Source: Nitrospira tepida (GTDB taxonomy: Bacteria; Nitrospirota; Nitrospiria; Nitrospirales; Nitrospiraceae). Taken from it: DNA of 64,000 bases. A model generated the notes under the pieces. That model was given only the letters and a program-made list of their open reading frames with translations, ran no database searches and was not told where the DNA came from. The translations under genes were made by a program, and so were the position numbers. Each line of letters opens with the position of its first letter. Position 1 is the first letter of the stretch. The stretch spans positions 2,760,001 through 2,824,000 of the forward strand of contig NZ_OX365700.1 in NCBI RefSeq assembly GCF_947241125.1. Reading direction: 5' to 3'. Shown here one piece after another: positions 1-64,000 of the stretch.

Positions 1-1
1 T

Positions 2-745
2 GATGGCCATGGCGGCAATGCGTTCTCGACTCTAGCCCTGCTCGCGGAGCAGACAAGAGAACGTCACAAAACGGATATAACAGTTGCGTGGTGCGGCGTG
101 ACTCACAGACTCGACAGATTGTCTCTCCCTATGGAAGTCAGGCAGGCCATCAAAGCCTTCCTCGCTCATTTTGGTCACTTCGAATGTCAACAGAACGATG
201 ACAGCCCGCTTCTCGGCGACCCCCTGCTCATTGACGAACACGTCCGTTTCCAGGATGCACCTTGTGGAGATGTGAACGACCACAACACAGTCGTGAGCAT
301 CGATTCAAGGAATGCCAAAGCGGTTTGTGAGGCATTTGCGAAGCTCCGGCACAGTGTTCGACAGCTTTTGGCTCCCAGGACCGCCTTAAACTATGCTCGG
401 GCGCAGGCCCGGAGGATCTATGAATCTTTTTCGAAGCAAGAACAGTCTCAATCAGACCAAGAGGTTACATCCCAAGAGGTTACATCGCCTCACTACCTTT
501 ATCTCTGGCAGCGCGCTGACGTCTACGGGTTGGTCGTTCTGATCCATGCCGTTCAAAAAGATTGTCCACAGCGGGCAGAAGACGTGCGAACCGCACGGCG
601 ACTGTTTCATGTTGCTCGCGCCTCCGTTCCTGATGATCGACGGCTGAACAGGGATGCAGACGTCATCAATGGCGTAAAAACGCGGATCGACCACCTCATC
701 ACACTTACGAAGGGTCTCAGTTGCGGTAGGAATGGGGACCTGTGA
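2..745 (+). CDS. Hypothetical protein, 5' end outside the window
   Basis: The reading frame is open from base 2 with no stop, so the protein probably begins upstream and at least 247 residues are visible. A GTG at 98 could be an internal start but has no convincing ribosome site, and the residues before it read like normal protein. I recognise no domain. The middle is Gln/Ser-rich and includes a short tandem duplication (EVTSQEVTS, encoded by a 15-bp direct repeat near 460-489), followed by a hydrophobic LWQRADVYGLVVLIHAV segment. An antisense frame (32-283) overlaps but is shorter. The function is unknown. Confidence 0.5.
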   Translation, partial: DGHGGNAFSTLALLAEQTRERHKTDITVAWCGVTHRLDRLSLPMEVRQAIKAFLAHFGHFECQQNDDSPLLGDPLLIDEHVRFQDAPCGDVNDHNTVVSIDSRNAKAVCEAFAKLRHSVRQLLAPRTALNYARAQARRIYESFSKQEQSQSDQEVTSQEVTSPHYLYLWQRADVYGLVVLIHAVQKDCPQRAEDVRTARRLFHVARASVPDDRRLNRDADVINGVKTRIDHLITLTKGLSCGRNGDL

Positions 746-1140
746 CGCATTTTCGAAACTGCGGACGAACTCTCTAGGATATGTGGCAAGGGATCGCACC
801 CTGAACCAGCCATGACGGCAGAATCATCCTGCCAACCCTGCCTGAGCGCTTATGTCTTACGCCGCGGATGGCCGACGCGAAGACCGGGAAAGCGGTGGTA
901 GTCGCAGTCCGTCGTGATCTACTCGCTTCCGCTCTTGATGGCCAGCGCGGGCAAAAAACGCTTCTGGCAAGGACAAACTGATCTGCACCGAAAACTTGTT
1001 CCAGCCGCTGCACCCTGTGTTGTATGTCTCCGGATAGCATGGCCTGGAGAGGTAGACCTCGTGCCTCTCCGTTCTCGGGTTGCAGGACCTCTTGTATCGG
1101 ACTATACTGGTCATTATTCAATGATCTTGGAGATCTCTTC
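746..1140. other. Gene-poor interval before the first toxin-antitoxin pair
   Basis: About 395 bases with no frame I believe. Several open frames exist on both strands but lack ribosome sites and recognisable motifs. It could be a decayed gene or a mobile-element remnant. The last 40 bases should hold the promoter of the antitoxin gene at 1141. Confidence 0.4.
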
Positions 1141-1440
1141 ATGAAGCGTGCGGCTGTGTCCACGATTAAAGCAACATTCAGTGCGTGCCTGGCGAAAGTA
1201 AAAGCCGGCGAAGAGCTGTTGGTGATGGAGCGCGGCAAGCCGGTTGCTAAGTTGGTGCCGATTCCGAAAGACGCAAGTGGAGAGGCGACCGCTATGCAGT
1301 TGCGGGAGTTATCGCGTGCGGGCCTTGTGCGAGCGGGAACAGGGAAGTTGCCTCCGAACTTTTGGAAAATGGCCAGACCGCGGGACAAGAGAGGACGAGC
1401 CCTTGCGGCTCTGGTGGCTGACCGCGCCGAGGGACGGTGA
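1141..1440 (+). CDS. Phd/YefM-like antitoxin
   Basis: A 99-residue protein starting at ATG 1141 behind GGAGATC. Its N-terminal half (AAVSTIKATFSACLAKVKAG, then EELLVMERGKPVAKLVP) has the Phd/YefM/VapB-like fold signature, in which the MERGKPVA strand belongs to the DNA-binding dimer. The basic, proline-rich C-terminus would wrap the toxin. The stop codon overlaps the GTG start of the PIN-domain gene in a GTGA, so the pair is translationally coupled. It should neutralise the toxin and autorepress the operon. Confidence 0.8.
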   Translation: MKRAAVSTIKATFSACLAKVKAGEELLVMERGKPVAKLVPIPKDASGEATAMQLRELSRAGLVRAGTGKLPPNFWKMARPRDKRGRALAALVADRAEGR

Positions 1441-1865
1441 AGTTCTGGGATGCCTCCGCTCTGATTCCGCTCTGCCTGCATGAGCGGCACTCGTCCGCGC
1501 TCAAACGGCTTGCCCAGGAGGATGAGGCGCTTGTCGCCTGGTGGGGATCACCGGTGGAGTGCCTTTCGGCGTTTGCCCGTCTTCGGCGGGAGGCGACGCT
1601 TAGTGAGGTCGAGGAAGAGCAAGCGGGCTTGATCTTGCGGACGATTCAAAGGACCTGGACAGAAGTGGAGCCGGCGAATGTGGTGCGCGAACAGGCGAGC
1701 CGTGTCTTACGTCTTCATCCCTTGCGAGCCGCAGACGCGCTGCAACTGGCAGCGGCATTGGTGTGGAGTCAGGGCGATCCGCTGCAGCGCGAGTTCATTT
1801 GCCTCGATCAACGGCTGAGAGAAGCGGCCCGGCGAGAGGGGTTTACTGTCTTGCCGAAAATGTGA
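1437..1865 (+). CDS. PIN-domain toxin, VapC-type ribonuclease
   Basis: A 142-residue PIN-domain protein with GTG start 1437 overlapping the antitoxin stop. The acidic metal-binding residues are visible: Asp in FWDASAL at the N-terminus, Glu in PVECLSA, Asp in RAADALQLAAA and Asp in FICLDQRL. Family members are Mg-dependent endoribonucleases that usually cut tRNA or rRNA. Length and motif order are complete, so it should be active unless held by its antitoxin. Confidence 0.85.
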   Translation: MKFWDASALIPLCLHERHSSALKRLAQEDEALVAWWGSPVECLSAFARLRREATLSEVEEEQAGLILRTIQRTWTEVEPANVVREQASRVLRLHPLRAADALQLAAALVWSQGDPLQREFICLDQRLREAARREGFTVLPKM

Positions 1866-1967
1866 GTAGATGGTTGGCCGGACTCTGGCCGTCGACCCAC
1901 ACCGCAATAAACGCACACAGCAACTCTCTTGCCTTACTCCCATCAGTTTGATATGGTTTTCCATACT

Positions 1968-2195
1968 ATGAAGACGACCTTGAACATCGACGATACCATT
2001 ATGGCTCAACTCAAGCGCGAGGCGGCCAAACAGCGCCGTACGATGTCCGAGTTGGTCGAGATGGCATTACGCCTGCTCTTTCAGACTCAGAAACCCCGGC
2101 GGCCCCTTCCTCCATTACCGTCCTTCAAGAGCGGCGGATACCTGGTGGATATCGCCGACCGTGAAGCGCTGTATCAAGCCATGGAAGGGCGGTAG
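1968..2195 (+). CDS. Ribbon-helix-helix antitoxin, VapB-type
   Basis: A 75-residue protein. I chose ATG 1968 because the product then opens with the classic ribbon-helix-helix strand MKTTLNIDDTIMAQLKREAA, followed by helices with RRTMSELVEMALRLLF. The C-terminal tail (PLPSFKSGGYLVDIADREALYQAMEGR) is the typical toxin-binding segment of VapB proteins. Its TAG stop shares one base with the GTG start of the following PIN gene. It is expected to bind the shared promoter and block the toxin. Confidence 0.85.
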   Translation: MKTTLNIDDTIMAQLKREAAKQRRTMSELVEMALRLLFQTQKPRRPLPPLPSFKSGGYLVDIADREALYQAMEGR

Positions 2196-2641
2196 TGTTC
2201 GTTGTCGATACCAATGTGCTGGTGTATGCCGCGGACGAGGATGCCCCTGGGCATGCACGTTGCCGGCAGCTCCTCGAGGAGTGGCGTTCTCAGCGGTCCG
2301 CATGGTACACCACCTGGGGTGTGCTGTATGAGTTCCTCCGAATCGCAACACATCCCCGCGTCCTGCGAATGCCATGGACCGCGAGCAAGGCTTGGACCTT
2401 TGTCGACGCCCTGCTCGGCTCGGCGGCGCTGAGTCTCTTAGTGGAAACCGACCGTCACGCCGCCATCGTCGAAGAGGTCCTCCGGGATGTTCCGCATCTT
2501 AATGGGAACGTGGTTCACGACGCCCATACGGCCATCTTGATGAAGGAACACGGCATACGCCGCATCTATACGCGCGACACCGACTTTCACCGCTTCCCAT
2601 TCCTGGAGGTCATCGACCCGTTGACGATCAAGCCAGCTTGA
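2195..2641 (+). CDS. PIN-domain toxin, VapC-type
   Basis: A 148-residue PIN-domain ribonuclease. Active-site acids are present: Asp in [11 protein letters not shown], Glu in LYEFLRI, Asp in VVHDAHTA and Asp in [10 protein letters not shown]. It starts at GTG 2195, directly on the stop of its antitoxin. This module is not a duplicate of the one at 1141-1865, because both the antitoxin fold and the toxin sequence differ. Confidence 0.88.
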
Positions 2642-2720
2642 TCGATGGCGTCCACGCGGCCATTCACAGGTCCGCAGCCACAACCTTATCTCGTCTGACG
2701 ACAGAGGAGACGCACAGACT

Positions 2721-3143
2721 ATGAGCGAACTTACGCTTGCGATCATCAAACCCGACGCCGTGAAGAAGCACGTGATCGGGGACATCATCAGCCATTATGA
2801 GAAGGTCGGCCTGCAGCCGGTCGCGATCCGGATGATGCACCTGTCGAAATCCGCGGCGCAGGGGTTCTACGCGGTCCACAAGGCCCGGCCCTTCTTCGAC
2901 AGCTTGACCACCTTCATGTCCTCCGGCCCGGTCGTCGTCCTGGTCCTTTCCGGGGAGAATGCCATCAAGAAGCATCGCGATTTGATGGGCGCGACCGATC
3001 CCGCCAAGGCCGACAAGGGGACCTTGCGGGCCCTCTATGGAACCAACATCGAGTATAATGCCGTCCATGGTTCCGACGGCCCCGACACGGCACAGTTCGA
3101 AATCGGCTATTTCTTCCCCGGCATGGACCTCGTCACCCGATAG
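2721..3143 (+). CDS. ndk: Nucleoside diphosphate kinase
   Basis: A 140-residue cytoplasmic enzyme that transfers the gamma-phosphate from ATP to nucleoside diphosphates through a phosphohistidine. The family signature [16 protein letters not shown] near residues 112-127 contains the catalytic His. The N-terminal [12 protein letters not shown] and the RDLMGATDP nucleotide loop are intact. ATG 2721 follows AGAGGAG. Length is normal for the family. Confidence 0.97.
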
Positions 3144-3270
3144 AGTTTCGCCCACGCACCGCACCACGCCCAGCAGAGATCGGCAGGGAGGGCCGCTCCG
3201 TACGAGCGGAGCGGCCCCTCTCAAGCCGCACCATCATCGGAGGCGGCGTCCGCCGAGAAGGTTCTTTCCC

Positions 3271-4785
3271 TTGGTTGCACCCTGTCTCCTGTTGCTGACC
3301 CTGTTCATGACCGGCTGTCCGGCTCAACGGCCGACGCCAGCGACCGCCCCGGTTCCTTCCCCGGTCTCGCGAACAGCCCAGACCGAAGCCGAAGTGCGCG
3401 CGCTGGCCGAAGCCCGTTCTCATTTCGACGCGGGACGATACGGGGTGGCAGTCCGGCTGCTCCGTCACTTCCTTGAGCTGCACACCCATTCGCCGGCGAT
3501 TCCCGAAGCGCGCTGGCTGCTCGGCCGCTCCTATGAAGAACTCGGGGAATGGCATGCGGCGTTGACTCAATACCGGCTGGTGGCGGCGGAGGCCACGCGC
3601 CCGCCGGGCCTCTCGCCGGCCATGAACACCCAGGTGCGCGATCGGCTGAGCCTGCTCACCAGACGGCTTGGGCGGGCGGCGCCGGGCACGGCCGGATCGA
3701 TCGCGGTGTGGGTGGACCCGTCCGCGCTGCCGGAGCCGGCTCTACGCGCACAGTGGCTCACCACCTTCATTGCCGAAGGCGTAACCACGCTGGTCTTCGA
3801 CGTCGGCCCCCTGGGGCCGGGCGACGTTCCCGGAAACAACCACGAGCGGCCCGGCGCTCAATCCACGCACGGAGTCTATTTCCGCACGACCTGGGCGTCT
3901 CTCAAGCGGGACCTGTTTGGAGAAATGCTGCCGCTGGCCCGTGATCTCGGCCTCACGGTCTTCGCCTCGATGGACATCACCACGATTCCCTGGCTCGATC
4001 CGACACTGGGCTGGACGACGTATGTCTATGACGACCACACGCGCCAGCTCGTGCCCAGCACGGCCTTCGATCCGTTGCACCCGGCCATCCAGGAGTATTT
4101 GACGGGACTGTTGACCGACCTGGCCCGGCTGCAAATCGACGGACTCTTTCTCCGCGTGGGGGAACGCACCGGCCCCCGCTACCATGTCAGCGGCCGCGGG
4201 CTCGATCAGTTCGGCTCCCAACTGCCGGCCAATCTCGATCCGAAAACCATCTTGATCGTCGGCCGCAGTCTCCCGCCATCCGGTTCTGGCTCGCCCTCCG
4301 CCCCGCAGCCGGCTCCCGCGACTCCCCCAGACCAGGCGGCCATCTTCTGGCGATGGGCTGGGTGGCAGGCGCGTGAGCGTCTGGCCATGCTGTTGGCCCT
4401 CCGTGCGTCGCTCCGCCGCTATCAGAGCGGCCTCCAGGTCGTCGTGGCGCTTCACGATACGGCGGTGACCAAGCCGCTCGACGCCTTGATCGACCACGGC
4501 GAGGATCTGTTGGAAACGACGACCCGCGGCCTGCCGGTGGCGCTTCCCTTCCCCTCGTCACGGACTCTGTTGGCTTCCGCCGATCCCGATGAAGGCTGGC
4601 GGCTCGAATACCTCAGCCGGTTGGTCAATGTGATCGGCTCGCCCGAACGGATCTGGATCATCGTCCCGGTCGCGGCGCCGGACCGCGCGAGCGTCGTTCG
4701 CGAACTGCACACCTCCGTCGTGGAATTCGCCCGCACGAGAGGCTTGAATGTGCTGTTCGTTCCGCAGCCGCCACGAGGCCGGTGA
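3271..4785 (+). CDS. Lipoprotein with TPR-like repeats and a PgaB-like C-terminal domain
   Basis: The frame encodes a lipobox (LFMTGC), then TPR/YbgF-type repeats (ARSHFDAGRYGVAVRLLRHFLE, ARWLLGRSYEELGEWHAALTQYR), then about 300 residues resembling the C-terminal glycoside-hydrolase-like domain of PgaB (YFRTTWASLKRDLFGEMLPLARDLGLTVFASM; LQIDGLFLRVGE). PgaB acts on poly-N-acetylglucosamine at the outer membrane; whether this protein does is inference. The start is uncertain. TTG 3271 has GAGAAGG 10 bases upstream but gives a signal peptide with no basic n-region, while the Arg-rich residues just before it have no usual start codon. Confidence 0.6.
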   Translation: MVAPCLLLLTLFMTGCPAQRPTPATAPVPSPVSRTAQTEAEVRALAEARSHFDAGRYGVAVRLLRHFLELHTHSPAIPEARWLLGRSYEELGEWHAALTQYRLVAAEATRPPGLSPAMNTQVRDRLSLLTRRLGRAAPGTAGSIAVWVDPSALPEPALRAQWLTTFIAEGVTTLVFDVGPLGPGDVPGNNHERPGAQSTHGVYFRTTWASLKRDLFGEMLPLARDLGLTVFASMDITTIPWLDPTLGWTTYVYDDHTRQLVPSTAFDPLHPAIQEYLTGLLTDLARLQIDGLFLRVGERTGPRYHVSGRGLDQFGSQLPANLDPKTILIVGRSLPPSGSGSPSAPQPAPATPPDQAAIFWRWAGWQARERLAMLLALRASLRRYQSGLQVVVALHDTAVTKPLDALIDHGEDLLETTTRGLPVALPFPSSRTLLASADPDEGWRLEYLSRLVNVIGSPERIWIIVPVAAPDRASVVRELHTSVVEFARTRGLNVLFVPQPPRGR

Positions 4786-4892
4786 TTTCTTGACAAACGG
4801 GGAGGGCTGCACTACGATCCCGCGTTCACGTGCGCGCGACGCGCGATCACGGACGCAGACAGGGAATCGGTGAGAACCGGAAGGACGGACGC

Positions 4893-5282
4893 ATGAATCC
4901 ACCAGACCTCCGCTACCATGAAGAACATGAATGGATCCGTGTCGCCGGCAAGCAGGCCACCTTGGGCATCAGCCATTTTGCGCAGGACGCATTGGGCGAC
5001 ATCGTGTTCATCGACCTGCCCAAGGTCGGCCTGCAGGTGAAGGCCGGCCAGCAGATCGGCGAGGTGGAATCCACTAAAACGACCTCCACCATCTACACGC
5101 CCGTCAGCGGCACGGTCACGAGCGTGAATCCGGAATTGAAGGACCATCCCGAAGTCGTCAACAGCGACCCCTATGGCAAGGGCTGGATGGTCGTGATCGA
5201 CTTGAGCCAACCGGCCGAGGTCGAGACCTTGATGACCGCCGCCCAGTACGACACCTTCCTGGCCTCTCAAAAGAAAGGTTAA
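4893..5282 (+). CDS. gcvH: Glycine cleavage system H protein
   Basis: A 129-residue lipoyl carrier. ATG 4893 is preceded by GGAAGGA. The lipoylated Lys lies in GEVESTKTTSTIYTPVSG near residue 63, and the H-protein signatures HEEHEWIRV and QDALGDIVFIDLP are intact. It shuttles the aminomethyl group and electrons between the P, T and L proteins. P- and T-protein genes are not nearby, but the L protein (lpdA) follows 73 bases downstream. Confidence 0.95.
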   Translation: MNPPDLRYHEEHEWIRVAGKQATLGISHFAQDALGDIVFIDLPKVGLQVKAGQQIGEVESTKTTSTIYTPVSGTVTSVNPELKDHPEVVNSDPYGKGWMVVIDLSQPAEVETLMTAAQYDTFLASQKKG

Positions 5283-5355
5283 GGCCGAGGTTGAGGTTGA
5301 GGAGTCGCTGCTCCCCTCAGTCTAAACCTAAGCCTTAACTTGAGCTAGACCCTCC

Positions 5356-6783
5356 ATGTCGTCGAACCTTCACATTGTTATCATCGGCGCAGGTCCCGGC
5401 GGCTATGTGGCGGCCATCCGCGCCGCGCAGCTTGGCGCAACGGTCACGGTCGTGGACCGCGAGGCGCTGGGGGGCGTCTGTCTCAACTGGGGCTGCATCC
5501 CCAGCAAGGCCCTTCTCTCTGTCGTGGACCTGGGAGACAAGGCCAAGAAGGCCGCCGACCTGGGACTTTCCTTCGGTGGTCCCGCGACCTATGATCTCGC
5601 GCGCATGGTGGCCCGGAAAAATAAGGTCGTCACCGGACTCGTCAAGGGCATCGCCACCCTCTTCAAACATTGGAACATCAACTATCTGGAGGGGACCGCG
5701 CGATTGCTCGACGCGCGCACCGTTCACGTAGCCTTGAACACGGGGGGGGAACAACAGATCTCTGCGGATGCGATCCTCCTTGCCACCGGCTCCTCCTGGC
5801 CCAACCTTCCATTGTTTCCGATCGACGGCAAGCGGATCCTCACGAGCCGCGAGGCCTTGGAGCTGACCGAGCGACCGTCGAGTCTCTTGATCGTCGGGGC
5901 CGGCGTGGAAGGCTGCGAGTTCGCCTCTCTCTTCAGCGGGCTCGGCACCCAGGTGATAATGGTGGAGCTGCTGTCCCGCATCCTCCCGTTGGAAGACGAA
6001 GAAATCTCCACCGCGATGGACCGCGAGCTTCGCAAGCGGGGCGTGACCATTCACACGGGCACGCAGATCACCGAATTCCAGAGTGACGACTCCGTCCTGA
6101 CCGCCATCCTTGCTGACGGCACACCCCTCTCCGCAGAGAAATTGCTAGTCTCGGTGGGGCGGGGATTCAATTCGAAGGGGATCGGACTGGAGCAGGCCGG
6201 GGTTGCGCTTGGGCGGCGCGGCGAGATCCTCGTCAATGAGCGGCTCGAAACCAGCGTGCCCGGGATCTATGCCATCGGAGACGTGACCGGCAAGGCCATG
6301 TTGGCCCATGTCGCGTCGGCACAGGGCAAGGTGGCCGTCGAGAACGCGCTGGGGCAGATCCATGAGATCAATTACAATGTGATTCCAGCCGGCATTTTTA
6401 CCTTGCCGGAAATCGGGCGGGTCGGGTTGACGGAACAACAGGCCCGCGAGCGGGCGCAGAGTTTGGGACAAGACCCGGACAAAACGCTCAAGGTTGGACG
6501 GTTCCGCTACGCGGGCTTGGGCAAGGCCCAGGCGGTCGGCGACACGGCCGGGTTCTACAAAATCATCAGTGAGGCGGAGAGCGGCAGGATCCTGGGCGCC
6601 CATATCATGGGAGCCCATGCCGCCGATTTGATCCATGAGGCCGCATTGGCGATGGAGGTCGGAGCTTCCGTCGCGCAACTGGCCCGCATGATCCACGCGC
6701 ATCCGACCTTGGCCGAAGGCCTCATGGAGGCGGCCGAGGATGTCGATGGGTTGGCGATTCACTTGGCCCGCAAAAAGGCGTGA
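5356..6783 (+). CDS. lpdA: Dihydrolipoyl dehydrogenase (E3/L protein)
   Basis: A 475-residue FAD flavoenzyme that reoxidises dihydrolipoyl groups with NAD. Visible parts are the FAD-binding GAGPGGYVAA motif, the redox-active disulfide CLNWGC, the NAD-binding GAGVEGCEFASLF, the second FAD motif YAIGDVTG and the C-terminal active-site segment HAHPTLAEG with its His. The preceding gcvH suggests service to the glycine cleavage system, though E3 can be shared with 2-oxoacid dehydrogenases. Confidence 0.96.
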   Translation: MSSNLHIVIIGAGPGGYVAAIRAAQLGATVTVVDREALGGVCLNWGCIPSKALLSVVDLGDKAKKAADLGLSFGGPATYDLARMVARKNKVVTGLVKGIATLFKHWNINYLEGTARLLDARTVHVALNTGGEQQISADAILLATGSSWPNLPLFPIDGKRILTSREALELTERPSSLLIVGAGVEGCEFASLFSGLGTQVIMVELLSRILPLEDEEISTAMDRELRKRGVTIHTGTQITEFQSDDSVLTAILADGTPLSAEKLLVSVGRGFNSKGIGLEQAGVALGRRGEILVNERLETSVPGIYAIGDVTGKAMLAHVASAQGKVAVENALGQIHEINYNVIPAGIFTLPEIGRVGLTEQQARERAQSLGQDPDKTLKVGRFRYAGLGKAQAVGDTAGFYKIISEAESGRILGAHIMGAHAADLIHEAALAMEVGASVAQLARMIHAHPTLAEGLMEAAEDVDGLAIHLARKKA

Positions 6784-6789
6784 CCTTCG

Positions 6790-7395
6790 ATGGAGATCAA
6801 TCCGCCATCCTCTTCGCCCGGTCGGTCCATCACGCTTGGCCGCTCGCTGCTGATCAAGGCGTTTCTGTTCGCGGGTGCGACGTGGGCGATCAGTTGGCTG
6901 TCGATCCACATGCCGACTCCGTTTACCTTGTCGGAGCTGGCACCTCGTTCGCCGGATCCGATCATCGTGACTCTCCCGGCAGAGCCCGCTCCACCCGCAA
7001 ACACTGTCGCCGTCCAAACGGATCCAACGGCGCCGCCAGCGAATGCGCTAACCGCTCGGACGGCCGCGCAACCGCAAGCAGGCCGTTCCGCCGGCGCGAA
7101 CGCTCCCTCGCCAACGGTGAGGGGGGAGGCGCTTGCACAGCGGCTCGACCTCAATCGGGCGACGCAGGCCGAGCTTGAACGGCTCCCGGGCATTGGACCG
7201 GGATTGGCCAAACGTATCCTGGACTATAAACAGTCACATGGCCGATACAAGACCGTGGAAGAATTGCGGGAAGTGAAGGGAATCGGCGAAAAACGATGGA
7301 GGAAGCTCGAACCGTTGTTGACGGTAGTGACCACGGCTCCTCCGGCGTCCTCTGGCTCGCACAAGGGCACCGATCCCAAGAACGGGCAAACCTGA
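6790..7395 (+). CDS. ComEA-like helix-hairpin-helix protein
   Basis: A 201-residue protein with one N-terminal membrane segment ([20 protein letters not shown], about residues 20-40), a Pro/Ala-rich linker and a ComEA-type double helix-hairpin-helix domain ([40 protein letters not shown]). ComEA homologues bind DNA outside the membrane during uptake, but single-pass HhH proteins also occur without competence genes. No other com gene is nearby. Its TGA overlaps the ATG of tyrS. Confidence 0.8.
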
Positions 7396-8621
7396 TGAAC
7401 GAACTCTCGCGCCAATTGGAGTTGATCCTCCGGGGCTCCGTGGAAGTGATCCAGCGGACGGAACTCGAAGCCAAGGTGGCCCGCTCGCTCAAGGAGCGTC
7501 GCCCCTTACGCGTGAAAGCCGGCTTCGACCCCACGGCGCCGGACCTCCATCTCGGCCATACGGTGCTGATCCACAAGTTGAAACATTTTCAGGACCTCGG
7601 CCATCAGGTCCTGTTCTTGATCGGCGACTTCACCGGACTGATCGGCGACCCCACCGGCGTCTCCGAGACCCGCAAGGCCCTGACCAAAGAGCAGGTCCTG
7701 GAGAACGCGGGGACCTATCAGCGGCAGATCTTCAAGATCCTCGATCCCGCGAAGACCTCCATCGTCTTCAACAGCGAATGGATGGGGCGGATGACGGCGG
7801 AGGGGCTCATACAACTGGCCGCCCATTACCGGGTGGCCCGCATGCTGGAACGGGACGATTTTCACAAACGCTATCAGGAGCAGAAGCCGATCAGCGTCCA
7901 CGAGTTTCTCTATCCGCTCGTTCAGGGTTACGACTCGGTGGCGCTGAAAGCCGACGTGGAACTCGGCGGGACGGACCAAAAGTTCAACCTGCTGGTCGGG
8001 CGGGAGTTGCAGCGCGACTACGGGCAGGAGCCCCAGATCGTCCTGACCATGCCGCTCTTGGAAGGGACCGACGGGGTCAAGAAAATGAGCAAGAGCCTCG
8101 GCAATTACATCGCGTTGGAAGATACGCCGGCCGACATGTTCGGCAAGCTCATGTCGATCAGCGACCCGCTGATGTGGCGCTATTACGAACTCCTGACGAC
8201 GGAAGACCTGGCACAAATCCGCGCCCGCCATCCGATGGAGGCGAAACTCGCCCTCGGCGAGCAGATCGTGGCCCGCTACCATGGAGCCGAGGCGGGGAGG
8301 CAGGCCCGTGAATCGTTTCAACTGAAGTTCCGCGAGCGGGAATTCCCCGACGAGCCGGACGTGCGCCTGACCCTGACACTCGCGGACGTCAAAGACCCGG
8401 CTGCTCCTGCGATCAGCTTCACGGACCTCATCGCGAAGACCGGCTTAGTCTCCTCCAAGGGCGAGGCGCGGCGGCTGCTGGCGCAGAGCGGCGTCGAATT
8501 GGATGAACGGAAACTGACGGACATCAACGGGATGCTCGCGCTCCAGTCGGGCCGGCAATATCGGCTCCGCGTCGGCAAGCGGAAATTTGCCTTGATCGAA
8601 TTCACCTCCTCACCGGCGTGA
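7395..8621 (+). CDS. tyrS: Tyrosyl-tRNA synthetase
   Basis: A 408-residue class I synthetase charging tRNA-Tyr. The HIGH motif appears as HLGH in [14 protein letters not shown], the KMSKS motif as KKMSKSLGN, and a C-terminal S4 RNA-binding domain ([21 protein letters not shown]) is present. This organisation matches the TyrZ-like subfamily. ATG 7395 overlaps the comEA-like stop in TGATG. An upstream in-frame extension to 7296 is unlikely because it would overlap the previous gene extensively. Confidence 0.95.
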
Positions 8622-8983
8622 AGCGTTTCCTACGATCGCTCGTCTTCCTGTTGTTCCTCGTCGCCTGCTCCAAGCCCGACTGGGATATTCCTTCCGGGTT
8701 GGAATCGGAGCCTGCCGTCCAGCAGAGGGTGCTGAGCGTGGTGCCGGTCGGCACCCCGCTCATCGATGCCAAGCAGCGAATGGAAGCCAATGGCTTTGCC
8801 TGCGTCTTCCAGTGGCATGCCATATGGAACGGGCAGCAAAACGCCTCGTACCTCTATTGCCATCGCGAGGAGGGCGGCCTGACGAATGCGCGGCAATGGC
8901 AAGTCGCCTTCCCCATCCATGCCGGAACCGTGATGGAAGCGTTGGTCGTCTCCGGCGAGATAGGTTCCCGGCCGTTACCTTGA
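8618..8983 (+). CDS. Small putative lipoprotein
   Basis: A 121-residue protein with start GTG 8618 overlapping the tyrS stop (GTGA). The signal peptide ends in a lipobox ([11 protein letters not shown]), so it should be lipid-anchored. The mature part has two Cys (FACVFQW, YLYCHRE) that could pair. I recognise no named domain. It is the last backbone gene before the tRNA-Gly mobile-element region. Confidence 0.7.
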
Positions 8984-9032
8984 CTTGACCGGCAAGCGCG
9001 TCACAGGATCGCGCATCCACACACTCGTGCGA

Positions 9033-9061
9033 GCTGGCGTAGCTCAGTGGTAGGGTCCTAG
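9033..9061 (+). pseudogene. 5' fragment of tRNA-Gly, degenerate, split by a MITE/IS110 insertion
   Basis: The bases match the acceptor, D-arm and anticodon-stem start of the intact tRNA-Gly at 29094 with two changes (GCTGGCG for GCGGGCG, GGTAGGG for GGTAGAG). The match stops at CTAG, where the MITE begins. It resumes after the insertion at 10416-10428 with CTAGCTTCCCAAG. The fragment marks the left boundary of the mobile-element accretion. Confidence 0.8.
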
Positions 9062-9156
9062 CCCACATTATTCATGACGGTTCGTGACGAAACCGCCAAG
9101 ACGCCAGGCGAGACGGGCAAGCGCAGCCGCGAAGGACCAAGCAACTGTCTTGAATG

Positions 9157-10477
<1,321 letters not shown>

Positions 10478-10627
10478 GTCATTTCTGGCGTTTCACGCTT
10501 TCCTTTGCTCATTTCTCTTTGTCGCTCTTTGTCTGAAATCCGGCCCATTCGTCGGAATTTCTAACACTGTAATAACACTTGCTCTGGCTGGAGACATTAT
10601 GAAGGGACGGTGTTGATGATGTAGGAA

Positions 10628-11122
10628 TTATGAGAGGATCTTTCGAACATCTTTAAGGAGCATGAAGAGATGCAAGGGATCAGTTGGCGACGGAAGGAAA
10701 TCGAAGCGCCCGTAAAATTTTCTGGCCGCCTGATCTTTGGCATGGACCACCAAGGCACGAATTCCTGCAATGTCGGCAGCCTGGAGAGTCCGGAGCATCG
10801 CGTCCTTCAACAGAGCAGCACCGACCCCTTGTTTCTGCCAGCGGAGATCGACGGCTAACCTGGCGAGCAGCATAAGGGGAATGGAATGCTTGGCCAGCCC
10901 CTTCTTCACTCGCTCTGGGGCATGTTCTTGCTCTACAGAGCCCACAGCGAGAGCGTAATAACCGATCACCGTTTCATCGGCCAACCCTACATAGGTCTGC
11001 GCCCCTCCGCTGTGTTGATTGTGGAGGGCGTACTTCTGGAGAAAGCGAGTGAGAGCTTCCTGTCCACAGTCGAATGCTTCAACGGCGTGATGCGGTTGAA
11101 GCTTTTCGATGCGCCTCGTCAA
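10628..11122 (-). CDS. GNAT-family toxin, TacT-like acetyltransferase
   Basis: A 164-residue GNAT N-acetyltransferase. The acetyl-CoA site is visible as LARLAVDLRWQKQGVGAALLKDA, followed by ALVVHAKDQAARKFYGRFDF. This layout is typical of TacT/AtaT-like toxins that acetylate the amino acid on charged tRNA. The start is TTG 11122, overlapping the TGA of the DUF1778 antitoxin (TTGA), which supports coupling. It is located in the decayed defence island. Confidence 0.88.
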   Translation of the reverse strand: MTRRIEKLQPHHAVEAFDCGQEALTRFLQKYALHNQHSGGAQTYVGLADETVIGYYALAVGSVEQEHAPERVKKGLAKHSIPLMLLARLAVDLRWQKQGVGAALLKDAMLRTLQAADIAGIRALVVHAKDQAARKFYGRFDFLPSPTDPLHLFMLLKDVRKILS

Positions 11123-11427
11123 CGCTTTTCTTGAGCGTTTGGTGTCGGCGTAGCATCAAAGAAGCCTGGTTCTGTGAGGAGACGCTGCATCCGAGGGAGG
11201 GGGCGAGTCGGAGCATCCAGTGCAGCCAAGAACTCAGTCCACTTGGCCTTGCTCAAAGGGAACGTTCGGCGATCTGCCAAGGCTTCATCTGCCCGAGCCA
11301 GTGCGCTTTCAAGGACAAACGCGCTTACTGTACGATTAGAGACAGAGGCAGCAGCCTCCAGCGTTCGCTTGGCTGCGGAACTTACCCGAAGATCCAATTT
11401 TTCAGTCCGAAGTGCACGGGCTGGCAT
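11119..11427 (-). CDS. DUF1778 antitoxin, TacA-like
   Basis: A 102-residue protein with a ribbon-helix-helix start (RTEKLDLRVSSAAKRTLEAAASVSNRTVSAFVLESAL) and a C-terminal toxin-binding tail (FPLSKAKWTEFLAALDAPT). It precedes the GNAT toxin and overlaps it by four bases. TacA-type proteins bind the operon promoter with the toxin and neutralise it. Confidence 0.9.
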   Translation of the reverse strand: MPARALRTEKLDLRVSSAAKRTLEAAASVSNRTVSAFVLESALARADEALADRRTFPLSKAKWTEFLAALDAPTRPLPRMQRLLTEPGFFDATPTPNAQEKR

Positions 11428-11668
11428 AGGTCACCTCTGTTGCGGATAAAGATAACGCAAGAATCATATCATGTCAAGACAATGTCATGACTCTAATATC
11501 ATTAAGTTACAGTGTCTTAAAATACATGGCGCTCGTAATGCACTTAGGATGATGTGGGACATTGAAGAATGACACAGAAAATGCCAGAAACCTGTTAGAT
11601 CGCATGAGGAGCCATATTCGCAATAGAGTGGGGCCATCAACAAAATGACAGGAGGGATGTAATACGCG

Positions 11669-11884
11669 ATGATTTTCCATGTGATGTTGGAGCAAGCGGG
11701 AGATGGCTGGGTTGTCGTAGAGTGCCCAGCGCTTCCCGGCTGTGTCTCCCAGGGAAAGGATGAGAAGGAAGCTCTTGACAATATCAAGGAAGCTATCACG
11801 GCGTGGCTGTGGGCCGAAGACCAGAAGGCGCTGAAGGCCTTTCCCCTAAAGCCCGGGCAAGAACGAATTGTGGTTGCGGTCTAG
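11669..11884 (+). CDS. HicB-family antitoxin, no HicA partner seen
   Basis: A 71-residue partial RNase-H-like fold protein (MIFHVMLEQAGDGWVVVECPALPGCVSQGKDEKEALDNIKEAI), the hallmark of the HicB family. GGAGGG lies upstream of ATG 11669, spaced a little far. I looked for an adjacent HicA double-stranded-RNA-binding toxin on both sides and found none, so it is an orphan or its partner has been lost. Confidence 0.8.
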   Translation: MIFHVMLEQAGDGWVVVECPALPGCVSQGKDEKEALDNIKEAITAWLWAEDQKALKAFPLKPGQERIVVAV

Positions 11885-12301
11885 AAAATGACGAGGCTAG
11901 CCAATATTTCCTACCGATACAGGGACTCATCGCCCATGGACGGCGGCTTATCCGGCAAAGATCATATCTTCATCCGGCACATTTCGCGGGCTCCTCGACT
12001 ACTGCCCGGACCTCTATGCTAATCCTCCTCACACCGCAAGAGATTTCTGGTCCCTTCCCCAGTTCCAATTAGAAGCAGGTGCTTCGAGCAATGGAAGGAT
12101 TCGTTCCTGCGCGAAGGTATTCCCTTGTCCTCTTCGTTCCGTTTGCGGGCCTATCTCGGTGATGGACTACTTTGATCGCGGAAACAATCAAACTTTAGAG
12201 CATAATCTCGCTTATTTAACAGGCCCTTCGGCGGGGCTTGCCGCAATGGTTTGCTTCCCCAGGTGGGGTTGGTTCGGATTGAAAATGTCGCGACGAACGG
12301 A
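11885..12301. other. Intergenic stretch before the SNF2 helicase
   Basis: About 417 bases without a credible gene. A short frame from ATG 11888 has no recognisable content and does not look like HicA. The promoter of the helicase gene should lie here. Confidence 0.4.
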
Positions 12302-15163
12302 ATGAATTCTCACACGCTCACGCCCTACCACGCCAAGTACTTCGCCCATGAACTTACCAAGCGTTGTCCGTCGGACAGCATGGAGAAGCTGGCCGGGGCG
12401 TTGGTCGATGCCCAGGTTGACTTGAATCCGCACCAGATTGAAGCTGCGCTGTTCGCGTTTCGATCACCGCTCTCGAAAGGCGCCATCCTCGCGGATGAAG
12501 TTGGCCTTGGAAAAACAATCGAAGCGGGGCTTGTTCTTTCTCAGAAATGGGCCGAGCGGAAGCGACGCGTGCTCGCCATAACGCCCTCAAATCTCCGCAA
12601 GCAGTGGCATCAGGAACTCCAAGAGAAGTTCTTCCTACCGTGCCGCATTCTGGAGACGAAGTCCTACAACGCCGCTGTGCGGCAGGGGAATGTCCGCCCG
12701 TTCGAATGCAGCGACGTCGTCATCTGTTCCTACCAATTCGCCCGATCAAAGGCCGGAGAGATCAGCCTCGTGCGATGGGATCTCGTTGTCATTGACGAAG
12801 CCCATCGCTTGCGAAACGTCTACAAGCCGACCAATGTCATCGCCAACACGCTGAAACAGTCGTTGAAAGAAGCGCCGAAGCTTCTTTTGACCGCCACACC
12901 TCTGCAAAACTCGCTTCTCGAACTCTATGGGCTGGTCAGCGTAGTAGACGACCGCATCTTCGGCGACCTCAAGAGTTTCAAGGAACAGTTTGCGAACCTC
13001 CAGAACAACGCGACCTTCGACGTTCTGAAAGCACGCCTGCAACCGCTCTGTAAACGAACTCTGCGGCGCCAGGTGTTGCCCTATGTGCGATACACGAAAC
13101 GGCTGCCCATTGTGCAACCGTTTACGCCGGCGGAGAGCGAAGACCGCCTTTACCATCTGGTCTCGGACTATCTCCGCCGAGACAATCTTCAGGCGTTACC
13201 GGCCAGCCAACGGTCGCTCATGATCCTGGTGCTGCGGAAGCTCCTGGCCTCATCGTCCTTTGCGATTGCAGGGGCCTTGGAATCGATGAGCGGGCGCCTA
13301 CGTGACCGGCTCAGACTGGCCGAAGGTCCTAAACCACTCGAAGAAGCGCTCGAAGAAGACTTTGAGGCGCTCGATGAAATTGCGGAAGAATGGGAAGAGG
13401 ACGAGGCTCCACCTGAGCCGCTGAGCGAAGCCGACCGCAAGGCCATCCAACAGGAAATCGACGACCTTGAAGGATTTCGGAAACTGGCCGTCTCCATCAC
13501 CCACAATGCGAAGGGGCAGGCCCTGCTCACGGCGTTGCGAACAGCCTTCGCCAAAGCGGCAGAACTCGGTGCGGCACAGAAAGCCATCATCTTTACCGAG
13601 TCGAGACGAACGCAGGAATATCTCCTCAGAGTCCTCACAGACAGTCCCTGGAAAGACCACATCGTCCTCTTCAATGGCTCCAACAACGACGAGAAATCGA
13701 AGCAGATCTATTTGGAATGGCTCTCGCGCCATCAGGGAACCGACCGTGTCACAGGGTCTCGCTCCGCCGATATGCGCTCGGCCATCGTGGACTACTTCAA
13801 AGACCAGGGCCAGATCATGATCGCTACAGAAGCAGGAGCCGAGGGCATCAACCTCCAATTCTGCTCGCTGGTCGTGAACTACGATCTTCCCTGGAACCCT
13901 CAGCGCATCGAACAACGGATCGGCCGCTGCCATCGCTATGGGCAGAAGCACGATGTCGTCGTGGTGAACTTTCTGAATCAAACCAATGAAGCCGACCAAC
14001 ACGTCTTCCGCCTGCTCTCCGAAAAGTTTCAACTCTTCGAAGGTGTCTTCGGTACCAGCGATGAAGTGCTTGGGGCCATTGAGTCCGGCATGGACTTTGA
14101 AAAACGGATCGCCGACATCTATCAGCGCTGCCGGACTCCGGAGGAAATCAAGGCCTCATTTGACCAACTCCAGAGCGAACTCGGCGCTCAAATCGACGAG
14201 GCCATGACGCGCGCCCGGCAGCTTCTCTTCGAGCACTTTGACGACGAAGTGCGCGAGAAGCTGCGGGCGAGCGATGAACGTTCACGGCTGTATCTCAATC
14301 GTTATGAGCGGATCTTGATGCAGCTCACCCGCTATGAATTAGGCGACCATGCCGAATTCCTCACGGATTCCTCGTTCCGGCTCAAATCCTGTCCGTTCTC
14401 GGGAGACATTCCCCTTGGCCTCTATGAATTGCCTCGCCGGTCTGGCGAAGCCCATCTGTATCGGCTTGCTCATCCCTTGGCAGAGCAGGTCCTCGCCCAG
14501 GCTAAGAACCGTGTGCTGGACCCGACAGAACTCTCATTTGAGTACAGTAAGCATGACGGTAAGGTGAGCCTCATCCAACCGCTGATCGGCAAATCCGGCG
14601 TCCTGAGCATCTCACGATTTACTGTCGAAGCGCTGGACCAAGCCGAGGACTACCTGATCTGTGCAGGAGTGACTGATCACGGAGAGGTCTTGGATGAAGA
14701 CATCATCCACAGGCTCTTCACTCTGCCGGCTCGCGTCCATCACTCCACGACCGCGTTATCTGAACATCCAATAATCCGGAAACAAACGGAAGAGCGGCAG
14801 AACGCCATCAGGCGCCAGATTTCGCAGCGCAATGCGGACTTCTTTGAGGCCGAAGCCGAGAAGCTCGATGCCTGGGCCGATGACCTAAAACTGGGGTTAG
14901 AGCGGGAAATCAAGGAACTGGACCGACAGATCAAAGAAGCCCGAAAGGCGGCGGTCGCATCCCTCACGTTAGAAGAGAAACTGGCCGGTCAAAAACAGAT
15001 CAAAGCCCTGGAAACTGAACGAGGCAAGCACCGCAGGGCCCTCTTCGACGCCCAGGACGAGATCGACCGCCGGCGGGAGCAGTTCATCGCCGAGATTGAG
15101 GGCAAGCTCCAACAACGAGTTTTCACTGAACCGTTGGTTTCTCTTCGCTGGAGATTGATGTAA
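12302..15163 (+). CDS. SNF2/RapA-like helicase of a defence island
   Basis: A 953-residue superfamily 2 ATPase. Motif I is ILADEVGLGKTIEAG, motif II VIDEAHRLRN, motif III LLTATPLQN, and the helicase C domain has MIATEAGAEGINLQFCSLVVNYDLPWNPQRIEQRIGRCHRYGQ. The last 150 residues are a long Lys/Glu-rich coiled coil. I chose ATG 12302 (MNSHTLTPYHAKYFAHEL); an in-frame TTG at 12251 is possible. Proteins of this kind are frequent in restriction and defence islands, and the broken UvrD-like gene 31 bases downstream suggests an operon. Confidence 0.85.
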   Translation: MNSHTLTPYHAKYFAHELTKRCPSDSMEKLAGALVDAQVDLNPHQIEAALFAFRSPLSKGAILADEVGLGKTIEAGLVLSQKWAERKRRVLAITPSNLRKQWHQELQEKFFLPCRILETKSYNAAVRQGNVRPFECSDVVICSYQFARSKAGEISLVRWDLVVIDEAHRLRNVYKPTNVIANTLKQSLKEAPKLLLTATPLQNSLLELYGLVSVVDDRIFGDLKSFKEQFANLQNNATFDVLKARLQPLCKRTLRRQVLPYVRYTKRLPIVQPFTPAESEDRLYHLVSDYLRRDNLQALPASQRSLMILVLRKLLASSSFAIAGALESMSGRLRDRLRLAEGPKPLEEALEEDFEALDEIAEEWEEDEAPPEPLSEADRKAIQQEIDDLEGFRKLAVSITHNAKGQALLTALRTAFAKAAELGAAQKAIIFTESRRTQEYLLRVLTDSPWKDHIVLFNGSNNDEKSKQIYLEWLSRHQGTDRVTGSRSADMRSAIVDYFKDQGQIMIATEAGAEGINLQFCSLVVNYDLPWNPQRIEQRIGRCHRYGQKHDVVVVNFLNQTNEADQHVFRLLSEKFQLFEGVFGTSDEVLGAIESGMDFEKRIADIYQRCRTPEEIKASFDQLQSELGAQIDEAMTRARQLLFEHFDDEVREKLRASDERSRLYLNRYERILMQLTRYELGDHAEFLTDSSFRLKSCPFSGDIPLGLYELPRRSGEAHLYRLAHPLAEQVLAQAKNRVLDPTELSFEYSKHDGKVSLIQPLIGKSGVLSISRFTVEALDQAEDYLICAGVTDHGEVLDEDIIHRLFTLPARVHHSTTALSEHPIIRKQTEERQNAIRRQISQRNADFFEAEAEKLDAWADDLKLGLEREIKELDRQIKEARKAAVASLTLEEKLAGQKQIKALETERGKHRRALFDAQDEIDRRREQFIAEIEGKLQQRVFTEPLVSLRWRLM

Positions 15164-15194
15164 TCTGCAACCACATTTGTGGGGAGCCACTTGA

Positions 15195-15331
15195 ATGAGT
15201 TGGAATGAAGGGTTAGCTGGCCAAGCGCTTCATATCGCACAAACGAACGATTCGCCTCTCTGGGTAGCGGCTGGGCCAGGTACGGGGAAGACATTCGCTT
15301 TGATGAGAAGGCTAGCGAGGCTATTGGAGAT
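15195..15331 (+). pseudogene. UvrD/Rep-like helicase, N-terminal stub truncated by IS3
   Basis: ATG 15195 starts MSWNEGLAGQALHIAQT and continues through a Walker A motif (WVAAGPGTGKTFALMRRLARLL) typical of superfamily 1 UvrD-like helicases. After about 46 codons the frame runs into the IS3 left inverted repeat and stops at 15365. No continuation is found beyond the IS, so the rest of the gene is deleted. It follows the SNF2 helicase closely. Confidence 0.8.
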
Positions 15332-15422
15332 AGAGGGGGCTCCGGAAATTCGGACAGTGTGGTAAGTGGTAGCCTGGCTTCACCACCGCCACCGCGAGGT
15401 GGCCGACGAGAGGAGCGAGGCA

Positions 15423-15722
15423 ATGAAACGCACGAGACGGAATCATGGCGCCACCTTCAAGGCGCAGGTCGCATTGGCCGCGGTCAAAGGCGACAAGACG
15501 CTCGCCGAGTTGGCCGAGCAATTCAGCGTCCACCCCACTCAGATCACCGAATGGAAGCAGCACCTGGTGGGCCGGGCGGCGGACGTGTTTGGCGGGACGA
15601 AACCGTCGTCGGAGGCACCGGATCTCAAGACGCTTCATGCGAAGATCGGGCAACTGGCGTTGGAGAATGATTTTTTAGAAGGCGCGCTCATCAAGGCGGG
15701 CTTGCTGAGCGCAAAGCGATGA
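15423..15722 (+). CDS. IS3-family transposase OrfA
   Basis: A 99-residue helix-turn-helix protein (HGATFKAQVALAAVKGDKTLAELAEQFSVHPTQITEWK) with a C-terminal leucine-zipper-like region (LHAKIGQLALENDFLEGAL). It binds the IS ends. ATG 15423 gives the family's usual length. The stop overlaps the orfB ATG in an ATGA, so OrfB may be made by coupling or by frameshifting in the T-rich run near 15670. Confidence 0.92.
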   Translation: MKRTRRNHGATFKAQVALAAVKGDKTLAELAEQFSVHPTQITEWKQHLVGRAADVFGGTKPSSEAPDLKTLHAKIGQLALENDFLEGALIKAGLLSAKR

Positions 15723-16549
15723 TCGATCGCACGCATCAATTACCAATCGGGCGGCAATGCCAACTGCTGAAGCTGGCCCGGTCCACGGTCTACTACCAGC
15801 CCGTGCCGGTGTCGTCGGAGACGCTGGCCCTGATGCGCCGGGTTGACGAACTGCATCTGCAGTATCCGTTTGCCGGCGCCCGGATGCTCCGGGATGTCCT
15901 CCGGGGCGAGGGCCATGGAGTCGGACGGCGCCATGTGGCGACGCTGATGCGGCGCATGGGGATCACGGCAGTCTACCGCAAACCCCGCACCAGTCACCGG
16001 CATCCCGCCCACCGGATCTATCCCTATCTGCTGCGCCAGCTCACGATCACGCGTCCGAACCACGTGTGGGCGGCGGATATCACCTACATCCCGATGCAGC
16101 GCGGCTTCGTCTATCTCTGTGCCATCCTGGACTGGGCCAGTCGCCGGGTGCTGGCGTGGCGGCTGTCCAATACGTTGACGACGGACTTCTGCGTGGAAGC
16201 CGTGCGGGAGGCGATCACCCGGTATGGTTGCCCGGAGATCTTCAACACCGATCAAGGCTGTCAGTTCACCAGTCAGGAATTCACCGGGCTTCTGACAGCC
16301 CACGGCATTCAGATCAGTATGGATGGAACCGGGCGTTGGCGCGACAATGTGTTCGTCGAACGGCTGTGGCGGAGCCTCAAATATGAAGAGGTCTATCTCC
16401 ACGCCTACGAGACCGTTACCACGGCCCAACAGGGGTTAGGACGCTACCTGACTTTCTATAACCAGACGAGACCCCATCGGGCTCTTGACGGGCGGACGCC
16501 GGATCGCGTGTACTTTGACAACCTGCCCGCACGGCACACTGCCGCGTAG
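15719..16549 (+). CDS. IS3-family transposase OrfB (DDE integrase)
   Basis: A 276-residue DDE transposase. The rve core is intact: WAADITYIPM (first Asp), FNTDQGCQFTSQEF (second Asp) and DNVFVERLWRSLKYEEVY (Glu). The N-terminal HTH_21 region and C-terminal TRPHRALDGRTP are typical. The frame is intact. Confidence 0.95.
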   Translation: MIDRTHQLPIGRQCQLLKLARSTVYYQPVPVSSETLALMRRVDELHLQYPFAGARMLRDVLRGEGHGVGRRHVATLMRRMGITAVYRKPRTSHRHPAHRIYPYLLRQLTITRPNHVWAADITYIPMQRGFVYLCAILDWASRRVLAWRLSNTLTTDFCVEAVREAITRYGCPEIFNTDQGCQFTSQEFTGLLTAHGIQISMDGTGRWRDNVFVERLWRSLKYEEVYLHAYETVTTAQQGLGRYLTFYNQTRPHRALDGRTPDRVYFDNLPARHTAA

Positions 16550-16625
16550 GCAAAACACCGCGAGGCGCCACTTAAGAACTGAAAGATTCTGTCCAAACAA
16601 GCGGAGCCCCCTCTCTTGTCTCTGG

Positions 16626-16645
16626 ATTCCCGCTTGCGCGGGAAT
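16626..16645. repeat. Short palindromic repeat ATTCCCGC-N4-GCGGGAAT
   Basis: A perfect 8-bp inverted repeat with a 4-base loop within GGATTCCCGCTTGCGCGGG. It resembles the dRS3/REP-like repeats common in many genomes, which often sit at recombination junctions. Here it lies 12 bases outside the IS3 end. Confidence 0.7.
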
Positions 16646-16684
16646 GACGGAATGCCTCCGACCTGAACCGACTTGGAGGAAGCC

Positions 16685-16879
16685 ATGAAGGTGAAATATG
16701 ACGAAGAAGTGGACGTGCTGACGATCGAATTCAGTGATGCCCCAGTCGAGGAGAGCGACGAGGACAAGCCTGGTGTCATTCTGGACTATGACAAGGATGG
16801 GAACATCGTAGGTATGGAGATCCTCAACGCCTCGAAGCGGGTGCAGAATCCCAAGTCTGTCGAATACGCGGTAGCGTAA
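16685..16879 (+). CDS. DUF2283 domain protein
   Basis: A 64-residue protein starting at ATG 16685 behind GGAGGAAG. The sequence MKVKYDEEVDVLTIEFSDAPVEES...GVILDYDKDGNIVGMEILNASKRV is the complete DUF2283 domain, a small beta-rich fold of unknown biochemical function often found beside toxin-antitoxin genes. Confidence 0.88.
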   Translation: MKVKYDEEVDVLTIEFSDAPVEESDEDKPGVILDYDKDGNIVGMEILNASKRVQNPKSVEYAVA

Positions 16880-16934
16880 CATTCGGGCTTGGAGCGACGC
16901 TCTCTACCGAGACAAGCTCCCTGGAGGACTACGC

Positions 16935-17228
16935 ATGAGCAAAGAGCGAATCCTGTCCCTCTTAGCCAGCCGGCGAGAAGACATTCTTGTGAAGTTTGGC
17001 GTGAGAAAACTGGGCATCTTCGGATCGGCCGCCCGGGATGACATGCGAAGCGGGAGCGACGTGGACATTCTGGTCGAGTTTCAGGCCCCCGCGACGTTCG
17101 ATCAATACATGGACCTGAAAGCCTATCTCGAGACCCTGCTCGGGACGACCGTCGATCTCGTCACGGAAGATGCCCTGAAGCCGCGCATGGGCCCTCTCGT
17201 TGAGAAGGACCTGGTTCGTGTCGCGTAA
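16935..17228 (+). CDS. mntA: MntA-like nucleotidyltransferase antitoxin
   Basis: A 97-residue minimal nucleotidyltransferase. The active-site pattern GS-x10-D-x-D is present in FGSAARDDMRSGSDVDILVEF. Members pair with HEPN toxins and silence them by adding AMP to a Tyr near the HEPN active site. The C-terminus overlaps the HEPN start by 11 bases. Confidence 0.92.
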   Translation: MSKERILSLLASRREDILVKFGVRKLGIFGSAARDDMRSGSDVDILVEFQAPATFDQYMDLKAYLETLLGTTVDLVTEDALKPRMGPLVEKDLVRVA

Positions 17229-17571
17229 CTGGCTGTTCTACCTTGAGGACATCGTCGAGAGTGCACGGAAAATTCGACGTTACACAGACGGCTTGACCTT
17301 CGTGCAGTTTCGCTCGCAGGACATGGTTGTTGACGCGGTTGTCCGCAATCTGGAGATCATTGGAGAAGCCGCGAAGCATCTGCCTGAGGAAGCGAAGACT
17401 CTGACACCCGATGTGGATTGGTCGAAGGCCGCCGGATTCCGTGACGTGATCGCTCATGGGTATTTTGGGTTGGACCTGCACGTCATCGGGGACGTGGTCC
17501 AAACGAAACTCCCGCTGCTCAGCCAATCGGCTGAGCAGGTCCTCCATCAGTTTAGGAATCGGTCCCAATAG
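17218..17571 (+). CDS. hepT: HEPN-domain toxin, HepT-like
   Basis: A 117-residue DUF86/HepT protein. The RNase motif R-x4-H appears in GFRDVIAHGYFGLD, and the preceding helices (VVDAVVRNLEIIGEAAKHLPEEA) match the family. I chose GTG 17218 because GAGAAGGA lies eight bases upstream inside mntA; an earlier in-frame ATG at 17200 has no such site. It is a ribonuclease toxin controlled by the adjacent MntA. Confidence 0.9.
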   Translation: MSRNWLFYLEDIVESARKIRRYTDGLTFVQFRSQDMVVDAVVRNLEIIGEAAKHLPEEAKTLTPDVDWSKAAGFRDVIAHGYFGLDLHVIGDVVQTKLPLLSQSAEQVLHQFRNRSQ

Positions 17572-18420
17572 GCGCGCGCTTTTGAGCCGTCTCACCATGA
17601 ACCGCCACGTCAATGCCATCGCCGGACGCCTAAGCCTCCGACCTCCGCAGCGGCAGTCGCTCGAGATCCTGGACCGGGTCACCGAGATCGTGCCGCCGAA
17701 GAAGGGAACCGACCTGGTCTCGGCGCTGGAGGTGATCCACCGCGAGTTCCCAACGGTGACGGATTTCGAGCGCGACTTCCCTTCGCTCTGTTTCGCTTTG
17801 GCCACCGGAGTCGGGAAGACGCGACTCATGGGCGCCTTCATCAGCTATCTGCATCTCGCTCACGGAATCAATCACTTCTTCGTGCTGGCACCGAACCTGA
17901 CCATCTACATCAAGCTGATGACCGACTTTACACCGAATACACCGAAGTACGTCTTCACCGGTATTGCCGAGTTTGCCACAGAGCCACCTACGATCATCAC
18001 CGGGGACAACTATGAGTCCGGGGTTGCAGCTCGCCTTACTTCGTTACCTGGCTTCGGCCAAGAGGTGCACATCAACATTTTCAATATCTCGAAGATCAAC
18101 TCGGAGGTGCGAGGCGGCAAAGCGCCACGGATTAAACGACTGTCGGAATACATTGGCCAGAGTTATTTTGATTATTTGGCAAGTCTCGAAGACTGAGCTT
18201 CCCCCCATTGTTTGGACAGGTTTTCATCTGAATTAAGCTAATGGATCTTTCCCTCCTTCCCTCCTTTCTTTTAGAGTTCTTCTGACTCCTGTTTCCCCAG
18301 AGGCGCGGGCCACAAACCGTCAATGCGTGGTTTGGGTGCAGGGGCATTTCAACACTTCGCTCCAGGATCGGTTATACGGGGCGATCGCCTGTCGGTCCAT
18401 ACCGGAGTAGCCCCCTCGAC

Positions 18421-19272
18421 TCAGCCAAAATGCACCTCGGCCGGGGTCCGTCGGCCCAAGCTCTGGTGCCGTCGTTCGGTGTTGTAGAACAGAAAATACC
18501 GCTGCAACCCGGCCCAGGCCTCGGCTCCGTCGGCGTCGTCCCGCAGGTAGATCTCCTCGTACTTCACGCTCCGCCACAGCCGTTCCACAAAGATATTGTC
18601 CAAGGCCCGGCCGCGCCCGTCCATGCTGATGCGGACGCCCGCGCCCTCCAGCCGCCCCGTGAACTCGTCGCTTGTAAACTGCGCCCCTTGATCCGTGTTG
18701 AAGATCTCCGGCTGCCCGCTCCCCAACGCGTTCTCCAACGCTTCCAGGCAGAACAGCGCGTCCAGCGTGTTGGAGAGCGCCCACGCCAGCACGTAGCGGC
18801 TGTACCAGTCCAGCACCGCGACCAGGTACAGGAACCCGCGCCGCATCGGCACATACGTGATGTCCGCACACCACACGTGGTTCGGCCGCTCCACCGCCAG
18901 CTCCCGCAGCAGATAGGGATACGTCGGATGCGCGGGCTGCCGGCGGCTCGTGTGCGGGCCCGGCAGCACCGCTTGCAACCCCATCACCCGCATCAGCCGC
19001 GCCACCCGCTTGTGGTTGACCACGTGGCCCAATCGCTGCAGCCAATCGGTCATCCGGGGCACTCCGTAAAACGGCCGTTGCAAGTACAGTTCATCGATCA
19101 GCCGCATCAACGTCAGATTCTCGGCCCGTTCGGGCACTGGCTCGTAGTAGTAGGTCGAGCGCGCCAGGCCCGCCACCACACACTGCTGCACGATCGACAC
19201 GGCACCCGGGTCGGCGTGGATCCATCCGCGGCGGGTCTCCCGCGGCACGCTCAGAGCTTTTTTCGCAGCCAC
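18421..19272 (-). CDS. IS3-family transposase OrfB (DDE integrase)
   Basis: A 283-residue protein with the rve core: WCADITYVPMRRGFLYLVAV (first Asp), FNTDQGAQFTSDEF (second Asp) and LDNIFVERLWRSVKYEEIY (Glu). It ends with RRHQSLGRRTPAEVHFG. It overlaps orfA by 22 bases in another frame, so a programmed -1 frameshift near the A-rich AAAAAAGC run (19256-19263 on the minus strand) is plausible. Confidence 0.94.
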   Translation of the reverse strand: MAAKKALSVPRETRRGWIHADPGAVSIVQQCVVAGLARSTYYYEPVPERAENLTLMRLIDELYLQRPFYGVPRMTDWLQRLGHVVNHKRVARLMRVMGLQAVLPGPHTSRRQPAHPTYPYLLRELAVERPNHVWCADITYVPMRRGFLYLVAVLDWYSRYVLAWALSNTLDALFCLEALENALGSGQPEIFNTDQGAQFTSDEFTGRLEGAGVRISMDGRGRALDNIFVERLWRSVKYEEIYLRDDADGAEAWAGLQRYFLFYNTERRHQSLGRRTPAEVHFG

Positions 19273-19529
19273 TCCAGCTCCATCTTCAGGCGGCCGATCT
19301 CCTGGTACAGCGGGGCCGTCACCACCTCCTCGCTACGCCCCGTGCCCGCCAGACCTCGCCGGAACACCTCCGGCGCCCCGTCTAGCAACTGTCGCTTCCA
19401 ATGGGCAATCACCGTCGGGTGCACACCATGGACGGCACTCAATTCACTCAGGGTCCGCACCCCCTTGATCGCCTCCACTGCCACCCGCGCTTTGAACTCC
19501 TCCGAATGGGTCTTCCGTTTTGGGGCCAT
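19251..19529 (-). CDS. IS3-family transposase OrfA
   Basis: A 92-residue helix-turn-helix protein (MAPKRKTHSEEFKARVAVEA, LSELSAVHGVHPTVIAHWKRQLLDGA) with a C-terminal leucine-rich coiled region ending LEWLRKKL. It overlaps orfB at its 3' end, where IS3 elements usually shift frame to make the OrfAB fusion. Confidence 0.92.
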   Translation of the reverse strand: MAPKRKTHSEEFKARVAVEAIKGVRTLSELSAVHGVHPTVIAHWKRQLLDGAPEVFRRGLAGTGRSEEVVTAPLYQEIGRLKMELEWLRKKL

Positions 19530-21867
19530 AGGTGTCTCCCGGTTTTTGCGACGGTCGTTCTACCATAATTTCTTGGCTTCACGACCTGTCCAAAAAACGG
19601 GGGTAACTTCAGACCTCGTTCTGCTTATGGATGAGTCCCATCGGTATCGAGCTTCGGCCGGTGTCCGGGCAATCAATGAGTTGAGACCTGTCCTCGGGCT
19701 GGAACTGACCGCAACACCGTTTGTTGAATCGAGCAAAGGCCCCGTGCAATTCAAGAACGTCATCTATGACTACCCATTGGCCAAGGCAATGGCCGATGGC
19801 TTTGTGAAAGAACCGGCGGTGGTGACACAGAAGAATTTCAACCCCAGCCAGTTTACCCCGCCTCAACTTGAGCAGATCAAGTTGGAGGATGGAGTCCGTT
19901 TGCATGAGAACACCAAGGTCGAGCTGGAAACCTATGCGCGGCAGACCGGGCAGCGAGTGGTCAAGCCTTTCATGCTGATCATTGCCCGCGATACGACCTA
20001 TGCCAGCCAACCAACTGCAGTTGATTCAGTCACCGCAGTTCTTTGAAGGCCGGTACAAGGACAAGGTCATTCAGGTGGACTCCAGCAGGACCGGCGTGGA
20101 AGAAGATGAGATGGTCCAGCGCCTCCTGGCTGTTGAGAGTTCAGATGAGCCGACTGAGATTGTGATTCATGTGAACATGCTGAAGGAGGGGTGGGATGTC
20201 AGGAATCTCTACACCATCGTCCCGCTCCGCGCCGCCAATGCGCGCACCCTTATTGAGCAATCTATCGGACGCGGCCTCCGCCTTCCCTACGGCAGACGCA
20301 CCGGGGTGAACACTGTGGATCGGCTCAACATCGTGGTGCATGACCGCTTCCAGGAGATTGTGGATGAGGCCAATCGGCCGGACTCACTGGTCCGGCTGAC
20401 CCAGGTGATTCTCGATCCGGCGACGGATCTCCAGAAAACGAAGACCGTCGTGGCTCAGCCAAAGATTGAGGAACAGATTGCTGCCGCGGACTCTGCCGTC
20501 TTCACCAGCGAGGTGGAGCGAAGGATTGCCGAGGCGACCTATCAGGTCATCAACAAATACGAGAACTTGCCGACCTCCAGTTATCTCCTGAAGCCGGAAG
20601 TCCAAGCCAGGATTGCCGAAGAAGTGAAAGAATATGTGACGCCAAGCCAGCAGGCGCTTCCGGGAATGGCCGCGACACCGAGCATTGCCGATGTCGTTGC
20701 AAAGACCGCTGAACTAGTCGTGCAACAGACGATCGATATTCCCCGCGTTCTGGTGGTGCCAAGAGGTGAAGTGACCACAGGCTTTCATGCGTTCACGTTG
20801 GATTGTTCGGGCATCCACTACCAGCCAGTTGCGCGAGATCTCTTGATCCAGCACCTTCGGACCAATCAACAGGAGACGCTGAGCTGCGGTGGATCTCTGC
20901 AGGCAGAACAACGGTTGGAGGATTATGTGGTCCGAGGCCTCATCGATTTCGACGATATTTCTTACGATCAACATGCGGACCTGCTCTATGACCTGGCTGG
21001 ACAACTCGTCCGGCATCTGCGCTCCTACCTCTCCGAAGAAGATGCGCGCAATGTGCTGATCTACTACCAAAAGCCGCTTTCCGCCTTCGTCCATGCTCAG
21101 ATGCAAGACCATCAATGGGAGAAGGCGACGGGCTACGATGTGCAAGTGAGCAAGGGCTTCACCAAACTGAGAAAGCCTGCCTATACCGCGAAAGACGGAG
21201 AACCCATTCACGATTTCCGCGAAACCTTCGAGGACAAGAGCTGCATTCCCCAGGTTCTCTTTGGAGGCTTTCAGCGATGTCTCTTTAAGCAACAGAAGTT
21301 TCAGTCTGACTCAGAGAGGAAGCTGTCGGTGATTCTGGACCGGGATGCGCAAAAGTGGTTTAAGCCGGCACAGGGGCAGTTTCAGATTTCCTACAAGGTA
21401 GGTGTGGACCAGCGTGAATACGTGCCTGACTTTGTGGCTGAGACCACGGACTGTATCTACATGTTGGAGCCTAAAGCGCGAAACGAAATGACCAGCTCTG
21501 AAGTCCTCGCCAAGAAGGAGGCAGCCGTCACCTGGTGCGCCCGCGCCACCACCCATGCCCTCGGCAACGGCGGCAAACCGTGGAAGTATGTCCTCATCCC
21601 ACACGATGTGATCGCGGAGAATATGACGCTGAGCGGATTGGTTGCTCAATTTGCGACATCCGTGTAGCGGCTCGGAACATGGTCACAGGAGGAATAGTAA
21701 GCTGCCAGGGTACGCTTCCCCGGAGTGAGTGTTGAGAGGAAGCCCTCTGAGGCAAGAGCGCCGTCTAGACACCAATCTGGCATTCCTGTATAAAGAGTAT
21801 CCTATCCGGCGCATCCGTACCGCCGGACGCTTGGAGCCTTAACTGTCTCCGCAAGAAACCGAAGCGA

Positions 21868-21906
21868 GCGGGCGTAGCTCAGTGGTAGAGTCCTAGCTTC
21901 CCAAGC
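21868..21906 (+). pseudogene. 5' half of tRNA-Gly(CCC), attachment-site remnant
   Basis: The bases are identical to the intact tRNA-Gly from the acceptor stem through CTTCCCAAGCT and diverge after it. The 12 bases before it (AAACCGAAGCGA) also match the bases upstream of the intact copy. This is the attachment site left when element A integrated and provided a new 5' half at 29094. Confidence 0.88.
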
Positions 21907-21914
21907 TGACAAAG

Positions 21915-21952
21915 GGGGATTACTTAAGTCGTTGTTGGCTTGAGTAATCCCC
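21915..21952. repeat. Conserved hairpin beside the tRNA-Gly fragment, copy 2
   Basis: GGGGATTACTTAAG (21915-21928) pairs with CTTGAGTAATCCCC (21939-21952) with one G-T wobble. Compared with 10436-10477, the central G-C pair has become A-T on both arms. It is followed by TTGTCATTYCTGG in both copies. Confidence 0.65.
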
Positions 21953-22667
21953 TTGTCATTCCTGGCGAAACACACCATTGCCTGTTCATCCCGCGTTGGT
22001 TCCTCATCCTGCTCTTCTGCCCATTTCGTTGGTCTTCCTAACACCGTAATAACACCTGACAGAGAGCACGGTTTCAGGCTCCACGGGAAGGCTCCATGAG
22101 TCCTGGTGGTCATGCCGGGTAGGAACATGCCGGATAGGGGTCATTCCCCAAAGCGACTCTGCAACCCTCGTGCAACCAGATTGCTTCACGCTGAGCCACC
22201 CCGCTGACTCACGCTGCTCAGGCCCCCCTCAGGGGGTGCACCCTTGGGGCAGGTGCCGGGGGTGGGGGTGGTGGTCCATGTGCCAGGGCTGACAGTGCTC
22301 AGGGAAAAGGCCCCGGAAATTTTAGCGGGTGGCAAAAGGTAGGTGGAAAGGGGGCTGATTTGCCATAAAAAAGGATTTTGGAAGGATTTTGGGGCAGTTT
22401 AACGAGAAAGCTGTAGATTTCATTAGCTTACGTAGTCTTTAGTATGTGCAATGTCCGCGTGGACTCGGCGGTGACTCGGCGGGAAACCTCCGGTGGATAG
22501 ACCCTGCCTGGATTTCCGTCCGGCCTCGGGTGCATAGGGATCGGGACGGAAATTACCTGGAGAACTTGTGTCGAAGCTGAGTGAAGGGGAACCCTATCGG
22601 CCCGGCAATGACACGGGTGTCGCTGTTGTCGTAGAATACAGCCGTCCAGCCAAGCGCGGGGTGCACG

Positions 22668-22916
22668 ATGAGAATTCTACTTCCTGCCCTGCCCCTTCTT
22701 CTCTTGCTTTCAGGATGCGCCACAGTTGACGGAGAGCAGGTAGCCTCGGAATCGGTTGTGGCAGATGAGGCTACATGGAATCCATGCGCGGGGCATGCCG
22801 ACGAGAAAGTCATGGGGCCTGTTGAGGACATTCGACGGGCTGTGGCTGCTGGGGACCAAGCTGGCATTCAAAAGGCTATGAGAAACTTGTTGGCCTCCTT
22901 AGTGAAACTGGCATGA
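22668..22916 (+). CDS. Small putative lipoprotein of element A
   Basis: An 82-residue protein with a lipoprotein signal (RILLPALPLLLLLSGCATVDG), then an acidic mature part with one Cys (WNPCAGHADEK). I recognise no domain. The stop overlaps the ATG of the next gene (ATGA), indicating a two-gene unit. It may be cargo of the element. Confidence 0.65.
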   Translation: MRILLPALPLLLLLSGCATVDGEQVASESVVADEATWNPCAGHADEKVMGPVEDIRRAVAAGDQAGIQKAMRNLLASLVKLA

Positions 22917-23617
22917 CATGGGGACAGCGATTTGCGGATAACTATTTTAGGACTGGCATACAAGCTCGTCAGCGAGCGTATGCGTCTAAACTGGCCGCTG
23001 ATGTGGTCATGAACGAGATGCGGATGCCACGTGTCGTTGATGCGGTACAGCACGGTTTCCCCATTGAGTGGCTCATCCCAGGTGAGCAGACCCAGGCACT
23101 TTATGGGCACTTGATTCCTGCTGAGCCTCTCCAGTTTACCGCCGAAGGCGAGCCAGTGACATCGGTGAGACTTACCCCAACGCCAGCAGCGCCAGGGCAG
23201 AAACCGGCTGGAGTGGCCCTATGTCCACACGCTCGGTTGACTCCGTTTCAGACGAAAGTGTGGACAGGCGAACCGGAGGCCCAAGGGATCAAATCGAGCC
23301 AGCGAGACGAAACATCGGACTTTTCCCAGACTCGGAATGACCAGCAGCAATATTCAGTGTTTCAGCCACCTCAACAACTCATCCCAACACCAGGCGGCAG
23401 GGCGTTGCTCGGACCATACACACCCAACGCGTACGGCCCAGGAATGAATGCCGACGCCACGGGTAGACCATTTATATGGCAGCCAGATCCGGGTTTCGGT
23501 CCACCAGACCACTTTAGCACAGTGAAACCCGATGCCTACGGCCTTGGGGTTGGTATGGACCAATATGGACGACCTGTGAGGCCAGCTTGTCCACCAGGAT
23601 GGGCAGGACCTTGTTAG
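22913..23617 (+). CDS. Hypothetical proline-rich protein of element A
   Basis: A 234-residue protein, coupled to the upstream lipoprotein gene by an ATGA overlap. The N-terminal 80 residues look folded (QRFADNYFRTGIQARQRAYASKLAADVVMNEMRMPRVVD). The C-terminal half is low in hydrophobics and rich in Pro, Gly, Tyr and Gln, with repeated GP-x-YG and DxxGRP-type phrases (NAYGPGMNADATGRP, DAYGLGVGMDQYGRP). This suggests an extended or structural region. Function unknown. Confidence 0.6.
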   Translation: MTWGQRFADNYFRTGIQARQRAYASKLAADVVMNEMRMPRVVDAVQHGFPIEWLIPGEQTQALYGHLIPAEPLQFTAEGEPVTSVRLTPTPAAPGQKPAGVALCPHARLTPFQTKVWTGEPEAQGIKSSQRDETSDFSQTRNDQQQYSVFQPPQQLIPTPGGRALLGPYTPNAYGPGMNADATGRPFIWQPDPGFGPPDHFSTVKPDAYGLGVGMDQYGRPVRPACPPGWAGPC

Positions 23618-23653
23618 TCCCTATTCGGTAAGAAACCAAGCTAGCTTGAAGAT

Positions 23654-24280
23654 TCAATAGGCATCCGCGTTCATCGGACCACGCACACACCAGACATGTT
23701 GGGTGTCGGTTTTCCCTCCCCAGCCCACGTTGCCACCTGCGAAGTCCACGAGCCATGCGAGCGTAGAATTCTCGGCAACGGTAGTCGCCGACCAATAAGG
23801 GAATGACTGGACCCCTGTAAAGGTGCTCGTTGGCACAAAAGGTGATGGTAGCCCGGCGTCTTGGAGGCTCTTCAATTCGATTGCCGAGGGTAGCCGCCAC
23901 CCAACCGTGCTGCCAACGCTCTTATTAACACAATCGCGGATCGCTTCGACCCAAGAGCGGGTGATGGCGACAGGCTGCTTCTCCCAAACCAATCCAGTGT
24001 TGTTGTCTCTTACCGCTACTACTCCCCCAAAGTTTGCTAAGACGGTAAACCGCGAAGCACTCGGGAAATTCTTGTCCCAGTTCTGAGTGACTCCCTGAAG
24101 GTTCAGGCCGTCTATCTTGGATTCGAGCACGTTGAGTTTGTCCAAAATCTGTTGCTCGGTAGTGGTATTCTGCGCATTGACAGATGCCGATCCACCATCA
24201 CCACCACCGCACCCGAGCAAGAAACAAAGTGGGATGCTCAGAACAACCAATCGCAGGGCATGAAGTAGGAAGATGTTCAT
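23654..24280 (-). CDS. DUF1566 (Lcl C-terminal) lipoprotein
   Basis: A 208-residue protein starting at ATG 24280 behind GAGGAGGCC. A signal peptide with lipobox (IPLCFLLGCGGGD) is followed by a short coiled-coil (EQQILDKLNVLESKIDGLN) and a DUF1566 domain (VRDNNTGLVWEKQ, WRLPSAIELKSL, FPYWSATTVAENSTLAWLVDFAGGNV, VWCVRG). DUF1566 proteins are often exported or attached to surfaces; their function is poorly known. It probably counts as cargo. Confidence 0.8.
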   Translation of the reverse strand: MNIFLLHALRLVVLSIPLCFLLGCGGGDGGSASVNAQNTTTEQQILDKLNVLESKIDGLNLQGVTQNWDKNFPSASRFTVLANFGGVVAVRDNNTGLVWEKQPVAITRSWVEAIRDCVNKSVGSTVGWRLPSAIELKSLQDAGLPSPFVPTSTFTGVQSFPYWSATTVAENSTLAWLVDFAGGNVGWGGKTDTQHVWCVRGPMNADAY

Positions 24281-24455
24281 GGTGGCCTCCTCCCTCAACG
24301 GTAAAACCCCTGACCCAATTCCGGCCCCCGATGTGGCGCTATTCTAGGAACCCGCAAGAAGGTATGACAAGAACGGAAAGTGAGAAATGGTGGTATTTTG
24401 CCAGAATCAGCAGGCGGTTGCTGGAAGCTACAGATGTCTCTATTTAGCGAGAGGT

Positions 24456-24475
24456 CCCCGCCCTGACAGGCGGGG
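24456..24475. repeat. GC-rich hairpin CCCCGCC-N6-GGCGGGG
   Basis: A perfect 7-bp stem, extendable by flanking GAG/CTC. It resembles the end hairpins of IS200/IS605-type elements, but no tnpA or tnpB gene is present. A terminator for a lost gene is the alternative. Confidence 0.45.
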
Positions 24476-24687
24476 TCTCCGTTGTTTCATGCATCGCATG
24501 AGCCGCTTCGCGGCTCCCGGCTCTCACCCCCATCCTTCCTGATGGGGAACTCCCGCTAGATTAGACAAAATTAACGTCCTGACCCGGTTGTTTTTAGGCC
24601 CACAAAGGCGTTAGATAAATACCCTTCTTACAAAGCCCCTGCGGCGATTGAGCAGTAGTCCTACTATACAGGTGTTAACAGCATGCT

Positions 24688-24713
24688 CCCGCCCGCCCTT
24701 AAGGGCGGGCGGG
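24688..24713. repeat. Perfect 26-bp palindrome
   Basis: The left half is CCCGCCCGCCCTT and the right half is its exact complement, with no spacer. Such a structure could extrude as a cruciform or be a protein site or transposon-end hairpin. It lies in the gene-free part of element A. Confidence 0.75.
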
Positions 24714-25333
24714 CATAGCAGGTAGATGCTCTTCCTCTCCGACAATGGGGGTCTAGGGGTGGGGGGCCGTCCGCATTGGTGGCCACGGCAGCGATAAATG
24801 GGTCACCCATCTACCGCGAACGCAGGCGATTCTCCAACCCGTCGGCGAGAAAAAAAAGTGGGGGAGGGGTCGTTAAAAAACACGGCCAAAAACCGTTTAT
24901 TCCATTGGAAGAGTAAACGAAATAGCGCCAGCCTGGCAAACCCAGGATTTGCTTTCAAGACATCAGCCGGAGAGGATTTGCAACACGCGAATAAGTGAAC
25001 CATGGAAAAGGAAAAATTTTTTCCAATTGGCCGTTGCGCTCTTGACAATGGGCATGGCCCATGATTAGCTGGAATCACGATGGCAATAAAACACCTACGT
25101 GTCATTTTGCCGGTTTGACAGTCGGAAAGAAGTCTGAGGCGCGGTTGAGCGCTGAATGCAATATGGGTGTGGGGAATGCTCGCGTAGGCTTTGTGTGTCC
25201 TGAGTGCCGCTAAACGTACTCTGTCTACCTACTCACTAGGTAGCAGCTACCTCTCCACAGTATCAGTCCTCGTCCTCCCTATATACATACTCCCTATATA
25301 TCTATAGCTCCATAGCAGTGCATTCGTTACTTC

Positions 25334-25372
25334 GAGGGCCTCTCCCCACCTAGGGAGGAGGCCCTCTTTGTT
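25334..25372 (+). terminator. Terminator-like hairpin
   Basis: GAGGGCCTC (25334-25342) pairs with GAGGCCCTC (25358-25366), extended inward by TCCC/GGGA, and is followed by TTTGTT. It lies 65 bases before the 63-residue gene at 25437, so it would insulate the replication-type genes from upstream reading. Confidence 0.55.
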
Positions 25373-25436
25373 ATAGGCGTCCCTTTTTTTTTGTGTAGGG
25401 ACGGTCAACTTCACTCATTAACCATAGGGAGGATGT

Positions 25437-25628
25437 ATGCACATAACAGGAATCCATAGGGCGAGTAGTAACACGGTCTATTTCTATGCCCTCTGTATAC
25501 AGGACTTCACCCATATAGGGATAGGTCTAGCCAGGTATAGGAGAGACAGTACGAACAGATGGCGATGGGATTACACAGTGACCACACTATTGAACAATAA
25601 GCAAGGAGATCGAACATGCCGATTCTAA
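25437..25628 (+). CDS. Small hypothetical protein upstream of the RepA-like ATPase
   Basis: A 63-residue frame with a good ribosome site (AGGGAGG before ATG 25437). Its 3' end overlaps the start of the ATPase gene by 13 bases, as expected for a leader cistron. The composition is rich in Tyr and Arg (HIGIGLARYRRDSTNRWRW). No domain recognised. It could serve mainly to couple translation. Confidence 0.5.
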   Translation: MHITGIHRASSNTVYFYALCIQDFTHIGIGLARYRRDSTNRWRWDYTVTTLLNNKQGDRTCRF

Positions 25629-26656
25629 GTGCAGTGACAATAGGAGCAAGTCTGCTAGACGTTCAAACGATCATTGACGGTGAGCTACCAGCGGTAGATT
25701 GGGTGGTTGATCGGCTCATAGCGAAGGGTGACCGAGTACTGGTCTATGGTGAGCCTGGGTCACTGAAGTCATGGTTGATGCTCGACCTGGGCTTACATAT
25801 CGCTGCTGGGACTCCCTGGCTGGGACATTTCGAGATTCCAGAAAGGAAGAGGGTTCTCTACATAGACGAGGAAATGAGCCCACGCACATTAATTCGACGA
25901 GTAAAGAGGCTGATCGAAGGGTCAGACCTAGAGACGGACTCCTTGCCCTTCAAGGCACTGACCCTTTGTGGGGTGAGGTTCACCGATGAGAGTGTGGGGA
26001 CAACCCTCTTAGCTGGGCTCGCTACTCACGGGTTTAGCCCGGAGGTAGTGATCATTGAGACCATGAGAAGGGTTCTACATGGGAGTGAGAACAACGCCGA
26101 TGAAGTAGGAGCCTTCTGGAGATGCGTTGATTTGCTCAGGAAAGAAGGGAGGAGTCTAATTATCACCCACCACATGAAAAAGCCTTCAATGCATGGTGCC
26201 AATGAGTCCGTTTATAGAGCTAGCGGTAGCACTGATGTGTTGGGAGGGTCAGACTCAGCCTTTGCAGTAGAAAAACTACAAGCCAATAAGGTCTGTGTGA
26301 CATGCGTTAGAGCTCGCAATACACCTGAGGCATCACCGTTTTATGTTTCCCTACATGACACAGGGCCGGAAACACCGGCTTCAATGCGATTTGAGGGCCA
26401 AGGCGGTGCTCTAGTAGTGCCACAGAGCCGGGTTGAGGAGGTGGCCAACTGGATAGAGGAGTATCTGAGGGATCAGCAAGATCAGCAGGCGACGACTGCA
26501 CAGATCCGGCAGAATCTAGACACGGCACATCGTGTATCAAGCGATAGATGCGAGAAAGCCCTTAGGAGGCTTAGAGAGACTGGCAGAGTTACCCAGCCGG
26601 TGCACGGAGCCTACCGTATAGCGACTCAACAGGAGGTTGCCAGTGTCACAAACTGA
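25616..26656 (+). CDS. RepA-like RecA-fold ATPase (AAA_25)
   Basis: A 346-residue hexameric-helicase-type ATPase. Walker A is YGEPGSLKSWLMLDLG, Walker B region VLYIDEEMS and VVIIETMRR, and sensor IITHHMKK. The C-terminal 70 residues form a winged-helix-like part (TTAQIRQNLDTAHRVSSDRCEKALRRLRETGRV). RepA-type helicases of this sort drive replication of plasmids and integrative elements. ATG 25616 follows AAGGAG. It is the only replication-type gene in element A. Confidence 0.8.
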   Translation: MPILSAVTIGASLLDVQTIIDGELPAVDWVVDRLIAKGDRVLVYGEPGSLKSWLMLDLGLHIAAGTPWLGHFEIPERKRVLYIDEEMSPRTLIRRVKRLIEGSDLETDSLPFKALTLCGVRFTDESVGTTLLAGLATHGFSPEVVIIETMRRVLHGSENNADEVGAFWRCVDLLRKEGRSLIITHHMKKPSMHGANESVYRASGSTDVLGGSDSAFAVEKLQANKVCVTCVRARNTPEASPFYVSLHDTGPETPASMRFEGQGGALVVPQSRVEEVANWIEEYLRDQQDQQATTAQIRQNLDTAHRVSSDRCEKALRRLRETGRVTQPVHGAYRIATQQEVASVTN

Positions 26657-26977
26657 TCCGCCAAACCGCCTTACTTATATAAGTCGGCGGTGGCGGCGGT
26701 CTTTTGTGGACCGCCGGGCCAAAGACCACCGAGGCGGCGAGACTGGAAATACACGGGAGAACACTGTCCACGTGAACGGGGGCCAATTCCGAGCACGAGC
26801 GTAGCCTGAAGCGGAGCGAGTGCGAGGCTCTTGTTTCCTAAATACGAGGGTACTAACGAATCTAAACAATAGAGACTAGGACAGGCTAATAGCTTCCCTA
26901 GGTTAACCTACAGACCCCTGGGTTTCTCACGGGAATCGTGAGCTAGCCCTGGGGTTTTTTATTTCTGGAGGTATTTT
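26657..26977. other. Intergenic region with inverted repeats
   Basis: Contains GGCGG/CCGCC-rich inverted repeats just after the ATPase gene (26660-26740), a GAGCACGAGCGTAGCCTGAAG-like string near 26790 and a terminator (26914-26961). No gene seen. Confidence 0.45.
26914..26961 (+). terminator. Rho-independent terminator
   Basis: ACCCCTGGG (26914-26922) pairs with CCCTGGGGT (26947-26955) with one internal mismatch. An inner stem CTCACG/CGTGAG extends the hairpin, and a run of T follows (26955-26960). It ends the ATPase transcript. Confidence 0.75.
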
Positions 26978-27166
26978 ATGGAGCGTCTAACGCCTATTAA
27001 GGCCATAAGAGCCAAGTGCATGGACTGTACATGCCATCAACCCAAGGAAATCCGTGAGTGCCGTATTATCACCTGTCCGTTATGGCCCTACCGGATGGGT
27101 AAACGACCAAATCAGATACCCCAAACAAACCAGGAGGCAAAAGGTATTGAGCTATGCAGCATTTAA
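26978..27166 (+). CDS. Small Cys-rich phage-type protein
   Basis: A 62-residue protein with GGAGG before ATG 26978. The pattern KAIRAKCMDCTCHQPKEIRECRIITCPLWPYRMGKRPN is a small family common in phages and satellites, with four to five Cys arranged like a zinc site. Its role is unknown. It overlaps the excisionase gene by 13 bases. Confidence 0.75.
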   Translation: MERLTPIKAIRAKCMDCTCHQPKEIRECRIITCPLWPYRMGKRPNQIPQTNQEAKGIELCSI

Positions 27167-27348
27167 TCAACATAAAAGAGGCGGCTCAATACACGGGCCT
27201 GTCACCCCATACCCTCTACACGATGGTCAGTCAGCGGCGGATACCATTCGTGAAGGTGGGCCGGTTGGTCAAGTTCGATCTTGACCTGTTGGACAAATGG
27301 ATCAAACAGCATACCGTGATGCCGATGCCCAACAAATTGCAAACTTGA
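27154..27348 (+). CDS. Excisionase-like helix-turn-helix protein
   Basis: A 64-residue MerR-type/HTH_17 protein (LINIKEAAQYTGLSPHTLYTMVSQRRIPFVKVGRLVKFDLDLLDKWI). This is the usual form of excisionases that set recombination direction. The start overlaps the preceding gene. It belongs functionally with the integrase at 27869. Confidence 0.85.
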   Translation: MQHLINIKEAAQYTGLSPHTLYTMVSQRRIPFVKVGRLVKFDLDLLDKWIKQHTVMPMPNKLQT

Positions 27349-27352
27349 CGTG

Positions 27353-27372
27353 TGTACCCACTTATGGGTACA
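27353..27372. promoter_or_regulatory. Putative operator of the XRE regulator
   Basis: A perfect inverted repeat TGTACCC-N6-GGGTACA lies 14 bases before the GTG start of the XRE gene. Size and position fit an autoregulatory operator. Confidence 0.6.
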
Positions 27373-27385
27373 GTAGACTATCGTC

Positions 27386-27823
27386 GTGTTACGGCTCAGA
27401 GAGATACGACAGAGACAAGACGTAAGCCTTCGCCGTCTCAGTCTGGAGACGGGAATTGCCCTTTCCACACTACAGAGAGTGGAGCTAGGTGCCTTTGATC
27501 CGAGGCTCTCTACGCTCCGTGAGTTGGCGAAGGCCCTGAACGTATCGATCGCTGATCTGATAGGTGAAAGAGGCAGGCCATTTCCCAATTCAACAATCAC
27601 AAGGAAGGGGGCAAGTATGGCTCAGAGGTACAGCGTCCAGCGAAAGGATAAGGCAGTTAGCAATGCGGTCAGCGCCTTTGAGAAATGGCGAAGACAATAC
27701 GTTGTAAAAGGTCTTGGACCATTTGTCTGGAACTATGAATATGACCAGGTAGACCAAGCAACTAAGCTACTAAAGTTTCTTTTGACCAACCTCAAGGGGG
27801 CCGATTCAAGATCATCGGAGTAA
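27386..27823 (+). CDS. XRE-family transcriptional regulator
   Basis: A 145-residue protein starting at GTG 27386. The N-terminal helix-turn-helix is clear (LREIRQRQDVSLRRLSLETGIALSTLQRVELGAFDPRLSTLRELAKALNVSIADLIGE). The C-terminal 70 residues are basic and aromatic (KWRRQYVVKGLGPFVWNYEYD) without a known domain. Probably the element A maintenance repressor. Confidence 0.85.
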   Translation: MLRLREIRQRQDVSLRRLSLETGIALSTLQRVELGAFDPRLSTLRELAKALNVSIADLIGERGRPFPNSTITRKGASMAQRYSVQRKDKAVSNAVSAFEKWRRQYVVKGLGPFVWNYEYDQVDQATKLLKFLLTNLKGADSRSSE

Positions 27824-27868
27824 GGTTTCAGTAAACCGCATTAACTCAGCGAAAGGAGGGGTAGTCCA

Positions 27869-29122
27869 ATGGGACTGACCAAACGGAAGGACAGTTACTA
27901 TGTCGAGTTCCCTGTACTGGATGATGGCAAGGTGCTCAAGCTAGCGCCACCGGGCACAGGCAAGTTGAAACGGTGGAAGGTGGGAACGCTGAACCGGCGC
28001 TATGCTAAGGATCAAGAGGCCATCATTAAGACACGCCTCCTGTCCGGCCAGATACCTAGTCCGGCGGTGGCCCGTGCCGAAGCCATGACGTTTCGGCAGT
28101 GGGCGGAGATTTATTTGAACCTTGAGGAAGTGAAGAAGCTGAAGAGTTACCCCCTTCGCAAGTTGTATGTGGGGAATCTGGTGAAGTTCTTCAGGGACAA
28201 ACCGTTGGCCGCGATCACCCCGGAGGAGGTTGCTGCGTATCGGGCGCAACGAGTCCAGTACAGGCGGATTCAATGTCCTGAATGCAAGAAACGAAAAGAG
28301 AGGCGGTTTGTCGGGCAGGAGGTCTGCCCTGCGTGTGGTTGGAAGCGCGAGGATGCCCCGCGTCCGGTCTCCTTGCAGACGATCAACCATGACCATACGG
28401 CGTTAACTCACATGCTGAATGTGGCGCGCAGTCCGCGTTTCAAGGTGATCCTGGACAATCCGGCGAGCCACGTGAAGAAGCCAGACCCGAAGAACGAGCG
28501 GGACAGGATCGCCAGCACGGACGAATGGCTTCGGTTGAAGGAAGCGGCAGCGCCGCATCTGCGCCGAGTCCTCACGGTGGCCTATGCGGTCGGTCCTCGA
28601 AAGGGAGAACTGCTGAAGCTCGAATGGTCGGACGTAGACATGAAACGGAGGGAGGTTACACTTCGAGACACCAAGAATGGGGAAAGCCGCATGGTTCCCA
28701 TGACAGAGGAGGTGTACGAAGTGTTTAAGGAGTGCTGGAAGGAACGCCGACTCGACACGCAACGAGTTTTCCTGTATAAAGAGAGGCTGATTTCTCGACT
28801 CAATACGGCGTTCAATGCGGCTTGCCGTCGAGCGGGAATCGTCGGGCTTCGGATTCACGATTTTCGCCACACGGCGAGCACGAACCTCAGGCGGGCAGGG
28901 GTAGACACGGCCACGGCTATGAAGATCGTCGGCCACAAGTCCGAGCGGATGCATCGGCGGTACAACACCATTCAGCCGGAAGACCTGCACCGAGCCGTTT
29001 CAAAGCTTGCCGTGTTCCAGGCTAACACTGTAATAACACCTGAGCCTGTGGCGGTAGGAGCCGAAATTGTAAGTGCGCGACAAACCGAAGCGAGCGGGCG
29101 TAGCTCAGTGGTAGAGTCCTAG
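27869..29122 (+). CDS. Tyrosine integrase of element A, with inserted zinc ribbon
   Basis: A 417-residue tyrosine recombinase. Catalytic residues: Arg in VGPRKGELLKLEW, Lys in RDTKNGESR, HxxR in IHDFRHTAS, His in GHKSE and Tyr in RRYNTIQPED. A zinc-ribbon-like CPECKKRKERRFVGQEVCPAC interrupts the core-binding part near residues 135-155. The last residues (SGRSSVVES) are encoded by the 5' end of the tRNA-Gly gene. The TAG stop shares CTAG with the opposing integrase. It catalyses integration of element A at the anticodon arm. Confidence 0.95.
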   Translation: MGLTKRKDSYYVEFPVLDDGKVLKLAPPGTGKLKRWKVGTLNRRYAKDQEAIIKTRLLSGQIPSPAVARAEAMTFRQWAEIYLNLEEVKKLKSYPLRKLYVGNLVKFFRDKPLAAITPEEVAAYRAQRVQYRRIQCPECKKRKERRFVGQEVCPACGWKREDAPRPVSLQTINHDHTALTHMLNVARSPRFKVILDNPASHVKKPDPKNERDRIASTDEWLRLKEAAAPHLRRVLTVAYAVGPRKGELLKLEWSDVDMKRREVTLRDTKNGESRMVPMTEEVYEVFKECWKERRLDTQRVFLYKERLISRLNTAFNAACRRAGIVGLRIHDFRHTASTNLRRAGVDTATAMKIVGHKSERMHRRYNTIQPEDLHRAVSKLAVFQANTVITPEPVAVGAEIVSARQTEASGRSSVVES

Positions 29123-29168
29123 CTTCCCAAGCTAGTTGTCGTGGGTTCAAATCCCATCGCCCGCTCCA
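29094..29168 (+). tRNA. tRNA-Gly (anticodon CCC), CCA encoded
   Basis: A full cloverleaf: acceptor GCGGGCG/CGCCCGC, D-arm GCTCAGTGGTAGAGT, anticodon stem CTAGC/GCTAG with loop TTCCCAA (anticodon CCC), T-arm TGGGTTCAAATCCCA, discriminator T and genomic CCA. The 5' part lies inside the element A integrase gene, and the minus strand of the anticodon and T-arm region lies inside the element B integrase gene. It is the only intact copy in the window. Confidence 0.97.
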
Positions 29169-30390
29169 ATTTTTCAACCGGTTCCGTTACCCTCTCTTCA
29201 CTCTCTCTGACCTCCGTTCCGGTTTCAGTCACGGTTCCAGAAAGCAATCGATCTGCACTCGGTTGTGAGGGAGTCGGGGAGAACAATCCGAAGCGGCCAA
29301 CCGTTTCCACCGCGGCCTTGAGATGCGCTTGACTGAGATGGGCGTAGCGCTTCACCAGGGCCGTCGAGGAGTGGCGCAGCAAGGCCGCGATGGTGCCTTC
29401 ATTGTGGCCCGCCATCGCCAACCGGCTGGCGAAGGTATGCCGGAGATCGTGCCATCGCACATCGAGCAATCCCGCGTCCCGCACCGCCGGGCAGAAGATT
29501 CGCGAGTAGACGTTGCGTTGATCCATCGGGCGAGCGGGATTCTCTGACGGAAAGACCCAGGGAGAGGCGCGCTTGGGGTGAGCAATCGCCCGGGCCTCTG
29601 CGATGGCCTTCATGTTGGCGAGAATCTGCCGGGCTTCCTCCGGGAGATGCACGTACTGCACCCCGCCGGCTTTCGTTTCCGGTAACGTGAGCAAGCCCAG
29701 GTCAAGGTTCACATCCCGCCAGCGGAGCCGCATCTGTTCCCCAAGGCGAAGGCCGGTCAGAATCGCCAAGCGCGCCCAGGGCGCATGATCAGGCCCGAGC
29801 TTGTCGAGCAGTGTGGCTTCTTCCTCTGGGGTCAAGAACCGCATCCGGCTTGGCCGTATCTTCACCAGCGTCACCCGCTCAAACGGATTACGATCGATCC
29901 GCCCATCGCGCTTCGCTTTATTCAGCACATGCCGAAGAAACTTCATGTAATGCAACACGGTTTGCGGAGCCCTGGTCACGGGGGTCGCTTCGTGCTTTGG
30001 GTCGAGGTTTTCGGTCAACAGTTCCCGCTGTGCCGCTTCCAGGAGGGCAGGGGTGACGGCATTCACACGGAGACCCTGTAGCCGTGCCTTCCACCATTCC
30101 CCATAGTGCTTCTCGGCCCATTGATTCTTCACGGTCGAGGTCTCGACATGCGCCGTGATCAGATCTGTCATCAAGGGATAGCCGCCGTGCTGGTATCGCT
30201 CAGGAAAGAAGCGCCCGGCCTTTTGTTCCTGTTTCGCCTTCTCGTAGAAATCCCGCGCAGCCGTCTTCGTCGAGAAGCTTCCGAACCGCCGCTCTCGGCC
30301 ATCGTGGTAGAGCCGCACGTACCATATCGTCTTCCCGGCCGCGTCCTGCTTCGACAGCAAGCCCCGATCTTTTCGTCCTGCTCGTGCCAT
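29119..30390 (-). CDS. Tyrosine integrase of element B
   Basis: A 423-residue tyrosine recombinase. ATG 30390 follows AAAGGAGGAGCG. The N-terminal arm-binding domain (TIWYVRLYHDGRERRFGSFSTKTAARDFYEKAK) is followed by the catalytic domain: Arg in LTGLRLGEQMRLRW, Lys in ETKAGG, HxxR in WHDLRHTFAS, His in RHSST and Tyr in KRYAHLS. The C-terminal tail LERAMGFEPTTTSLGS is read from the tRNA-Gly minus strand. It inserts element B into the 3' side of the tRNA. Confidence 0.95.
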   Translation of the reverse strand: MARAGRKDRGLLSKQDAAGKTIWYVRLYHDGRERRFGSFSTKTAARDFYEKAKQEQKAGRFFPERYQHGGYPLMTDLITAHVETSTVKNQWAEKHYGEWWKARLQGLRVNAVTPALLEAAQRELLTENLDPKHEATPVTRAPQTVLHYMKFLRHVLNKAKRDGRIDRNPFERVTLVKIRPSRMRFLTPEEEATLLDKLGPDHAPWARLAILTGLRLGEQMRLRWRDVNLDLGLLTLPETKAGGVQYVHLPEEARQILANMKAIAEARAIAHPKRASPWVFPSENPARPMDQRNVYSRIFCPAVRDAGLLDVRWHDLRHTFASRLAMAGHNEGTIAALLRHSSTALVKRYAHLSQAHLKAAVETVGRFGLFSPTPSQPSADRLLSGTVTETGTEVRESEERVTEPVEKLERAMGFEPTTTSLGS

Positions 30391-30517
30391 CGCTCCTCCT
30401 TTCAGAGAGTTTTTCCCTGGTTCCGTGAAGGCGGAACGCCGTATTTCGCATATGAGCCACGATCTGGAGCAAGACCAGGGGGAAGGCCGGGCTTCCCCCT
30501 GATCGTGGGTCGTGGCC

Positions 30518-30757
30518 TCAGTCCTGACACGCCAGCGTCCCCAGGATCCGCGCCACCGCCTCCCGCTCTTTCGCCGTCGCGCGTTCAATCCGATACCCGC
30601 AGCCAACCCAGGACATCAGGTCCAAGGCGCCGCCATCGGGTAGGACCATGACGGGTTGGCCGTAACTGCTCGTACTATGCGTCGTGCTGAGGCGGACTGT
30701 GACCCTCTTGCGCGCTGGGGACTCTCCAAATGGATCGACTCGGTATGAGCATGTCAT
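30518..30757 (-). CDS. Small hypothetical protein of element B
   Basis: A 79-residue protein. ATG 30757 is preceded by AAGGAGGGGGAATC. The N-terminal half is basic with a strand-rich look (CSYRVDPFGESPARKRVTVRLST); the C-terminal half ends with a helix (IERATAKEREAVARILGTLACQD). No domain recognised. Same strand as the other satellite genes. Confidence 0.6.
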   Translation of the reverse strand: MTCSYRVDPFGESPARKRVTVRLSTTHSTSSYGQPVMVLPDGGALDLMSWVGCGYRIERATAKEREAVARILGTLACQD

Positions 30758-30773
30758 GATTCCCCCTCCTTGG

Positions 30774-31034
30774 TTACGGCCACCAGGCCGGCAGTGAGTA
30801 TTCAATCCCTCCGGTCTCTCGGTTCCGGTCCCGCGTCAGTGGGGCTTTCAACAGGCGAAGCGCCTGGAGGTAGCGATAGAATTCCCGATGCGGGATCCCT
30901 AAGACCTGCTCCACGTGCGCCCGGCTGCTCGGGCGCCGTTGGAGGAGCCAGATCAGTTCCAGCCCCTCCGCCAGGATGCGCTTCTTGATCTCAACCCCGT
31001 TCGGCAGTCTCGGGCGTGGCCGGCGCCGTCGCAT
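30774..31034 (-). CDS. Small winged-helix-like protein of element B
   Basis: An 86-residue protein with ATG 31034 behind GGAGGGAGCC. The N-terminus is Arg-rich (MRRRRPRPRLP), then two to three helices (EGLELIWLLQRRPSSRAHVEQVLGIPHREFYRYLQALRLL) that resemble a winged helix. A DNA-binding role is inferred from this pattern only. Confidence 0.6.
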   Translation of the reverse strand: MRRRRPRPRLPNGVEIKKRILAEGLELIWLLQRRPSSRAHVEQVLGIPHREFYRYLQALRLLKAPLTRDRNRETGGIEYSLPAWWP

Positions 31035-31055
31035 GGCTCCCTCCGTGGTGGCGGG

Positions 31056-31196
31056 CTAGGCGCCACGTTGGCTTTTGAAGTGCTGTTCCAGTAAGTGGCG
31101 AATCAGGCCCGCCGCCGTCGTGCCGCGTTTGCGCTCGGCGTCGAGCTTGGCCTTGAGGGTTTTCGGCAGTTGCACAACGAGGCGCGTCATTTTCAT
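31056..31196 (-). CDS. Ribbon-helix-helix protein (minus strand of the divergent pair)
   Basis: A 46-residue protein. ATG 31196 gives MKMTRLVVQLPKTLKAKLDAER, a complete ribbon-helix-helix strand and first helix, followed by GTTAAGLIRHLLEQHFK. It is divergent from another RHH gene at 31293, with a palindrome between them. Likely a repressor of one or both. Confidence 0.75.
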   Translation of the reverse strand: MKMTRLVVQLPKTLKAKLDAERKRGTTAAGLIRHLLEQHFKSQRGA

Positions 31197-31220
31197 GGCT
31201 AATCTCCTATCGTGATATTT

Positions 31221-31240
31221 ATGATATGTACGCATATCAT
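31221..31240. promoter_or_regulatory. Palindromic operator between two RHH genes
   Basis: ATGATATG-TACG-CATATCAT is a perfect inverted repeat in an AT-rich gap between divergent ribbon-helix-helix genes. A partial third GTGATAT half-site lies just upstream. RHH repressors commonly bind such tandem boxes. Confidence 0.65.
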
Positions 31241-31292
31241 ATGCTGTCAAGTGCTATTTACCCATCGCCGACACCGTGCTATCTTCGCCACC

Positions 31293-31484
31293 ATGCCAAA
31301 GAAAACAGATCAAGAAAAAGGCGGGTCCTGGATCTTCCGGGACATCCCGCGAGAGCTTATGAAGCGTGCCAAAATTGCCGCCGCAGTAGAGGGCAAGTCG
31401 ATCAAGGCCCTCATTTTGGAGGCCCTGGACGAACATCTGCAGGGGATGGAGAAGAAAGGGCTGTTGCCGAAAGGGAAGGGCTAA
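31293..31484 (+). CDS. Arc-like ribbon-helix-helix protein (plus strand)
   Basis: A 63-residue protein, the only plus-strand gene in element B. The motif GSWIFRDIPRELMKRAKIAAAVEGKSIKALILEALDEHLQ fits Arc/MetJ-type DNA-binding proteins. ATG 31293 has no strong ribosome site. It may control the satellite switch together with the opposing RHH gene. Confidence 0.75.
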   Translation: MPKKTDQEKGGSWIFRDIPRELMKRAKIAAAVEGKSIKALILEALDEHLQGMEKKGLLPKGKG

Positions 31485-31646
31485 TCGAGATTCTTCCGGT
31501 GTTTGACGATGGCCGCGAGGAGCCGGCGCCTGAACATCCGGGAAAAAGTGGGGGCTCTTGGCGCGGCGAGAGTGTCCCGCGGGCTCCGCGCCAAGTTTGT
31601 GCCGCCGTGGCCGCCCCCAAGCCGCCGGTGGAGGCCCGCGAGCCGC

Positions 31647-32885
31647 TTACGCCATCTGCAAGGCTTTGACCGCCCCGCCGCCGCCGTCCACCAGGTCGCC
31701 ATCCGCGCGGATGAACGCCAGGAAGCCCAGTTGCAAGTAATCGGCATACCGTTCTTCCAGCCGCAACACGCGCGGTTCTTTCACCAGCCGGACATAGTAC
31801 GCCGACAGATCACCGAACAGAATCGCCTTGTTCCCGGTGGCCAGGCTCGGCATGTTCGGATCAATGACGACCGGCTTGCCGAGGAGTGAATCCGGGCTGC
31901 CGGCGGCCAAGTCCCCATACAGCGGGCGGTTCTGTGAATCCTTCAGTTTCCGTAGCGCCCCGAAGGTGGTGTCATTCATGAGCCACTTGCCGTTCTGGCG
32001 ATACAGCGGATCGACGCTGTGCATGTGGTCCACCAGCTCATCATAGGTGACCGCCGTGGCGCTGGCGGCCGTCTTGCCCACCGTGGCCGCGGTGACAATC
32101 CCGCGCGGTTTGGAGCTGCCGTCCCCCGTCACCCAGTGCTTCGCCGTAATCCGCCCCAAGCGCTCCCCGAGCTTCTTCATGACGTAGGCCGCGAAGTCAA
32201 AGCCGGCATCGTCCATGAGTTGGATTGAGACGCGCACGATCTTCGAGGAATAGAGGAAGCTCTGCAACACGACTTGCGAGAGCACGACATCGCCTTCGTT
32301 GTGTTGCGTGTTCTCTGAGATGATCTCGCCCTCGACGGCCGTTTCATTATCCGCTGGGATGGGCAGGTCCGCGCCCGTCGCGGATGGCACGATCGTGCAG
32401 TTCGGCAACACCCCGCCGATCTGTTTCAGCGCTTCCACCAGGGGCGCCATCGCCGCGTCCGGCACGGCATACCCGCCTGCGCCGCCAGAGCCCACCCCTT
32501 GCGCCATGCGGATGTCGGGATCATGGCGCAGCCGCTTCGTCATGATCGCCCGCTCATCTGGATCGAGCCCGTTGATCCCGAATTTCAGGAAGTTCGAAAA
32601 GGCCCGGACCTCCGGTTCCCCCTCATCCTCCGACAGTCCCGGCCGTGAGGACAGCCCGCGTAGGATGCGATCCATCTTCGGATCGCGCCGGCCGGCATCG
32701 GTCAGCGCATCCCCGAGTTCCGCTTCTCGAATCTGCGCGGCCAGACGATCGACTTCCACCATAATCCCGTCAAAGCGCGCCTCGATCTGCTTGGTAAAGG
32801 GCTCGCGTTTGAGGAGCGCTTGGGCCTCGTCGAGCAAGCGCCCGCGCTGCTCCCGAAGTTGCTGTGCACGTGTGAAGGACGACAT
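31647..32885 (-). CDS. HK97-family major capsid protein
   Basis: A 412-residue capsid protein. ATG 32885 follows GGAGG. Residues 1-100 form the charged coiled-coil scaffold-like region (LREQRGRLLDEAQALLKRE). Then comes the HK97 fold (GGYAVPDAAMAPLVEALKQIGGVLPNC, SVDPLYRQNGKWLMNDTTFGALRKLKDSQNRPLY, LLGKPVVIDPNMPSLATGNKAILFGDLSAYYVRLV, DYLQLGFLAFIRADGDLVDGGGGAVKALQMA). No protease or portal gene accompanies it, unlike ordinary HK97 prophages. Confidence 0.93.
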   Translation of the reverse strand: MSSFTRAQQLREQRGRLLDEAQALLKREPFTKQIEARFDGIMVEVDRLAAQIREAELGDALTDAGRRDPKMDRILRGLSSRPGLSEDEGEPEVRAFSNFLKFGINGLDPDERAIMTKRLRHDPDIRMAQGVGSGGAGGYAVPDAAMAPLVEALKQIGGVLPNCTIVPSATGADLPIPADNETAVEGEIISENTQHNEGDVVLSQVVLQSFLYSSKIVRVSIQLMDDAGFDFAAYVMKKLGERLGRITAKHWVTGDGSSKPRGIVTAATVGKTAASATAVTYDELVDHMHSVDPLYRQNGKWLMNDTTFGALRKLKDSQNRPLYGDLAAGSPDSLLGKPVVIDPNMPSLATGNKAILFGDLSAYYVRLVKEPRVLRLEERYADYLQLGFLAFIRADGDLVDGGGGAVKALQMA

Positions 32886-32990
32886 AGCGAAACCTCCGTT
32901 GTTGAAAATCCCCGGAGGTTCGCCGTTCTGGCGGGTGGTCCGCCGCGGCGACATGCGGAGGCGGACAGCGTGCGGGGGTGAATGTGTCAT

Positions 32991-33167
32991 TTATAAGTTT
33001 ACAGTATCGTTCCTAGATGAATCAACCTTCTCGCGCGTTTCACGCGCCGCGCGTTCATCGCGCACCGCGGCTTCTATCTTTGCATCAATCCAGGTCTGAT
33101 AGATCGAGCAAATCCCTTTCAATTGCCGCAACAGCGCGCGATGGAATTGCACATCGAGACTATCCAC
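32991..33167 (-). CDS. Small protein between terminase and capsid genes
   Basis: A 58-residue helical protein starting at GTG 33167, overlapping the end of the small terminase gene. Sequence: SLDVQFHRALLRQLKGICSIYQTWIDAKIEAAVRDERAARETREK. No named family. The charged helix suggests a structural or accessory packaging role, but that is inference. Confidence 0.55.
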   Translation of the reverse strand: MDSLDVQFHRALLRQLKGICSIYQTWIDAKIEAAVRDERAARETREKVDSSRNDTVNL

Positions 33168-33651
33168 GGCGCGGCCTCTGCGGTTCGAAGAACTTTGCGA
33201 TGCCCTTCGGCTCGCTGTCGTTCGGAAGCGGCGACACGCGGGCATGCTGGGCCGGTGTGGCACCCAGTTCGGCCAAGGCCGCTTGATAGGCGCGGCGTTC
33301 TTGCTGCATGATCCGCACTTCCGGCCGCGGTCTCGTCATCCTCAGCCCATCGCGTTCCGTTTCATAGGTGGCGCCGTGCTCGGCAATCGCCCTCTCGGCC
33401 CTCTTGAACATCGAATATGCGGTCGCGGCAATAAGTAGAATGCCATAGTCCGCTTCGCACAACACCCCATGCTCTCCGCCAAGGAGCAAAACCAAGCGAT
33501 CCCATTCGGCGCTCGCGTCGGCATCGAGATCAGCCGGCTTCTGCGGAGTGCCGACCACGAAGGGAGAGGTTCGCGCGGAGGTCAGCGGGCGTTTGCCCGG
33601 GTTTCCACGTAGGATGCGAAGACGCTGCGGATTCGGCTTTCTGCCTCTCAT
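33160..33651 (-). CDS. Phage terminase small subunit, P27 family
   Basis: A 163-residue protein starting MRGRKPNPQRLRILRGNPGKRPL, the signature of P27-type TerS proteins, and continuing WDRLVLLLGGEHGVLCEADYGILLIAATAYSMFKRAERAI. ATG 33651 follows GGGAGGCCTT. TerS selects DNA for packaging. The satellite has no large terminase gene, so it would need a helper enzyme. Confidence 0.92.
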   Translation of the reverse strand: MRGRKPNPQRLRILRGNPGKRPLTSARTSPFVVGTPQKPADLDADASAEWDRLVLLLGGEHGVLCEADYGILLIAATAYSMFKRAERAIAEHGATYETERDGLRMTRPRPEVRIMQQERRAYQAALAELGATPAQHARVSPLPNDSEPKGIAKFFEPQRPRRG

Positions 33652-33752
33652 AAGGCCTCCCTAAAAAACAGTTGCGAATTTCGCGGGGAAATCCCGAATG
33701 GGGACCCCGCGGTCTATACGTAAAGGCCCCAGACTTTTCACCCGCCATCCCC

Positions 33753-34199
33753 TCATGCGGGCAGATGTCCGCGAATCTGCCGCGGATCGACCAGCAACGG
33801 AGCAGGCTGGCCAAACACTTCCACGGCCACGGCCAGGCGGTACCCGCCAAAGACTTCCTGCACAACACCGAGCAAGTCCCCGTTGAGACTTCGCATGATC
33901 ACAGTGTCTCCAGGCTGGTATTTCGCTCCCGCCGCCGGCTGGTATTCCTCTCTGATCAACTCCCCCGCTTCGCCGTCATCATCGTCCAGCAGGTCGCACG
34001 GCGGGAGCTGCGCCGGCTGTGCTGGCAGGCGCGAAGTCGGCTGTCGGCGCCGCCGGAGGTTGGCCAACCTGGCCAACTGGCGCGCGCGCAGGTCTGCAAC
34101 CATGGCCAGCAGGCGTTGCCGTTCCGCCGAATCTTCCGCATTGATCCACGCCCAGCGGAGTTCGGCCGCTTCACGGGCGAAATCCTCACTGCCCGGCAT
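33753..34199 (-). CDS. Hypothetical protein of element B
   Basis: A 148-residue protein with ATG 34199 behind GAGGAGGAAATGAC. The first half is helical and Arg-rich (ELRWAWINAEDSAERQRLLAMVADLRARQLARLANLRRRR). The second half is a likely SH3-like or small beta domain (AGAKYQPGDTVIMRSLNGDLLGVVQEVFGGYRLAVAVEVFG). No named family. Confidence 0.65.
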   Translation of the reverse strand: MPGSEDFAREAAELRWAWINAEDSAERQRLLAMVADLRARQLARLANLRRRRQPTSRLPAQPAQLPPCDLLDDDDGEAGELIREEYQPAAGAKYQPGDTVIMRSLNGDLLGVVQEVFGGYRLAVAVEVFGQPAPLLVDPRQIRGHLPA

Positions 34200-34200
34200 G

Positions 34201-34533
34201 TCATTTCCTCCTCGTGTGAGATGAGAGGCGATCAACTCCATTCTCCACGCGCTCCAGCGTCACACATTCACCAGACCGCGTGATGCGGTAGGTTTCGCCC
34301 TGTGCGTTCGCCAACTCTTTCAATGCCCGCCCAGAGTAGCGGACGCCTTCAATGATCCACGTATCTGTCCCCACCTGATAGCCGCGCGTGCTGTTCATCC
34401 ACCAGTAAAAGAAGTCGCAGGGGTACAAAATGGCACGGACCATCAGTAACCAGGGTGGCAGAATCGCCCCTTCAGTTTGCCTGGAGGTTGCCAAGCGCCA
34501 CAGTCTGGCACGCAACGATCGGGCCTCCGTCAT
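34201..34533 (-). CDS. Hypothetical protein of element B
   Basis: A 110-residue protein. The start at 34533 overlaps the stop of the upstream gene (ATGA). It contains an aromatic hydrophobic stretch (LLMVRAILYPCDFFYWWMNS), then a beta-rich part (WIIEGVRYSGRALKELANAQGETYRITRSGECVTLERV). Function unknown. Confidence 0.6.
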   Translation of the reverse strand: MTEARSLRARLWRLATSRQTEGAILPPWLLMVRAILYPCDFFYWWMNSTRGYQVGTDTWIIEGVRYSGRALKELANAQGETYRITRSGECVTLERVENGVDRLSSHTRRK

Positions 34534-34724
34534 CGTTCACACGCCGGTTGATAGGTCCGGCCAGCCGGCGCAGGCGGCTCGGCCTGGCGGCTCGCTTCGT
34601 TGAGCAGACTGGCGAGGTTCGCCGCAGCCACCCAGGTCAGGCGGATTTCGGAACCGCCCGAACCGGTCAACAGAACCTCGTGCCGCTCGTGGTCAACGCT
34701 CACCGTCAGGCATGCAGGCGTCAT
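34530..34724 (-). CDS. Small hypothetical protein of element B
   Basis: A 64-residue protein. ATG 34724 overlaps the previous stop (ATGA), fixing the start. MTPACLTVSVDHERHEVLLTGSGGSEIRLTWVAAANLASLLNEASRQAE looks like a small alpha/beta unit. Unknown function. Confidence 0.6.
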   Translation of the reverse strand: MTPACLTVSVDHERHEVLLTGSGGSEIRLTWVAAANLASLLNEASRQAEPPAPAGRTYQPACER

Positions 34725-35032
34725 CGGCCGCGCTCCGTCATCCATTCCGCCGGAATCTTCGCCAGCCGGTCGGTCGCGGGATGCCAAACCAGGACCGAGC
34801 CATCGGGGTAGGTCGCGAGGACTTCACCCTCACAGGTTCCGAAGAGCGGGCTGTCCCAGCGGATCGGATCGCCAGGCTGGGGCAATCCAACCGGGCGCAC
34901 CCGGTCCCCCAGCTTCGCCAGAATCCGGCGCGCCCGGTCCGGTTCGACCTCCACCGGTTGCCCGGGGATGAGCACGATTTCCCCGCCAGGCCAGCGGTAA
35001 CGGATCGGCTGTCCGACCGCCTCAAGTCTCAT
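34721..35032 (-). CDS. Hypothetical protein of element B
   Basis: A 103-residue beta-rich protein (GQPIRYRWPGGEIVLIPGQPVEVEPDRARRILAKLG, PLFGTCEGEVLATYPDGSVLVWHPATDRLAKIP). Its start lies inside the end of the primase gene (11-base overlap). Unknown function; probably part of the same transcript. Confidence 0.6.
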   Translation of the reverse strand: MRLEAVGQPIRYRWPGGEIVLIPGQPVEVEPDRARRILAKLGDRVRPVGLPQPGDPIRWDSPLFGTCEGEVLATYPDGSVLVWHPATDRLAKIPAEWMTERGR

Positions 35033-37067
35033 CGTCGATGATCTCCGCCCCTATCTCCCAAGATTCTTGTTCCAGAGGACCGTTTTCTTGTTCTCGCATG
35101 GAGGCGAAAAGCCCAAAATCGCGGGAACAAGAATCATTGACGATATTTCGCGCGCTTACGTTCGTTTTCTGATTCTTGTTTTCTTGTTCCCCTATATATG
35201 GGGGAACAACAGAACAAGAACTCCTTGACTGGGGTGAGCTTGTCGCGTCAGGGTTCTTGTTCCCAAGTTCCGGCCGGGATTCTTGTTCCCGGTGTTCACA
35301 GGATCGGGCATATTTGAACGGGTCCGCCTTGCCACCCCGGCCAGTCTTGACAACCTTTCCGGCTCCGACCAGCGCTCGAAGCGCTTTGACCTTGACCCCG
35401 CGTCGGCCTTCCATTTGGTCAAGGATGACCTTCTCTTCGACGGGTTCCTTGGTCATCGCCAGGTAGTCGAGGATCGCGTCACCCATTGCGGCTTGATCCG
35501 CCACATCCCGGCTTGGTCCGGCTGCTATGGTCCGCGCTGTTGGGTCCCACGCCAACGTGATTTCTTCTAGGTCTTCGCCGTAGCGTTGAACGCTGCTCAA
35601 CGTGCGGTACTTCTCCGTGCGCTTCAGGAGCAGTGCAGTGTCCACCGCTGCAAAGATTGCGGTTGACCCTAAGATACTGTCTCCGCCCTCTCGATCACCC
35701 TTCCCCAAGTGATGAACAGCCAACACACCAGCACCCGTCTCCCGCGCCAGCGTCCCGAGCGGTTCTAAGGCTATCGTCACAGCTGCGTAGTCATTTGCGT
35801 CTTTTACGCGCGTGAAGCGAAAGAGTGGGTCCACGATGATCAACACTGGCGCGTAGCGACCCGCGGCTTTTCGCAACAGAGGCAACCCATCAGCGGGGGA
35901 AGGCGCACAGAAAATGTAGATGCGATCGTCCACCGTCGCCCCCATTTCTCGAAAGTGGCGCCTCACCTCCGACCGTTTTTCTTCCAGCGCAAGGTACAGG
36001 ACAGGCCCGCGCGAAGTGGGGAAGCTCAGAAACGTATCTCCCCGCGTTACAGCTAACGCAAGGCAACGAGCCATGGTCGATTTCCCCGCTTTCGGCTTGC
36101 CAGCGAGGAGCGAAAGGCCGCCCACCGGCAGGCGAGCTTCCAGCACCCATGGGCGCGTGTCTTCCGGCTCATTGAGCAAGTCACCAAGAGACGTGAAGAG
36201 CATCGGTCCATCATCCATGCCCCACGGCCGCGCGCTCGCCAGCAACGTTTCGAGTCGCTCACTGAACGCGGGGTCCCGTCGATACTGCGCGACAAAATCC
36301 GCCGCATCGCCTTTCGCCGGAGCCTCCGGCCATTCGACGAAGCGAACGCTTCGGGCCACTCCGGCGAGACGTTCACCGATCCGCTGCATGTGCGCGCGTC
36401 CTGGTTCGTCGTGATCAGGCCACAGAATCGCATCTCTTCCGCGAAGCACGTCCAGCGAGGCAAGCGACGGAGCGCTGTTGGCTCCGGTCACCGTCCCCAG
36501 CGCTGGGACTCCCGCCCACCAGAGCGCTTCAGCTGCTTTCTCGCCCTCGACCACGATGCGATGGTTAGGGTCGGTCCATTCGACTTCTGAGCCATAGAGG
36601 GGGAGATCCGCCGTCTTCCGACCGTTCAAGCCCGGGGTGCCGTCCAGGCGCCGCCAGGTGAACGTTTTCTCCCCGTCGCGATCGATGCGTTCATGGATCG
36701 CGACGAACTCTCCGCTGCGGTCGCAGATCTCGTATGCTGTCACGGATGCACCCTCTCTGTTCGGTTTTCCGTTCGCGTGAGTCACGCCGGCAAGCTCTTC
36801 GATGCGCCGCCGCTGTTCTTTGAATGTCTGGAGGCCTCCCAGCAACCCGATCAACTCAAACACGTCGGCGCCCTTCTCGCCGAGACACTTCCGGGACCAA
36901 CAGAAGGCCCGGCCGTCCTTGATCGTGACAGATGGGTGCGCATCGCTATTGCGATGTCGTTCCGGAAACGGGCATCGCCAACGCCCCTGCGCATCAGGGG
37001 TACTACCATAGCGTCTGAGCAGATCTGCGACAGAAACAAGATTTTTCAGTTCAGCAACCGTCGTCAT
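35022..37067 (-). CDS. Satellite primase-helicase
   Basis: A 681-residue replication protein. Domains in order: CHC2-like zinc finger (CPFPERHRNSDAHPS...FCWSRKCLGEKG, about 32-65), Toprim (HRIVVEGEKAAEALWWAG, then WPDHDEPGR, about 170-225) and RecA-like helicase (LLAGKPKAGKSTMARCLAL; Walker B APVLIIVDPLFRF; LAVHHLGKG, about 330-480). The low-complexity C-terminal tail (residues about 590-670) is encoded by the iteron cluster. It resembles the primase-helicases of phage satellites. Confidence 0.88.
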   Translation of the reverse strand: MTTVAELKNLVSVADLLRRYGSTPDAQGRWRCPFPERHRNSDAHPSVTIKDGRAFCWSRKCLGEKGADVFELIGLLGGLQTFKEQRRRIEELAGVTHANGKPNREGASVTAYEICDRSGEFVAIHERIDRDGEKTFTWRRLDGTPGLNGRKTADLPLYGSEVEWTDPNHRIVVEGEKAAEALWWAGVPALGTVTGANSAPSLASLDVLRGRDAILWPDHDEPGRAHMQRIGERLAGVARSVRFVEWPEAPAKGDAADFVAQYRRDPAFSERLETLLASARPWGMDDGPMLFTSLGDLLNEPEDTRPWVLEARLPVGGLSLLAGKPKAGKSTMARCLALAVTRGDTFLSFPTSRGPVLYLALEEKRSEVRRHFREMGATVDDRIYIFCAPSPADGLPLLRKAAGRYAPVLIIVDPLFRFTRVKDANDYAAVTIALEPLGTLARETGAGVLAVHHLGKGDREGGDSILGSTAIFAAVDTALLLKRTEKYRTLSSVQRYGEDLEEITLAWDPTARTIAAGPSRDVADQAAMGDAILDYLAMTKEPVEEKVILDQMEGRRGVKVKALRALVGAGKVVKTGRGGKADPFKYARSCEHREQESRPELGNKNPDATSSPQSRSSCSVVPPYIGEQENKNQKTNVSARNIVNDSCSRDFGLFASMREQENGPLEQESWEIGAEIIDDET
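35064..35289. repeat. Iteron cluster TTCTTGTTCY, candidate replication origin
   Basis: Eight copies: forward at 35064, 35085, 35173 (variant ending TT), 35181, 35254 and 35280; reverse at 35124 and 35211. A palindrome GTTCCCC-TATATATG-GGGGAAC (35186-35207) with an AT-rich centre sits in the middle. The array lies inside the 3' coding part of the primase-helicase gene, whose product there is the repetitive EQEN/EQES tail. Confidence 0.75.
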
Positions 37068-37112
37068 CTGTTGCCTCTTCTGTGCGCGAGCATCGCATCG
37101 AGTCGATCAAGT

Positions 37113-37151
37113 ATCGATGAGATGAGCATACGTAGTACTACGCTCATCGAT
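37113..37151. promoter_or_regulatory. Inverted repeat between alpA-like and primase genes
   Basis: ATCGATGAG (37113-37121) and CTCATCGAT (37143-37151) are perfect complements around a central 10-bp palindrome GTAGTACTAC (37132-37141). It lies just before the primase start. An operator or attenuator is plausible. Confidence 0.5.
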
Positions 37152-37154
37152 GCG

Positions 37155-37373
37155 TCACTTCGTCGCCTCGCGTCCGAGATGGGGCCGCGTCCGCGGTTGT
37201 TGGAGCGCGGCCAGTACGGCCGCGCGATCAAAGCGGACGCCAATGTCACCGATGCCAAGACAGGGAATTCTGCCGGTCTTGGCAAGCTTGTAGATCGTAC
37301 TTTTGCCGCAACGGAGTAGGCGAGCTAGTTCATCCGCTTTCAGGATCTGTCCGTGGGGGGTGTCTGTGTGCAT
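37155..37373 (-). CDS. AlpA-like helix-turn-helix regulator
   Basis: A 72-residue HTH_17/AlpA-type protein (QILKADELARLLRCGKSTIYKLAKTGRIPCLGIGDIGVRFDRAAVLAAL). ATG 37373 follows GAGGAGGCGCTCC. In P4-like and PICI-type satellites, AlpA-like proteins activate integrase or excision and replication genes. It is located just upstream of the primase gene. Confidence 0.85.
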   Translation of the reverse strand: MHTDTPHGQILKADELARLLRCGKSTIYKLAKTGRIPCLGIGDIGVRFDRAAVLAALQQPRTRPHLGREATK

Positions 37374-37514
37374 GGAGCGCCTCCTCGTTGTCTATGCTCC
37401 ACAGCGTACACAACGCACGAAGGTGTGCGAAGCTAGGATATGACGTTATTTGCAGTACTGGTATAAATACTTACTCGTGAGGAGGAGAGCGGATAAGGGC
37501 GGGGCTCGGTCGAG

Positions 37515-38273
37515 TTACATGCCGTGCGATCGGTTGCGGTTCCGCCAATTGTCGAGGTAGTTCTTGACGTGAGTGTCTGTGAAAGGACCGTCGAGACGGG
37601 CAGGCGAACGCCCGCGCTGAACACTGGCAAAGGCCGGCTTTCTATTTCTGAGTCTCTGGAGAGCCTCCCGAATCCAGATCTCCTGGTCCGCCGGGTTGAT
37701 CTTCCAGGCCTGCATCAGGTCGCGCGCTTCCGACAGCCGCCATTCAGAATTGAATGGTGGGTCATCAGGAGGGACCACGTTTTCTAGGGCTACGGCCTCC
37801 GTCAGGTGGTCGGCCAGTGATCGGTTCAGGGCTTCAGCAATGGCGGCGGGACCTTGTGTTTTCGACAGCACAAACCGGTGTGAATCCGTCTGACCGGCGC
37901 CGTTGGGCTCTACCTTCCCGAAGGGTTCAATTCCGACAAAGGCGGTCGGCCCTTGAAATTTGGTGAGCTCAGTGCGCCAGGCCGCAATGGTTGCCTCGGC
38001 CTTCTGGATTTTCCGGGCCGTGATGCCCTCGGGAATGGTGACGATCAATTTCAGGCGGGGAGGGGTGTGGCCCAAGACCGGCCTCACATCAACTTCAAGC
38101 CCGCCGATGCGCCGTTCGAGGGTTTGGACACGCCTGAAGAATTCATCCCGCCGTTGCCGTGCCTTCGCCCACTGAGTCTGAATGCGATCATACTCAGAGT
38201 CTTGCGGACCCTTGAGCGCCATTACCTGACGAAGATAGGTATCGAAGGCGTCGCGTCGTGGTACTCGTGGCAT
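37515..38273 (-). CDS. Hypothetical coiled-coil protein of element B
   Basis: A 252-residue protein with ATG 38273 behind GAGGAGGGGTT. The first 70 residues form a charged coiled coil (YDRIQTQWAKARQRRDEFFRRVQTLERRIGGLEVD). The rest is mixed (RLKLIVTIPEGITARKIQKAEATIAAWRTELTKF) and ends in a basic tail (NYLDNWRNRNRSHGM). No family recognised. It is the promoter-proximal gene of the main satellite transcript. Confidence 0.65.
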   Translation of the reverse strand: MPRVPRRDAFDTYLRQVMALKGPQDSEYDRIQTQWAKARQRRDEFFRRVQTLERRIGGLEVDVRPVLGHTPPRLKLIVTIPEGITARKIQKAEATIAAWRTELTKFQGPTAFVGIEPFGKVEPNGAGQTDSHRFVLSKTQGPAAIAEALNRSLADHLTEAVALENVVPPDDPPFNSEWRLSEARDLMQAWKINPADQEIWIREALQRLRNRKPAFASVQRGRSPARLDGPFTDTHVKNYLDNWRNRNRSHGM

Positions 38274-38487
38274 AACCCCTCCTCGTGGGGCCTCGCGTGG
38301 GGAGGGAAGGGCCGCGACCGCGAGGACGATCGCGTCACGCCAGGGGATCAGCCCGGCGTCGAGCCCTTCCGAATTTAGTCACGGTCTCATTTGTGTTCTA
38401 CCGTCCATTGCGTCTATTACCTACCATATCCTGTGCTCTCACGTCTATATCGTCCACTAAGTCTATGGGGTAAACTACTTAGTCGCT

Positions 38488-38533
38488 CTTCCCAAGCTAG
38501 TTGTCGGGGGTTCAAATCCCCTCGCCCGCTCCA
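38488..38533 (+). pseudogene. Displaced 3' half of tRNA-Gly(CCC)
   Basis: CTTCCCAAGCTAGTTGTCG followed by a T-arm GGGGTTCAAATCCCC and acceptor CGCCCGCTCCA. It matches the intact tRNA from the anticodon loop onward, except that one T-stem base pair differs on both arms (G-C here, T-A in the intact gene). It is the original 3' half pushed away by element B. Confidence 0.9.
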
Positions 38534-38550
38534 TACCAAGCTTGCTGGTC

Positions 38551-38703
38551 CCGCCGGCTCCTCAGGCGTAGCCTTCTTCTTGGACGCCGGCGGAGAAACC
38601 CCTCCCGCGTTTCCCCATAAAAAACCTCCATACCGCACTTCGTGTGAACCGCCGGCTCCTCAGGCGCAGCCTTCTTCCTTGACGTCGGCGGAGACACACC
38701 TCC
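38551..38703. repeat. Two 55-bp hairpin repeats
   Basis: Copies at 38551-38605 and 38649-38703 share CCGCCGGCTCCTCAGGCG, an AGCCTTCTTC core and a CGGCGGAGA end. CGCCGGC pairs with GCCGGCG to form a hairpin. A diverged third copy lies at 40399-40455 on the other side of the IS110 insertion. Confidence 0.65.
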
Positions 38704-38930
38704 AGTTTTTCCCTCCGCGTAGATCATTCTCTTGCATGAACCGGGCGCTCTCCATCGCGTGTTCGCAATATGCTGCGCCCAGAGAGACACCTTTAGACAT
38801 AATGATGTGACCCGCCCAATCCGCAAGCCCGCATTATTCATGACGGTTCGTCGCGTTGCACCCGTTGCAGTAAAAGAGCAATGGGTGCCTCCAGGCGCAG
38901 CCGCGAAGGACCAAGCAACTGTCTTGAATG

Positions 38931-40208
<1,278 letters not shown>

Positions 40209-40367
40209 TCACATCGCGGCGGAGAGGTACTTTGCCTGCGACTTCGCATGTTGGCCAGGGACCCGTTACAATTTGGGAGCAACGGGTGCCCCGGGGCAAA
40301 TCGGGGTGCCCATTGCTCCTTTGTTGCAATGGGCCTAAGCAGCAGAAGCGTTCATGAACAATGCGGG

Positions 40368-41142
40368 TTAGTGCTTCCCTTTTCTCTTACCTTCGTGTGA
40401 GCGGGCGGCTCGTCGGGCATAGCCCCTCTTTATTGCGCCGCCGGAGGAACACCTCAAGTGATTCTTCTCGCTTTTCTCTTCATATCAATCTTCGGTTGAA
40501 CCGCGAGGCTACTTTTAGGCTGATCGTCATAGTGCATCGCGGAGATATCCTGCAGCGTGGCTTCTCTACTCTTACTTACATAGCATTTCGTGTGAACCGG
40601 CTGCTCCTTAGGTCATGACCGGTGCTGTTCTCTCCGTCGAAGCGAATCGTCTGTAATCCTGTCTCCTCTGTGAACCATGACGGATGTCGCCGAGAGATCC
40701 GTCCGTTATGACCTAGGGTTTCTCCTAGTCTCACCTCGATAGCCCTCCTCTGGCTCCGTATCCTCAGGGAGCAGCCTGTCCTTCCAGACAAGGTCTGTCG
40801 ATCGTCACGGCCTAAAATTACCTTATAATTCCATCAGTTCCAACGAACTCTCAGCGGACCAAGACAGTTATTCCGCTCTGGACAACCTGTCAAACGACAA
40901 TATTCCGTAAAACCAAGCTGTTGCATCGACGTGTTCTTTTATCCATCCAGTCGGGATAGTGGCCTATTCGGCGCCAGCCTCATCAACCCGGCGACAAATC
41001 AATCGCTTATGAAATCCCTGCCTGTTGGCAAAAGATTTGCTGGTTATTCCGACTAGCCGATCGAGCCACGCCGGCCAAGCCAAGAAAAGAAACGGAATCG
41101 AGCGACCGGGGAGAATCATTTCTTCTTCAAGGAGGTGGCGTC
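40368..41142. other. Non-coding spacer between IS110 region and backbone
   Basis: About 775 bases. A third diverged hairpin repeat lies at 40399-40455, and further GTGTGAACCG/GCTCCTTAGG strings suggest more decayed copies up to 40800. No gene seen; the final part should hold the promoter for 41143. Confidence 0.45.
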
Positions 41143-41451
41143 ATGAGCAAGCTTGTCCTCGCAATCGTCGCGACTCTCGCCTTTGCCGGTGCCGCTGTGC
41201 TTCCTGCTGAGGCGACCACCACGTTCGTGCGAAGCACGGTCGAGCGCATCGATCTCTCGAAGCAGACCATTACCTTTCAAGCCCGCGACGGGCAAACCTG
41301 GACGCTTCGTGTGGAGAACCCCGATCTTCTCAAAAAGGATTCGCTGGCCAAGGGAGATCAAGTCACCATCGAAGTGAATCCCAACGACGAGGTCAAGACG
41401 ATCCTCAAACTGTCGCAACCCCATGAGCCGGACCGGGCGGAGACAAAATAA
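41143..41451 (+). CDS. Small periplasmic protein
   Basis: A 102-residue protein with a signal peptide (KLVLAIVATLAFAGAAVLPAEA) and an OB-like beta-rich mature part (TTFVRSTVERIDLSKQTITFQARDGQTWTLRVENPDLL...GDQVTIEVNPNDEVKTILKL). ATG 41143 follows AAGGAGG. Similar small proteins occur near stress and metal genes; the function is not known. Confidence 0.75.
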   Translation: MSKLVLAIVATLAFAGAAVLPAEATTTFVRSTVERIDLSKQTITFQARDGQTWTLRVENPDLLKKDSLAKGDQVTIEVNPNDEVKTILKLSQPHEPDRAETK

Positions 41452-41533
41452 CCAGGTCGGCTCGCTGAAACGCGTCTTGTCCGGCTGTGAACAGACCACC
41501 ACCCCTCATGCATAGGCACGTTACGGAGGCGTT

Positions 41534-42070
41534 ATGAACTGCCGACCCCATCATCGAGCCAGAACAAACCGGTTGTCCATCCTGTTTGTGTTGATCGCAG
41601 CCATCTGCGCGGCTTGCGCATGGGTGACCTGGCTGGAAAGACCGGCCGTTGCCGCGGACCAGGCGACGATTGAGGAGGGCGCGACGGTCACCTTCTCCTA
41701 CAGTTTTACGGTCCCCGGAACCGTTCCGACGATCTATAGCGACGTCGGCACCTTCGTTCAGGGCAAGCATCAAATTCTTCCGGTCGTGGAGCGAGAGTTG
41801 GCGGGCCTGCATCCGGGCGATGAAAAAACCGTGGAGGTGACGCCCGAAGAAGGGTTTGGGCCCTACGACGAACAGAAAAAAGCGAACGTCCCTCGCGCGT
41901 CCTTACCCGAAGGGGTCAAGGAAGGTGATGTGGTGGAAGACCAGAACGGCCGCGTCGCCACCATCACGACGATCTCGGACACAGGCGCCGTGATGGACTA
42001 CAACCATCCGCTGGCCGGCAAGCGGTTCGTGATGCAGATCAAGGTGCTGAAAGTCGAGAAGCCGTCGTAA
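41534..42070 (+). CDS. Exported FKBP-type peptidyl-prolyl isomerase, SlyD-like
   Basis: A 178-residue protein with an N-terminal membrane or signal segment (LSILFVLIAAICAACAWVTW), then an FKBP domain with the SlyD-type insert-in-flap: GATVTFSYSFTVPG, ILPVVERELAGLHPGDEKTVEVTPEEGFGPYDE, AVMDYNHPLAGKRFVMQIKVLKVE. It would assist folding in the periplasm. It shares direction with 41143 and may form a unit with it. Confidence 0.88.
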   Translation: MNCRPHHRARTNRLSILFVLIAAICAACAWVTWLERPAVAADQATIEEGATVTFSYSFTVPGTVPTIYSDVGTFVQGKHQILPVVERELAGLHPGDEKTVEVTPEEGFGPYDEQKKANVPRASLPEGVKEGDVVEDQNGRVATITTISDTGAVMDYNHPLAGKRFVMQIKVLKVEKPS

Positions 42071-42300
42071 CGCCATCCGCATCGGCCGGCTCGATCCGCT
42101 TCGTTCCATGAGGTGTGCTTGTTAGCACGCAGGGCGTTTCGTGCGCTCTGCGGGGGCAGCGCGGTCCTCCTATCATCGGTCGCTACCATCAACATTCCGG
42201 CATTCCAACGGCCGTTCGCAGCCAGCGAATGCCTTTGCCTAAGCAGTAAGCAGGACGACGCGCAATCTGATGAAGCCAAAGAAAAGAGAGGAGGCTGACC

Positions 42301-42663
42301 ATGCAAGAACTCTTGATTTATCTCAAAGCGCGCATCGAATGGTGTCAACAGCAGGGCAGGGCCGCCACCAACGTGCAGGAGAAACAGGGATGGTGGGCGG
42401 AAGAGGCCGGGCTCGTCGATGCCTTGCGCGGAAGGCCAAGCCCGTCTTCTTCTCCGGAATCCTTCGGTGAACATGTGGCGCGCTATCAACTGGGACTACA
42501 GGAGGGGTTGGCCATCATGCGCCTGATCGAGCCGAGCGCCAACCGGAAAGCAGCGTATGAGGTCTACGATGAGCACCGTCACGACAACCAAGATAAACAC
42601 AACAAGGACGGTTCGGAGCAGGGCCGGTCCGCGCAGCCCTCCGGTTTCATGGCCTCCTCCTGA
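42301..42663 (+). CDS. Hypothetical protein
   Basis: A 120-residue protein with a strong ribosome site (GAGAGGAGG before ATG 42301). The N-terminal 80 residues are helical (LLIYLKARIEWCQQQGRAATNVQEKQGWWAEEAGLVDAL; YQLGLQEGLAIMRLIE). The C-terminus is hydrophilic and His/Asp-rich (DEHRHDNQDKHNKDGSEQ), which may be disordered or metal-binding. No family recognised. Confidence 0.65.
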   Translation: MQELLIYLKARIEWCQQQGRAATNVQEKQGWWAEEAGLVDALRGRPSPSSSPESFGEHVARYQLGLQEGLAIMRLIEPSANRKAAYEVYDEHRHDNQDKHNKDGSEQGRSAQPSGFMASS

Positions 42664-43034
42664 GGCCGAACCGGCGCGGCTCCGCTTGCTCCCCCGGATA
42701 ACCTATGCCAAGGACCGGACAAGTTGCTCCCAGCTAAGTGTTGGATTCCCAAAGATTTCTTTCTCTCCCCCTCCAGGTTCACGCCAAGTCATTCTCGGTC
42801 ATGGAGCTTTTCGGAGCTTTCCGATGGAGCCGCCGTGGCCGTCCGCAGAAAAACCTCTATTCGCGCAACCGGTTGCGGCAGATGAACAGATGCATACCAA
42901 TCTGGCCCGCCGTTTGCTCTCCTACCTGCCACGGAGGGTCATCACGCTCACGAAAGATGACGACGACCATGATCACCGAGCAGGTTGGGCAGCGAACAGA
43001 TCGATCTCCGAACCATCAAGAAGAAGGACTATCT

Positions 43035-44318
43035 ATGCGATCCCATCCCCCACATGATCGAAGCAGAGGTTGGCAGCTCGTAACGACCAGGAACTTCGGC
43101 CTGCTCTGGTGGGGACAAGTGACTTCTCAGATCGGGGAGGGGTTGAACAAGGTCGCGTTGCTCTGGTTCGTGTACGAACTGACCGGGTCCGCACTCAAGA
43201 TGACCATGGTGGGGTTGCTGCAAACGGTTCCGCCGTTGGTATTCGGGCCTTTGATCGGCGTCTACCTCGATCGGCTGTCCAAGAAGCGCGTCATGATGTG
43301 GGTGGACGCGATCCGCTCGGTCTTAACCTTTTTGATCCCGGCCCTCTATGCCGCCGATTTGCTGACGCTCCCCGGTCTGTATGTCCTGATCTTCGCCACA
43401 TCTGTCGTCTCAACGGTCTTTGGACCAGCCCTCGTCTCCTCCGTCCCGTTGCTGGTCCGCGAAGCCGAACTCGTGTCGGCCAACGCGCTCATCCAGGGCA
43501 CCAACAACATCGGCATGTTGATCGGGCCGGCCGTGAGCGGCCTGATGATCGCGTTGATCGGCGCGGACAATGTCCTGTACGTGAATTCCTTGACCTTCTT
43601 GATTTCCACGATCTGTCTGATCCCGATCCGCATGGACGAGCGCCTCCAGAAGTCCGTGTCCGACACAGGCGCCTCCGTGACAATATTCCAGGAGTTGATG
43701 ACCGGGTTCCGCTTCGTGTTCGGCAACCAGTCGACGATTTTCCCCCTCGCGGTGATCTCCGCCCTGTATAATCTCGGGACGAGCGCCTTCGTGTTCGTCC
43801 TGCCGGTCTATGCCAAGGAGTTGCTCCAGGTCGGACCGGTTCAGCTCGGGTGGATCTGGTCGGCGTTGGGCATCGGCATGCTCGTGGCCTCCACCTGGCT
43901 GGCCTGGAGACGCCATTGCGATCCTCAACATCGATTGCGCATCGTGGTCCGGGGAATGACGCTAGGAGGATTGGCGCTGTGCACGCTCGGTCTGTTGGAG
44001 ACGCCGCTGATCGCGGGCGCGCTCGTGGTCATCGTCGGGGGCAGCACGGCGGTGCTCAACCCCGTGGTATGGGCCCTGTTGCAGGAACAGACTCCTTCGC
44101 ACCTGATGGGGCGGGTGTTGACGACGTTCAGCACCGGCTCCATGGCCGCCGCGATGGCAGGGATGACCGGATTCGGGTTCGTCGCCGATACCGTCGGACC
44201 GGCCGCCAGCCTGATCGGCCTCGGGCTCGTGCTGTTGTTGACCGCCGTCGTCGCTCTCCAAATCGCCCGCCACACCACGGCACGTCACGCGGCGGCCATG
44301 AGCCCGGCCGTCTCATGA
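43035..44318 (+). CDS. MFS transporter, first of a tandem pair
   Basis: A 427-residue major facilitator protein (MFS_3/EntS-like). ATG 43035 is preceded by AGAAGGA. About twelve hydrophobic segments are visible, starting RNFGLLWWGQVTSQIGEGLNKVALLWFVYELTG, with the loop motif GPLIGVYLDRLSKKRVMMWVD between helices 2 and 3. The family exports siderophores, drugs or similar compounds; substrate unknown. The next gene is a clear paralogue. Confidence 0.88.
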   Translation: MRSHPPHDRSRGWQLVTTRNFGLLWWGQVTSQIGEGLNKVALLWFVYELTGSALKMTMVGLLQTVPPLVFGPLIGVYLDRLSKKRVMMWVDAIRSVLTFLIPALYAADLLTLPGLYVLIFATSVVSTVFGPALVSSVPLLVREAELVSANALIQGTNNIGMLIGPAVSGLMIALIGADNVLYVNSLTFLISTICLIPIRMDERLQKSVSDTGASVTIFQELMTGFRFVFGNQSTIFPLAVISALYNLGTSAFVFVLPVYAKELLQVGPVQLGWIWSALGIGMLVASTWLAWRRHCDPQHRLRIVVRGMTLGGLALCTLGLLETPLIAGALVVIVGGSTAVLNPVVWALLQEQTPSHLMGRVLTTFSTGSMAAAMAGMTGFGFVADTVGPAASLIGLGLVLLLTAVVALQIARHTTARHAAAMSPAVS

Positions 44319-44453
44319 CCCTCGTTCGGACCGGCGCCTCGTTTCCGGCTGGCTCCACCCCTCGTTCTCTCCCATGCGCCCGGCATGAGTTCGCGGACGC
44401 CTCAGCCGTCACGCCCCGTCTCGGGCCGACCCGGGATACAGGAGCCTGACCCG

Positions 44454-45758
44454 ATGCCGGGGGAGAACGTGGTCGGCCGCCTCGACGACGCGTCGGTCCT
44501 GTCCGCCGCCCGCGTCCGCCCCGAGACTCGCCGCTGGCTGTTGACCCGTGATTTCAGCCTGATCTGGTCGAGCCAGATTCTGTCTCAGATCGCCGACGGA
44601 GTGAGCAAGTTGGCCCTGCTCTGGTTCGTGTACTCCGTCACCGGGTCCGCGATCAAAACGACCATTATCGGATTGCTCCAGACCCTGCCGGCCATCGTCC
44701 TGGGTCCGTTGATCGGCGTCACCGTCGACCGGCTTCCCAAGAAAGCCGTGTTGATCGGAAGCGATCTCGCCCGCGCGCTCCTGATCGGTCTGATCCCCTG
44801 CGTCCTGTCCGTCGAACGATTCACGCCGGGCATGCTCTATCTGTTGACGCTGGGGTACGGGATTGCCAGCGCCATGTTCGTGCCCGCCTTGTCCGCATCC
44901 GTTCCATCGTTGGTGGACCGATCGCGGTTCACCGCGGCCAATGCGCTGCTCCAGAGCACCACCAGCATCGGCATCATCGCCGGGCCGGCTCTCAGCGGGC
45001 TCGGCATCGCCTTTGCCGGTTCGCAAGAAGTGCTGTGCCTCAACGCGGTGACCTACGTCGCCTCCGTCCTCTGCCTCTTGCCGATTCGATTCCCGGGCTC
45101 GGCCGGCGCCCCGGCCGGGCATGCCGCGCCAGGCGTATTCGCAGACCTCCTGGCCGGGCTGCGTTATGCGCTCGTCTCGCGCCGCGCCGTCCTCGTGTTG
45201 ATCCTGCTCGCCTCGCTGTATACGTTCGGCGCCGGCGCCTTTACGACCCTGTTTCCCGTCTACGGACGACGGCTGCTCGATCTCGGACCTATCGAGGTCG
45301 GGTACCTGTGGTCCTGGCTGGGGGTCGGCCTGCTGATCGCGTCGTTGGGGCTGGTCCGATTCTCGAACCGGGACATTGCAACCCGTCTTCAGGCCGTGAC
45401 AGTGAGCAGCCTCCTGGGCGGAGCGGCGCTCTGGGGCCTGGTGTGGGCGCAGGATTTCGCCGCCGCCACCCTCTTGGTTCTCGTGATCGGCGCGGGACTC
45501 GGCGCCTGGACGCCCATCGCCTGGAGCCTGGTTCAGGAACTCTGTCCCGCTCCCTTGCTCGGCAGGGTGATGGCCATTTACACCGCGGTGGCCACCGCGA
45601 CCGCGATGGCCGGCATGACGTTCTTCGGATGGGTGACGGAAGCGTTCGACGAATCGGCGAGCGTCATCGGCATCGGCATGGTGCTGGCTGTTCTGGCCGC
45701 GGCTTCGTCCTGGTTCAAGCGGAACGTCGCAGGCCTCGGCGCGCAGGCGGCTGATTGA
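44454..45758 (+). CDS. MFS transporter, second of a tandem pair
   Basis: A 434-residue MFS_3-type protein. I prefer ATG 44454 (GGAG ten bases upstream); an earlier ATG at 44385 adds 23 residues. The first transmembrane region and loop (RDFSLIWSSQILSQIADGVSKLALLWFVYSVTG, GPLIGVTVDRLPKKAVLIGSD) align closely with the neighbour, so the pair arose by duplication and then diverged. A heterodimer or two substrates are both possible. Confidence 0.88.
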   Translation: MPGENVVGRLDDASVLSAARVRPETRRWLLTRDFSLIWSSQILSQIADGVSKLALLWFVYSVTGSAIKTTIIGLLQTLPAIVLGPLIGVTVDRLPKKAVLIGSDLARALLIGLIPCVLSVERFTPGMLYLLTLGYGIASAMFVPALSASVPSLVDRSRFTAANALLQSTTSIGIIAGPALSGLGIAFAGSQEVLCLNAVTYVASVLCLLPIRFPGSAGAPAGHAAPGVFADLLAGLRYALVSRRAVLVLILLASLYTFGAGAFTTLFPVYGRRLLDLGPIEVGYLWSWLGVGLLIASLGLVRFSNRDIATRLQAVTVSSLLGGAALWGLVWAQDFAAATLLVLVIGAGLGAWTPIAWSLVQELCPAPLLGRVMAIYTAVATATAMAGMTFFGWVTEAFDESASVIGIGMVLAVLAAASSWFKRNVAGLGAQAAD

Positions 45759-45759
45759 C

Positions 45760-46365
45760 CTATTTCGCAGGCTTCAAGGCGTCCCGCTGGCGCTGGAGTT
45801 CGGCTTTCAACTGCTCGCGTTCCTGCATCAGCGCGGCGACTTTGGTGTTGAGCGCATCCCGCTCGGCCGCCGCTTCCTGCAGCCGGCTGATCTCCTGCTC
45901 CTGCTCCTCCAACCGTTTTTCCAGCTCGAACGCCCGCGCGGCGGACGTTTCCAGTTCGCCCATCCGCTTTTGAATCCGCGCGATTTCATCTTTGGTCGTG
46001 GTGGTGCCGGTCATCAGTTTTTGCTTCTCCTCCCGAAGCGTGGCGACCTTGACCTGTTCCACCGCCAATTTAGTTTCTACATCCTTGGCGCCGTTGCGGG
46101 CTTCCGTCAGCTCGTTCAGGAGTTTCGCCTTCTGCTGATGCACGGCGTCGAGTTCGGCCATGGCCTTCTTTTTGAAGCTTTCACAGGCCGCTGCCGCCTG
46201 CGCTTCGCTTTTTCTTGCCTCGGCCTCCGCCTTGCGTGCCTCGGCTTCGGCTTTGCGCGCCTCTTCGAGAGTGGTCAACAACTGTTGATGGGTTTCTCTC
46301 GGCACACAGCCGGATGCCAGCAGTCCGCCTGCGTAGACCGCGGCCAGCACGATTCGGACATTCAT
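45760..46365 (-). CDS. Coiled-coil lipoprotein
   Basis: A 201-residue protein with a lipobox (VYAGGLLASGCVPRE). Almost all of the mature part is one long coiled coil, including AEARKAEAEARK repeats and ELEKRLEEQEQEISRLQEAAAERDALNTKVAALMQEREQLKAELQRQ. ATG 46365 follows GGAGGAG. It would extend from the membrane into the periplasm; a structural or scaffolding role is inferred. Convergent with the MFS gene. Confidence 0.75.
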   Translation of the reverse strand: MNVRIVLAAVYAGGLLASGCVPRETHQQLLTTLEEARKAEAEARKAEAEARKSEAQAAAACESFKKKAMAELDAVHQQKAKLLNELTEARNGAKDVETKLAVEQVKVATLREEKQKLMTGTTTTKDEIARIQKRMGELETSAARAFELEKRLEEQEQEISRLQEAAAERDALNTKVAALMQEREQLKAELQRQRDALKPAK

Positions 46366-46536
46366 GTCGGTCTCTCCTCCTGCGGCGGACACGCATGATT
46401 CACCGCGCGTCCGTGCCGAAACCCATTATGCGCCTTGCGATGGTCAAATGCCACCAGCCGGCGCAGAGGGTCGCGCAGCGGCGATCGCGTTTCCGCGAAC
46501 GGATCACGCGCGCTGAATCGAAGCGGGAGCGCGGCG

Positions 46537-47049
46537 TCACGGACGGTCGCATGATGCGGGAGGAAGCGGGTCCGTTTCACGCAGCATGGCGCGGAGGCAG
46601 GTCAGAAAGTCCCGGTTGCAGAACGGCTTGCGAATCCACCGCACCGGCGCGGCAAACGGCAGATGCACATTCGGGGCATGCGGCCCGTCGGAGGGGCCGT
46701 GGACGCTCGCCAAGAGCAGGGGAATGGACCGTGGACTCACACGCAACCAGGTATTCAATTGATCCAGCGACCCGTCGTTCCATTCCAAGGAGACCGTATC
46801 GACATCGATGATGAGGCAGCGGACGCGGCTCGGACGGCAACGGGCAACGATTGTCTTGATCGTCGCGACCACCTCGCTCTTGATGCTCGCCTGGTCGAGC
46901 AATTCGGATATCATGGCGGCCAGCGTCGCATCCGCCTCGACGATCAAGACAAGGCGATCGGGATCGCTCCGGCGGCGGAGGGTCCTTTCGCCGCTGGCCG
47001 TCCGGTTGGCTGAGCCGGTTTGATCGCCAGATGGAGTTTTGCACTTCAT
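46537..47049 (-). CDS. Receiver-domain protein without output domain
   Basis: A 170-residue protein with ATG 47049 behind GGGGGAAG. After a basic N-terminus it has a response-regulator receiver fold: acidic VEADATLAAMI, phosphoacceptor Asp in RCLIIDVDTV, and the conserved Lys in RWIRKPFCNRDFL. No DNA-binding domain follows. It is divergent from the histidine kinase gene at 47320, suggesting a link. Confidence 0.72.
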   Translation of the reverse strand: MKCKTPSGDQTGSANRTASGERTLRRRSDPDRLVLIVEADATLAAMISELLDQASIKSEVVATIKTIVARCRPSRVRCLIIDVDTVSLEWNDGSLDQLNTWLRVSPRSIPLLLASVHGPSDGPHAPNVHLPFAAPVRWIRKPFCNRDFLTCLRAMLRETDPLPPASCDRP

Positions 47050-47319
47050 GGACTTCCCCCGAAAAAACAATTGGGACAACCGGTCTGCCGGCTTCGCACG
47101 GTTGGAGAGACCGGCAACCATCCGATTGTTCCATGCAAGAATTCTACCAACAGTGGCCCGTCGTCCCTGCCGTGCTCTGAAGGCACGTCTGCCGGGACCT
47201 GATTCAAGATGAGAGTAAATGAGACGGGCAAGCGAGGCGATCGCGCTGGATCGTCCCGGACTCATGCGGCCGTCGCGTCGTTTGCACAATGGAAAACAGG
47301 GGCAGTATATAGTATCGGC

Positions 47320-48954
47320 ATGGCGTACGATCGTTCTCCAATGGGATTGGCGGCGAAGGCCTCGCTGGTTATTCTGCTCATCGTCGGCCTGTCGGCGGTC
47401 GCGATGGAGGCCGTTGATCGCTACTATGTCCAACACGTGATCCAAGAACATTATCAGGACGAAGTCATGGGCGTGGTGCGACAGGTCGGCGCCGGCATCA
47501 CCGCACGGACCGACTTTGCCAACCAATCTGCCCGCGAATTGGAATTGGTCAAACTGCGGGCCAGCCGGCCCGATCTGGTCAATATCAGCATCTATGCCCT
47601 GTCGGAGCTTGGACTCACCCTGTTGGCCCACGCGGGCCAGACACCCGTTACGATGCTGGCACAGGCGCCTTCTCTCGCCATGCGCGCCATCGAGCAAGAC
47701 CTGTCCCTGAGCGATCGACAAAGCTGGGCGACCGACCATCGGCTCAAGATCGCGGCGCCTATTTCCGTCGACGGCCGGCGGGTCGGGGCCACCTATGCCG
47801 AATTTTCGACATTGGATTTCGACAACCTACTGGACCTGATCCGGCGCTTGTCCTTTTCCCTCAGGCTGCTCACGTGGGTCGGCGTGGTCCTCGCCATCAA
47901 TTTCTTCGTGTACCTGGCGGTCCATCGCCCGGCCCGATCCCTGCTGTCCGCCGTCAGAGCGGTCACCTCCGGCAACCTCACGACCACGGTGCCCGTGGCC
48001 AGCCGGGACGAGATCGGGATGTTGGGCCAGGAGTTCAACCGGATGGTCGAGCGAATCCGGCTCACGACGGAAGAGAACGCCCACCTCTACGAGAAGGTGA
48101 AGCACGCCAACGAAAGCCTCGTGCGCAAAGTGCGGGAAGCCACGGCCGAACTCCGGCAGAAGAACCAGGAATTGGCCCGCACCAATGAGCTGCTCTCGAC
48201 CGTGCAGCGCGAGGCCGCGCGCGCGCAACGGCTGTCGGTCATCGGCCAACTCGCGGCCTCCGTGGCCCATAAGATCGGCACCCCGTTGACGGCGCTGTCC
48301 GGCCACATTCAGTTGTTGCAGGAAGATCCTCAACTGAGCGCCGAGGCCCGGGCGCGTCTGCGCACGGTGGAAGCCCAGATTGACCGGACGATCAAGATCA
48401 TCCAAGATCTGCTTATCTACGCGCGCCGGCCGGAACTGGTGAAAACGCTCCTCGACGTCAACGAGAGCGTGGAAGAATGCCTGGCGCTCCTGCGGCCTGA
48501 AATGGACCGGCGGAAAGTGGATACGATCCTGCAATGCAGTCCTGCCTTGGGCAAGGTGGAGGGAGACCAGCAACAGCTTCAGGAAGTGTTCTGCAATTTG
48601 ATCGAGAATGCGTTGGACGCGATGCCGAAAGGGGGCACGCTGACGATCCGGACGGCCCCCACCAGATTGCGCCGGGCTGGGGAGACGAGCGATCAGGTGG
48701 CGATCGAGATCGCCGATACCGGGCAGGGCATCGCGCCCGAGCATACGGACAAGATCTTCGAGCCCTTCTTTACCACCAAGACCGCCGGACGAGGCACGGG
48801 GCTCGGCCTCGCGATCGCCCACGACACCGTCAAGGCGCACGGCGGGACCATTCACGTTCACAGCGAACTGGGGAAAGGAACACGTTTTCAAGTGCTGCTC
48901 CCGATCGCAGAAGGAGTGCCTGATGCCGGATCCGCCTCGCATTCTGGTCGTTGA
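47320..48954 (+). CDS. Membrane sensor histidine kinase
   Basis: A 544-residue kinase. Two transmembrane segments (about 10-30 and 185-205) frame a periplasmic sensor region. HAMP follows (VHRPARSLLSAVRAVTSGNLTTTVPVASRDEIGMLGQEFNRMVE), then a coiled coil, HisKA (LAASVAHKIGTPLTALSGHIQLL) and the ATPase domain (NLIENALDAMP, IADTGQGI, GRGTGLGLAIAH). The residue after the phosphorylated His is Lys where Glu is usual. The start is uncertain: ATG 47320 or 47341. It overlaps its response regulator. Confidence 0.88.
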   Translation: MAYDRSPMGLAAKASLVILLIVGLSAVAMEAVDRYYVQHVIQEHYQDEVMGVVRQVGAGITARTDFANQSARELELVKLRASRPDLVNISIYALSELGLTLLAHAGQTPVTMLAQAPSLAMRAIEQDLSLSDRQSWATDHRLKIAAPISVDGRRVGATYAEFSTLDFDNLLDLIRRLSFSLRLLTWVGVVLAINFFVYLAVHRPARSLLSAVRAVTSGNLTTTVPVASRDEIGMLGQEFNRMVERIRLTTEENAHLYEKVKHANESLVRKVREATAELRQKNQELARTNELLSTVQREAARAQRLSVIGQLAASVAHKIGTPLTALSGHIQLLQEDPQLSAEARARLRTVEAQIDRTIKIIQDLLIYARRPELVKTLLDVNESVEECLALLRPEMDRRKVDTILQCSPALGKVEGDQQQLQEVFCNLIENALDAMPKGGTLTIRTAPTRLRRAGETSDQVAIEIADTGQGIAPEHTDKIFEPFFTTKTAGRGTGLGLAIAHDTVKAHGGTIHVHSELGKGTRFQVLLPIAEGVPDAGSASHSGR

Positions 48955-50341
48955 CGACGACGCCGACACGTTGCTGCTGCTCGAAGAGATCCTGACCAAG
49001 GAAGGATACAGGGTCCGGACCGCCGAACATGCCGAAGCCGCGTTGAGCCTCGCCTCGCAGGAGGAGCCGGATGTCGTCGTCACCGACATCCAGATGCCGG
49101 GGATGGACGGATTGGCCCTGCTGGCGGAATTGCAGCGGCGTCTTCCCCAGACATTGGTCGTGCTGGCCACGGCGTTTGGCTCGCTGAAGACCGCCGTCGA
49201 CGGCATCAAGGCCGGCGCCTTCGACTACCTTGGCAAGCCTTTCGTGGTCGACGATATCCGTCTGGTCGTCCGGCGGGCGATTGAACACAAGCGGGTCATC
49301 AACGAAAACGCGGCGCTGCGCGAACAACTCAAGGAACGCTACCGGTTCGACAATTTCGTGGGCAGTTCGGCCGGGATGATCGCCGTCTATAAGATGATCG
49401 CCCGGGTGGCCCAGAGCGACAGCACGGTGCTCATCCAGGGAGAAAGCGGAACGGGCAAGGAACTGGTCGCCCGCGCGATCCATGCCAACAGCCTTCGGAG
49501 CGCCGGCCCCTTCGTCGCCGTGGACGCCGGGACGCTTGCGGAAAGTTTGCTGGAGTCGGAGTTGTTCGGACATGAGCGCGGCTCGTTCACCGGCGCATTG
49601 ACCACCAAGAAGGGCCTGTTGGAACGGGCCCATTCCGGCACCTGTTTTTTAGACGAGATTGCGGACATCTCGCCGACCCTCCAAAGCAAGCTCCTCCGGG
49701 TGATCCAGGAGCGCGAGATCAGGCGAGTCGGCGGCAGCGATCCCATCAGCGTGGACGTCCGCATTCTCGCCGCTTCCAATAAAGACCTTAAAGGCCTGGT
49801 GGACGCCGGAAAATTCCGCGGCGATCTCTACTATCGGTTGAACGTCGTCACCATCTCGATCCCCCCGCTCCGGGAACGGGCGGATGACATCCCGTTGCTG
49901 GCCCAGTTCTTCGCGCAGAAATACGGCGCCGCCCAAGGCAAGCCCGCGATCGGCATTTCCGCGGACGCGATGGACCTGATCACCAAGTATGTCTGGCCCG
50001 GCAACGTGCGGGAACTGGAGCACGTCATCGAGCGAGCGGTCGTGCTCACCCCGCATCCCGTCATCTTTCCCGAAGATCTGCCCGAAGCGCTCCGCGAAAA
50101 ACCCATCGCGGACAGCCAGCCGCGCAGCGGCTGGGTCACCTTGGATCAGTTGGAGCGGGACTACATCCTGCGGGCCTTGGCCGCTCACCAACAGGACCAG
50201 GCCAAGACGGCGGACCTGCTTGGCATTCATCGGAAAACCCTCCAGCGCAAGCTTCGCAAGTATGGGCTGGCGGAGGCCGGCGCCATCGAAGAGGGCTCCA
50301 CGGCCGACGAAGCGGCGGTCGAACAGGAGGAGTCCATCTAA
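48923..50341 (+). CDS. Sigma-54-dependent response regulator (NtrC type)
   Basis: A 472-residue protein: receiver (ILVVDDDADTLL, phosphoacceptor Asp in VVVTDIQMPGMDG, Lys in GKPF), AAA+ domain (Walker A GESGTGKE, sigma-54 loop GSFTGA, Walker B TCFLDEIADIS, GNVRELEHVIERA) and a Fis-type HTH (TADLLGIHRKTLQRKLRKYG). The start overlaps the kinase gene by 32 bases. The loop has GSFTGA in place of the commoner GAFTGA. It should activate sigma-54 promoters in response to the kinase. Confidence 0.95.
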   Translation: MPDPPRILVVDDDADTLLLLEEILTKEGYRVRTAEHAEAALSLASQEEPDVVVTDIQMPGMDGLALLAELQRRLPQTLVVLATAFGSLKTAVDGIKAGAFDYLGKPFVVDDIRLVVRRAIEHKRVINENAALREQLKERYRFDNFVGSSAGMIAVYKMIARVAQSDSTVLIQGESGTGKELVARAIHANSLRSAGPFVAVDAGTLAESLLESELFGHERGSFTGALTTKKGLLERAHSGTCFLDEIADISPTLQSKLLRVIQEREIRRVGGSDPISVDVRILAASNKDLKGLVDAGKFRGDLYYRLNVVTISIPPLRERADDIPLLAQFFAQKYGAAQGKPAIGISADAMDLITKYVWPGNVRELEHVIERAVVLTPHPVIFPEDLPEALREKPIADSQPRSGWVTLDQLERDYILRALAAHQQDQAKTADLLGIHRKTLQRKLRKYGLAEAGAIEEGSTADEAAVEQEESI

Positions 50342-50844
50342 GACGGGCGCCTGCTGAAACGAACCCCTGCTTGCGCGAGCCTTGCCCCTCCGAATGGGCG
50401 ACCGCGGCTCAGGCTCGAAGCAACCCTCTCCCACCCTCTGCTTGGATCGCACCAGCAAGGCAAGCTGTTCACGCCTGCGCCTTCCACAATGCCGACGGAC
50501 GAAATGTACTCGGAATAGACAAAGTATCCCCTCGCCAAACCCCTGGATAACCCACACGAATCTCTCTCGCGAGACCAGTCTTTCACGACAGCAGGTCCAT
50601 TCGGCGACCCGTCTGTGAGGTGGAACTCAGGCTCAGCCGGTTCAACGCCAAGAAATCAGTTGGTTAGGGAGCCGGCCTCCTGGAGACTTGGGTCCGCTGT
50701 TTGCAGATACTCCAGGCAGCCGCGTCGGACCGATCCGTTACAGCCGCGTGGCGCCCATAGGATCAGCGGGAACTGACGACGAAGGAAGCGAGAGGGCACT
50801 TTCACGCCTCGATGGGCGCTTCACTTAACCAAGGAGACTGATTC
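50342..50844. other. Intergenic region upstream of the glycosyltransferase
   Basis: About 500 bases with no credible gene and no clear terminator. AAGGAGACTGATTC before ATG 50845 is the ribosome site. I could not identify a -24/-12 sigma-54 promoter by eye. Confidence 0.4.
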
Positions 50845-51948
50845 ATGAAAATCGCACAGGTTGCGCCACTCTGGGAAAGTGTTCCGCCGACCCTCTACGG
50901 AGGCACCGAGCGGGTGGTTTCGTTCATCACCGAGGAGTTGGTTCGTCTGGGTCACGATGTCACGTTGTTCGCCAGCGGCGACTCGGTCACCGCCGCCCGT
51001 TTGGAAGCGATTTGTCCCCAGGCGTTGCGACTGATTGAAGGGGTGTTCAATCGTGATGCGCCCTTGATCTCATTAATGGAACGCGCATTCGGATCGGCTT
51101 CCGACTTCGATGTCATCCATTCCCATCTGGACTTCATCGGGTTTCCCTTGGCCCGCCGCTGCCCCACGCCCGTGGTGACGACGTTCCATGGTCGGTTGGA
51201 CCTCCCCGAAATGAGACCGGTCTTCGACGAGTTCGCGGAACTCCCGGTCGTGTCGATCTCGGACGCGCAACGCTTGCCCGTCCCCTGGCTAAACTGGCAA
51301 GCGACGGTGCACCACGGTTTGCCAAAAGACCTCTACACGTTTCACCCGGAGCCCGGACAATACCTGGCGTTCCTCGGCCGCATCGCGCCGGAAAAGAGAC
51401 CGGATCATGCCATCGAAATCGCCAAACGGGTGGGTATGCCGCTCCGCATCGCCGCCAAGGTCGATCCGGCTGATCGGGAATATTTCCGGACCGAGATCGA
51501 GCCGCTGCTCGACCATCCGCTGGTGGAATACATCGGCGAAATCACGGATCCGGAGAAGGACGATTTTCTCGGCCAGGCCTATGCCTTGTTGGCGCCCTAC
51601 GACTGGCCGGAACCCTTCGGACTGGTCTTGATCGAGGCGTTGGCCTGCGGCACGCCGGTGCTGGCCTATCGTCGAGGCTCCGTCCCGGAAATCATTGACG
51701 ACGGCGTCACCGGCTTCATTTCCGAATACCTCAGCGAGATGGCGGAGGCCGTCGAACAGGTGGCGCTGATCGACCGGACCCGCTGCCGGCAGGCCTTCGA
51801 ACAGCGTTTCACCATTGAACGGATGGTACGCGGGTATCTCAACGTGTACGAGCAATTGGCCGAGGCGCGCGGGGCGAGGCCTTTGCTGAACGGTCGCGGA
51901 ACCCCGCACGCCATCCCCGCGATGGCCACCCAGACCGTCATGTCCTGA
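50845..51948 (+). CDS. Family 4 glycosyltransferase
   Basis: A 367-residue GT-B enzyme (MKIAQVAPLWESVPPTLYGGTERVVSFITEELVRLGHDVTLFASG). The acceptor half has DVIHSHLDF; the donor half has AFLGRIAPEKRPDHAIEIAKR, PYDWPEPFGLVLIEALACGTPVLAYRRGSVPEIIDDGVTGF with the E-x7-E motif. Such enzymes transfer sugars from nucleotide donors during polysaccharide or glycolipid synthesis. The acceptor is unknown. Confidence 0.93.
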   Translation: MKIAQVAPLWESVPPTLYGGTERVVSFITEELVRLGHDVTLFASGDSVTAARLEAICPQALRLIEGVFNRDAPLISLMERAFGSASDFDVIHSHLDFIGFPLARRCPTPVVTTFHGRLDLPEMRPVFDEFAELPVVSISDAQRLPVPWLNWQATVHHGLPKDLYTFHPEPGQYLAFLGRIAPEKRPDHAIEIAKRVGMPLRIAAKVDPADREYFRTEIEPLLDHPLVEYIGEITDPEKDDFLGQAYALLAPYDWPEPFGLVLIEALACGTPVLAYRRGSVPEIIDDGVTGFISEYLSEMAEAVEQVALIDRTRCRQAFEQRFTIERMVRGYLNVYEQLAEARGARPLLNGRGTPHAIPAMATQTVMS

Positions 51949-52038
51949 CGCACGTCAGGCAACGAAGTTCGACCGGGGTTCGAGGCAAAAATCTCATCGG
52001 GCCAGGGGCGCGCGAGCGGCATACCGAGGAGGGATTCC

Positions 52039-52218
52039 ATGCGATGCCAACGGTGCAGCGGGTACATGGTGCAAGAATGGTTTTCCGAGTTCTACGACCG
52101 TCGGCGAGGCGATCACATTCAAGGGTGGCGCTGCATCAACTGCGGGCACCTGTTCGATCCGGTGATCCTCCATCGTCAACGGACGACGCCCGCCGCGCCG
52201 ATGACCCTTGACACCTGA
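52039..52218 (+). CDS. Small zinc-ribbon protein
   Basis: A 59-residue protein with GAGGAGGGATTCC before ATG 52039. It starts MRCQRCSGYMVQEWFSEFYD and continues GWRCINCGHLFDPVILHRQR, giving two CxxC knuckles spaced for zinc binding. No transmembrane segment. Function unknown; it follows the glycosyltransferase by 90 bases. Confidence 0.8.
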   Translation: MRCQRCSGYMVQEWFSEFYDRRRGDHIQGWRCINCGHLFDPVILHRQRTTPAAPMTLDT

Positions 52219-52286
52219 GATCCGCACACCGGCCGCGGTCCTGCCTGTCAGGCCAGCTGGAGCCATGCACCGTGAACCAGAAACTA

Positions 52287-53981
52287 TCAGCTCTGTGCGC
52301 GGAATCCGTAGAGCAGGGTAATGTTGATCCGACGGCTCAGATAGGTGTCTTGGAACCGAACGTCGTCGGTTTCGTGGAAGAGGTCTGAATTGAAGATGAC
52401 CGCCCGATTGCACCGGTAGGGGATGCGGACCATCTTGGCGCCGCCTTGTTCGAGAAAGTCCAGGATCTTTCCGCGGTTCTTCTCGCTGTTGTAGGCCTTG
52501 AAGTTCCAGTCGCGCGGCGCTTCCTTGTCCCAGACCACCAACCCGCCGGTCTCCGGATCGAGATTCGCCTCGTCCGGCGTGATCCAGAAATTGACGTTCA
52601 CGGCCGCGGCATCGGCATGCATGCCCAGACCGCGCCTCGCGCTGTCGTGCTTGAACGACCAGGCCTGCGTCAGCCGGTGCTCCTTGAAGATGCCGGGGAA
52701 CCGGAGGCGCAACTCTTCCGCAATCTGAAAGAGCAGGGGAGTGGCAAAGCCGTCGCCGATAAACGCACCGAGATACCCGTTCTCGTATTCCTTCTTCCAG
52801 ATCGTGGCCTCCAGACAGAAGCGCCGCATGGCCGCCAGCGCCTCCGGGGTGAGGAGGTGATCGACGTACATGATCTCCGGTTTCTGCCGATGATAGTCCG
52901 CTTCAATCGCGGCCACGTCCAGATGCGGGTTCAACGCGCCGGCCTCCAGCCGATCCGCCCGGCTCGGAAAGAGGATGCGGTTCAACGACGGCGCGATGGC
53001 GGCCGTCTCGTCCGCTTGAAGCGACACCCAGGTTGAGTGGGGCGCCGCCGCATCGACCTTCTCGCGAATCCGCCTCAGCCGATCCAGATAGTCCCTTGAA
53101 TCGGGCCCCAACAGCCCTTCTTTGATCAGGTATCCGACCTGCTCCGCTTCGTGTTTCAGCCTTGCGCGCGAGATGGTCCCGCCGGCGACCGGCCGGCCGT
53201 GGTCATGCTTGATGTCCGCCGAACGTTTGAGGCTCGCCACCGCCGCCTCGATCTCTCCTTTCCACAGATAGGCCAACCCCAGATGGTAGTGCCCTTTCGG
53301 GTTCGCCGGCTCGGTGTGAACGGCACGTTCGAAGGCCGCAACCGCCTCGTCCAGGCGGCCGCTTTCCATCCAAGCAAGCCCGAGATTATTCTGCGCCTCC
53401 ACATGCCCGGGCTTGAGACGCAGCGCCTCCCGGTACTCCTCGATGGCCTCCCGCGCCAGCCCTTGTTCCTTGAGCGCCACGCCGAGACCGTTATGCGCTT
53501 CCACCGCAGCCGGATTCGCCGCCAGGGCCCGGCGGTACAACTCGACCGCCTCCGCCGCTTGCCCCTGCTCCCGCAACAGATTGCCGAGATTCACGAGGGC
53601 ATCGACATGACGAGGCTGCCGGGCAATCGCCTCGCGATAGGCTTCCGCGGCCTCCGCAATAGCCCCTTTTCGCTGACTCACGACGCCGAGATTGAAGTAG
53701 TAGGTCGGTTGGGCGTTGTCCGATCGGATCGCCAGCCGGATCAACTCACAGGCCTCATCGAGACGCCCCGACCGGTAGGCCACGAGCCCGAGCAAATGAG
53801 CGGCTTCGGCATGATCCGGCTGTTGTTCCAGAACGGTCTGATAGATGGTGGCCGCTTCCGTCAAGCGACCGGCTTGGTGATGCGCGCGGCCTTCCTGGAG
53901 CAGCCGGGACAGAGCGGCCTGCGTGATTCGCCCCCCTTCGCGCTGGAGCTTGTCTTCGCGCCGCCGGTCCGCCCGGTTCAT
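52287..53981 (-). CDS. TPR protein with a 2OG-Fe(II) oxygenase-like domain
   Basis: A 564-residue protein. ATG 53981 follows GGGGAGGCGGCC. Residues 25-260 contain at least six TPR units (AATIYQTVLEQQPDHAEAAHLLGLVAYRSG, ALVNLGNLLREQGQAAEAVELYRRAL and others). The C-terminal 250 residues resemble a 2-oxoglutarate oxygenase: iron ligands HxD in GLGMHADAAAVNVNFWI and a distal His in NSDLFHETDD, with a following Arg (YLSRRINITLLYG). It may hydroxylate a protein bound by the TPR part. Confidence 0.78.
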   Translation of the reverse strand: MNRADRRREDKLQREGGRITQAALSRLLQEGRAHHQAGRLTEAATIYQTVLEQQPDHAEAAHLLGLVAYRSGRLDEACELIRLAIRSDNAQPTYYFNLGVVSQRKGAIAEAAEAYREAIARQPRHVDALVNLGNLLREQGQAAEAVELYRRALAANPAAVEAHNGLGVALKEQGLAREAIEEYREALRLKPGHVEAQNNLGLAWMESGRLDEAVAAFERAVHTEPANPKGHYHLGLAYLWKGEIEAAVASLKRSADIKHDHGRPVAGGTISRARLKHEAEQVGYLIKEGLLGPDSRDYLDRLRRIREKVDAAAPHSTWVSLQADETAAIAPSLNRILFPSRADRLEAGALNPHLDVAAIEADYHRQKPEIMYVDHLLTPEALAAMRRFCLEATIWKKEYENGYLGAFIGDGFATPLLFQIAEELRLRFPGIFKEHRLTQAWSFKHDSARRGLGMHADAAAVNVNFWITPDEANLDPETGGLVVWDKEAPRDWNFKAYNSEKNRGKILDFLEQGGAKMVRIPYRCNRAVIFNSDLFHETDDVRFQDTYLSRRINITLLYGFRAQS

Positions 53982-54123
53982 GGCCGCCTCCCCGGATGCC
54001 AACCCTATCATCAAAGGAACGACAGCCTAGCGCAAACCGGTGCGGCCGGTCAAAGCCGCGAGGCCCGTCCGCCAGAAACCGTTTTGGAGGAGGGCAAGGA
54101 TCGTTTGAGGCAGAGGAAATGAA

Positions 54124-55542
54124 CTATCCGGCCTTGGCCAGCACCGGCCGCTGCCCTCGCTGCTTGACGATGTCGAGCGCGGCGATACGGTACGCTTCCG
54201 CGTAGGTGGGAAAGTTGAAGATGCCTTCAACGAAGGTCTCGACGGGATTGCCGTTGATCAAGGCCAACTCGCCGAGGTGAATCAACTCCGTGGCGTGGTC
54301 CCCGATGATCTGGACGCCCAATAACTGATGCCCGTCCGGGCCGGCAATCATTTTGAGCAACCCTTGGTCGGAGCCGGCGATCTGGCCCCTGGCCACTTCC
54401 GAAAAATCCGCCCGCCCCACGACGATGTTCCGATACCGTTCGCGGGCTCGTGATTCGTCCAACCCCACGGAGGACAGCTCGGGGATGGTATAAATGCCCA
54501 TCGGAATCAAATGATCCACGGACCCCACCGCCATCCCCAACGCATGGCAGATTGCGCGGCGGCCTTGCTCCATGGCGGAGGAGGCCAGGGATGGGGGGCC
54601 GGCCATGTCTCCCACCGCATAGATATGCGGCACGGCCGTCTGGCCGTATTGATTGACCGGGAGGTAGCCCTTGGCATTCGGTTCGAGGCCCGCCGCGCCG
54701 ACATTGAGATCTTCGAGATTCGGTTGCCGGCCCGACGCGACCAGCATCTTCTCGGTGGCGATCTCCTCGCCGTTCTCCAGGGTGGTCACCACGGAGAGCA
54801 GCCCGTCCCACCGGACATTCTTGATCCGCTGCCGCCCGCAGTAGCGTCCGCCATAGCCCTCGAAGCTCGCGACGAACCGCTCCGTGAGCTCGGCGTCCAC
54901 GAACTGCAAGGGACGGGGTGCCGCATCAATGATCGTCACCGGCACGCCCAGGAGCGAAAAGATCGAGGCGTACTCGCATCCGACCACGCCCGCTCCCACG
55001 ATCGTCAGCGACCGCGGCAGATAGATCATCGAGAGGATGGAGTCGCTGTCCAGGATATGTTCATGATCGACGGGAATCTTGGCCGGATGCCTTGGCCGGG
55101 AGCCAGTGGCCAATACGATGAGGCCGGCCGTCAGCTCCTGGGTGACGCCGTCCACGGTCGTCAATTCGAGCCGATGGTCGGACAGGAACCGCGAGCAGCC
55201 ATGCAGCAAGACGATGCCGTTGCGGCGCAATTGATCGCCCATGTAGCGGCTGTGGGCGGACACCACCTCATCGAGCCGCTGCATGAGCATGCCGACTTCC
55301 ACGCCCTCGCGCAGCTTGCAGTCGAACACGGCGGCGCCCCGCTTGACCCGTTCCAGGCTCAAGGCGGCCTCCCGCAACGTCTTGCTCGGGATGGTTCCGC
55401 GGTAGACGCAGCTTCCGCCCAATCCCTGTTCCCGCTCGATGACCGCCACGCGCTTTCCCGACTTGGCCGCCATGATCGCGGCCTTTTGGCCGGCGGGTCC
55501 GCTCCCGATCACCAGGACGTCGTATGTGGCGACGCGGCTCAT
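54124..55542 (-). CDS. sthA: Soluble pyridine nucleotide transhydrogenase
   Basis: A 472-residue flavoprotein of the disulfide-reductase fold: FAD motif VIGSGPAGQKAAIMAA, NAD(P) motif IVGAGVVGCEYASIFSLLG, second FAD motif YAVGDMAGPPSLAS. The active-site segment is GGSCVYRGTIPSKTL with one Cys only, the pattern of SthA and not of lipoamide dehydrogenase. It interconverts NADPH and NADH. ATG 55542 overlaps the HDOD gene stop (ATGA). Confidence 0.9.
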   Translation of the reverse strand: MSRVATYDVLVIGSGPAGQKAAIMAAKSGKRVAVIEREQGLGGSCVYRGTIPSKTLREAALSLERVKRGAAVFDCKLREGVEVGMLMQRLDEVVSAHSRYMGDQLRRNGIVLLHGCSRFLSDHRLELTTVDGVTQELTAGLIVLATGSRPRHPAKIPVDHEHILDSDSILSMIYLPRSLTIVGAGVVGCEYASIFSLLGVPVTIIDAAPRPLQFVDAELTERFVASFEGYGGRYCGRQRIKNVRWDGLLSVVTTLENGEEIATEKMLVASGRQPNLEDLNVGAAGLEPNAKGYLPVNQYGQTAVPHIYAVGDMAGPPSLASSAMEQGRRAICHALGMAVGSVDHLIPMGIYTIPELSSVGLDESRARERYRNIVVGRADFSEVARGQIAGSDQGLLKMIAGPDGHQLLGVQIIGDHATELIHLGELALINGNPVETFVEGIFNFPTYAEAYRIAALDIVKQRGQRPVLAKAG

Positions 55543-56402
55543 AGCGCCAGACTGTCCACGACCTTCGCCACCTGGTCCTTCGCGGCGACCAGGGCATCGA
55601 GGTCCTTCGGATAGAGGTTCAGATCCGCAAAGGCCTGATGCTCCCTGAGCGAGACGTCGTCCAGCGCGGCCGGATCGAGGAGGAAGGTCGCCAGCCGGTC
55701 CGCCACGCAGGCCATCATGACTTCCTGTTTGAACGATTCCGCCTGGTCGTATTGCCGGTAGTGCGCGATCGATTCCCGCGCCTGCTTGGGCAGTTGCCAC
55801 TTGTCGGCCAACTGCATCCCCAGCGGCACATGATGCGCGTCGATCAACATATCCAGCAGATCCGGCTCAAGCGCGACCTTCAGTTCCGCGCTCAGGCCGA
55901 CGCAGGTGTTCAGAACGACCGGCTTGCCGACCGCATGCAGCAGGCCGCACACATAGGCGCTTTCCATGTTCAGCCGCTTGAGCTTCGCCACCTCCTTCGC
56001 ATAGACGCCGCTCGCCAGCGAGTGTTTCCAGAGGAATTGCATGCGGCGTTCGTGGCCCGGCGCCGCGAAGGTTCCGGCCTTGAGCGAGACGGTGAAGGCG
56101 ATTTCCGACAGCAGGGTCAAGCCCAGCATCGACACGGCATGCTGGAGCGAGACAATGGGCATCCGCGGCATGTAGGCCGGCGAATTGGCGATCCGCAACA
56201 CGTGCGCGGCCAGGGCTTGGTCGCGATGGATCAGGCTCGCCAGCTTGGCTGCATCGGAATCGGGATTGTTGACCATCGACAGGATCTCTGTCGCCACGCT
56301 CGGCAGCAGCGGCAGTTCGATCTTCCCGTTGCCGATGCGCTCGAGCAGCGCCTGTTCGATCGGCTCGCAGGCGGTGGATCCGTCTGTCGGGGGACTGCTC
56401 AT
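55539..56402 (-). CDS. HDOD-domain protein
   Basis: A 287-residue HDOD protein (IELPLLPSVATEILSMVNNPDSDAAKLASLIHRDQALAAHVLRIANSPAY, HAVSMLGLTLLSEIAFTVSL, HSLASGVYAKEVAK, AYVCGLLHAVGKPVVL). HDOD domains are degenerate HD-GYP relatives linked to signalling. ATG 56402 follows GAGG. It is coupled to sthA by a four-base overlap, an unusual partnership of signalling and redox genes. Confidence 0.88.
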   Translation of the reverse strand: MSSPPTDGSTACEPIEQALLERIGNGKIELPLLPSVATEILSMVNNPDSDAAKLASLIHRDQALAAHVLRIANSPAYMPRMPIVSLQHAVSMLGLTLLSEIAFTVSLKAGTFAAPGHERRMQFLWKHSLASGVYAKEVAKLKRLNMESAYVCGLLHAVGKPVVLNTCVGLSAELKVALEPDLLDMLIDAHHVPLGMQLADKWQLPKQARESIAHYRQYDQAESFKQEVMMACVADRLATFLLDPAALDDVSLREHQAFADLNLYPKDLDALVAAKDQVAKVVDSLAL

Positions 56403-56550
56403 GATAACCTCGTGCCGGTTCAGGTGATTGAGGAGTAGCAACCCTCTGTCTTATCGGCGATTCCGGCCGCAAACTTTACCAGAGGCCCTGAGCCGGTCCC
56501 TTGTGCCGGCCATGCCAGTATGGTAATGACCGAGAGGGAGACATCGCACC

Positions 56551-57486
56551 ATGGCGGCTGAACCGCGGACCAGACTGACCTACGCCCTCTATCCCGGGTG
56601 CGCCGCCAAGGGCGCGACTCCGGAACTGTATCAATCCACGATGGCGATCCTGCCGAGGCTGGATCTCAAGGTGGTTGAGTTGGCCGCCGCTTCCTGTTGC
56701 GGCGCTGGGGTGCTGGCCGAGGAGGACCCGGATGCGGCCCTGGCGCTCAACGCGCGCACCTTTGCCCAGGCCGAGCAGCTTGGTCTCGACATCATGACCA
56801 TTTGCGGCACCTGCCAAGGTGTCATGAGCGCCGCCAATCGCCGGCTCAAGACCGAGCCGGGGCTGCTCGACCGCATCAACGGGATTCTCGGACCGGAGGG
56901 AATCACCTACCGCGGCACGGTGCAGGTCAAACATCTGCTCTGGATTCTCGTCAAGGACGTGGGGCTTCAGCGCCTGCGCCAGGAAGTGCGCGTCCCTCTC
57001 CAGCAACTGCACATCGCGCCGTTCTACGGCTGCTACATCCTGCGCCCCTCCTGGCATCTGGGCTTCGACGACCCTGAGAACCCCACCTCGCTGGAACGGG
57101 TCATCCGCGCGGTCAGCGCCGAACCAGTCGTGTATGCCGGCCGGACCAAATGCTGCGGCTTTCCCATCATCCTGGAAAAGGAGGCCATCGCCGTGACGAT
57201 GGCGGGACAGAATATGAAGGAGGCGAAGGAGTCGGGAGCCGATGCGATGGTCACCCCCTGTCCGCTCTGCCACATGAGCCTGGATATCTATCAGGAGCGA
57301 GCCGGCCTGGCCGTAAGCACCACCTTGAATCTGCCGATTCTCCACCTGCCCCAGTTGCTCGGGCTGGCGATGGGACTCCCGGCCAAGGACCTGGGGCTGG
57401 CCCGCCATCTCATCTCGGTGGAATCGCTGGTGCGTAAAATCGAGCGGCCCCAGGCGGCCGCTCTTCCCGAAGGAGCCGGTTCATGA
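56551..57486 (+). CDS. HdrB-like CCG-domain protein
   Basis: A 311-residue protein with two CCG repeats: YPGCAAKG...ELAAASCCGAGV...TICGTCQG and FYGCYILRP...TKCCGFPII...TPCPLCHM. CCG motifs in HdrB bind noncubane iron-sulfur clusters, and related proteins occur as subunits of unusual succinate dehydrogenases and HdrABC-like complexes. Partners HdrA and HdrC are not nearby. It overlaps the cupin gene by four bases. Confidence 0.88.
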   Translation: MAAEPRTRLTYALYPGCAAKGATPELYQSTMAILPRLDLKVVELAAASCCGAGVLAEEDPDAALALNARTFAQAEQLGLDIMTICGTCQGVMSAANRRLKTEPGLLDRINGILGPEGITYRGTVQVKHLLWILVKDVGLQRLRQEVRVPLQQLHIAPFYGCYILRPSWHLGFDDPENPTSLERVIRAVSAEPVVYAGRTKCCGFPIILEKEAIAVTMAGQNMKEAKESGADAMVTPCPLCHMSLDIYQERAGLAVSTTLNLPILHLPQLLGLAMGLPAKDLGLARHLISVESLVRKIERPQAAALPEGAGS

Positions 57487-57803
57487 AGACGATTAAGTTG
57501 TCGGATTATCAAATATTTAGCTCAGATAAGATGAAAAAGAACAATATCTTTCAGACGCCGCGGTTCTTTTGCGATGTGTACTGTTTCGAGCCGGGCCAGG
57601 AACAGAAGGGCCATGTGCACGGCGAGCAGGACAAGGTCTATCTGGTCTTGGAAGGGCAGGGGACGTTTCAGGTCGGGAATGACCGGCAGGTGCTGGGTCC
57701 AGGGGAGGGAACCATGGCTCCAGCCGGAGAACCGCATGGAGTCCTGAACCATACCGACCAACGGCTGAAAGTGCTCGTGTTCGTCGCGCCGAATCCGTCA
57801 TGA
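57483..57803 (+). CDS. Single-domain cupin
   Basis: A 106-residue cupin. Motif 1 contains QKGHVHGEQDKVYLVLEGQG (two His, Glu) and motif 2 APAGEPHGVLNH (His), so the metal ligands are present. ATG 57483 overlaps the HdrB-like stop (ATGA). The enzyme or binding role is unknown; a small-molecule or metal sensor is possible. Confidence 0.9.
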   Translation: MKTIKLSDYQIFSSDKMKKNNIFQTPRFFCDVYCFEPGQEQKGHVHGEQDKVYLVLEGQGTFQVGNDRQVLGPGEGTMAPAGEPHGVLNHTDQRLKVLVFVAPNPS

Positions 57804-57878
57804 TCAGCGTCATTGTCAATCGCCATCCGTCAACCTGCAACGGCCTCCGCCGGTTGACGGTTGTCGTTTGACGCTTAG

Positions 57879-58088
57879 CCCGCATTATTCATGGGCACTT
57901 CTGCTGCAATTGTGGATTCGCCGCTGCGACAAGCCAACATGCGGCTTCGGCGGCATGTTGCCGGGCGGACTCGCCGCTCGGTCGGTCAACAGACTGTTTC
58001 AAGTCTGCCTCCCTTCCTCGCGGCTCCGTGCGCCCGTCTCGCCTGGCGACTCCGCAATTTCGCGACGAACTGTCATGAATAATGCGGG
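57879..58088. mobile_element. Uninterrupted 210-bp MITE-like element
   Basis: Ends CCCGCATTATTCATG and its complement, flanked by a 4-bp duplication TTAG (57875-57878 and 58089-58092). It has no gene. Internal hairpins include ACATGCGGC...GCATGT and CAGACT-GTTTCA-AGTCTG (57990-58007). It is similar to the arms around both IS110 copies. The right TTAG supplies the TAA stop of the DUF3365 gene, as the original site also would have. Confidence 0.82.
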
Positions 58089-58880
58089 TTAGCGATCTTC
58101 CGCGTCCAGCGGAATCGTGACGCTGATCGCTCCGGCCAATTCACCGACCTGCCGACCTTCCCTCGGGTAGCCGGAAATATCCTCGACGCCTCTCGGTTCG
58201 CCATGGCAGCCCATGCATTCGGTCTCGTAGTAAATCGGCACGAGCAGTCGCAGGGTGCGGCCTCCATCCGCCAGCTCGCTCGATGGCTCACGGCTCCCGG
58301 GCGCAGCGGCAAATTGCCGAAGAACCGCCTCTTCATAGGGATCGGGCTCGTTCTTGGGATTGCGGGGCGAAAGGGCCGTCTGCTTGAGACGGACCGGCGA
58401 ATTGGCGGAAAAGCGCCTGGCCGCCTGGCTGCCGAAGGTCGCCGGAATGAAATTTTTGTATCCGATGCCCCGCTGGTTGATGACGAACTGCGCGTCGTTG
58501 ACGACGTCCTTGCTGGCCTGCACGAGCGCCAAGAGGAGCCCCAGGGCGCCGTGAGGAAGGTGTGCCGTCGAGACGTCGTTCAAATCGACCCCACTACGAA
58601 CCTTGAACTCGGTCTTGAGCTGTTGCTCGAAGACCTCGGCCGTGAACCCCTTCGCCCCCCTGTGCGGATCGTCGATCAGCGATTGATTGCGGTCGATGAC
58701 CACCCGGCCCGAATCAAGAAGCAAGGCCAGCAGTTGCGCCGTCCTGCGGGCTTCGGTTTCGGAGGCGCCCCAGACGAGACCGGACGGCGTCAGCAGGAAC
58801 CAGGCCGCCACGGCGTGACAACAGAGGATGACGAGGGCGGAACGCCGGACTTGTGCGGCGGAGACCCGGGCGGGATTCAT
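58089..58880 (-). CDS. DUF3365 haem-type sensor protein
   Basis: A 263-residue exported protein. A hydrophobic N-terminal segment (ALVILCCHAVAAWFLLTPSGLVWG) precedes a DUF3365/Tll0287-like domain with GIGYKNFIPATFGSQAARRFS and a CMGCH haem-c motif (YYETECMGCHGEPRG). ATG 58880 overlaps the upstream stop (ATGA); ATG 58895 is an alternative. Family members bind haem and are proposed redox sensors. It probably works with the solute-binding lipoprotein. Confidence 0.82.
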   Translation of the reverse strand: MNPARVSAAQVRRSALVILCCHAVAAWFLLTPSGLVWGASETEARRTAQLLALLLDSGRVVIDRNQSLIDDPHRGAKGFTAEVFEQQLKTEFKVRSGVDLNDVSTAHLPHGALGLLLALVQASKDVVNDAQFVINQRGIGYKNFIPATFGSQAARRFSANSPVRLKQTALSPRNPKNEPDPYEEAVLRQFAAAPGSREPSSELADGGRTLRLLVPIYYETECMGCHGEPRGVEDISGYPREGRQVGELAGAISVTIPLDAEDR

Positions 58881-59905
58881 CGTGAGGTCATCCATCGACA
58901 GGTGCCCTGGTCGTAATGTTGCGGAAGGTCCTCGACCGAAAAGGGAAGACCCTCCGTCGCGGCCCGCCGGGGATAGGCATAGAAGTCATCATGCCACTTC
59001 CGGCGCAGTTCCTCCAACCGTCCTGATTCCCTCAGGCGGAACAGCGTGTCGTTGACAAACAGTCGCAACCGGTAATTCTCCTCCGCCATGGCCACGGCAT
59101 ATTGCTCGCGCATCAATCTTAAGGGGACTCCGTCAGCCCATTCGATTAGATGCCAATCTTTCCTGACCCGCGTCACGATGTAGCGCAGGACCGGCAACTT
59201 TCCAAGGATCACGTCAACCGGAGGATTCTGCGATTCGAAGGCCGCGGGCAGCGAATCACATAAAATCAGCTCGCTCCTCTCCAGATACTCCTTCGCGTAC
59301 ACATAGGGGCTTCTCAATTCGGGGACCGCCACGCGCAGTCCCTCGAATGCACGGCTCGCCGGCGTTCCGCCCTCGCCGTTTTGCGCCGGTGCTCCGAATC
59401 TCGTGCGAATCGACTGGGCAAGCTCCCGGCTTCTGGCCATGCCCCCGATCGCGCCGTCGTCATAGTAGGGGATGGAGTAGGCGATGCCGGCGGCCTGCTC
59501 CAACGGGACATTGGCGGTCACCGCGGAGACGATGAGATCCAGTTTATTCTCGTTCAGTTCCACGAATTGATCGCGCACGCGGACCAGATGCAGGGTCGGA
59601 ATCACCGGGTCTTCCCGGCCGCACCGGCGCTCCAGGGCCGAGGCGAGTTCCCGCACCAGGTCCACGTCCATGCCCGTGATGCGCAGGCCCTCGTCGGTGA
59701 ACACCGCGGGAAACACGAAGGGGCGAAAGGGCTCGACCGAGATGCCAACCCGCAGGCGTTTGCGGGCACAGACCCGTTGCAGGTCGTCCTTGGCGATCGG
59801 ATAGATCCATTGCACGGCATCATAGACCAGGCCGCATCCGGTCAAGGCCAGAAGGCTTGCCGTCAGGACGATCCGGGCGATCATCGGAGAGCCGGTCGAT
59901 CGCAT
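58877..59905 (-). CDS. Family 3 solute-binding lipoprotein
   Basis: A 342-residue protein with lipobox (SLLALTGCGLVYD), then a periplasmic binding fold of the SBP_bac_3 type (RKRLRVGISVEPFRPFVF, ITGMDVDLVRELASAL, LDLIVSAVTANVPLEQAAGIAYSIPYYDDGAIGG, RLRLFVNDTLFRLRESGRLEELRRKWHDDF). No ABC transporter genes follow. A stand-alone binding protein here may serve signalling instead of uptake. Confidence 0.85.
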   Translation of the reverse strand: MRSTGSPMIARIVLTASLLALTGCGLVYDAVQWIYPIAKDDLQRVCARKRLRVGISVEPFRPFVFPAVFTDEGLRITGMDVDLVRELASALERRCGREDPVIPTLHLVRVRDQFVELNENKLDLIVSAVTANVPLEQAAGIAYSIPYYDDGAIGGMARSRELAQSIRTRFGAPAQNGEGGTPASRAFEGLRVAVPELRSPYVYAKEYLERSELILCDSLPAAFESQNPPVDVILGKLPVLRYIVTRVRKDWHLIEWADGVPLRLMREQYAVAMAEENYRLRLFVNDTLFRLRESGRLEELRRKWHDDFYAYPRRAATEGLPFSVEDLPQHYDQGTCRWMTSR

Positions 59906-59906
59906 G

Positions 59907-60527
59907 TCAAAACCGCACCCCCGTGAGAAAGACCCACTGTTGCGCCAGCCCTCGTTCCTCGCGAAAGTCGATTTCATACTGCGTGTACTGAAACGAAAAA
60001 TCCACGGCGATTCCGTGGGCGACCGGAAACCGCACGCCCACTTGGCCTCCGACCAGATGTCCCGTCCGATCGTTGCCGGAGCTCGGCAACACGATGCCGC
60101 CGATCGCGCCCAGGTAGGGAACGGCGCGGTCCGCCAACGGGCCGAACAGGACATGGCGGATCACCCGATTGATCGGCTTCCGCTTCGGAAAGTCCAGCAC
60201 GTCGATAAAATTATTCCAACGGGGATTGAGGAACACAGAATGCTGGTCGGTGGTGAACTCTTCGGTCCGGATGCTGAAAAACTGATAGGTGGCGCGAAGC
60301 TCCAGATCCCCATAGCGCAGCGCCGTGAACCCGGCCTGTATGCCGATCTCGCGGTCCTTGGGGGCAAAGGTCTGTTTTCGGATGGCGATGTCCAGGTTGA
60401 TCGGCTTGATCGGCAGGAGATCCAAGAGCGCATCCTGCGCCGAGGCCGGGCCGGCCACGGCCAAAAGGAGGCCCAAGACGAACGGTACCGTGTACCGGAT
60501 ACCACCGGACAGGGGACCAGAGACCAC
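59907..60527 (-). CDS. Putative outer-membrane beta-barrel protein
   Basis: A 206-residue protein with a signal peptide (VPFVLGLLLAVAGPASAQ). Alternating strands follow (DREIGIQAGFTALRYGDLELRATYQFFSIRTEE, GHLVGGQVGVRFPVAHGIAVDFSFQYTQYEIDF), and a C-terminal aromatic residue (QQWVFLTGVRF) is typical of outer-membrane barrels. It is followed within two bases by the solute-binding gene. Confidence 0.7.
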   Translation of the reverse strand: MVSGPLSGGIRYTVPFVLGLLLAVAGPASAQDALLDLLPIKPINLDIAIRKQTFAPKDREIGIQAGFTALRYGDLELRATYQFFSIRTEEFTTDQHSVFLNPRWNNFIDVLDFPKRKPINRVIRHVLFGPLADRAVPYLGAIGGIVLPSSGNDRTGHLVGGQVGVRFPVAHGIAVDFSFQYTQYEIDFREERGLAQQWVFLTGVRF

Positions 60528-60573
60528 GGCTCCCCTCCGTCCATTTTGGCAGGTGCGTCGGATGTCCGAACAC

Positions 60574-60927
60574 CTATTGAACAGCGACAGGAGCGATGCC
60601 GGCGGTGATGCAGGATTGCATCAAGCTGGCCCGGCAGGCTCTCTGCACCGTCGTCTCCAGCTCGGCCACGCGACGCGCCAAATCGTCTGCTGTCACCTGC
60701 TCGGGATCGACGTCGATCAGCAGATGTCCGGGTAGGCTCCGCCCATCGAAGAACCGGACTCCCGGATGTGCCTTGAGCGCGGTCTCAATGTCCCGGCTGA
60801 GCGAGTCGCACTCGTCGCCGGCCACCATCAAGGTCACCCGCTCAAGCGGGGACGCAGCATAGCCGCTCTTGCTCCAAACCGAGGCCAGAAGGCAAACGGC
60901 CAAGAGAGCCAGGCACGTCTTCATCAT
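60574..60927 (-). CDS. Small exported protein, HMA-like
   Basis: A 117-residue protein with a signal peptide (MMKTCLALLAVCLLASVWSKSGYA). The mature part (ERVTLMVAGDECDSLSRDIETALKAHPGVRFFDGRSLPGHLLIDVDPEQVTADDLARRVAEL) resembles a heavy-metal-associated ferredoxin-like fold but without a clean CxxC. It heads the cassette below it and lies downstream of nirK on the same strand. Confidence 0.65.
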   Translation of the reverse strand: MMKTCLALLAVCLLASVWSKSGYAASPLERVTLMVAGDECDSLSRDIETALKAHPGVRFFDGRSLPGHLLIDVDPEQVTADDLARRVAELETTVQRACRASLMQSCITAGIAPVAVQ

Positions 60928-61024
60928 GGATCGTCGCTTTCTCGCACAACAAGCCGAAACGGAGACAGGCCGGACGAGGCGCTGCGGAGCGGCTGGCCGC
61001 TGATGGCCGGCCGCTCCGGCATCC

Positions 61025-62023
61025 TTACGGCACCGGAACAGGCGTGATCTCCGTTGGAGGCGTGGCCAACTTCCAGGGCACCATCGGCATCAGCGGCATC
61101 GGCTTGGCATCAGGAGACGCCACCAGCACCGCAATGGCCCCCCGCAAGGCTCCCGTGAGCGAATGGGTGACCACCGGGTAGGCGCCGGCCGATTCCACGA
61201 CCACATCGAACGTGGCTGCGCTGCCGGGACCCACGACATAGGTCTGGACGCCCGTCAGCTTGTTGGCCGGGTTTCCGCTCTCGTAGACGTGATCCCAGAT
61301 TTCGCCGATCGGGTGCAAGGCGGAGAACTCGTTCGGCCCCGCGTTGACGAAATAGATCCGCACGCGCTCGCCGGGCTTGGCATCCAGCTTCCCCCCGTTG
61401 GTGACGAACGGATGGTACTTGAAGATGCCGCCGTTGAACATCACCCCGTCATACTTCCGATCGAACATCGCTTGGACGTCGTTGGGATTCTTGTAATACT
61501 CGGACTGCACGAGCACATACTCCCGGTCGGCCTTTGGCCATACCTTGGCGTCCTTCGGATCGACGATGATTGCGCCGAACATGCCGCGCGCCACATGCTG
61601 AATCATGGGCGGCGCCCCGCAGTGATAGAAAAAAATCCCCGGCTTCCGCGCCTCAAAGGTGAAGCTGATCGATTCTCCCGCGTTGATCGCCCGGTAATTC
61701 TTGAGGAAGTCGATCTCCGCCGCGTGGAAATCCATCGCATGGGGACTCTTGTTGGTGGCGGGATTCGTCAAGGTAAACTTGATCGTATCGCCCTCGGTCA
61801 CGCGGACAACCGGGCCCGGAACCTGCCCGTCGAACGTCCAGGCGGCATACTTTTCGCCGCTGCCGTCGATGATCACGTCGGTTTCCACCGCCGTCATCTT
61901 GACCTCATGGGTTTTGGCCGATGCCGGGAGCACCGACCCGGTCCCCATCAGCAAGGCCGCGATTCCCGCTAGCAAGAACCGTGAGCCATCGTGCTTACGG
62001 AGACCTCTGTCTCTCTTCATCAT
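61025..62023 (-). CDS. nirK: Copper-containing nitrite reductase
   Basis: A 332-residue exported two-domain cupredoxin (signal FLLAGIAALLMGTGSVLPASA). Type 1 and 2 copper ligands are present: HAMDFHAAEID (two His and catalytic Asp), FFYHCGAPPMIQHVARGM (His, Cys, His, Met), LHPIGEIWDH (catalytic His) and PVVTHSLTG (type 2 His). NirK reduces nitrite to NO in the periplasm and is a characteristic but enigmatic gene of Nitrospira. A dyad upstream could bind the adjacent Crp/Fnr protein. Confidence 0.95.
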   Translation of the reverse strand: MMKRDRGLRKHDGSRFLLAGIAALLMGTGSVLPASAKTHEVKMTAVETDVIIDGSGEKYAAWTFDGQVPGPVVRVTEGDTIKFTLTNPATNKSPHAMDFHAAEIDFLKNYRAINAGESISFTFEARKPGIFFYHCGAPPMIQHVARGMFGAIIVDPKDAKVWPKADREYVLVQSEYYKNPNDVQAMFDRKYDGVMFNGGIFKYHPFVTNGGKLDAKPGERVRIYFVNAGPNEFSALHPIGEIWDHVYESGNPANKLTGVQTYVVGPGSAATFDVVVESAGAYPVVTHSLTGALRGAIAVLVASPDAKPMPLMPMVPWKLATPPTEITPVPVP

Positions 62024-62108
62024 GTTGCGCTCCCTTCTGAATTGGTTAGAACGACTGTAGACCTGTCAGGAACGGGAGGGACTATACGAAGAATCCCAAA
62101 CTAAAAAT

Positions 62109-62122
62109 ATGATTCACGTCAT
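62109..62122. promoter_or_regulatory. Candidate Crp/Fnr-type site upstream of nirK
   Basis: ATGA-TTCACG-TCAT is a perfect dyad with a 6-base spacer, 86 bases before the nirK ATG and next to the Crp/Fnr gene. Spacing resembles TTGAT-N4-ATCAA sites but the half-sites deviate. Confidence 0.45.
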
Positions 62123-62138
62123 GTTTTGAGAGAATCTG

Positions 62139-62843
62139 CTACGGAAGGACGCTGGAGGGATCGGAGGCAAACGAGCGGAGCGCGGGAAGATCGAGAATCA
62201 TCAATTGTTTGGCGGTTCCCGAGACCAGCTTGGCCTGCTTAAAGCGGCTCATGATGCGGATCGTCGTCTCCGGCGTGATCCCCACCATGTCGGCCAGGTC
62301 CTGTCTGGTCAACCGGACATCGAGTCGGATGCCTTGCGGCTCGCTCACGCCGATGCGTTCGGCCAGACCGACCAGCAGCGAGGCCAGCCGCTGATCGGAA
62401 CGGTCCAGCGCAAGGATCTTGGCGCGTTCCTGGACTTCCGTCAGCCGCTTGCCGAGATATTTGATGACTTCAAGCGCCGCCTCGGGATTCTTCTTCAAGA
62501 TATTGAAATACTGTTCCTTATTTAGCCGGAGAATGCTGACATCTCCCATGGGTGCCGCCGTCCCAGGATGCTGCCCTCCGTCGAACACCGCCGCTTCGCA
62601 GCAGAACAAATCGCCCGGCATCAACACCTTGAGTGTACATTCCTTGCCGGCGGAGGTTGCTCTGACGCACTTGACCGTCCCTTCCTTCAGGATATGGAAG
62701 TACTCGGCGCGGTCACCCTCCCGAAAGATGTACTCGCCCTTTCGGTAGTGCTCTTCTTTGACTTGTTTCCAAATCTCGCGGCGATCCTGCTCTTGCAGCA
62801 GGTCGATGAGCGGCAACTCTCGCCGGGAAGGGGGAGGGTTCAC
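62139..62843 (-). CDS. Crp/Fnr-family transcriptional regulator
   Basis: A 234-residue protein with a cyclic-nucleotide-binding fold (HYRKGEYIFREGDRAEYFHILKEGTVKCV, MPGDLFCCEAAVFDGGQHPGTAAPMGDVSILRL), a long dimer helix and an HTH_Crp (LTRQDLADMVGITPETTIRIMSRFKQAKLV). Adjacent Cys in GDLFCCEAA could sense redox or NO, but the four-Cys Fnr cluster is absent. It lies upstream of nirK on the same strand and is the likely nirK regulator. Confidence 0.92.
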   Translation of the reverse strand: MNPPPSRRELPLIDLLQEQDRREIWKQVKEEHYRKGEYIFREGDRAEYFHILKEGTVKCVRATSAGKECTLKVLMPGDLFCCEAAVFDGGQHPGTAAPMGDVSILRLNKEQYFNILKKNPEAALEVIKYLGKRLTEVQERAKILALDRSDQRLASLLVGLAERIGVSEPQGIRLDVRLTRQDLADMVGITPETTIRIMSRFKQAKLVSGTAKQLMILDLPALRSFASDPSSVLP

Positions 62844-62851
62844 GGAGTTGG

Positions 62852-64000
62852 TTACAGCTTCAACAGGTCCTTGACGGCCTGCACGATGGACCGGACCCCG
62901 ATGCCGAAATGGTCGATGAGTTCATCGGGCTTGCCGCTGCGCGGAATATCGCGGACGGCGAGTTTCGTGACCCGCACGCCTTCGTTGGACAGGGCCCCCA
63001 GCACCGCGTCGCCGAGTCCGCCATGGGCATAGTGGTCCTCGACCGTCACCACCCGCTTCTGGGTGGCGTGCGCGCAGTCCGCCAACGTCGCGCGGTCGAC
63101 CGGGACGACACTGTACAGATCCACTACGCGGGTCTGAATGCCTTGCGCCTTCAACTGGTCATGCGCCTTCAGCGCCTCACACAACGTCACGCCGGCCGCC
63201 ACGATCGTCACCTGATCCTGCTGGCTCTTGCGCAGCACCTTCGATCCGCCGATCGAGAACGGTTCATCCGGTCCATAGATGACCGGCGATTTGGGACGGC
63301 CGGCCCGCAGATAGACCATCCCGCTCTGCCTCGCCGCCGCCTCGACCAAGCGGTACATGCTCGTCCCATCGGACGGATACAGCACCGTGACGCCCGGCTG
63401 GGCCGCCATCATCGCCAGGTCTTCAAGTCCCATTTGAGAGGCCCCGTCCTCGCCGATGCTCACCCCGACGTGCGTCCCGACCAGCTTTACATTGGCCTGG
63501 CTGATCGCCGCCATGCGGATGAAGTCATAGGCTCGGGTCAAGAACGCCGCAAAGGTCGCCGCGAAGGGAACCTTCCCGCAGGTCGAGAGCCCCACCGCCG
63601 CGCCGATCATGTTTTGTTCCGCGATGAAGTTCTCAAAGAACCGCGACGGGAATTGCTTGCCGAATTTGTCGGTATAGGTCGAATTTTTGACATCTGCATC
63701 CAGCGCGACAACGCTCGGATCAGCCTCGCCCAACGCCTGCAATGCCACGCCGAACGCCTCTCGCGTCGCGACCATGTCGCCGATCTTGTAAGAAGGCGCG
63801 GCCAGCGTCTTCCTGCCCGCCTCTTCCTTTTTGGCCAGAGTTGGGCTTGGAATGACCGGGGCCGCCCCATTCCCCGAGACGAACTGTTGCGACAATTCGG
63901 CGATGGCGCGATCGGCCTCCTCGCCCTTCTTGAGCGGCTTGCCGTGCCAATCCGGCTTGTCTTGAATGAACGAAATGCCCTTGCCCTTGAGGGTCTTGGC
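62852..64000 (-). CDS. tkt: Transketolase, 3' part; gene continues past the window
   Basis: The frame is open to base 64000 and the segment before the first possible start reads KGKGISFIQDKPDWHGKPL, typical of the N-terminal domain of full-length transketolase. The pyrimidine domain (FIAEQNMIGAAVGLSTCGKVPFAATFAAFLTRAYDFIRM, VGVSIGEDGASQMGLEDLAMM) and C-terminal domain (VVDLYSVVPVD, VTVEDHYAHGGLGDAV) are complete. At least 382 residues are present. The TPP-dependent enzyme serves the pentose phosphate pathway. Confidence 0.92.
   Translation of the reverse strand, partial: AKTLKGKGISFIQDKPDWHGKPLKKGEEADRAIAELSQQFVSGNGAAPVIPSPTLAKKEEAGRKTLAAPSYKIGDMVATREAFGVALQALGEADPSVVALDADVKNSTYTDKFGKQFPSRFFENFIAEQNMIGAAVGLSTCGKVPFAATFAAFLTRAYDFIRMAAISQANVKLVGTHVGVSIGEDGASQMGLEDLAMMAAQPGVTVLYPSDGTSMYRLVEAAARQSGMVYLRAGRPKSPVIYGPDEPFSIGGSKVLRKSQQDQVTIVAAGVTLCEALKAHDQLKAQGIQTRVVDLYSVVPVDRATLADCAHATQKRVVTVEDHYAHGGLGDAVLGALSNEGVRVTKLAVRDIPRSGKPDELIDHFGIGVRSIVQAVKDLLKL

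Follow-up and report, generated by a model that had tools for sequence, protein, structure and literature searches.

A tRNA-Gly(CCC) gene of Nitrospira tepida apparently rebuilt from both sides by mobile elements

A locus of Nitrospira tepida raises the question of how a tRNA gene comes to be flanked by two tyrosine integrases that converge on it and have overlapping stop codons inside it. The locus belongs to a 64,000-nt stretch (the window, in its full length) of a complete 4.73-Mb genome. The only tRNA detected in the window by ARAGORN and Rfam was Gly(CCC), at 29094-29168 (69 bits). A similarity search of the whole genome gave one TCC and one GCC gene as further complete tRNA-Gly genes and did not turn up a second CCC gene, although a very divergent copy could escape this kind of search; the view of the first-pass annotation that the copy at 29094 is the only whole one was thus borne out. 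The central features are as follows.

27869-29122, plus strand: IntA, tyrosine integrase (Pfam PF00589, E=9e-30), final codons and stop in tRNA positions 1-29
29094-29168, plus strand: intact tRNA-Gly(CCC) (ARAGORN, Rfam), 5' part apparently from element A2 and 3' part from element B
29119-30606, minus strand: IntB, tyrosine integrase (Pfam PF00589, E=3e-23), final codons and stop in tRNA positions 26-75; the 30606 bound is provisional, its start codon being uncertain

Both integrase reading frames are uninterrupted, and the R, HxxR, H and Y residues that are invariant across the IntA family are present in IntA, whose homologues were found at tRNA 5' sides. A CTAG palindrome at 29119-29122 holds the two stop codons. 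As already described from the letters alone, the end of IntA occupies the 5' half of the tRNA and that of IntB the 3' half; the stops are reached at tRNA positions 29 and 26, respectively, so that each tRNA base doubles as an integrase codon or stop.

We favor, with a probability of about 0.9, the reading that the tRNA-Gly(CCC) gene 3' of tyrS is an attachment site that has been used from both sides and rebuilt by three elements, named A1, A2 and B. The intact tRNA, its displaced halves, the native flanks, the overlap of the integrases and the recurrence of the arrangement in relatives can all be read from the sequences themselves. Displaced pieces of the gene were found at three places.

9033-9061, plus strand: first displaced 5' half, original, tRNA positions 1-29 (match 9033-9062, positions 1-30, E=4e-6)
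9062-10415: insert of 1,354 bp splitting this half, made of a ~200-bp palindromic repeat with TIR CCCACATTATTCATGA and an IS110-family transposase inside
10416-10429, plus strand: remainder of the first displaced 5' half beyond the insert, CTAGCTTCCCAAGC
21868-21907, plus strand: 5' half, tRNA positions 1-40, apparently supplied by A1 and displaced by A2 (40 nt, 100%, E=3e-14)
38488-38533, plus strand: original 3' half, apparently displaced by B, tRNA positions 30-75 (46 nt, 96%, G50-C64, E=8e-15)

The E-values come from a search of the whole genome and put all three remnants well beyond chance. All had been noticed before, with two details to amend: the copy at 21868 is 40 nt long and ends at 21907, and the 9033 remnant, indeed a 5' half, is not merely 29 nt but is split by the 1.35-kb insert and resumes beyond it. 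The fragments lie in tRNA orientation at the far ends, 5' fragments upstream and the 3' fragment downstream, and fragments 1-40 and 30-75 both end at the anticodon arm, with the loop TTCCCAA common to them. Two positions separate the 9033 remnant from the intact copy. Beside the insert in this remnant lies CTAG, a candidate target duplication, and CTAG/TTAG recurs by the TIRs of the insert elsewhere; a near-identical core of the insert is also present at 38892-40085. The IS110-family element has a core of ~1.15 kb and 10 near-identical copies in the genome, including those at 9062-10415 and 38826-40375, and frequently sits inside a palindromic, MITE-like repeat of ~200 bp with TIR CCC[AG]CATTATTCATGA, of which the genome also holds many empty copies without the IS110-family element.

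The outermost halves are still joined to what appear to be the native surroundings of the gene.

7296-8621, plus strand: tyrS, tyrosyl-tRNA synthetase (Pfam tRNA-synt_1b), native left flank
8618-8983, plus strand: orf121, a 121-aa ORF of the native left flank, also in relative G020
8980-9009, plus strand: native tRNA promoter TTGACT-N18-CAGGAT, displaced along with the original 5' half
38534-38604: native right flank, aligning to the DNA directly 3' of the intact tRNA in G020

Alignment of 38488-38604 with the intact tRNA and downstream DNA of G020 gave 88% identity, and this relative also has orf121 and more distant right-hand genes in common with the window. Moreover, tyrS adjoins tRNA-Gly(CCC) in nearly all relatives, the empty arrangement (tyrS, promoter and tRNA without an element) exists in other genera, and TTGACT-17/18-TA[GC]GAT precedes the tRNA in most of 18 element-free loci. 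With tyrS and the promoter on the left and G020-like DNA on the right, the outermost halves are taken to be the original ones. In several genera a conserved module of ~150 nt lies 3' of tRNA-Gly(CCC) (loci L036, L040, L041, L044, L050, L053 and L055), which begins with the reverse complement of the T-arm, contains two GC-rich hairpins and closes with a copy of the tRNA 3' end, CCA included; G019 and G032 have similar copies close to another Gly tRNA, and no Rfam family matched the module.

Between the displaced halves and the intact gene we recognize a decayed element, A1, a second one, A2, in tandem with it, and B on the other side.

About 10430-21867: element A1, decayed 5'-side element with a DrmD-like helicase, a broken type III restriction gene and integrase traces
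10435-10477: left-end hairpin within A1
10562-10578: arm-type repeat within A1
21908-29093: element A2, 5'-side element of 7.2 kb ending in IntA
21908-21957, plus strand: conserved hairpin at the A2 left end, directly after the displaced tRNA 5' half (fold z = -3.85)
22039-22055, plus strand: A2 arm-type repeat TAACACcgTAATAACAC near the left end, also found in other elements
25616-26656: A2 primase/helicase
27386-27823: A2 repressor-like gene
29023-29039, plus strand: A2 arm-type repeat TAACACtgTAATAACAC within the 3' end of intA
29123-38487: element B, 3'-side element of 9.4 kb
31647-32990: B major capsid protein, HK97-type
33160-33651: B terminase small subunit
35022-37067: B primase/helicase

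The sequences that follow the two 5' halves are homologous (10416-10521 and 21893-21998), and the left ends of A1 and A2 share a hairpin and, equally spaced, the repeat TAACACnnTAATAACAC, which argues that they are tandem members of one element type. No intact integrase was found in A1 by tblastn with IntA, only traces. The cargo of A1 (12251-21667) comprises a DISARM DrmD-like helicase, an IS3-type transposase and a type III restriction gene in three frames. Related left ends open with the hairpin GGGGATTGCTCAAGTC...GGCTTGGGCAATCCCC directly after the tRNA core; in a comparison of 16 of them, compensatory changes, on both sides of the pair, were seen in 5 of the 16 predicted pairs, and a T-run is absent. 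We think that this hairpin may serve as a transcription stop against the displaced native promoter, or as a site for the integrase or an accessory factor. As for B, a scan of part of its ORFs revealed capsid, small terminase and primase/helicase genes besides the integrase. The cfPICI-like phage satellites carry a capsid gene, and B bears a putative likeness to them in being small and having an integrase, a major head protein, a small terminase and a primase/helicase. Alternatively, B may be a prophage remnant.

The mechanism that we propose is the following. Elements of the IntA type would integrate on the 5' side of the tRNA by crossover in the 7-nt anticodon loop, TTCCCAA. Such an insertion would leave the former promoter stranded at the far end together with the former 5' half, and the resident 3' half would now be preceded by a new 5' half that the integrase gene brings along at its 3' end. 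This would have occurred twice, with A1 and then with A2 in tandem. Independently, B would have been integrated by IntB on the 3' side, in the same loop, replacing the 3' half and moving the old one to 38488. The working tRNA would then be the joint of the att cores of A2 and B, with the anticodon loop alone assignable to neither. We infer that the recombinases made these joints, that the events followed this order, and that the tRNA is now expressed either from a promoter within the element or by transcription running on from intA.

Relatives in which a single side has been used are consistent with this scheme. A 5'-side element alone is found at tRNA-Gly(CCC) in G032, G145 and G108, in each case with the native promoter still on the displaced 5' half, which in G145 and G108 is exactly 40 nt long. 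In G108 the displaced half has host sequence (CCTTGC) before the anticodon loop and element sequence (GCTGA) directly behind TTCCCAA, which locates the crossover within this loop. Four other genomes (G148, G151, G172 and G154) contain a 3'-side element with an IntB relative alone, and there the native promoter is retained. G155 is two-sided, with a 40-nt 5' half at C17:59500, 13.6 kb upstream of the tRNA, and a 47-nt 3' half at C17:110589, 37.5 kb downstream. That one element per side had supplied the two halves was therefore a sound proposal as regards the sides, judging from one-sided and two-sided relatives, and needs correction as regards the number, since the 5'-side elements are two.

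The 3' half carries a further sign of exchange. At T-stem pair 50-64 the intact copy reads T50-A64 and the displaced one G50-C64, as the first reading of the sequence had it, and the two sides of this pair are the only differences across 46 nt. The chance that two random substitutions produce such a pair-preserving double change in the T-stem is ~0.0015, which argues that the displaced 3' half derives from a working tRNA and agrees with the earlier claim that this half was really exchanged. Within the family T50-A64 prevails; no whole tRNA with G50-C64 was found among 175 family genomes, and one, a tRNA-Gly(CCC), is present in G057, from another family. B thus probably substituted the common 3' allele for a lineage-specific one. 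The 5' side offers no such marker: the rebuilt 75 nt are the family consensus and are found unchanged in nine other genomes, several of them without any element at the site, so that no allele separates the half of A2 from the displaced one. The first-pass annotation had regarded an element-free relative with exactly this sequence, or the lack of any empty site with the 38488 T-arm, as evidence against its scheme. Such relatives exist and such an empty site was seen in 0/175 family genomes, yet the mechanism stands, the 75 nt being the family consensus and the genomes coming from other genera. The claim of an entirely mobile origin holds by descent, outside the 7-nt loop, and fails for the sequence, which element-free relatives share: judged from these alignments, this tRNA-Gly(CCC) is mobile by descent and not foreign in sequence.

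Two other accounts of the joints deserve consideration. A single element of 16.7 kb (21868-38533) that arrived with an intact tRNA of its own and interrupted the host tRNA in the anticodon loop would explain that the outer halves sum to one whole tRNA cut at that loop. However, other genomes have A-type elements by themselves 5' of the tRNA and B-type elements by themselves 3' of it, A and B each have their own integrase flush to the tRNA, and A1 and A2 repeat the 5' unit alone, in tandem; the single composite element was rejected on the existence of the one-sided relatives, and we regard it as scarcely credible. It is also conceivable, but very improbable, that the displaced 3' half started out identical to the intact one and changed after its displacement, B having restored the same sequence with no exchange of alleles. 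Relatives near enough for comparison do have T50-A64, and remnants can drift, as the two differences of the 9033 remnant from the intact copy illustrate; nevertheless, drift would have had to hit both sides of one T-stem pair and nothing else in 46 nt (~0.0015), yielding a state, G50-C64, that the whole tRNA of G057 also has.

A third objection concerns expression alone and is compatible with two-sided integration. The displacement of the native promoter together with the 5' half, overlooked in the earlier reading, is the most consequential effect of the rearrangement. According to a promoter scan, the promoter stays with the displaced 5' half in G000, G155, G145 and G108, and in G032 TTGACT and TAGGAC are by sequence still beside it. 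In the window, promoter scanning found no clear sigma-70 promoter directly upstream of the rebuilt tRNA. The rebuilt gene could accordingly be silent, or nearly so, with GGG read by tRNA-Gly(TCC), the native promoter removed to 8980-9009, whatever promoter lies ahead of 29094 weak or absent, and IntB transcribed against the tRNA. A Gly(TCC) gene is present, and the decoding of GGG by a UCC anticodon is established wobble; a poorly expressed CCC tRNA would thus probably be tolerated. Against silence, the tRNA sequence is intact and equal to the consensus, and in other 5'-side elements promoter-like sequences (TTGACC-N17-TAAAA[CG] or TTGCAC-N17-TAATAT) lie inside the element ahead of the tRNA. 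On balance we consider a silent copy unlikely, at about one chance in four. Read-through from intA appears the simplest source of transcription for the tRNA in the window, and read-through expression has been described for archaeal pTN3-like integrases (PMC8371274).

The examined loci yielded 67 non-redundant integrases, 57 of which abut a tRNA by their 3' end, 41/57 on the 5' side and 16/57 on the 3' side, counts that include integrases opposite IntA-type ones and in which related sequences are non-independent draws. The targets of the 5'-sided integrases are Gly-CCC, Pro-TGG, Arg-TCT, Arg-CCT and Thr-TGT. On a maximum-likelihood tree of 64 of the 67, side requires two changes and tRNA identity 13: the side is conserved while the target tRNA often switches. 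Relatives of IntB were on tRNA 3' sides in all 14 cases examined. Relatives of IntA in genome contigs come nearly all from Nitrospira or Nitrospirales records, and a scan of viral contigs gave one close relative only; the integrase family of IntA is specific to Nitrospirota and mostly tRNA 5'-sided. Integrases occupy both sides of the tRNA at nine loci in eight genomes (Gly-CCC, 2; Arg-TCT, 2; Arg-CCT, 3; Thr-TGT, 2), with both displaced halves verified at two of the nine, the window and G155; in G076 there are two displaced tRNA-Arg 3' halves, and the contig ends short of any 5' half. The two-sided and 5'-sided arrangement is a recurrent feature of the lineage and not an oddity. Whether it extends to a general rule we hold to be an even question: 5'-specialised integrases of Nitrospirota may, through repeated replacement of the promoter and 5' half, put the Gly-CCC, Pro-TGG, Arg-TCT, Arg-CCT and Thr-TGT tRNAs under element transcription while 3'-side integrases from other lineages rebuild the other half, so that mobile DNA would both assemble and express some cellular tRNAs in full.

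Insertion 5' of tRNA genes is considered rare, presumably since it costs the gene its promoter, and here whole integrase lineages practise it, inheriting their side preference far more stably than their target, with two-sided tRNAs recurring. The loci offer a natural system for studying how hosts tolerate the replacement of a tRNA promoter, whether elements control host tRNA levels, and why integrases pick one side of a symmetric site.

No description of a tRNA rebuilt from both sides was found in the open-access literature. The tRNA islands of Islander/TIGER resemble the present elements in their tyrosine integrase, anticodon-loop crossover, restoration of the target by a half that the element carries, fragment displaced to the far end and tandem arrays (PMC4383910). 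Among Islander islands 3760/3919 restore the 3' half and 159/3919 have a 5' fragment (PMC4383910), whereas here the IntA family is mostly 5'-sided (41/57), with a single tRNA rebuilt on both of its sides. The anticodon-loop class is that of the Williams sublocation scheme, as far as it is relayed in PMC8371274. The pTN3-like archaeal elements likewise have their attachment site in the tRNA 5' half (tRNA-Leu for pTN3) and cut the restored tRNA off from its original promoter (PMC8371274, PMC5495485). Their suicidal integrase, in contrast, is split on integration, while the bacterial integrases described here stay whole, stop in or near the tRNA and use several tRNA identities. The chemistry is thus ordinary, site-specific integration at a tRNA; it is the form, 5'-sided and two-sided, that is unusual.

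Follow-up and report, generated by a model that had tools for sequence, protein, structure and literature searches.

Integration into tRNA genes is mostly described as an affair of the tRNA 3′ half, with the tRNA kept under its own promoter. In the Islander collection, a 5′ fragment is recorded for 159/3919 islands, and tandem arrays are on record as well (PMC4383910). The locus described here resembles these islands in having an intact tRNA, a displaced 5′ fragment and an integrase between them. It differs in that a 5′-type element meets a 3′-type element on one tRNA, and no mixed case was noticed in the available part of PMC4383910. The pTN3-like archaeal integrases use the tRNA 5′ half, and the tRNA is stated to be expressed from the integrase promoter, which is termed seldom encountered in bacteria (PMC8371274). 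As with pTN3, the 5′-type elements examined here appear to carry and replace the tRNA 5′ half, and such halves are found at positions 9033, 21868 and 29094. However, pTN3 is of the suicidal SSV type, in which the integrase gene is split on integration (PMC8371274), whereas the + strand integrase gene of this locus (int+) remains whole. In Mx8, attP lies inside the int coding sequence and the 3′ end of int is altered on integration (PMC6070905). Finally, tRNA-dependent lysogeny likewise involves a tyrosine integrase, a tRNA attB and putative arm-type sites around the core. In that system the phage brings a separate tRNA gene and the tRNA is not rebuilt (PMC10865867), whereas here it would be rebuilt at the junction.

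A search of the open-licence literature with few search terms found no account of 5′-type and 3′-type elements on one tRNA. Precedents exist for the separate parts (5′-half islands, pTN3, Mx8), and the novelty lies in their combination on two sides, as a variant of a known theme. We analysed a 64,000-nucleotide stretch of the Nitrospira tepida genome (the window), in which a tRNA-Gly(CCC) gene appears, with a probability of about 0.9, to be a docking site used from both sides, by elements E1 and E2 upstream and element R downstream, candidate arm-type sites included. The features are listed in Table 1.

Table 1. Features of the tRNA-Gly(CCC) locus, in window coordinates.
Feature	Position	Strand	Evidence or remark
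Tyrosyl-tRNA-synthetase-like host gene, marks ancestral tRNA-Gly(CCC) locus	7296..8621	+	Pfam tRNA-synt_1b, E 1.6e-82
Displaced tRNA 5′ half (positions 1-30), putative resident half, outer end of E1	9033..9062	+
MITE with nested IS110-type element	9062..10415		CTAG on both sides, 9058-9061 and 10416-10419
E1 (decayed)	10420..21867	+	ORFs for a DrmD-like helicase and a split type III restriction enzyme; short integrase-like remnant
Candidate arm-type site, E1 left end	10562..10578	+	+138 bp from anticodon centre of split core
tRNA 5′ half (positions 1-40), putatively E1-borne and displaced by E2	21868..21907	+	100% identical to working copy
E2	21908..29093	+	AAA/primase-helicase-like ORF 25616-26656, HTH regulator 27386-27823, int+
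Candidate arm-type site, E2 left end	22039..22055	+	+138 bp from anticodon centre
int+ (417 aa tyrosine recombinase)	27869..29122	+	Pfam Phage_integrase, E 8.8e-30
Candidate arm-type site TAACACTGTAATAACAC, int+ coding end	29023..29039	+	104 bp from anticodon centre
tRNA-Gly(CCC), intact; 5′ half predicted from E2, 3′ half from R	29094..29168	+	ARAGORN, partial copies
CTAG, stop codon of int+ and int-; 5′ arm of anticodon stem	29119..29122
int- (tyrosine recombinase)	29119..30390 (listed ORF 29119..30606)	-	Pfam Phage_integrase, E 2.7e-23
R, satellite-like	29169..38487	-	int-, major capsid 31647-32990, small terminase 33160-33651, primase/helicase 35022-37067
Displaced tRNA 3′ half (positions 30-75), outer end of R	38488..38533	+

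Results and Discussion

Two integrase genes end within one tRNA gene

The tRNA-Gly(CCC) gene is the sole ARAGORN call in the window. Other tRNA-Gly genes seen in the genome have the anticodons TCC and GCC, and tRNAs identical to the working copy occur in two relatives, G002 and G020. The ORF listing and ARAGORN bear out what an earlier note on this DNA had read from the sequence, that int+ and the minus-strand integrase gene (int-) converge and are both closed by one CTAG within the tRNA. The C-terminal tails, SGRSSVVES for int+ and ERAMGFEPTTTSLGS for int-, are indeed the tRNA translated in both directions. The int+ frame enters the tRNA 5′ half by 29 nt, while the int- frame enters at the 3′ end and covers 50 nt. 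What that reading omitted is the cause, which would be the meeting of 5′-half and 3′-half element classes at one anticodon loop.

Both proteins match PF00589 in Pfam. An alignment of 14 sequences, int- not among them, showed that int+ residues R244, K269, H330, R333, H356 and Y365 are invariant, which we take to be the catalytic R-K-H-R-H-Y set of tyrosine recombinases. A CxxC...CxxC insert resembling a small zinc ribbon lies at about residues 138-163 of int+. It is also found in the nearest relatives L010 and L011 and is absent from the remaining 11 sequences. For int-, the listed TTG start at 30606 is probably too early and the true start is probably near 30390, because most matches to its relatives start at residues 66-72; residue 73 is a Met (at about 30390).

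Read from the 5′ side, 3/3 frames are closed within the tRNA, with first stops at positions 8, 19 and 27. From the 3′ side 2/3 frames are closed, one of them on the CTAG at 29119-29122, and the third has no stop. Assuming random entry frames, the chance that both ORFs end on this CTAG is about 1 in 9. The common stop therefore requires no special cause and is mostly a coincidence.

The C-terminal tails follow from the tRNA

Relatives of int+ were counted at 57 Nitrospirota loci with a tRNA, comprising the tree clade plus six C-terminal fragments absent from the tree after removal of duplicates, of rows that lack a tRNA and of those that fall outside the Nitrospirota clade. Only 12/57 integrases end at or inside the tRNA. 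The other 45/57 end before it, so tRNA-encoded tails are not a family trait. The tail SGRSSVVES is common to the Gly(CCC) members L009, L013 and L044, while other integrases use another frame of tRNA-Gly, giving the tails GAGNGI (L026) and GAGDGI (across the tRNA in L044). The earlier note had asked whether homologous integrases keep these tails. A special role for the tails is not supported by these counts and frames. The note's own counter-case, an integrase that usually stops before the tRNA, applies to most of the int+ family. The tail in this window is nevertheless a genuine reading frame rather than an artefact, as an identical tail is found in L013 and L044.

At the predicted circle junction the int+ tail is unchanged, whereas the int- tail would read SLGRATK in the circle and SLGS when integrated. 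An alteration of the int 3′ end by integration, as in Mx8 (PMC6070905), is thus predicted for int-, as a small counterpart, and none is predicted for int+. The Mx8 alteration affects integrase behaviour (PMC6070905), and together with the tail common to three Gly(CCC) members it might suggest that the tails function in the integrases and that the common stop is under selection. We regard this as very improbable. The letters of the tail are dictated by the tRNA, and integrases in other frames have other letters; tail function was rejected as the cause of the common stop, given that most clade relatives stop upstream and that a common stop is expected by chance about once in nine.

Displaced tRNA halves lie on both sides

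Searching the genome with its own tRNA sequence revealed three partial copies in the window. Two 5′ halves lie to the left of the intact tRNA and one 3′ half lies to the right, and they overlap only around the anticodon loop, where the crossover would have occurred. Compared with the working tRNA, the 5′ half at 9033 has two differences, at positions 3 and 22. The differences in the 3′ half at 38488 are at positions 49 and 63, which pair in the T stem, so the change is compensated; given these differences at paired positions, this 3′ half is no duplicate of the one carried by R. The tDNA-island signature of Islander, an intact tRNA with an end fragment on the matching side and an integrase between, was found for E2 (with int+) and for R (with int-). 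For E1 the integrase is represented by a remnant only.

The sequence is best read as integration from both sides. The 5′-type elements, E1 and then E2, would enter upstream of the tRNA, each bringing a 5′ half next to an int gene of the same direction, while the 3′-type element R would enter downstream, bringing a 3′ half next to an antisense int. Every integration by an active integrase would restore an intact tRNA and shift the resident half outward. The working tRNA would be the 5′ half of E2 joined to the 3′ half of R, since E1 and E2, in tandem upstream, end in a 5′ half and R starts with a 3′ half. Because both int genes lie directly against the core, their frames continue into the tRNA from either end, and by coincidence both close on the anticodon-stem CTAG.

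E1 and E2 resemble each other at their left ends (10416-10521 and 21893-21998, 72% over 106 bp), and the E1 integrase remnant near 21751-21797 resembles the int+ gene (47 bp, 74%). An alternative idea is that 9033 to 38533 is a single composite element with two integrases, with a 5′ half at one outer end and a 3′ half at the other as if they bounded one unit. Such a 29-kb element was rejected, and is highly improbable, in view of the tRNA half at 21868, the intact tRNA between the integrases, the alike left ends of E1 and E2, and the placement of int+ and int- in different clades. Even less credit can be given to an assembly or frameshift artefact at the tRNA. Assemblers can be misled by repeated tRNA pieces, but the genome is a single 4.73-Mb contig and similar layouts occur in other assemblies (L013, L044, G057).

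The type III restriction enzyme-like protein of E1 (17456-21667) is divided among three ORFs, each matching the next part of a single profile. In E2, a short ORF at about 27155-27349 looks by eye like an HTH excisionase. R is a small element with genes for a capsid, a small terminase, a primase and an integrase, the set of capsid-forming phage-inducible chromosomal islands. Three more of its ORFs had no PHROG match in a scan that covered part of the R ORFs. R, known here from part of its genes, recalls capsid-forming phage satellites. In a phage collection, all matches to int+ and int- (425 and 808 records) were below 60% identity.

The ancestral locus and the MITE insertion

The tyrosyl-tRNA-synthetase-like gene was matched in 32/37 genomes, own included. 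At 20/29 relatives' loci an intact tRNA-Gly(CCC) on the same strand starts 50-833 nt downstream of this gene. The remaining loci comprise one with the tRNA on the other strand, one with a tRNA-Ala and seven with none in the available stretch, which at one of them is just 59 nt. Two of these seven, G020 and G002, have an intact tRNA about 2.5 and 3.8 kb past the synthetase-like gene. In a third, G013, a 5′ half (1-39) lies about 70 nt after the synthetase-like gene, with the arm motif described below 135 bp past the anticodon centre, and it looks as if a 5′-type element entered the same site. The half can be linked to its integrase only by inference, because the corresponding int and tRNA are on a separate contig (L168).

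The earlier note also described a MITE that had hit a degenerate tRNA at exactly the same CTAG. The tRNA piece at 9033-9062 and the CTAG-flanked insertion are both real; the coincidence is explained by the preference of this MITE for YTAR targets. At least 40 near-full matches to the MITE end were found in the genome among the best 40 of 118 candidates scored. YTAR flanks both sides in 21/28 copies with both ends measured, one side in 5 and neither in 2, and CTAG is found on both sides in 11 of those 21; the query contained one CTAG and the left-side tally is possibly somewhat biased. The MITE contains an IS110-type transposase gene. The IS110-type copies at 9118-10311 and 38892-40085 are 99.7% identical over 1194 bp; the first is inside the MITE, and the second is near a similar MITE-like end, not far from the displaced 3′ half.

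The integrase family appears to use either tRNA half

With a threshold of E 1e-20 or better, int+ was matched in 25/61 genomes, own included. At least 80 further int+ loci came from named genomes, with at least 46 from Nitrospirota among the matches listed. The analysis covered 110 rows. A tRNA lies close to int in 90 of them and is co-directional with it in 49 (co rows) and antisense in 41 (anti rows). For int- and its relatives, the arrangement is antisense in all 13 rows in which a tRNA lies close by, int- itself and one repeat included. The co/anti label was mapped on a tree of 95 rows (quick IQ-TREE run, LG+G4), in which long outgroup branches are unreliable. It requires 7 changes, at least 6 of them forced by starred branches, versus a shuffled mean of 23.5. 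L072, an antisense Arg(CCT) member, has as its sister a group of 20 rows, 18 of them co-directional. The larger find, as far as sequence comparison can tell, is that one Nitrospirota clade of integrases docks on either tRNA half and that its candidate arm-type sites keep a near-constant spacing to the anticodon.

Only 8/33 distinct loci with at least 7 kb of upstream sequence showed a displaced half, as did 0/52 with less, and we counted this against the model. Longer stretches were examined for 11 loci and gave displaced halves at six, one partial (G032 Gly, positions 18-37), which was also counted against the model. None was found in the longer stretches of the other five (L168, L171, L178, L180 and L181). 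The 5′ halves end at positions 39-41 (L043, L067, L090, G057, G001, G013). Anticodon-loop 3′ halves start at 31-32 and reach 76 (L048, G005, G032 Thr), and the Leu/Phe members L074, L078, L080 and L081 have shorter 3′ pieces. In L166 (G032), a 28-bp tRNA-Gly(CCC) 3′ piece (positions 48-75) lies at 1157-1184, about 140 bp past the intact tRNA, and is a possible trace of another 3′-type event.

In 10/46 co rows with at least 800 bp downstream (44 rows once listed duplicates are removed), a convergent integrase ends no more than 70 nt from the tRNA 3′ end, as judged with a profile at E 1e-6 or better, which may miss distant integrases. The ten are L009, L017, L044, L045, L050, L051, L056, L063, L065 and L073. 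No convergent integrase was found near the tRNA in 38 anti rows. We take 10/46 as recurrence and claim no excess of convergent pairs. A second two-sided locus, G057 (L017), has a tRNA-Arg(CCT) with displaced halves about 11 kb upstream and about 12 kb downstream.

Candidate arm-type sites keep their distance from the anticodon

The motif TAACACnnnAATAACAC has three matches in the window, all exact although 1 mismatch was allowed, and 0 in 100 shuffles. At the 57 clade loci, the motif (up to 3 mismatches) was found in 28/40 co rows and 17/17 anti rows; since it was first spotted in the same loci, these match counts are descriptive. Its absence from 12/40 co rows at this threshold was counted against the model. 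The motif starts 104-106 bp from the anticodon centre in 27/28 co rows that have it. In anti rows it starts at 103-104 bp in 8/17 and at 109-121 bp in the other 9/17 (Leu, Phe), the latter again counted against the model. The distance from the motif to the end of the stop codon varies from 39 to 108 at clade loci. E1, E2, L043, L067, L048, G057 and G013 have a far-side copy at 135-138 bp from the anticodon centre, and in the Leu/Phe members it is at 99-110 bp. The motif is mostly absent outside the Nitrospirota clade, and L090, which is outside the clade and has a 5′ half, has no motif at the expected place.

The E1 and E2 integrases probably bind the motif as paired arm-type sites, a near site (104 bp) in the int coding end and a far site (+138 bp). 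One of the paired candidate sites, that at the end of int+, doubles as protein-coding sequence.

A block TAAGTnnTTGA lies about 45-60 bp before the anticodon centre, in a similar place in 5′-type and 3′-type members, and often contains the int stop codon. It was rejected as a promoter signal specific to the 5′ type because its place is identical in 3′-type members. A scan for consensus promoters in 28800-29200 found none.

Implications for tRNA genes and their elements

The anticodon stem-loop may be an orientation-neutral docking port, with the rebuilt tRNA also helping to silence its own integrase. We offer this joint reading as doubtful. As for docking, one integrase clade would have repeatedly exchanged the tRNA half that it carries while keeping the spacing from arm to anticodon, and islands could stack on both sides until the host tRNA is wholly element-borne. 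Switching off would apply to sub-clades with the int stop codon inside the mature tRNA, where an RNase P cut of a joint int-tRNA transcript would strip the stop and leave a non-stop int mRNA. It would be limited to the integrated state, the circle being without the 3′ half.

5′-type and 3′-type elements appear to be able to share one tRNA, and host tRNA transcription may depend on mobile DNA because the clade mostly uses the 5′ half. The near-constant spacing of the motif in both orientations would allow the choice of tRNA half by tyrosine integrases to be tested directly, and could serve as a DNA signature for detecting such elements.
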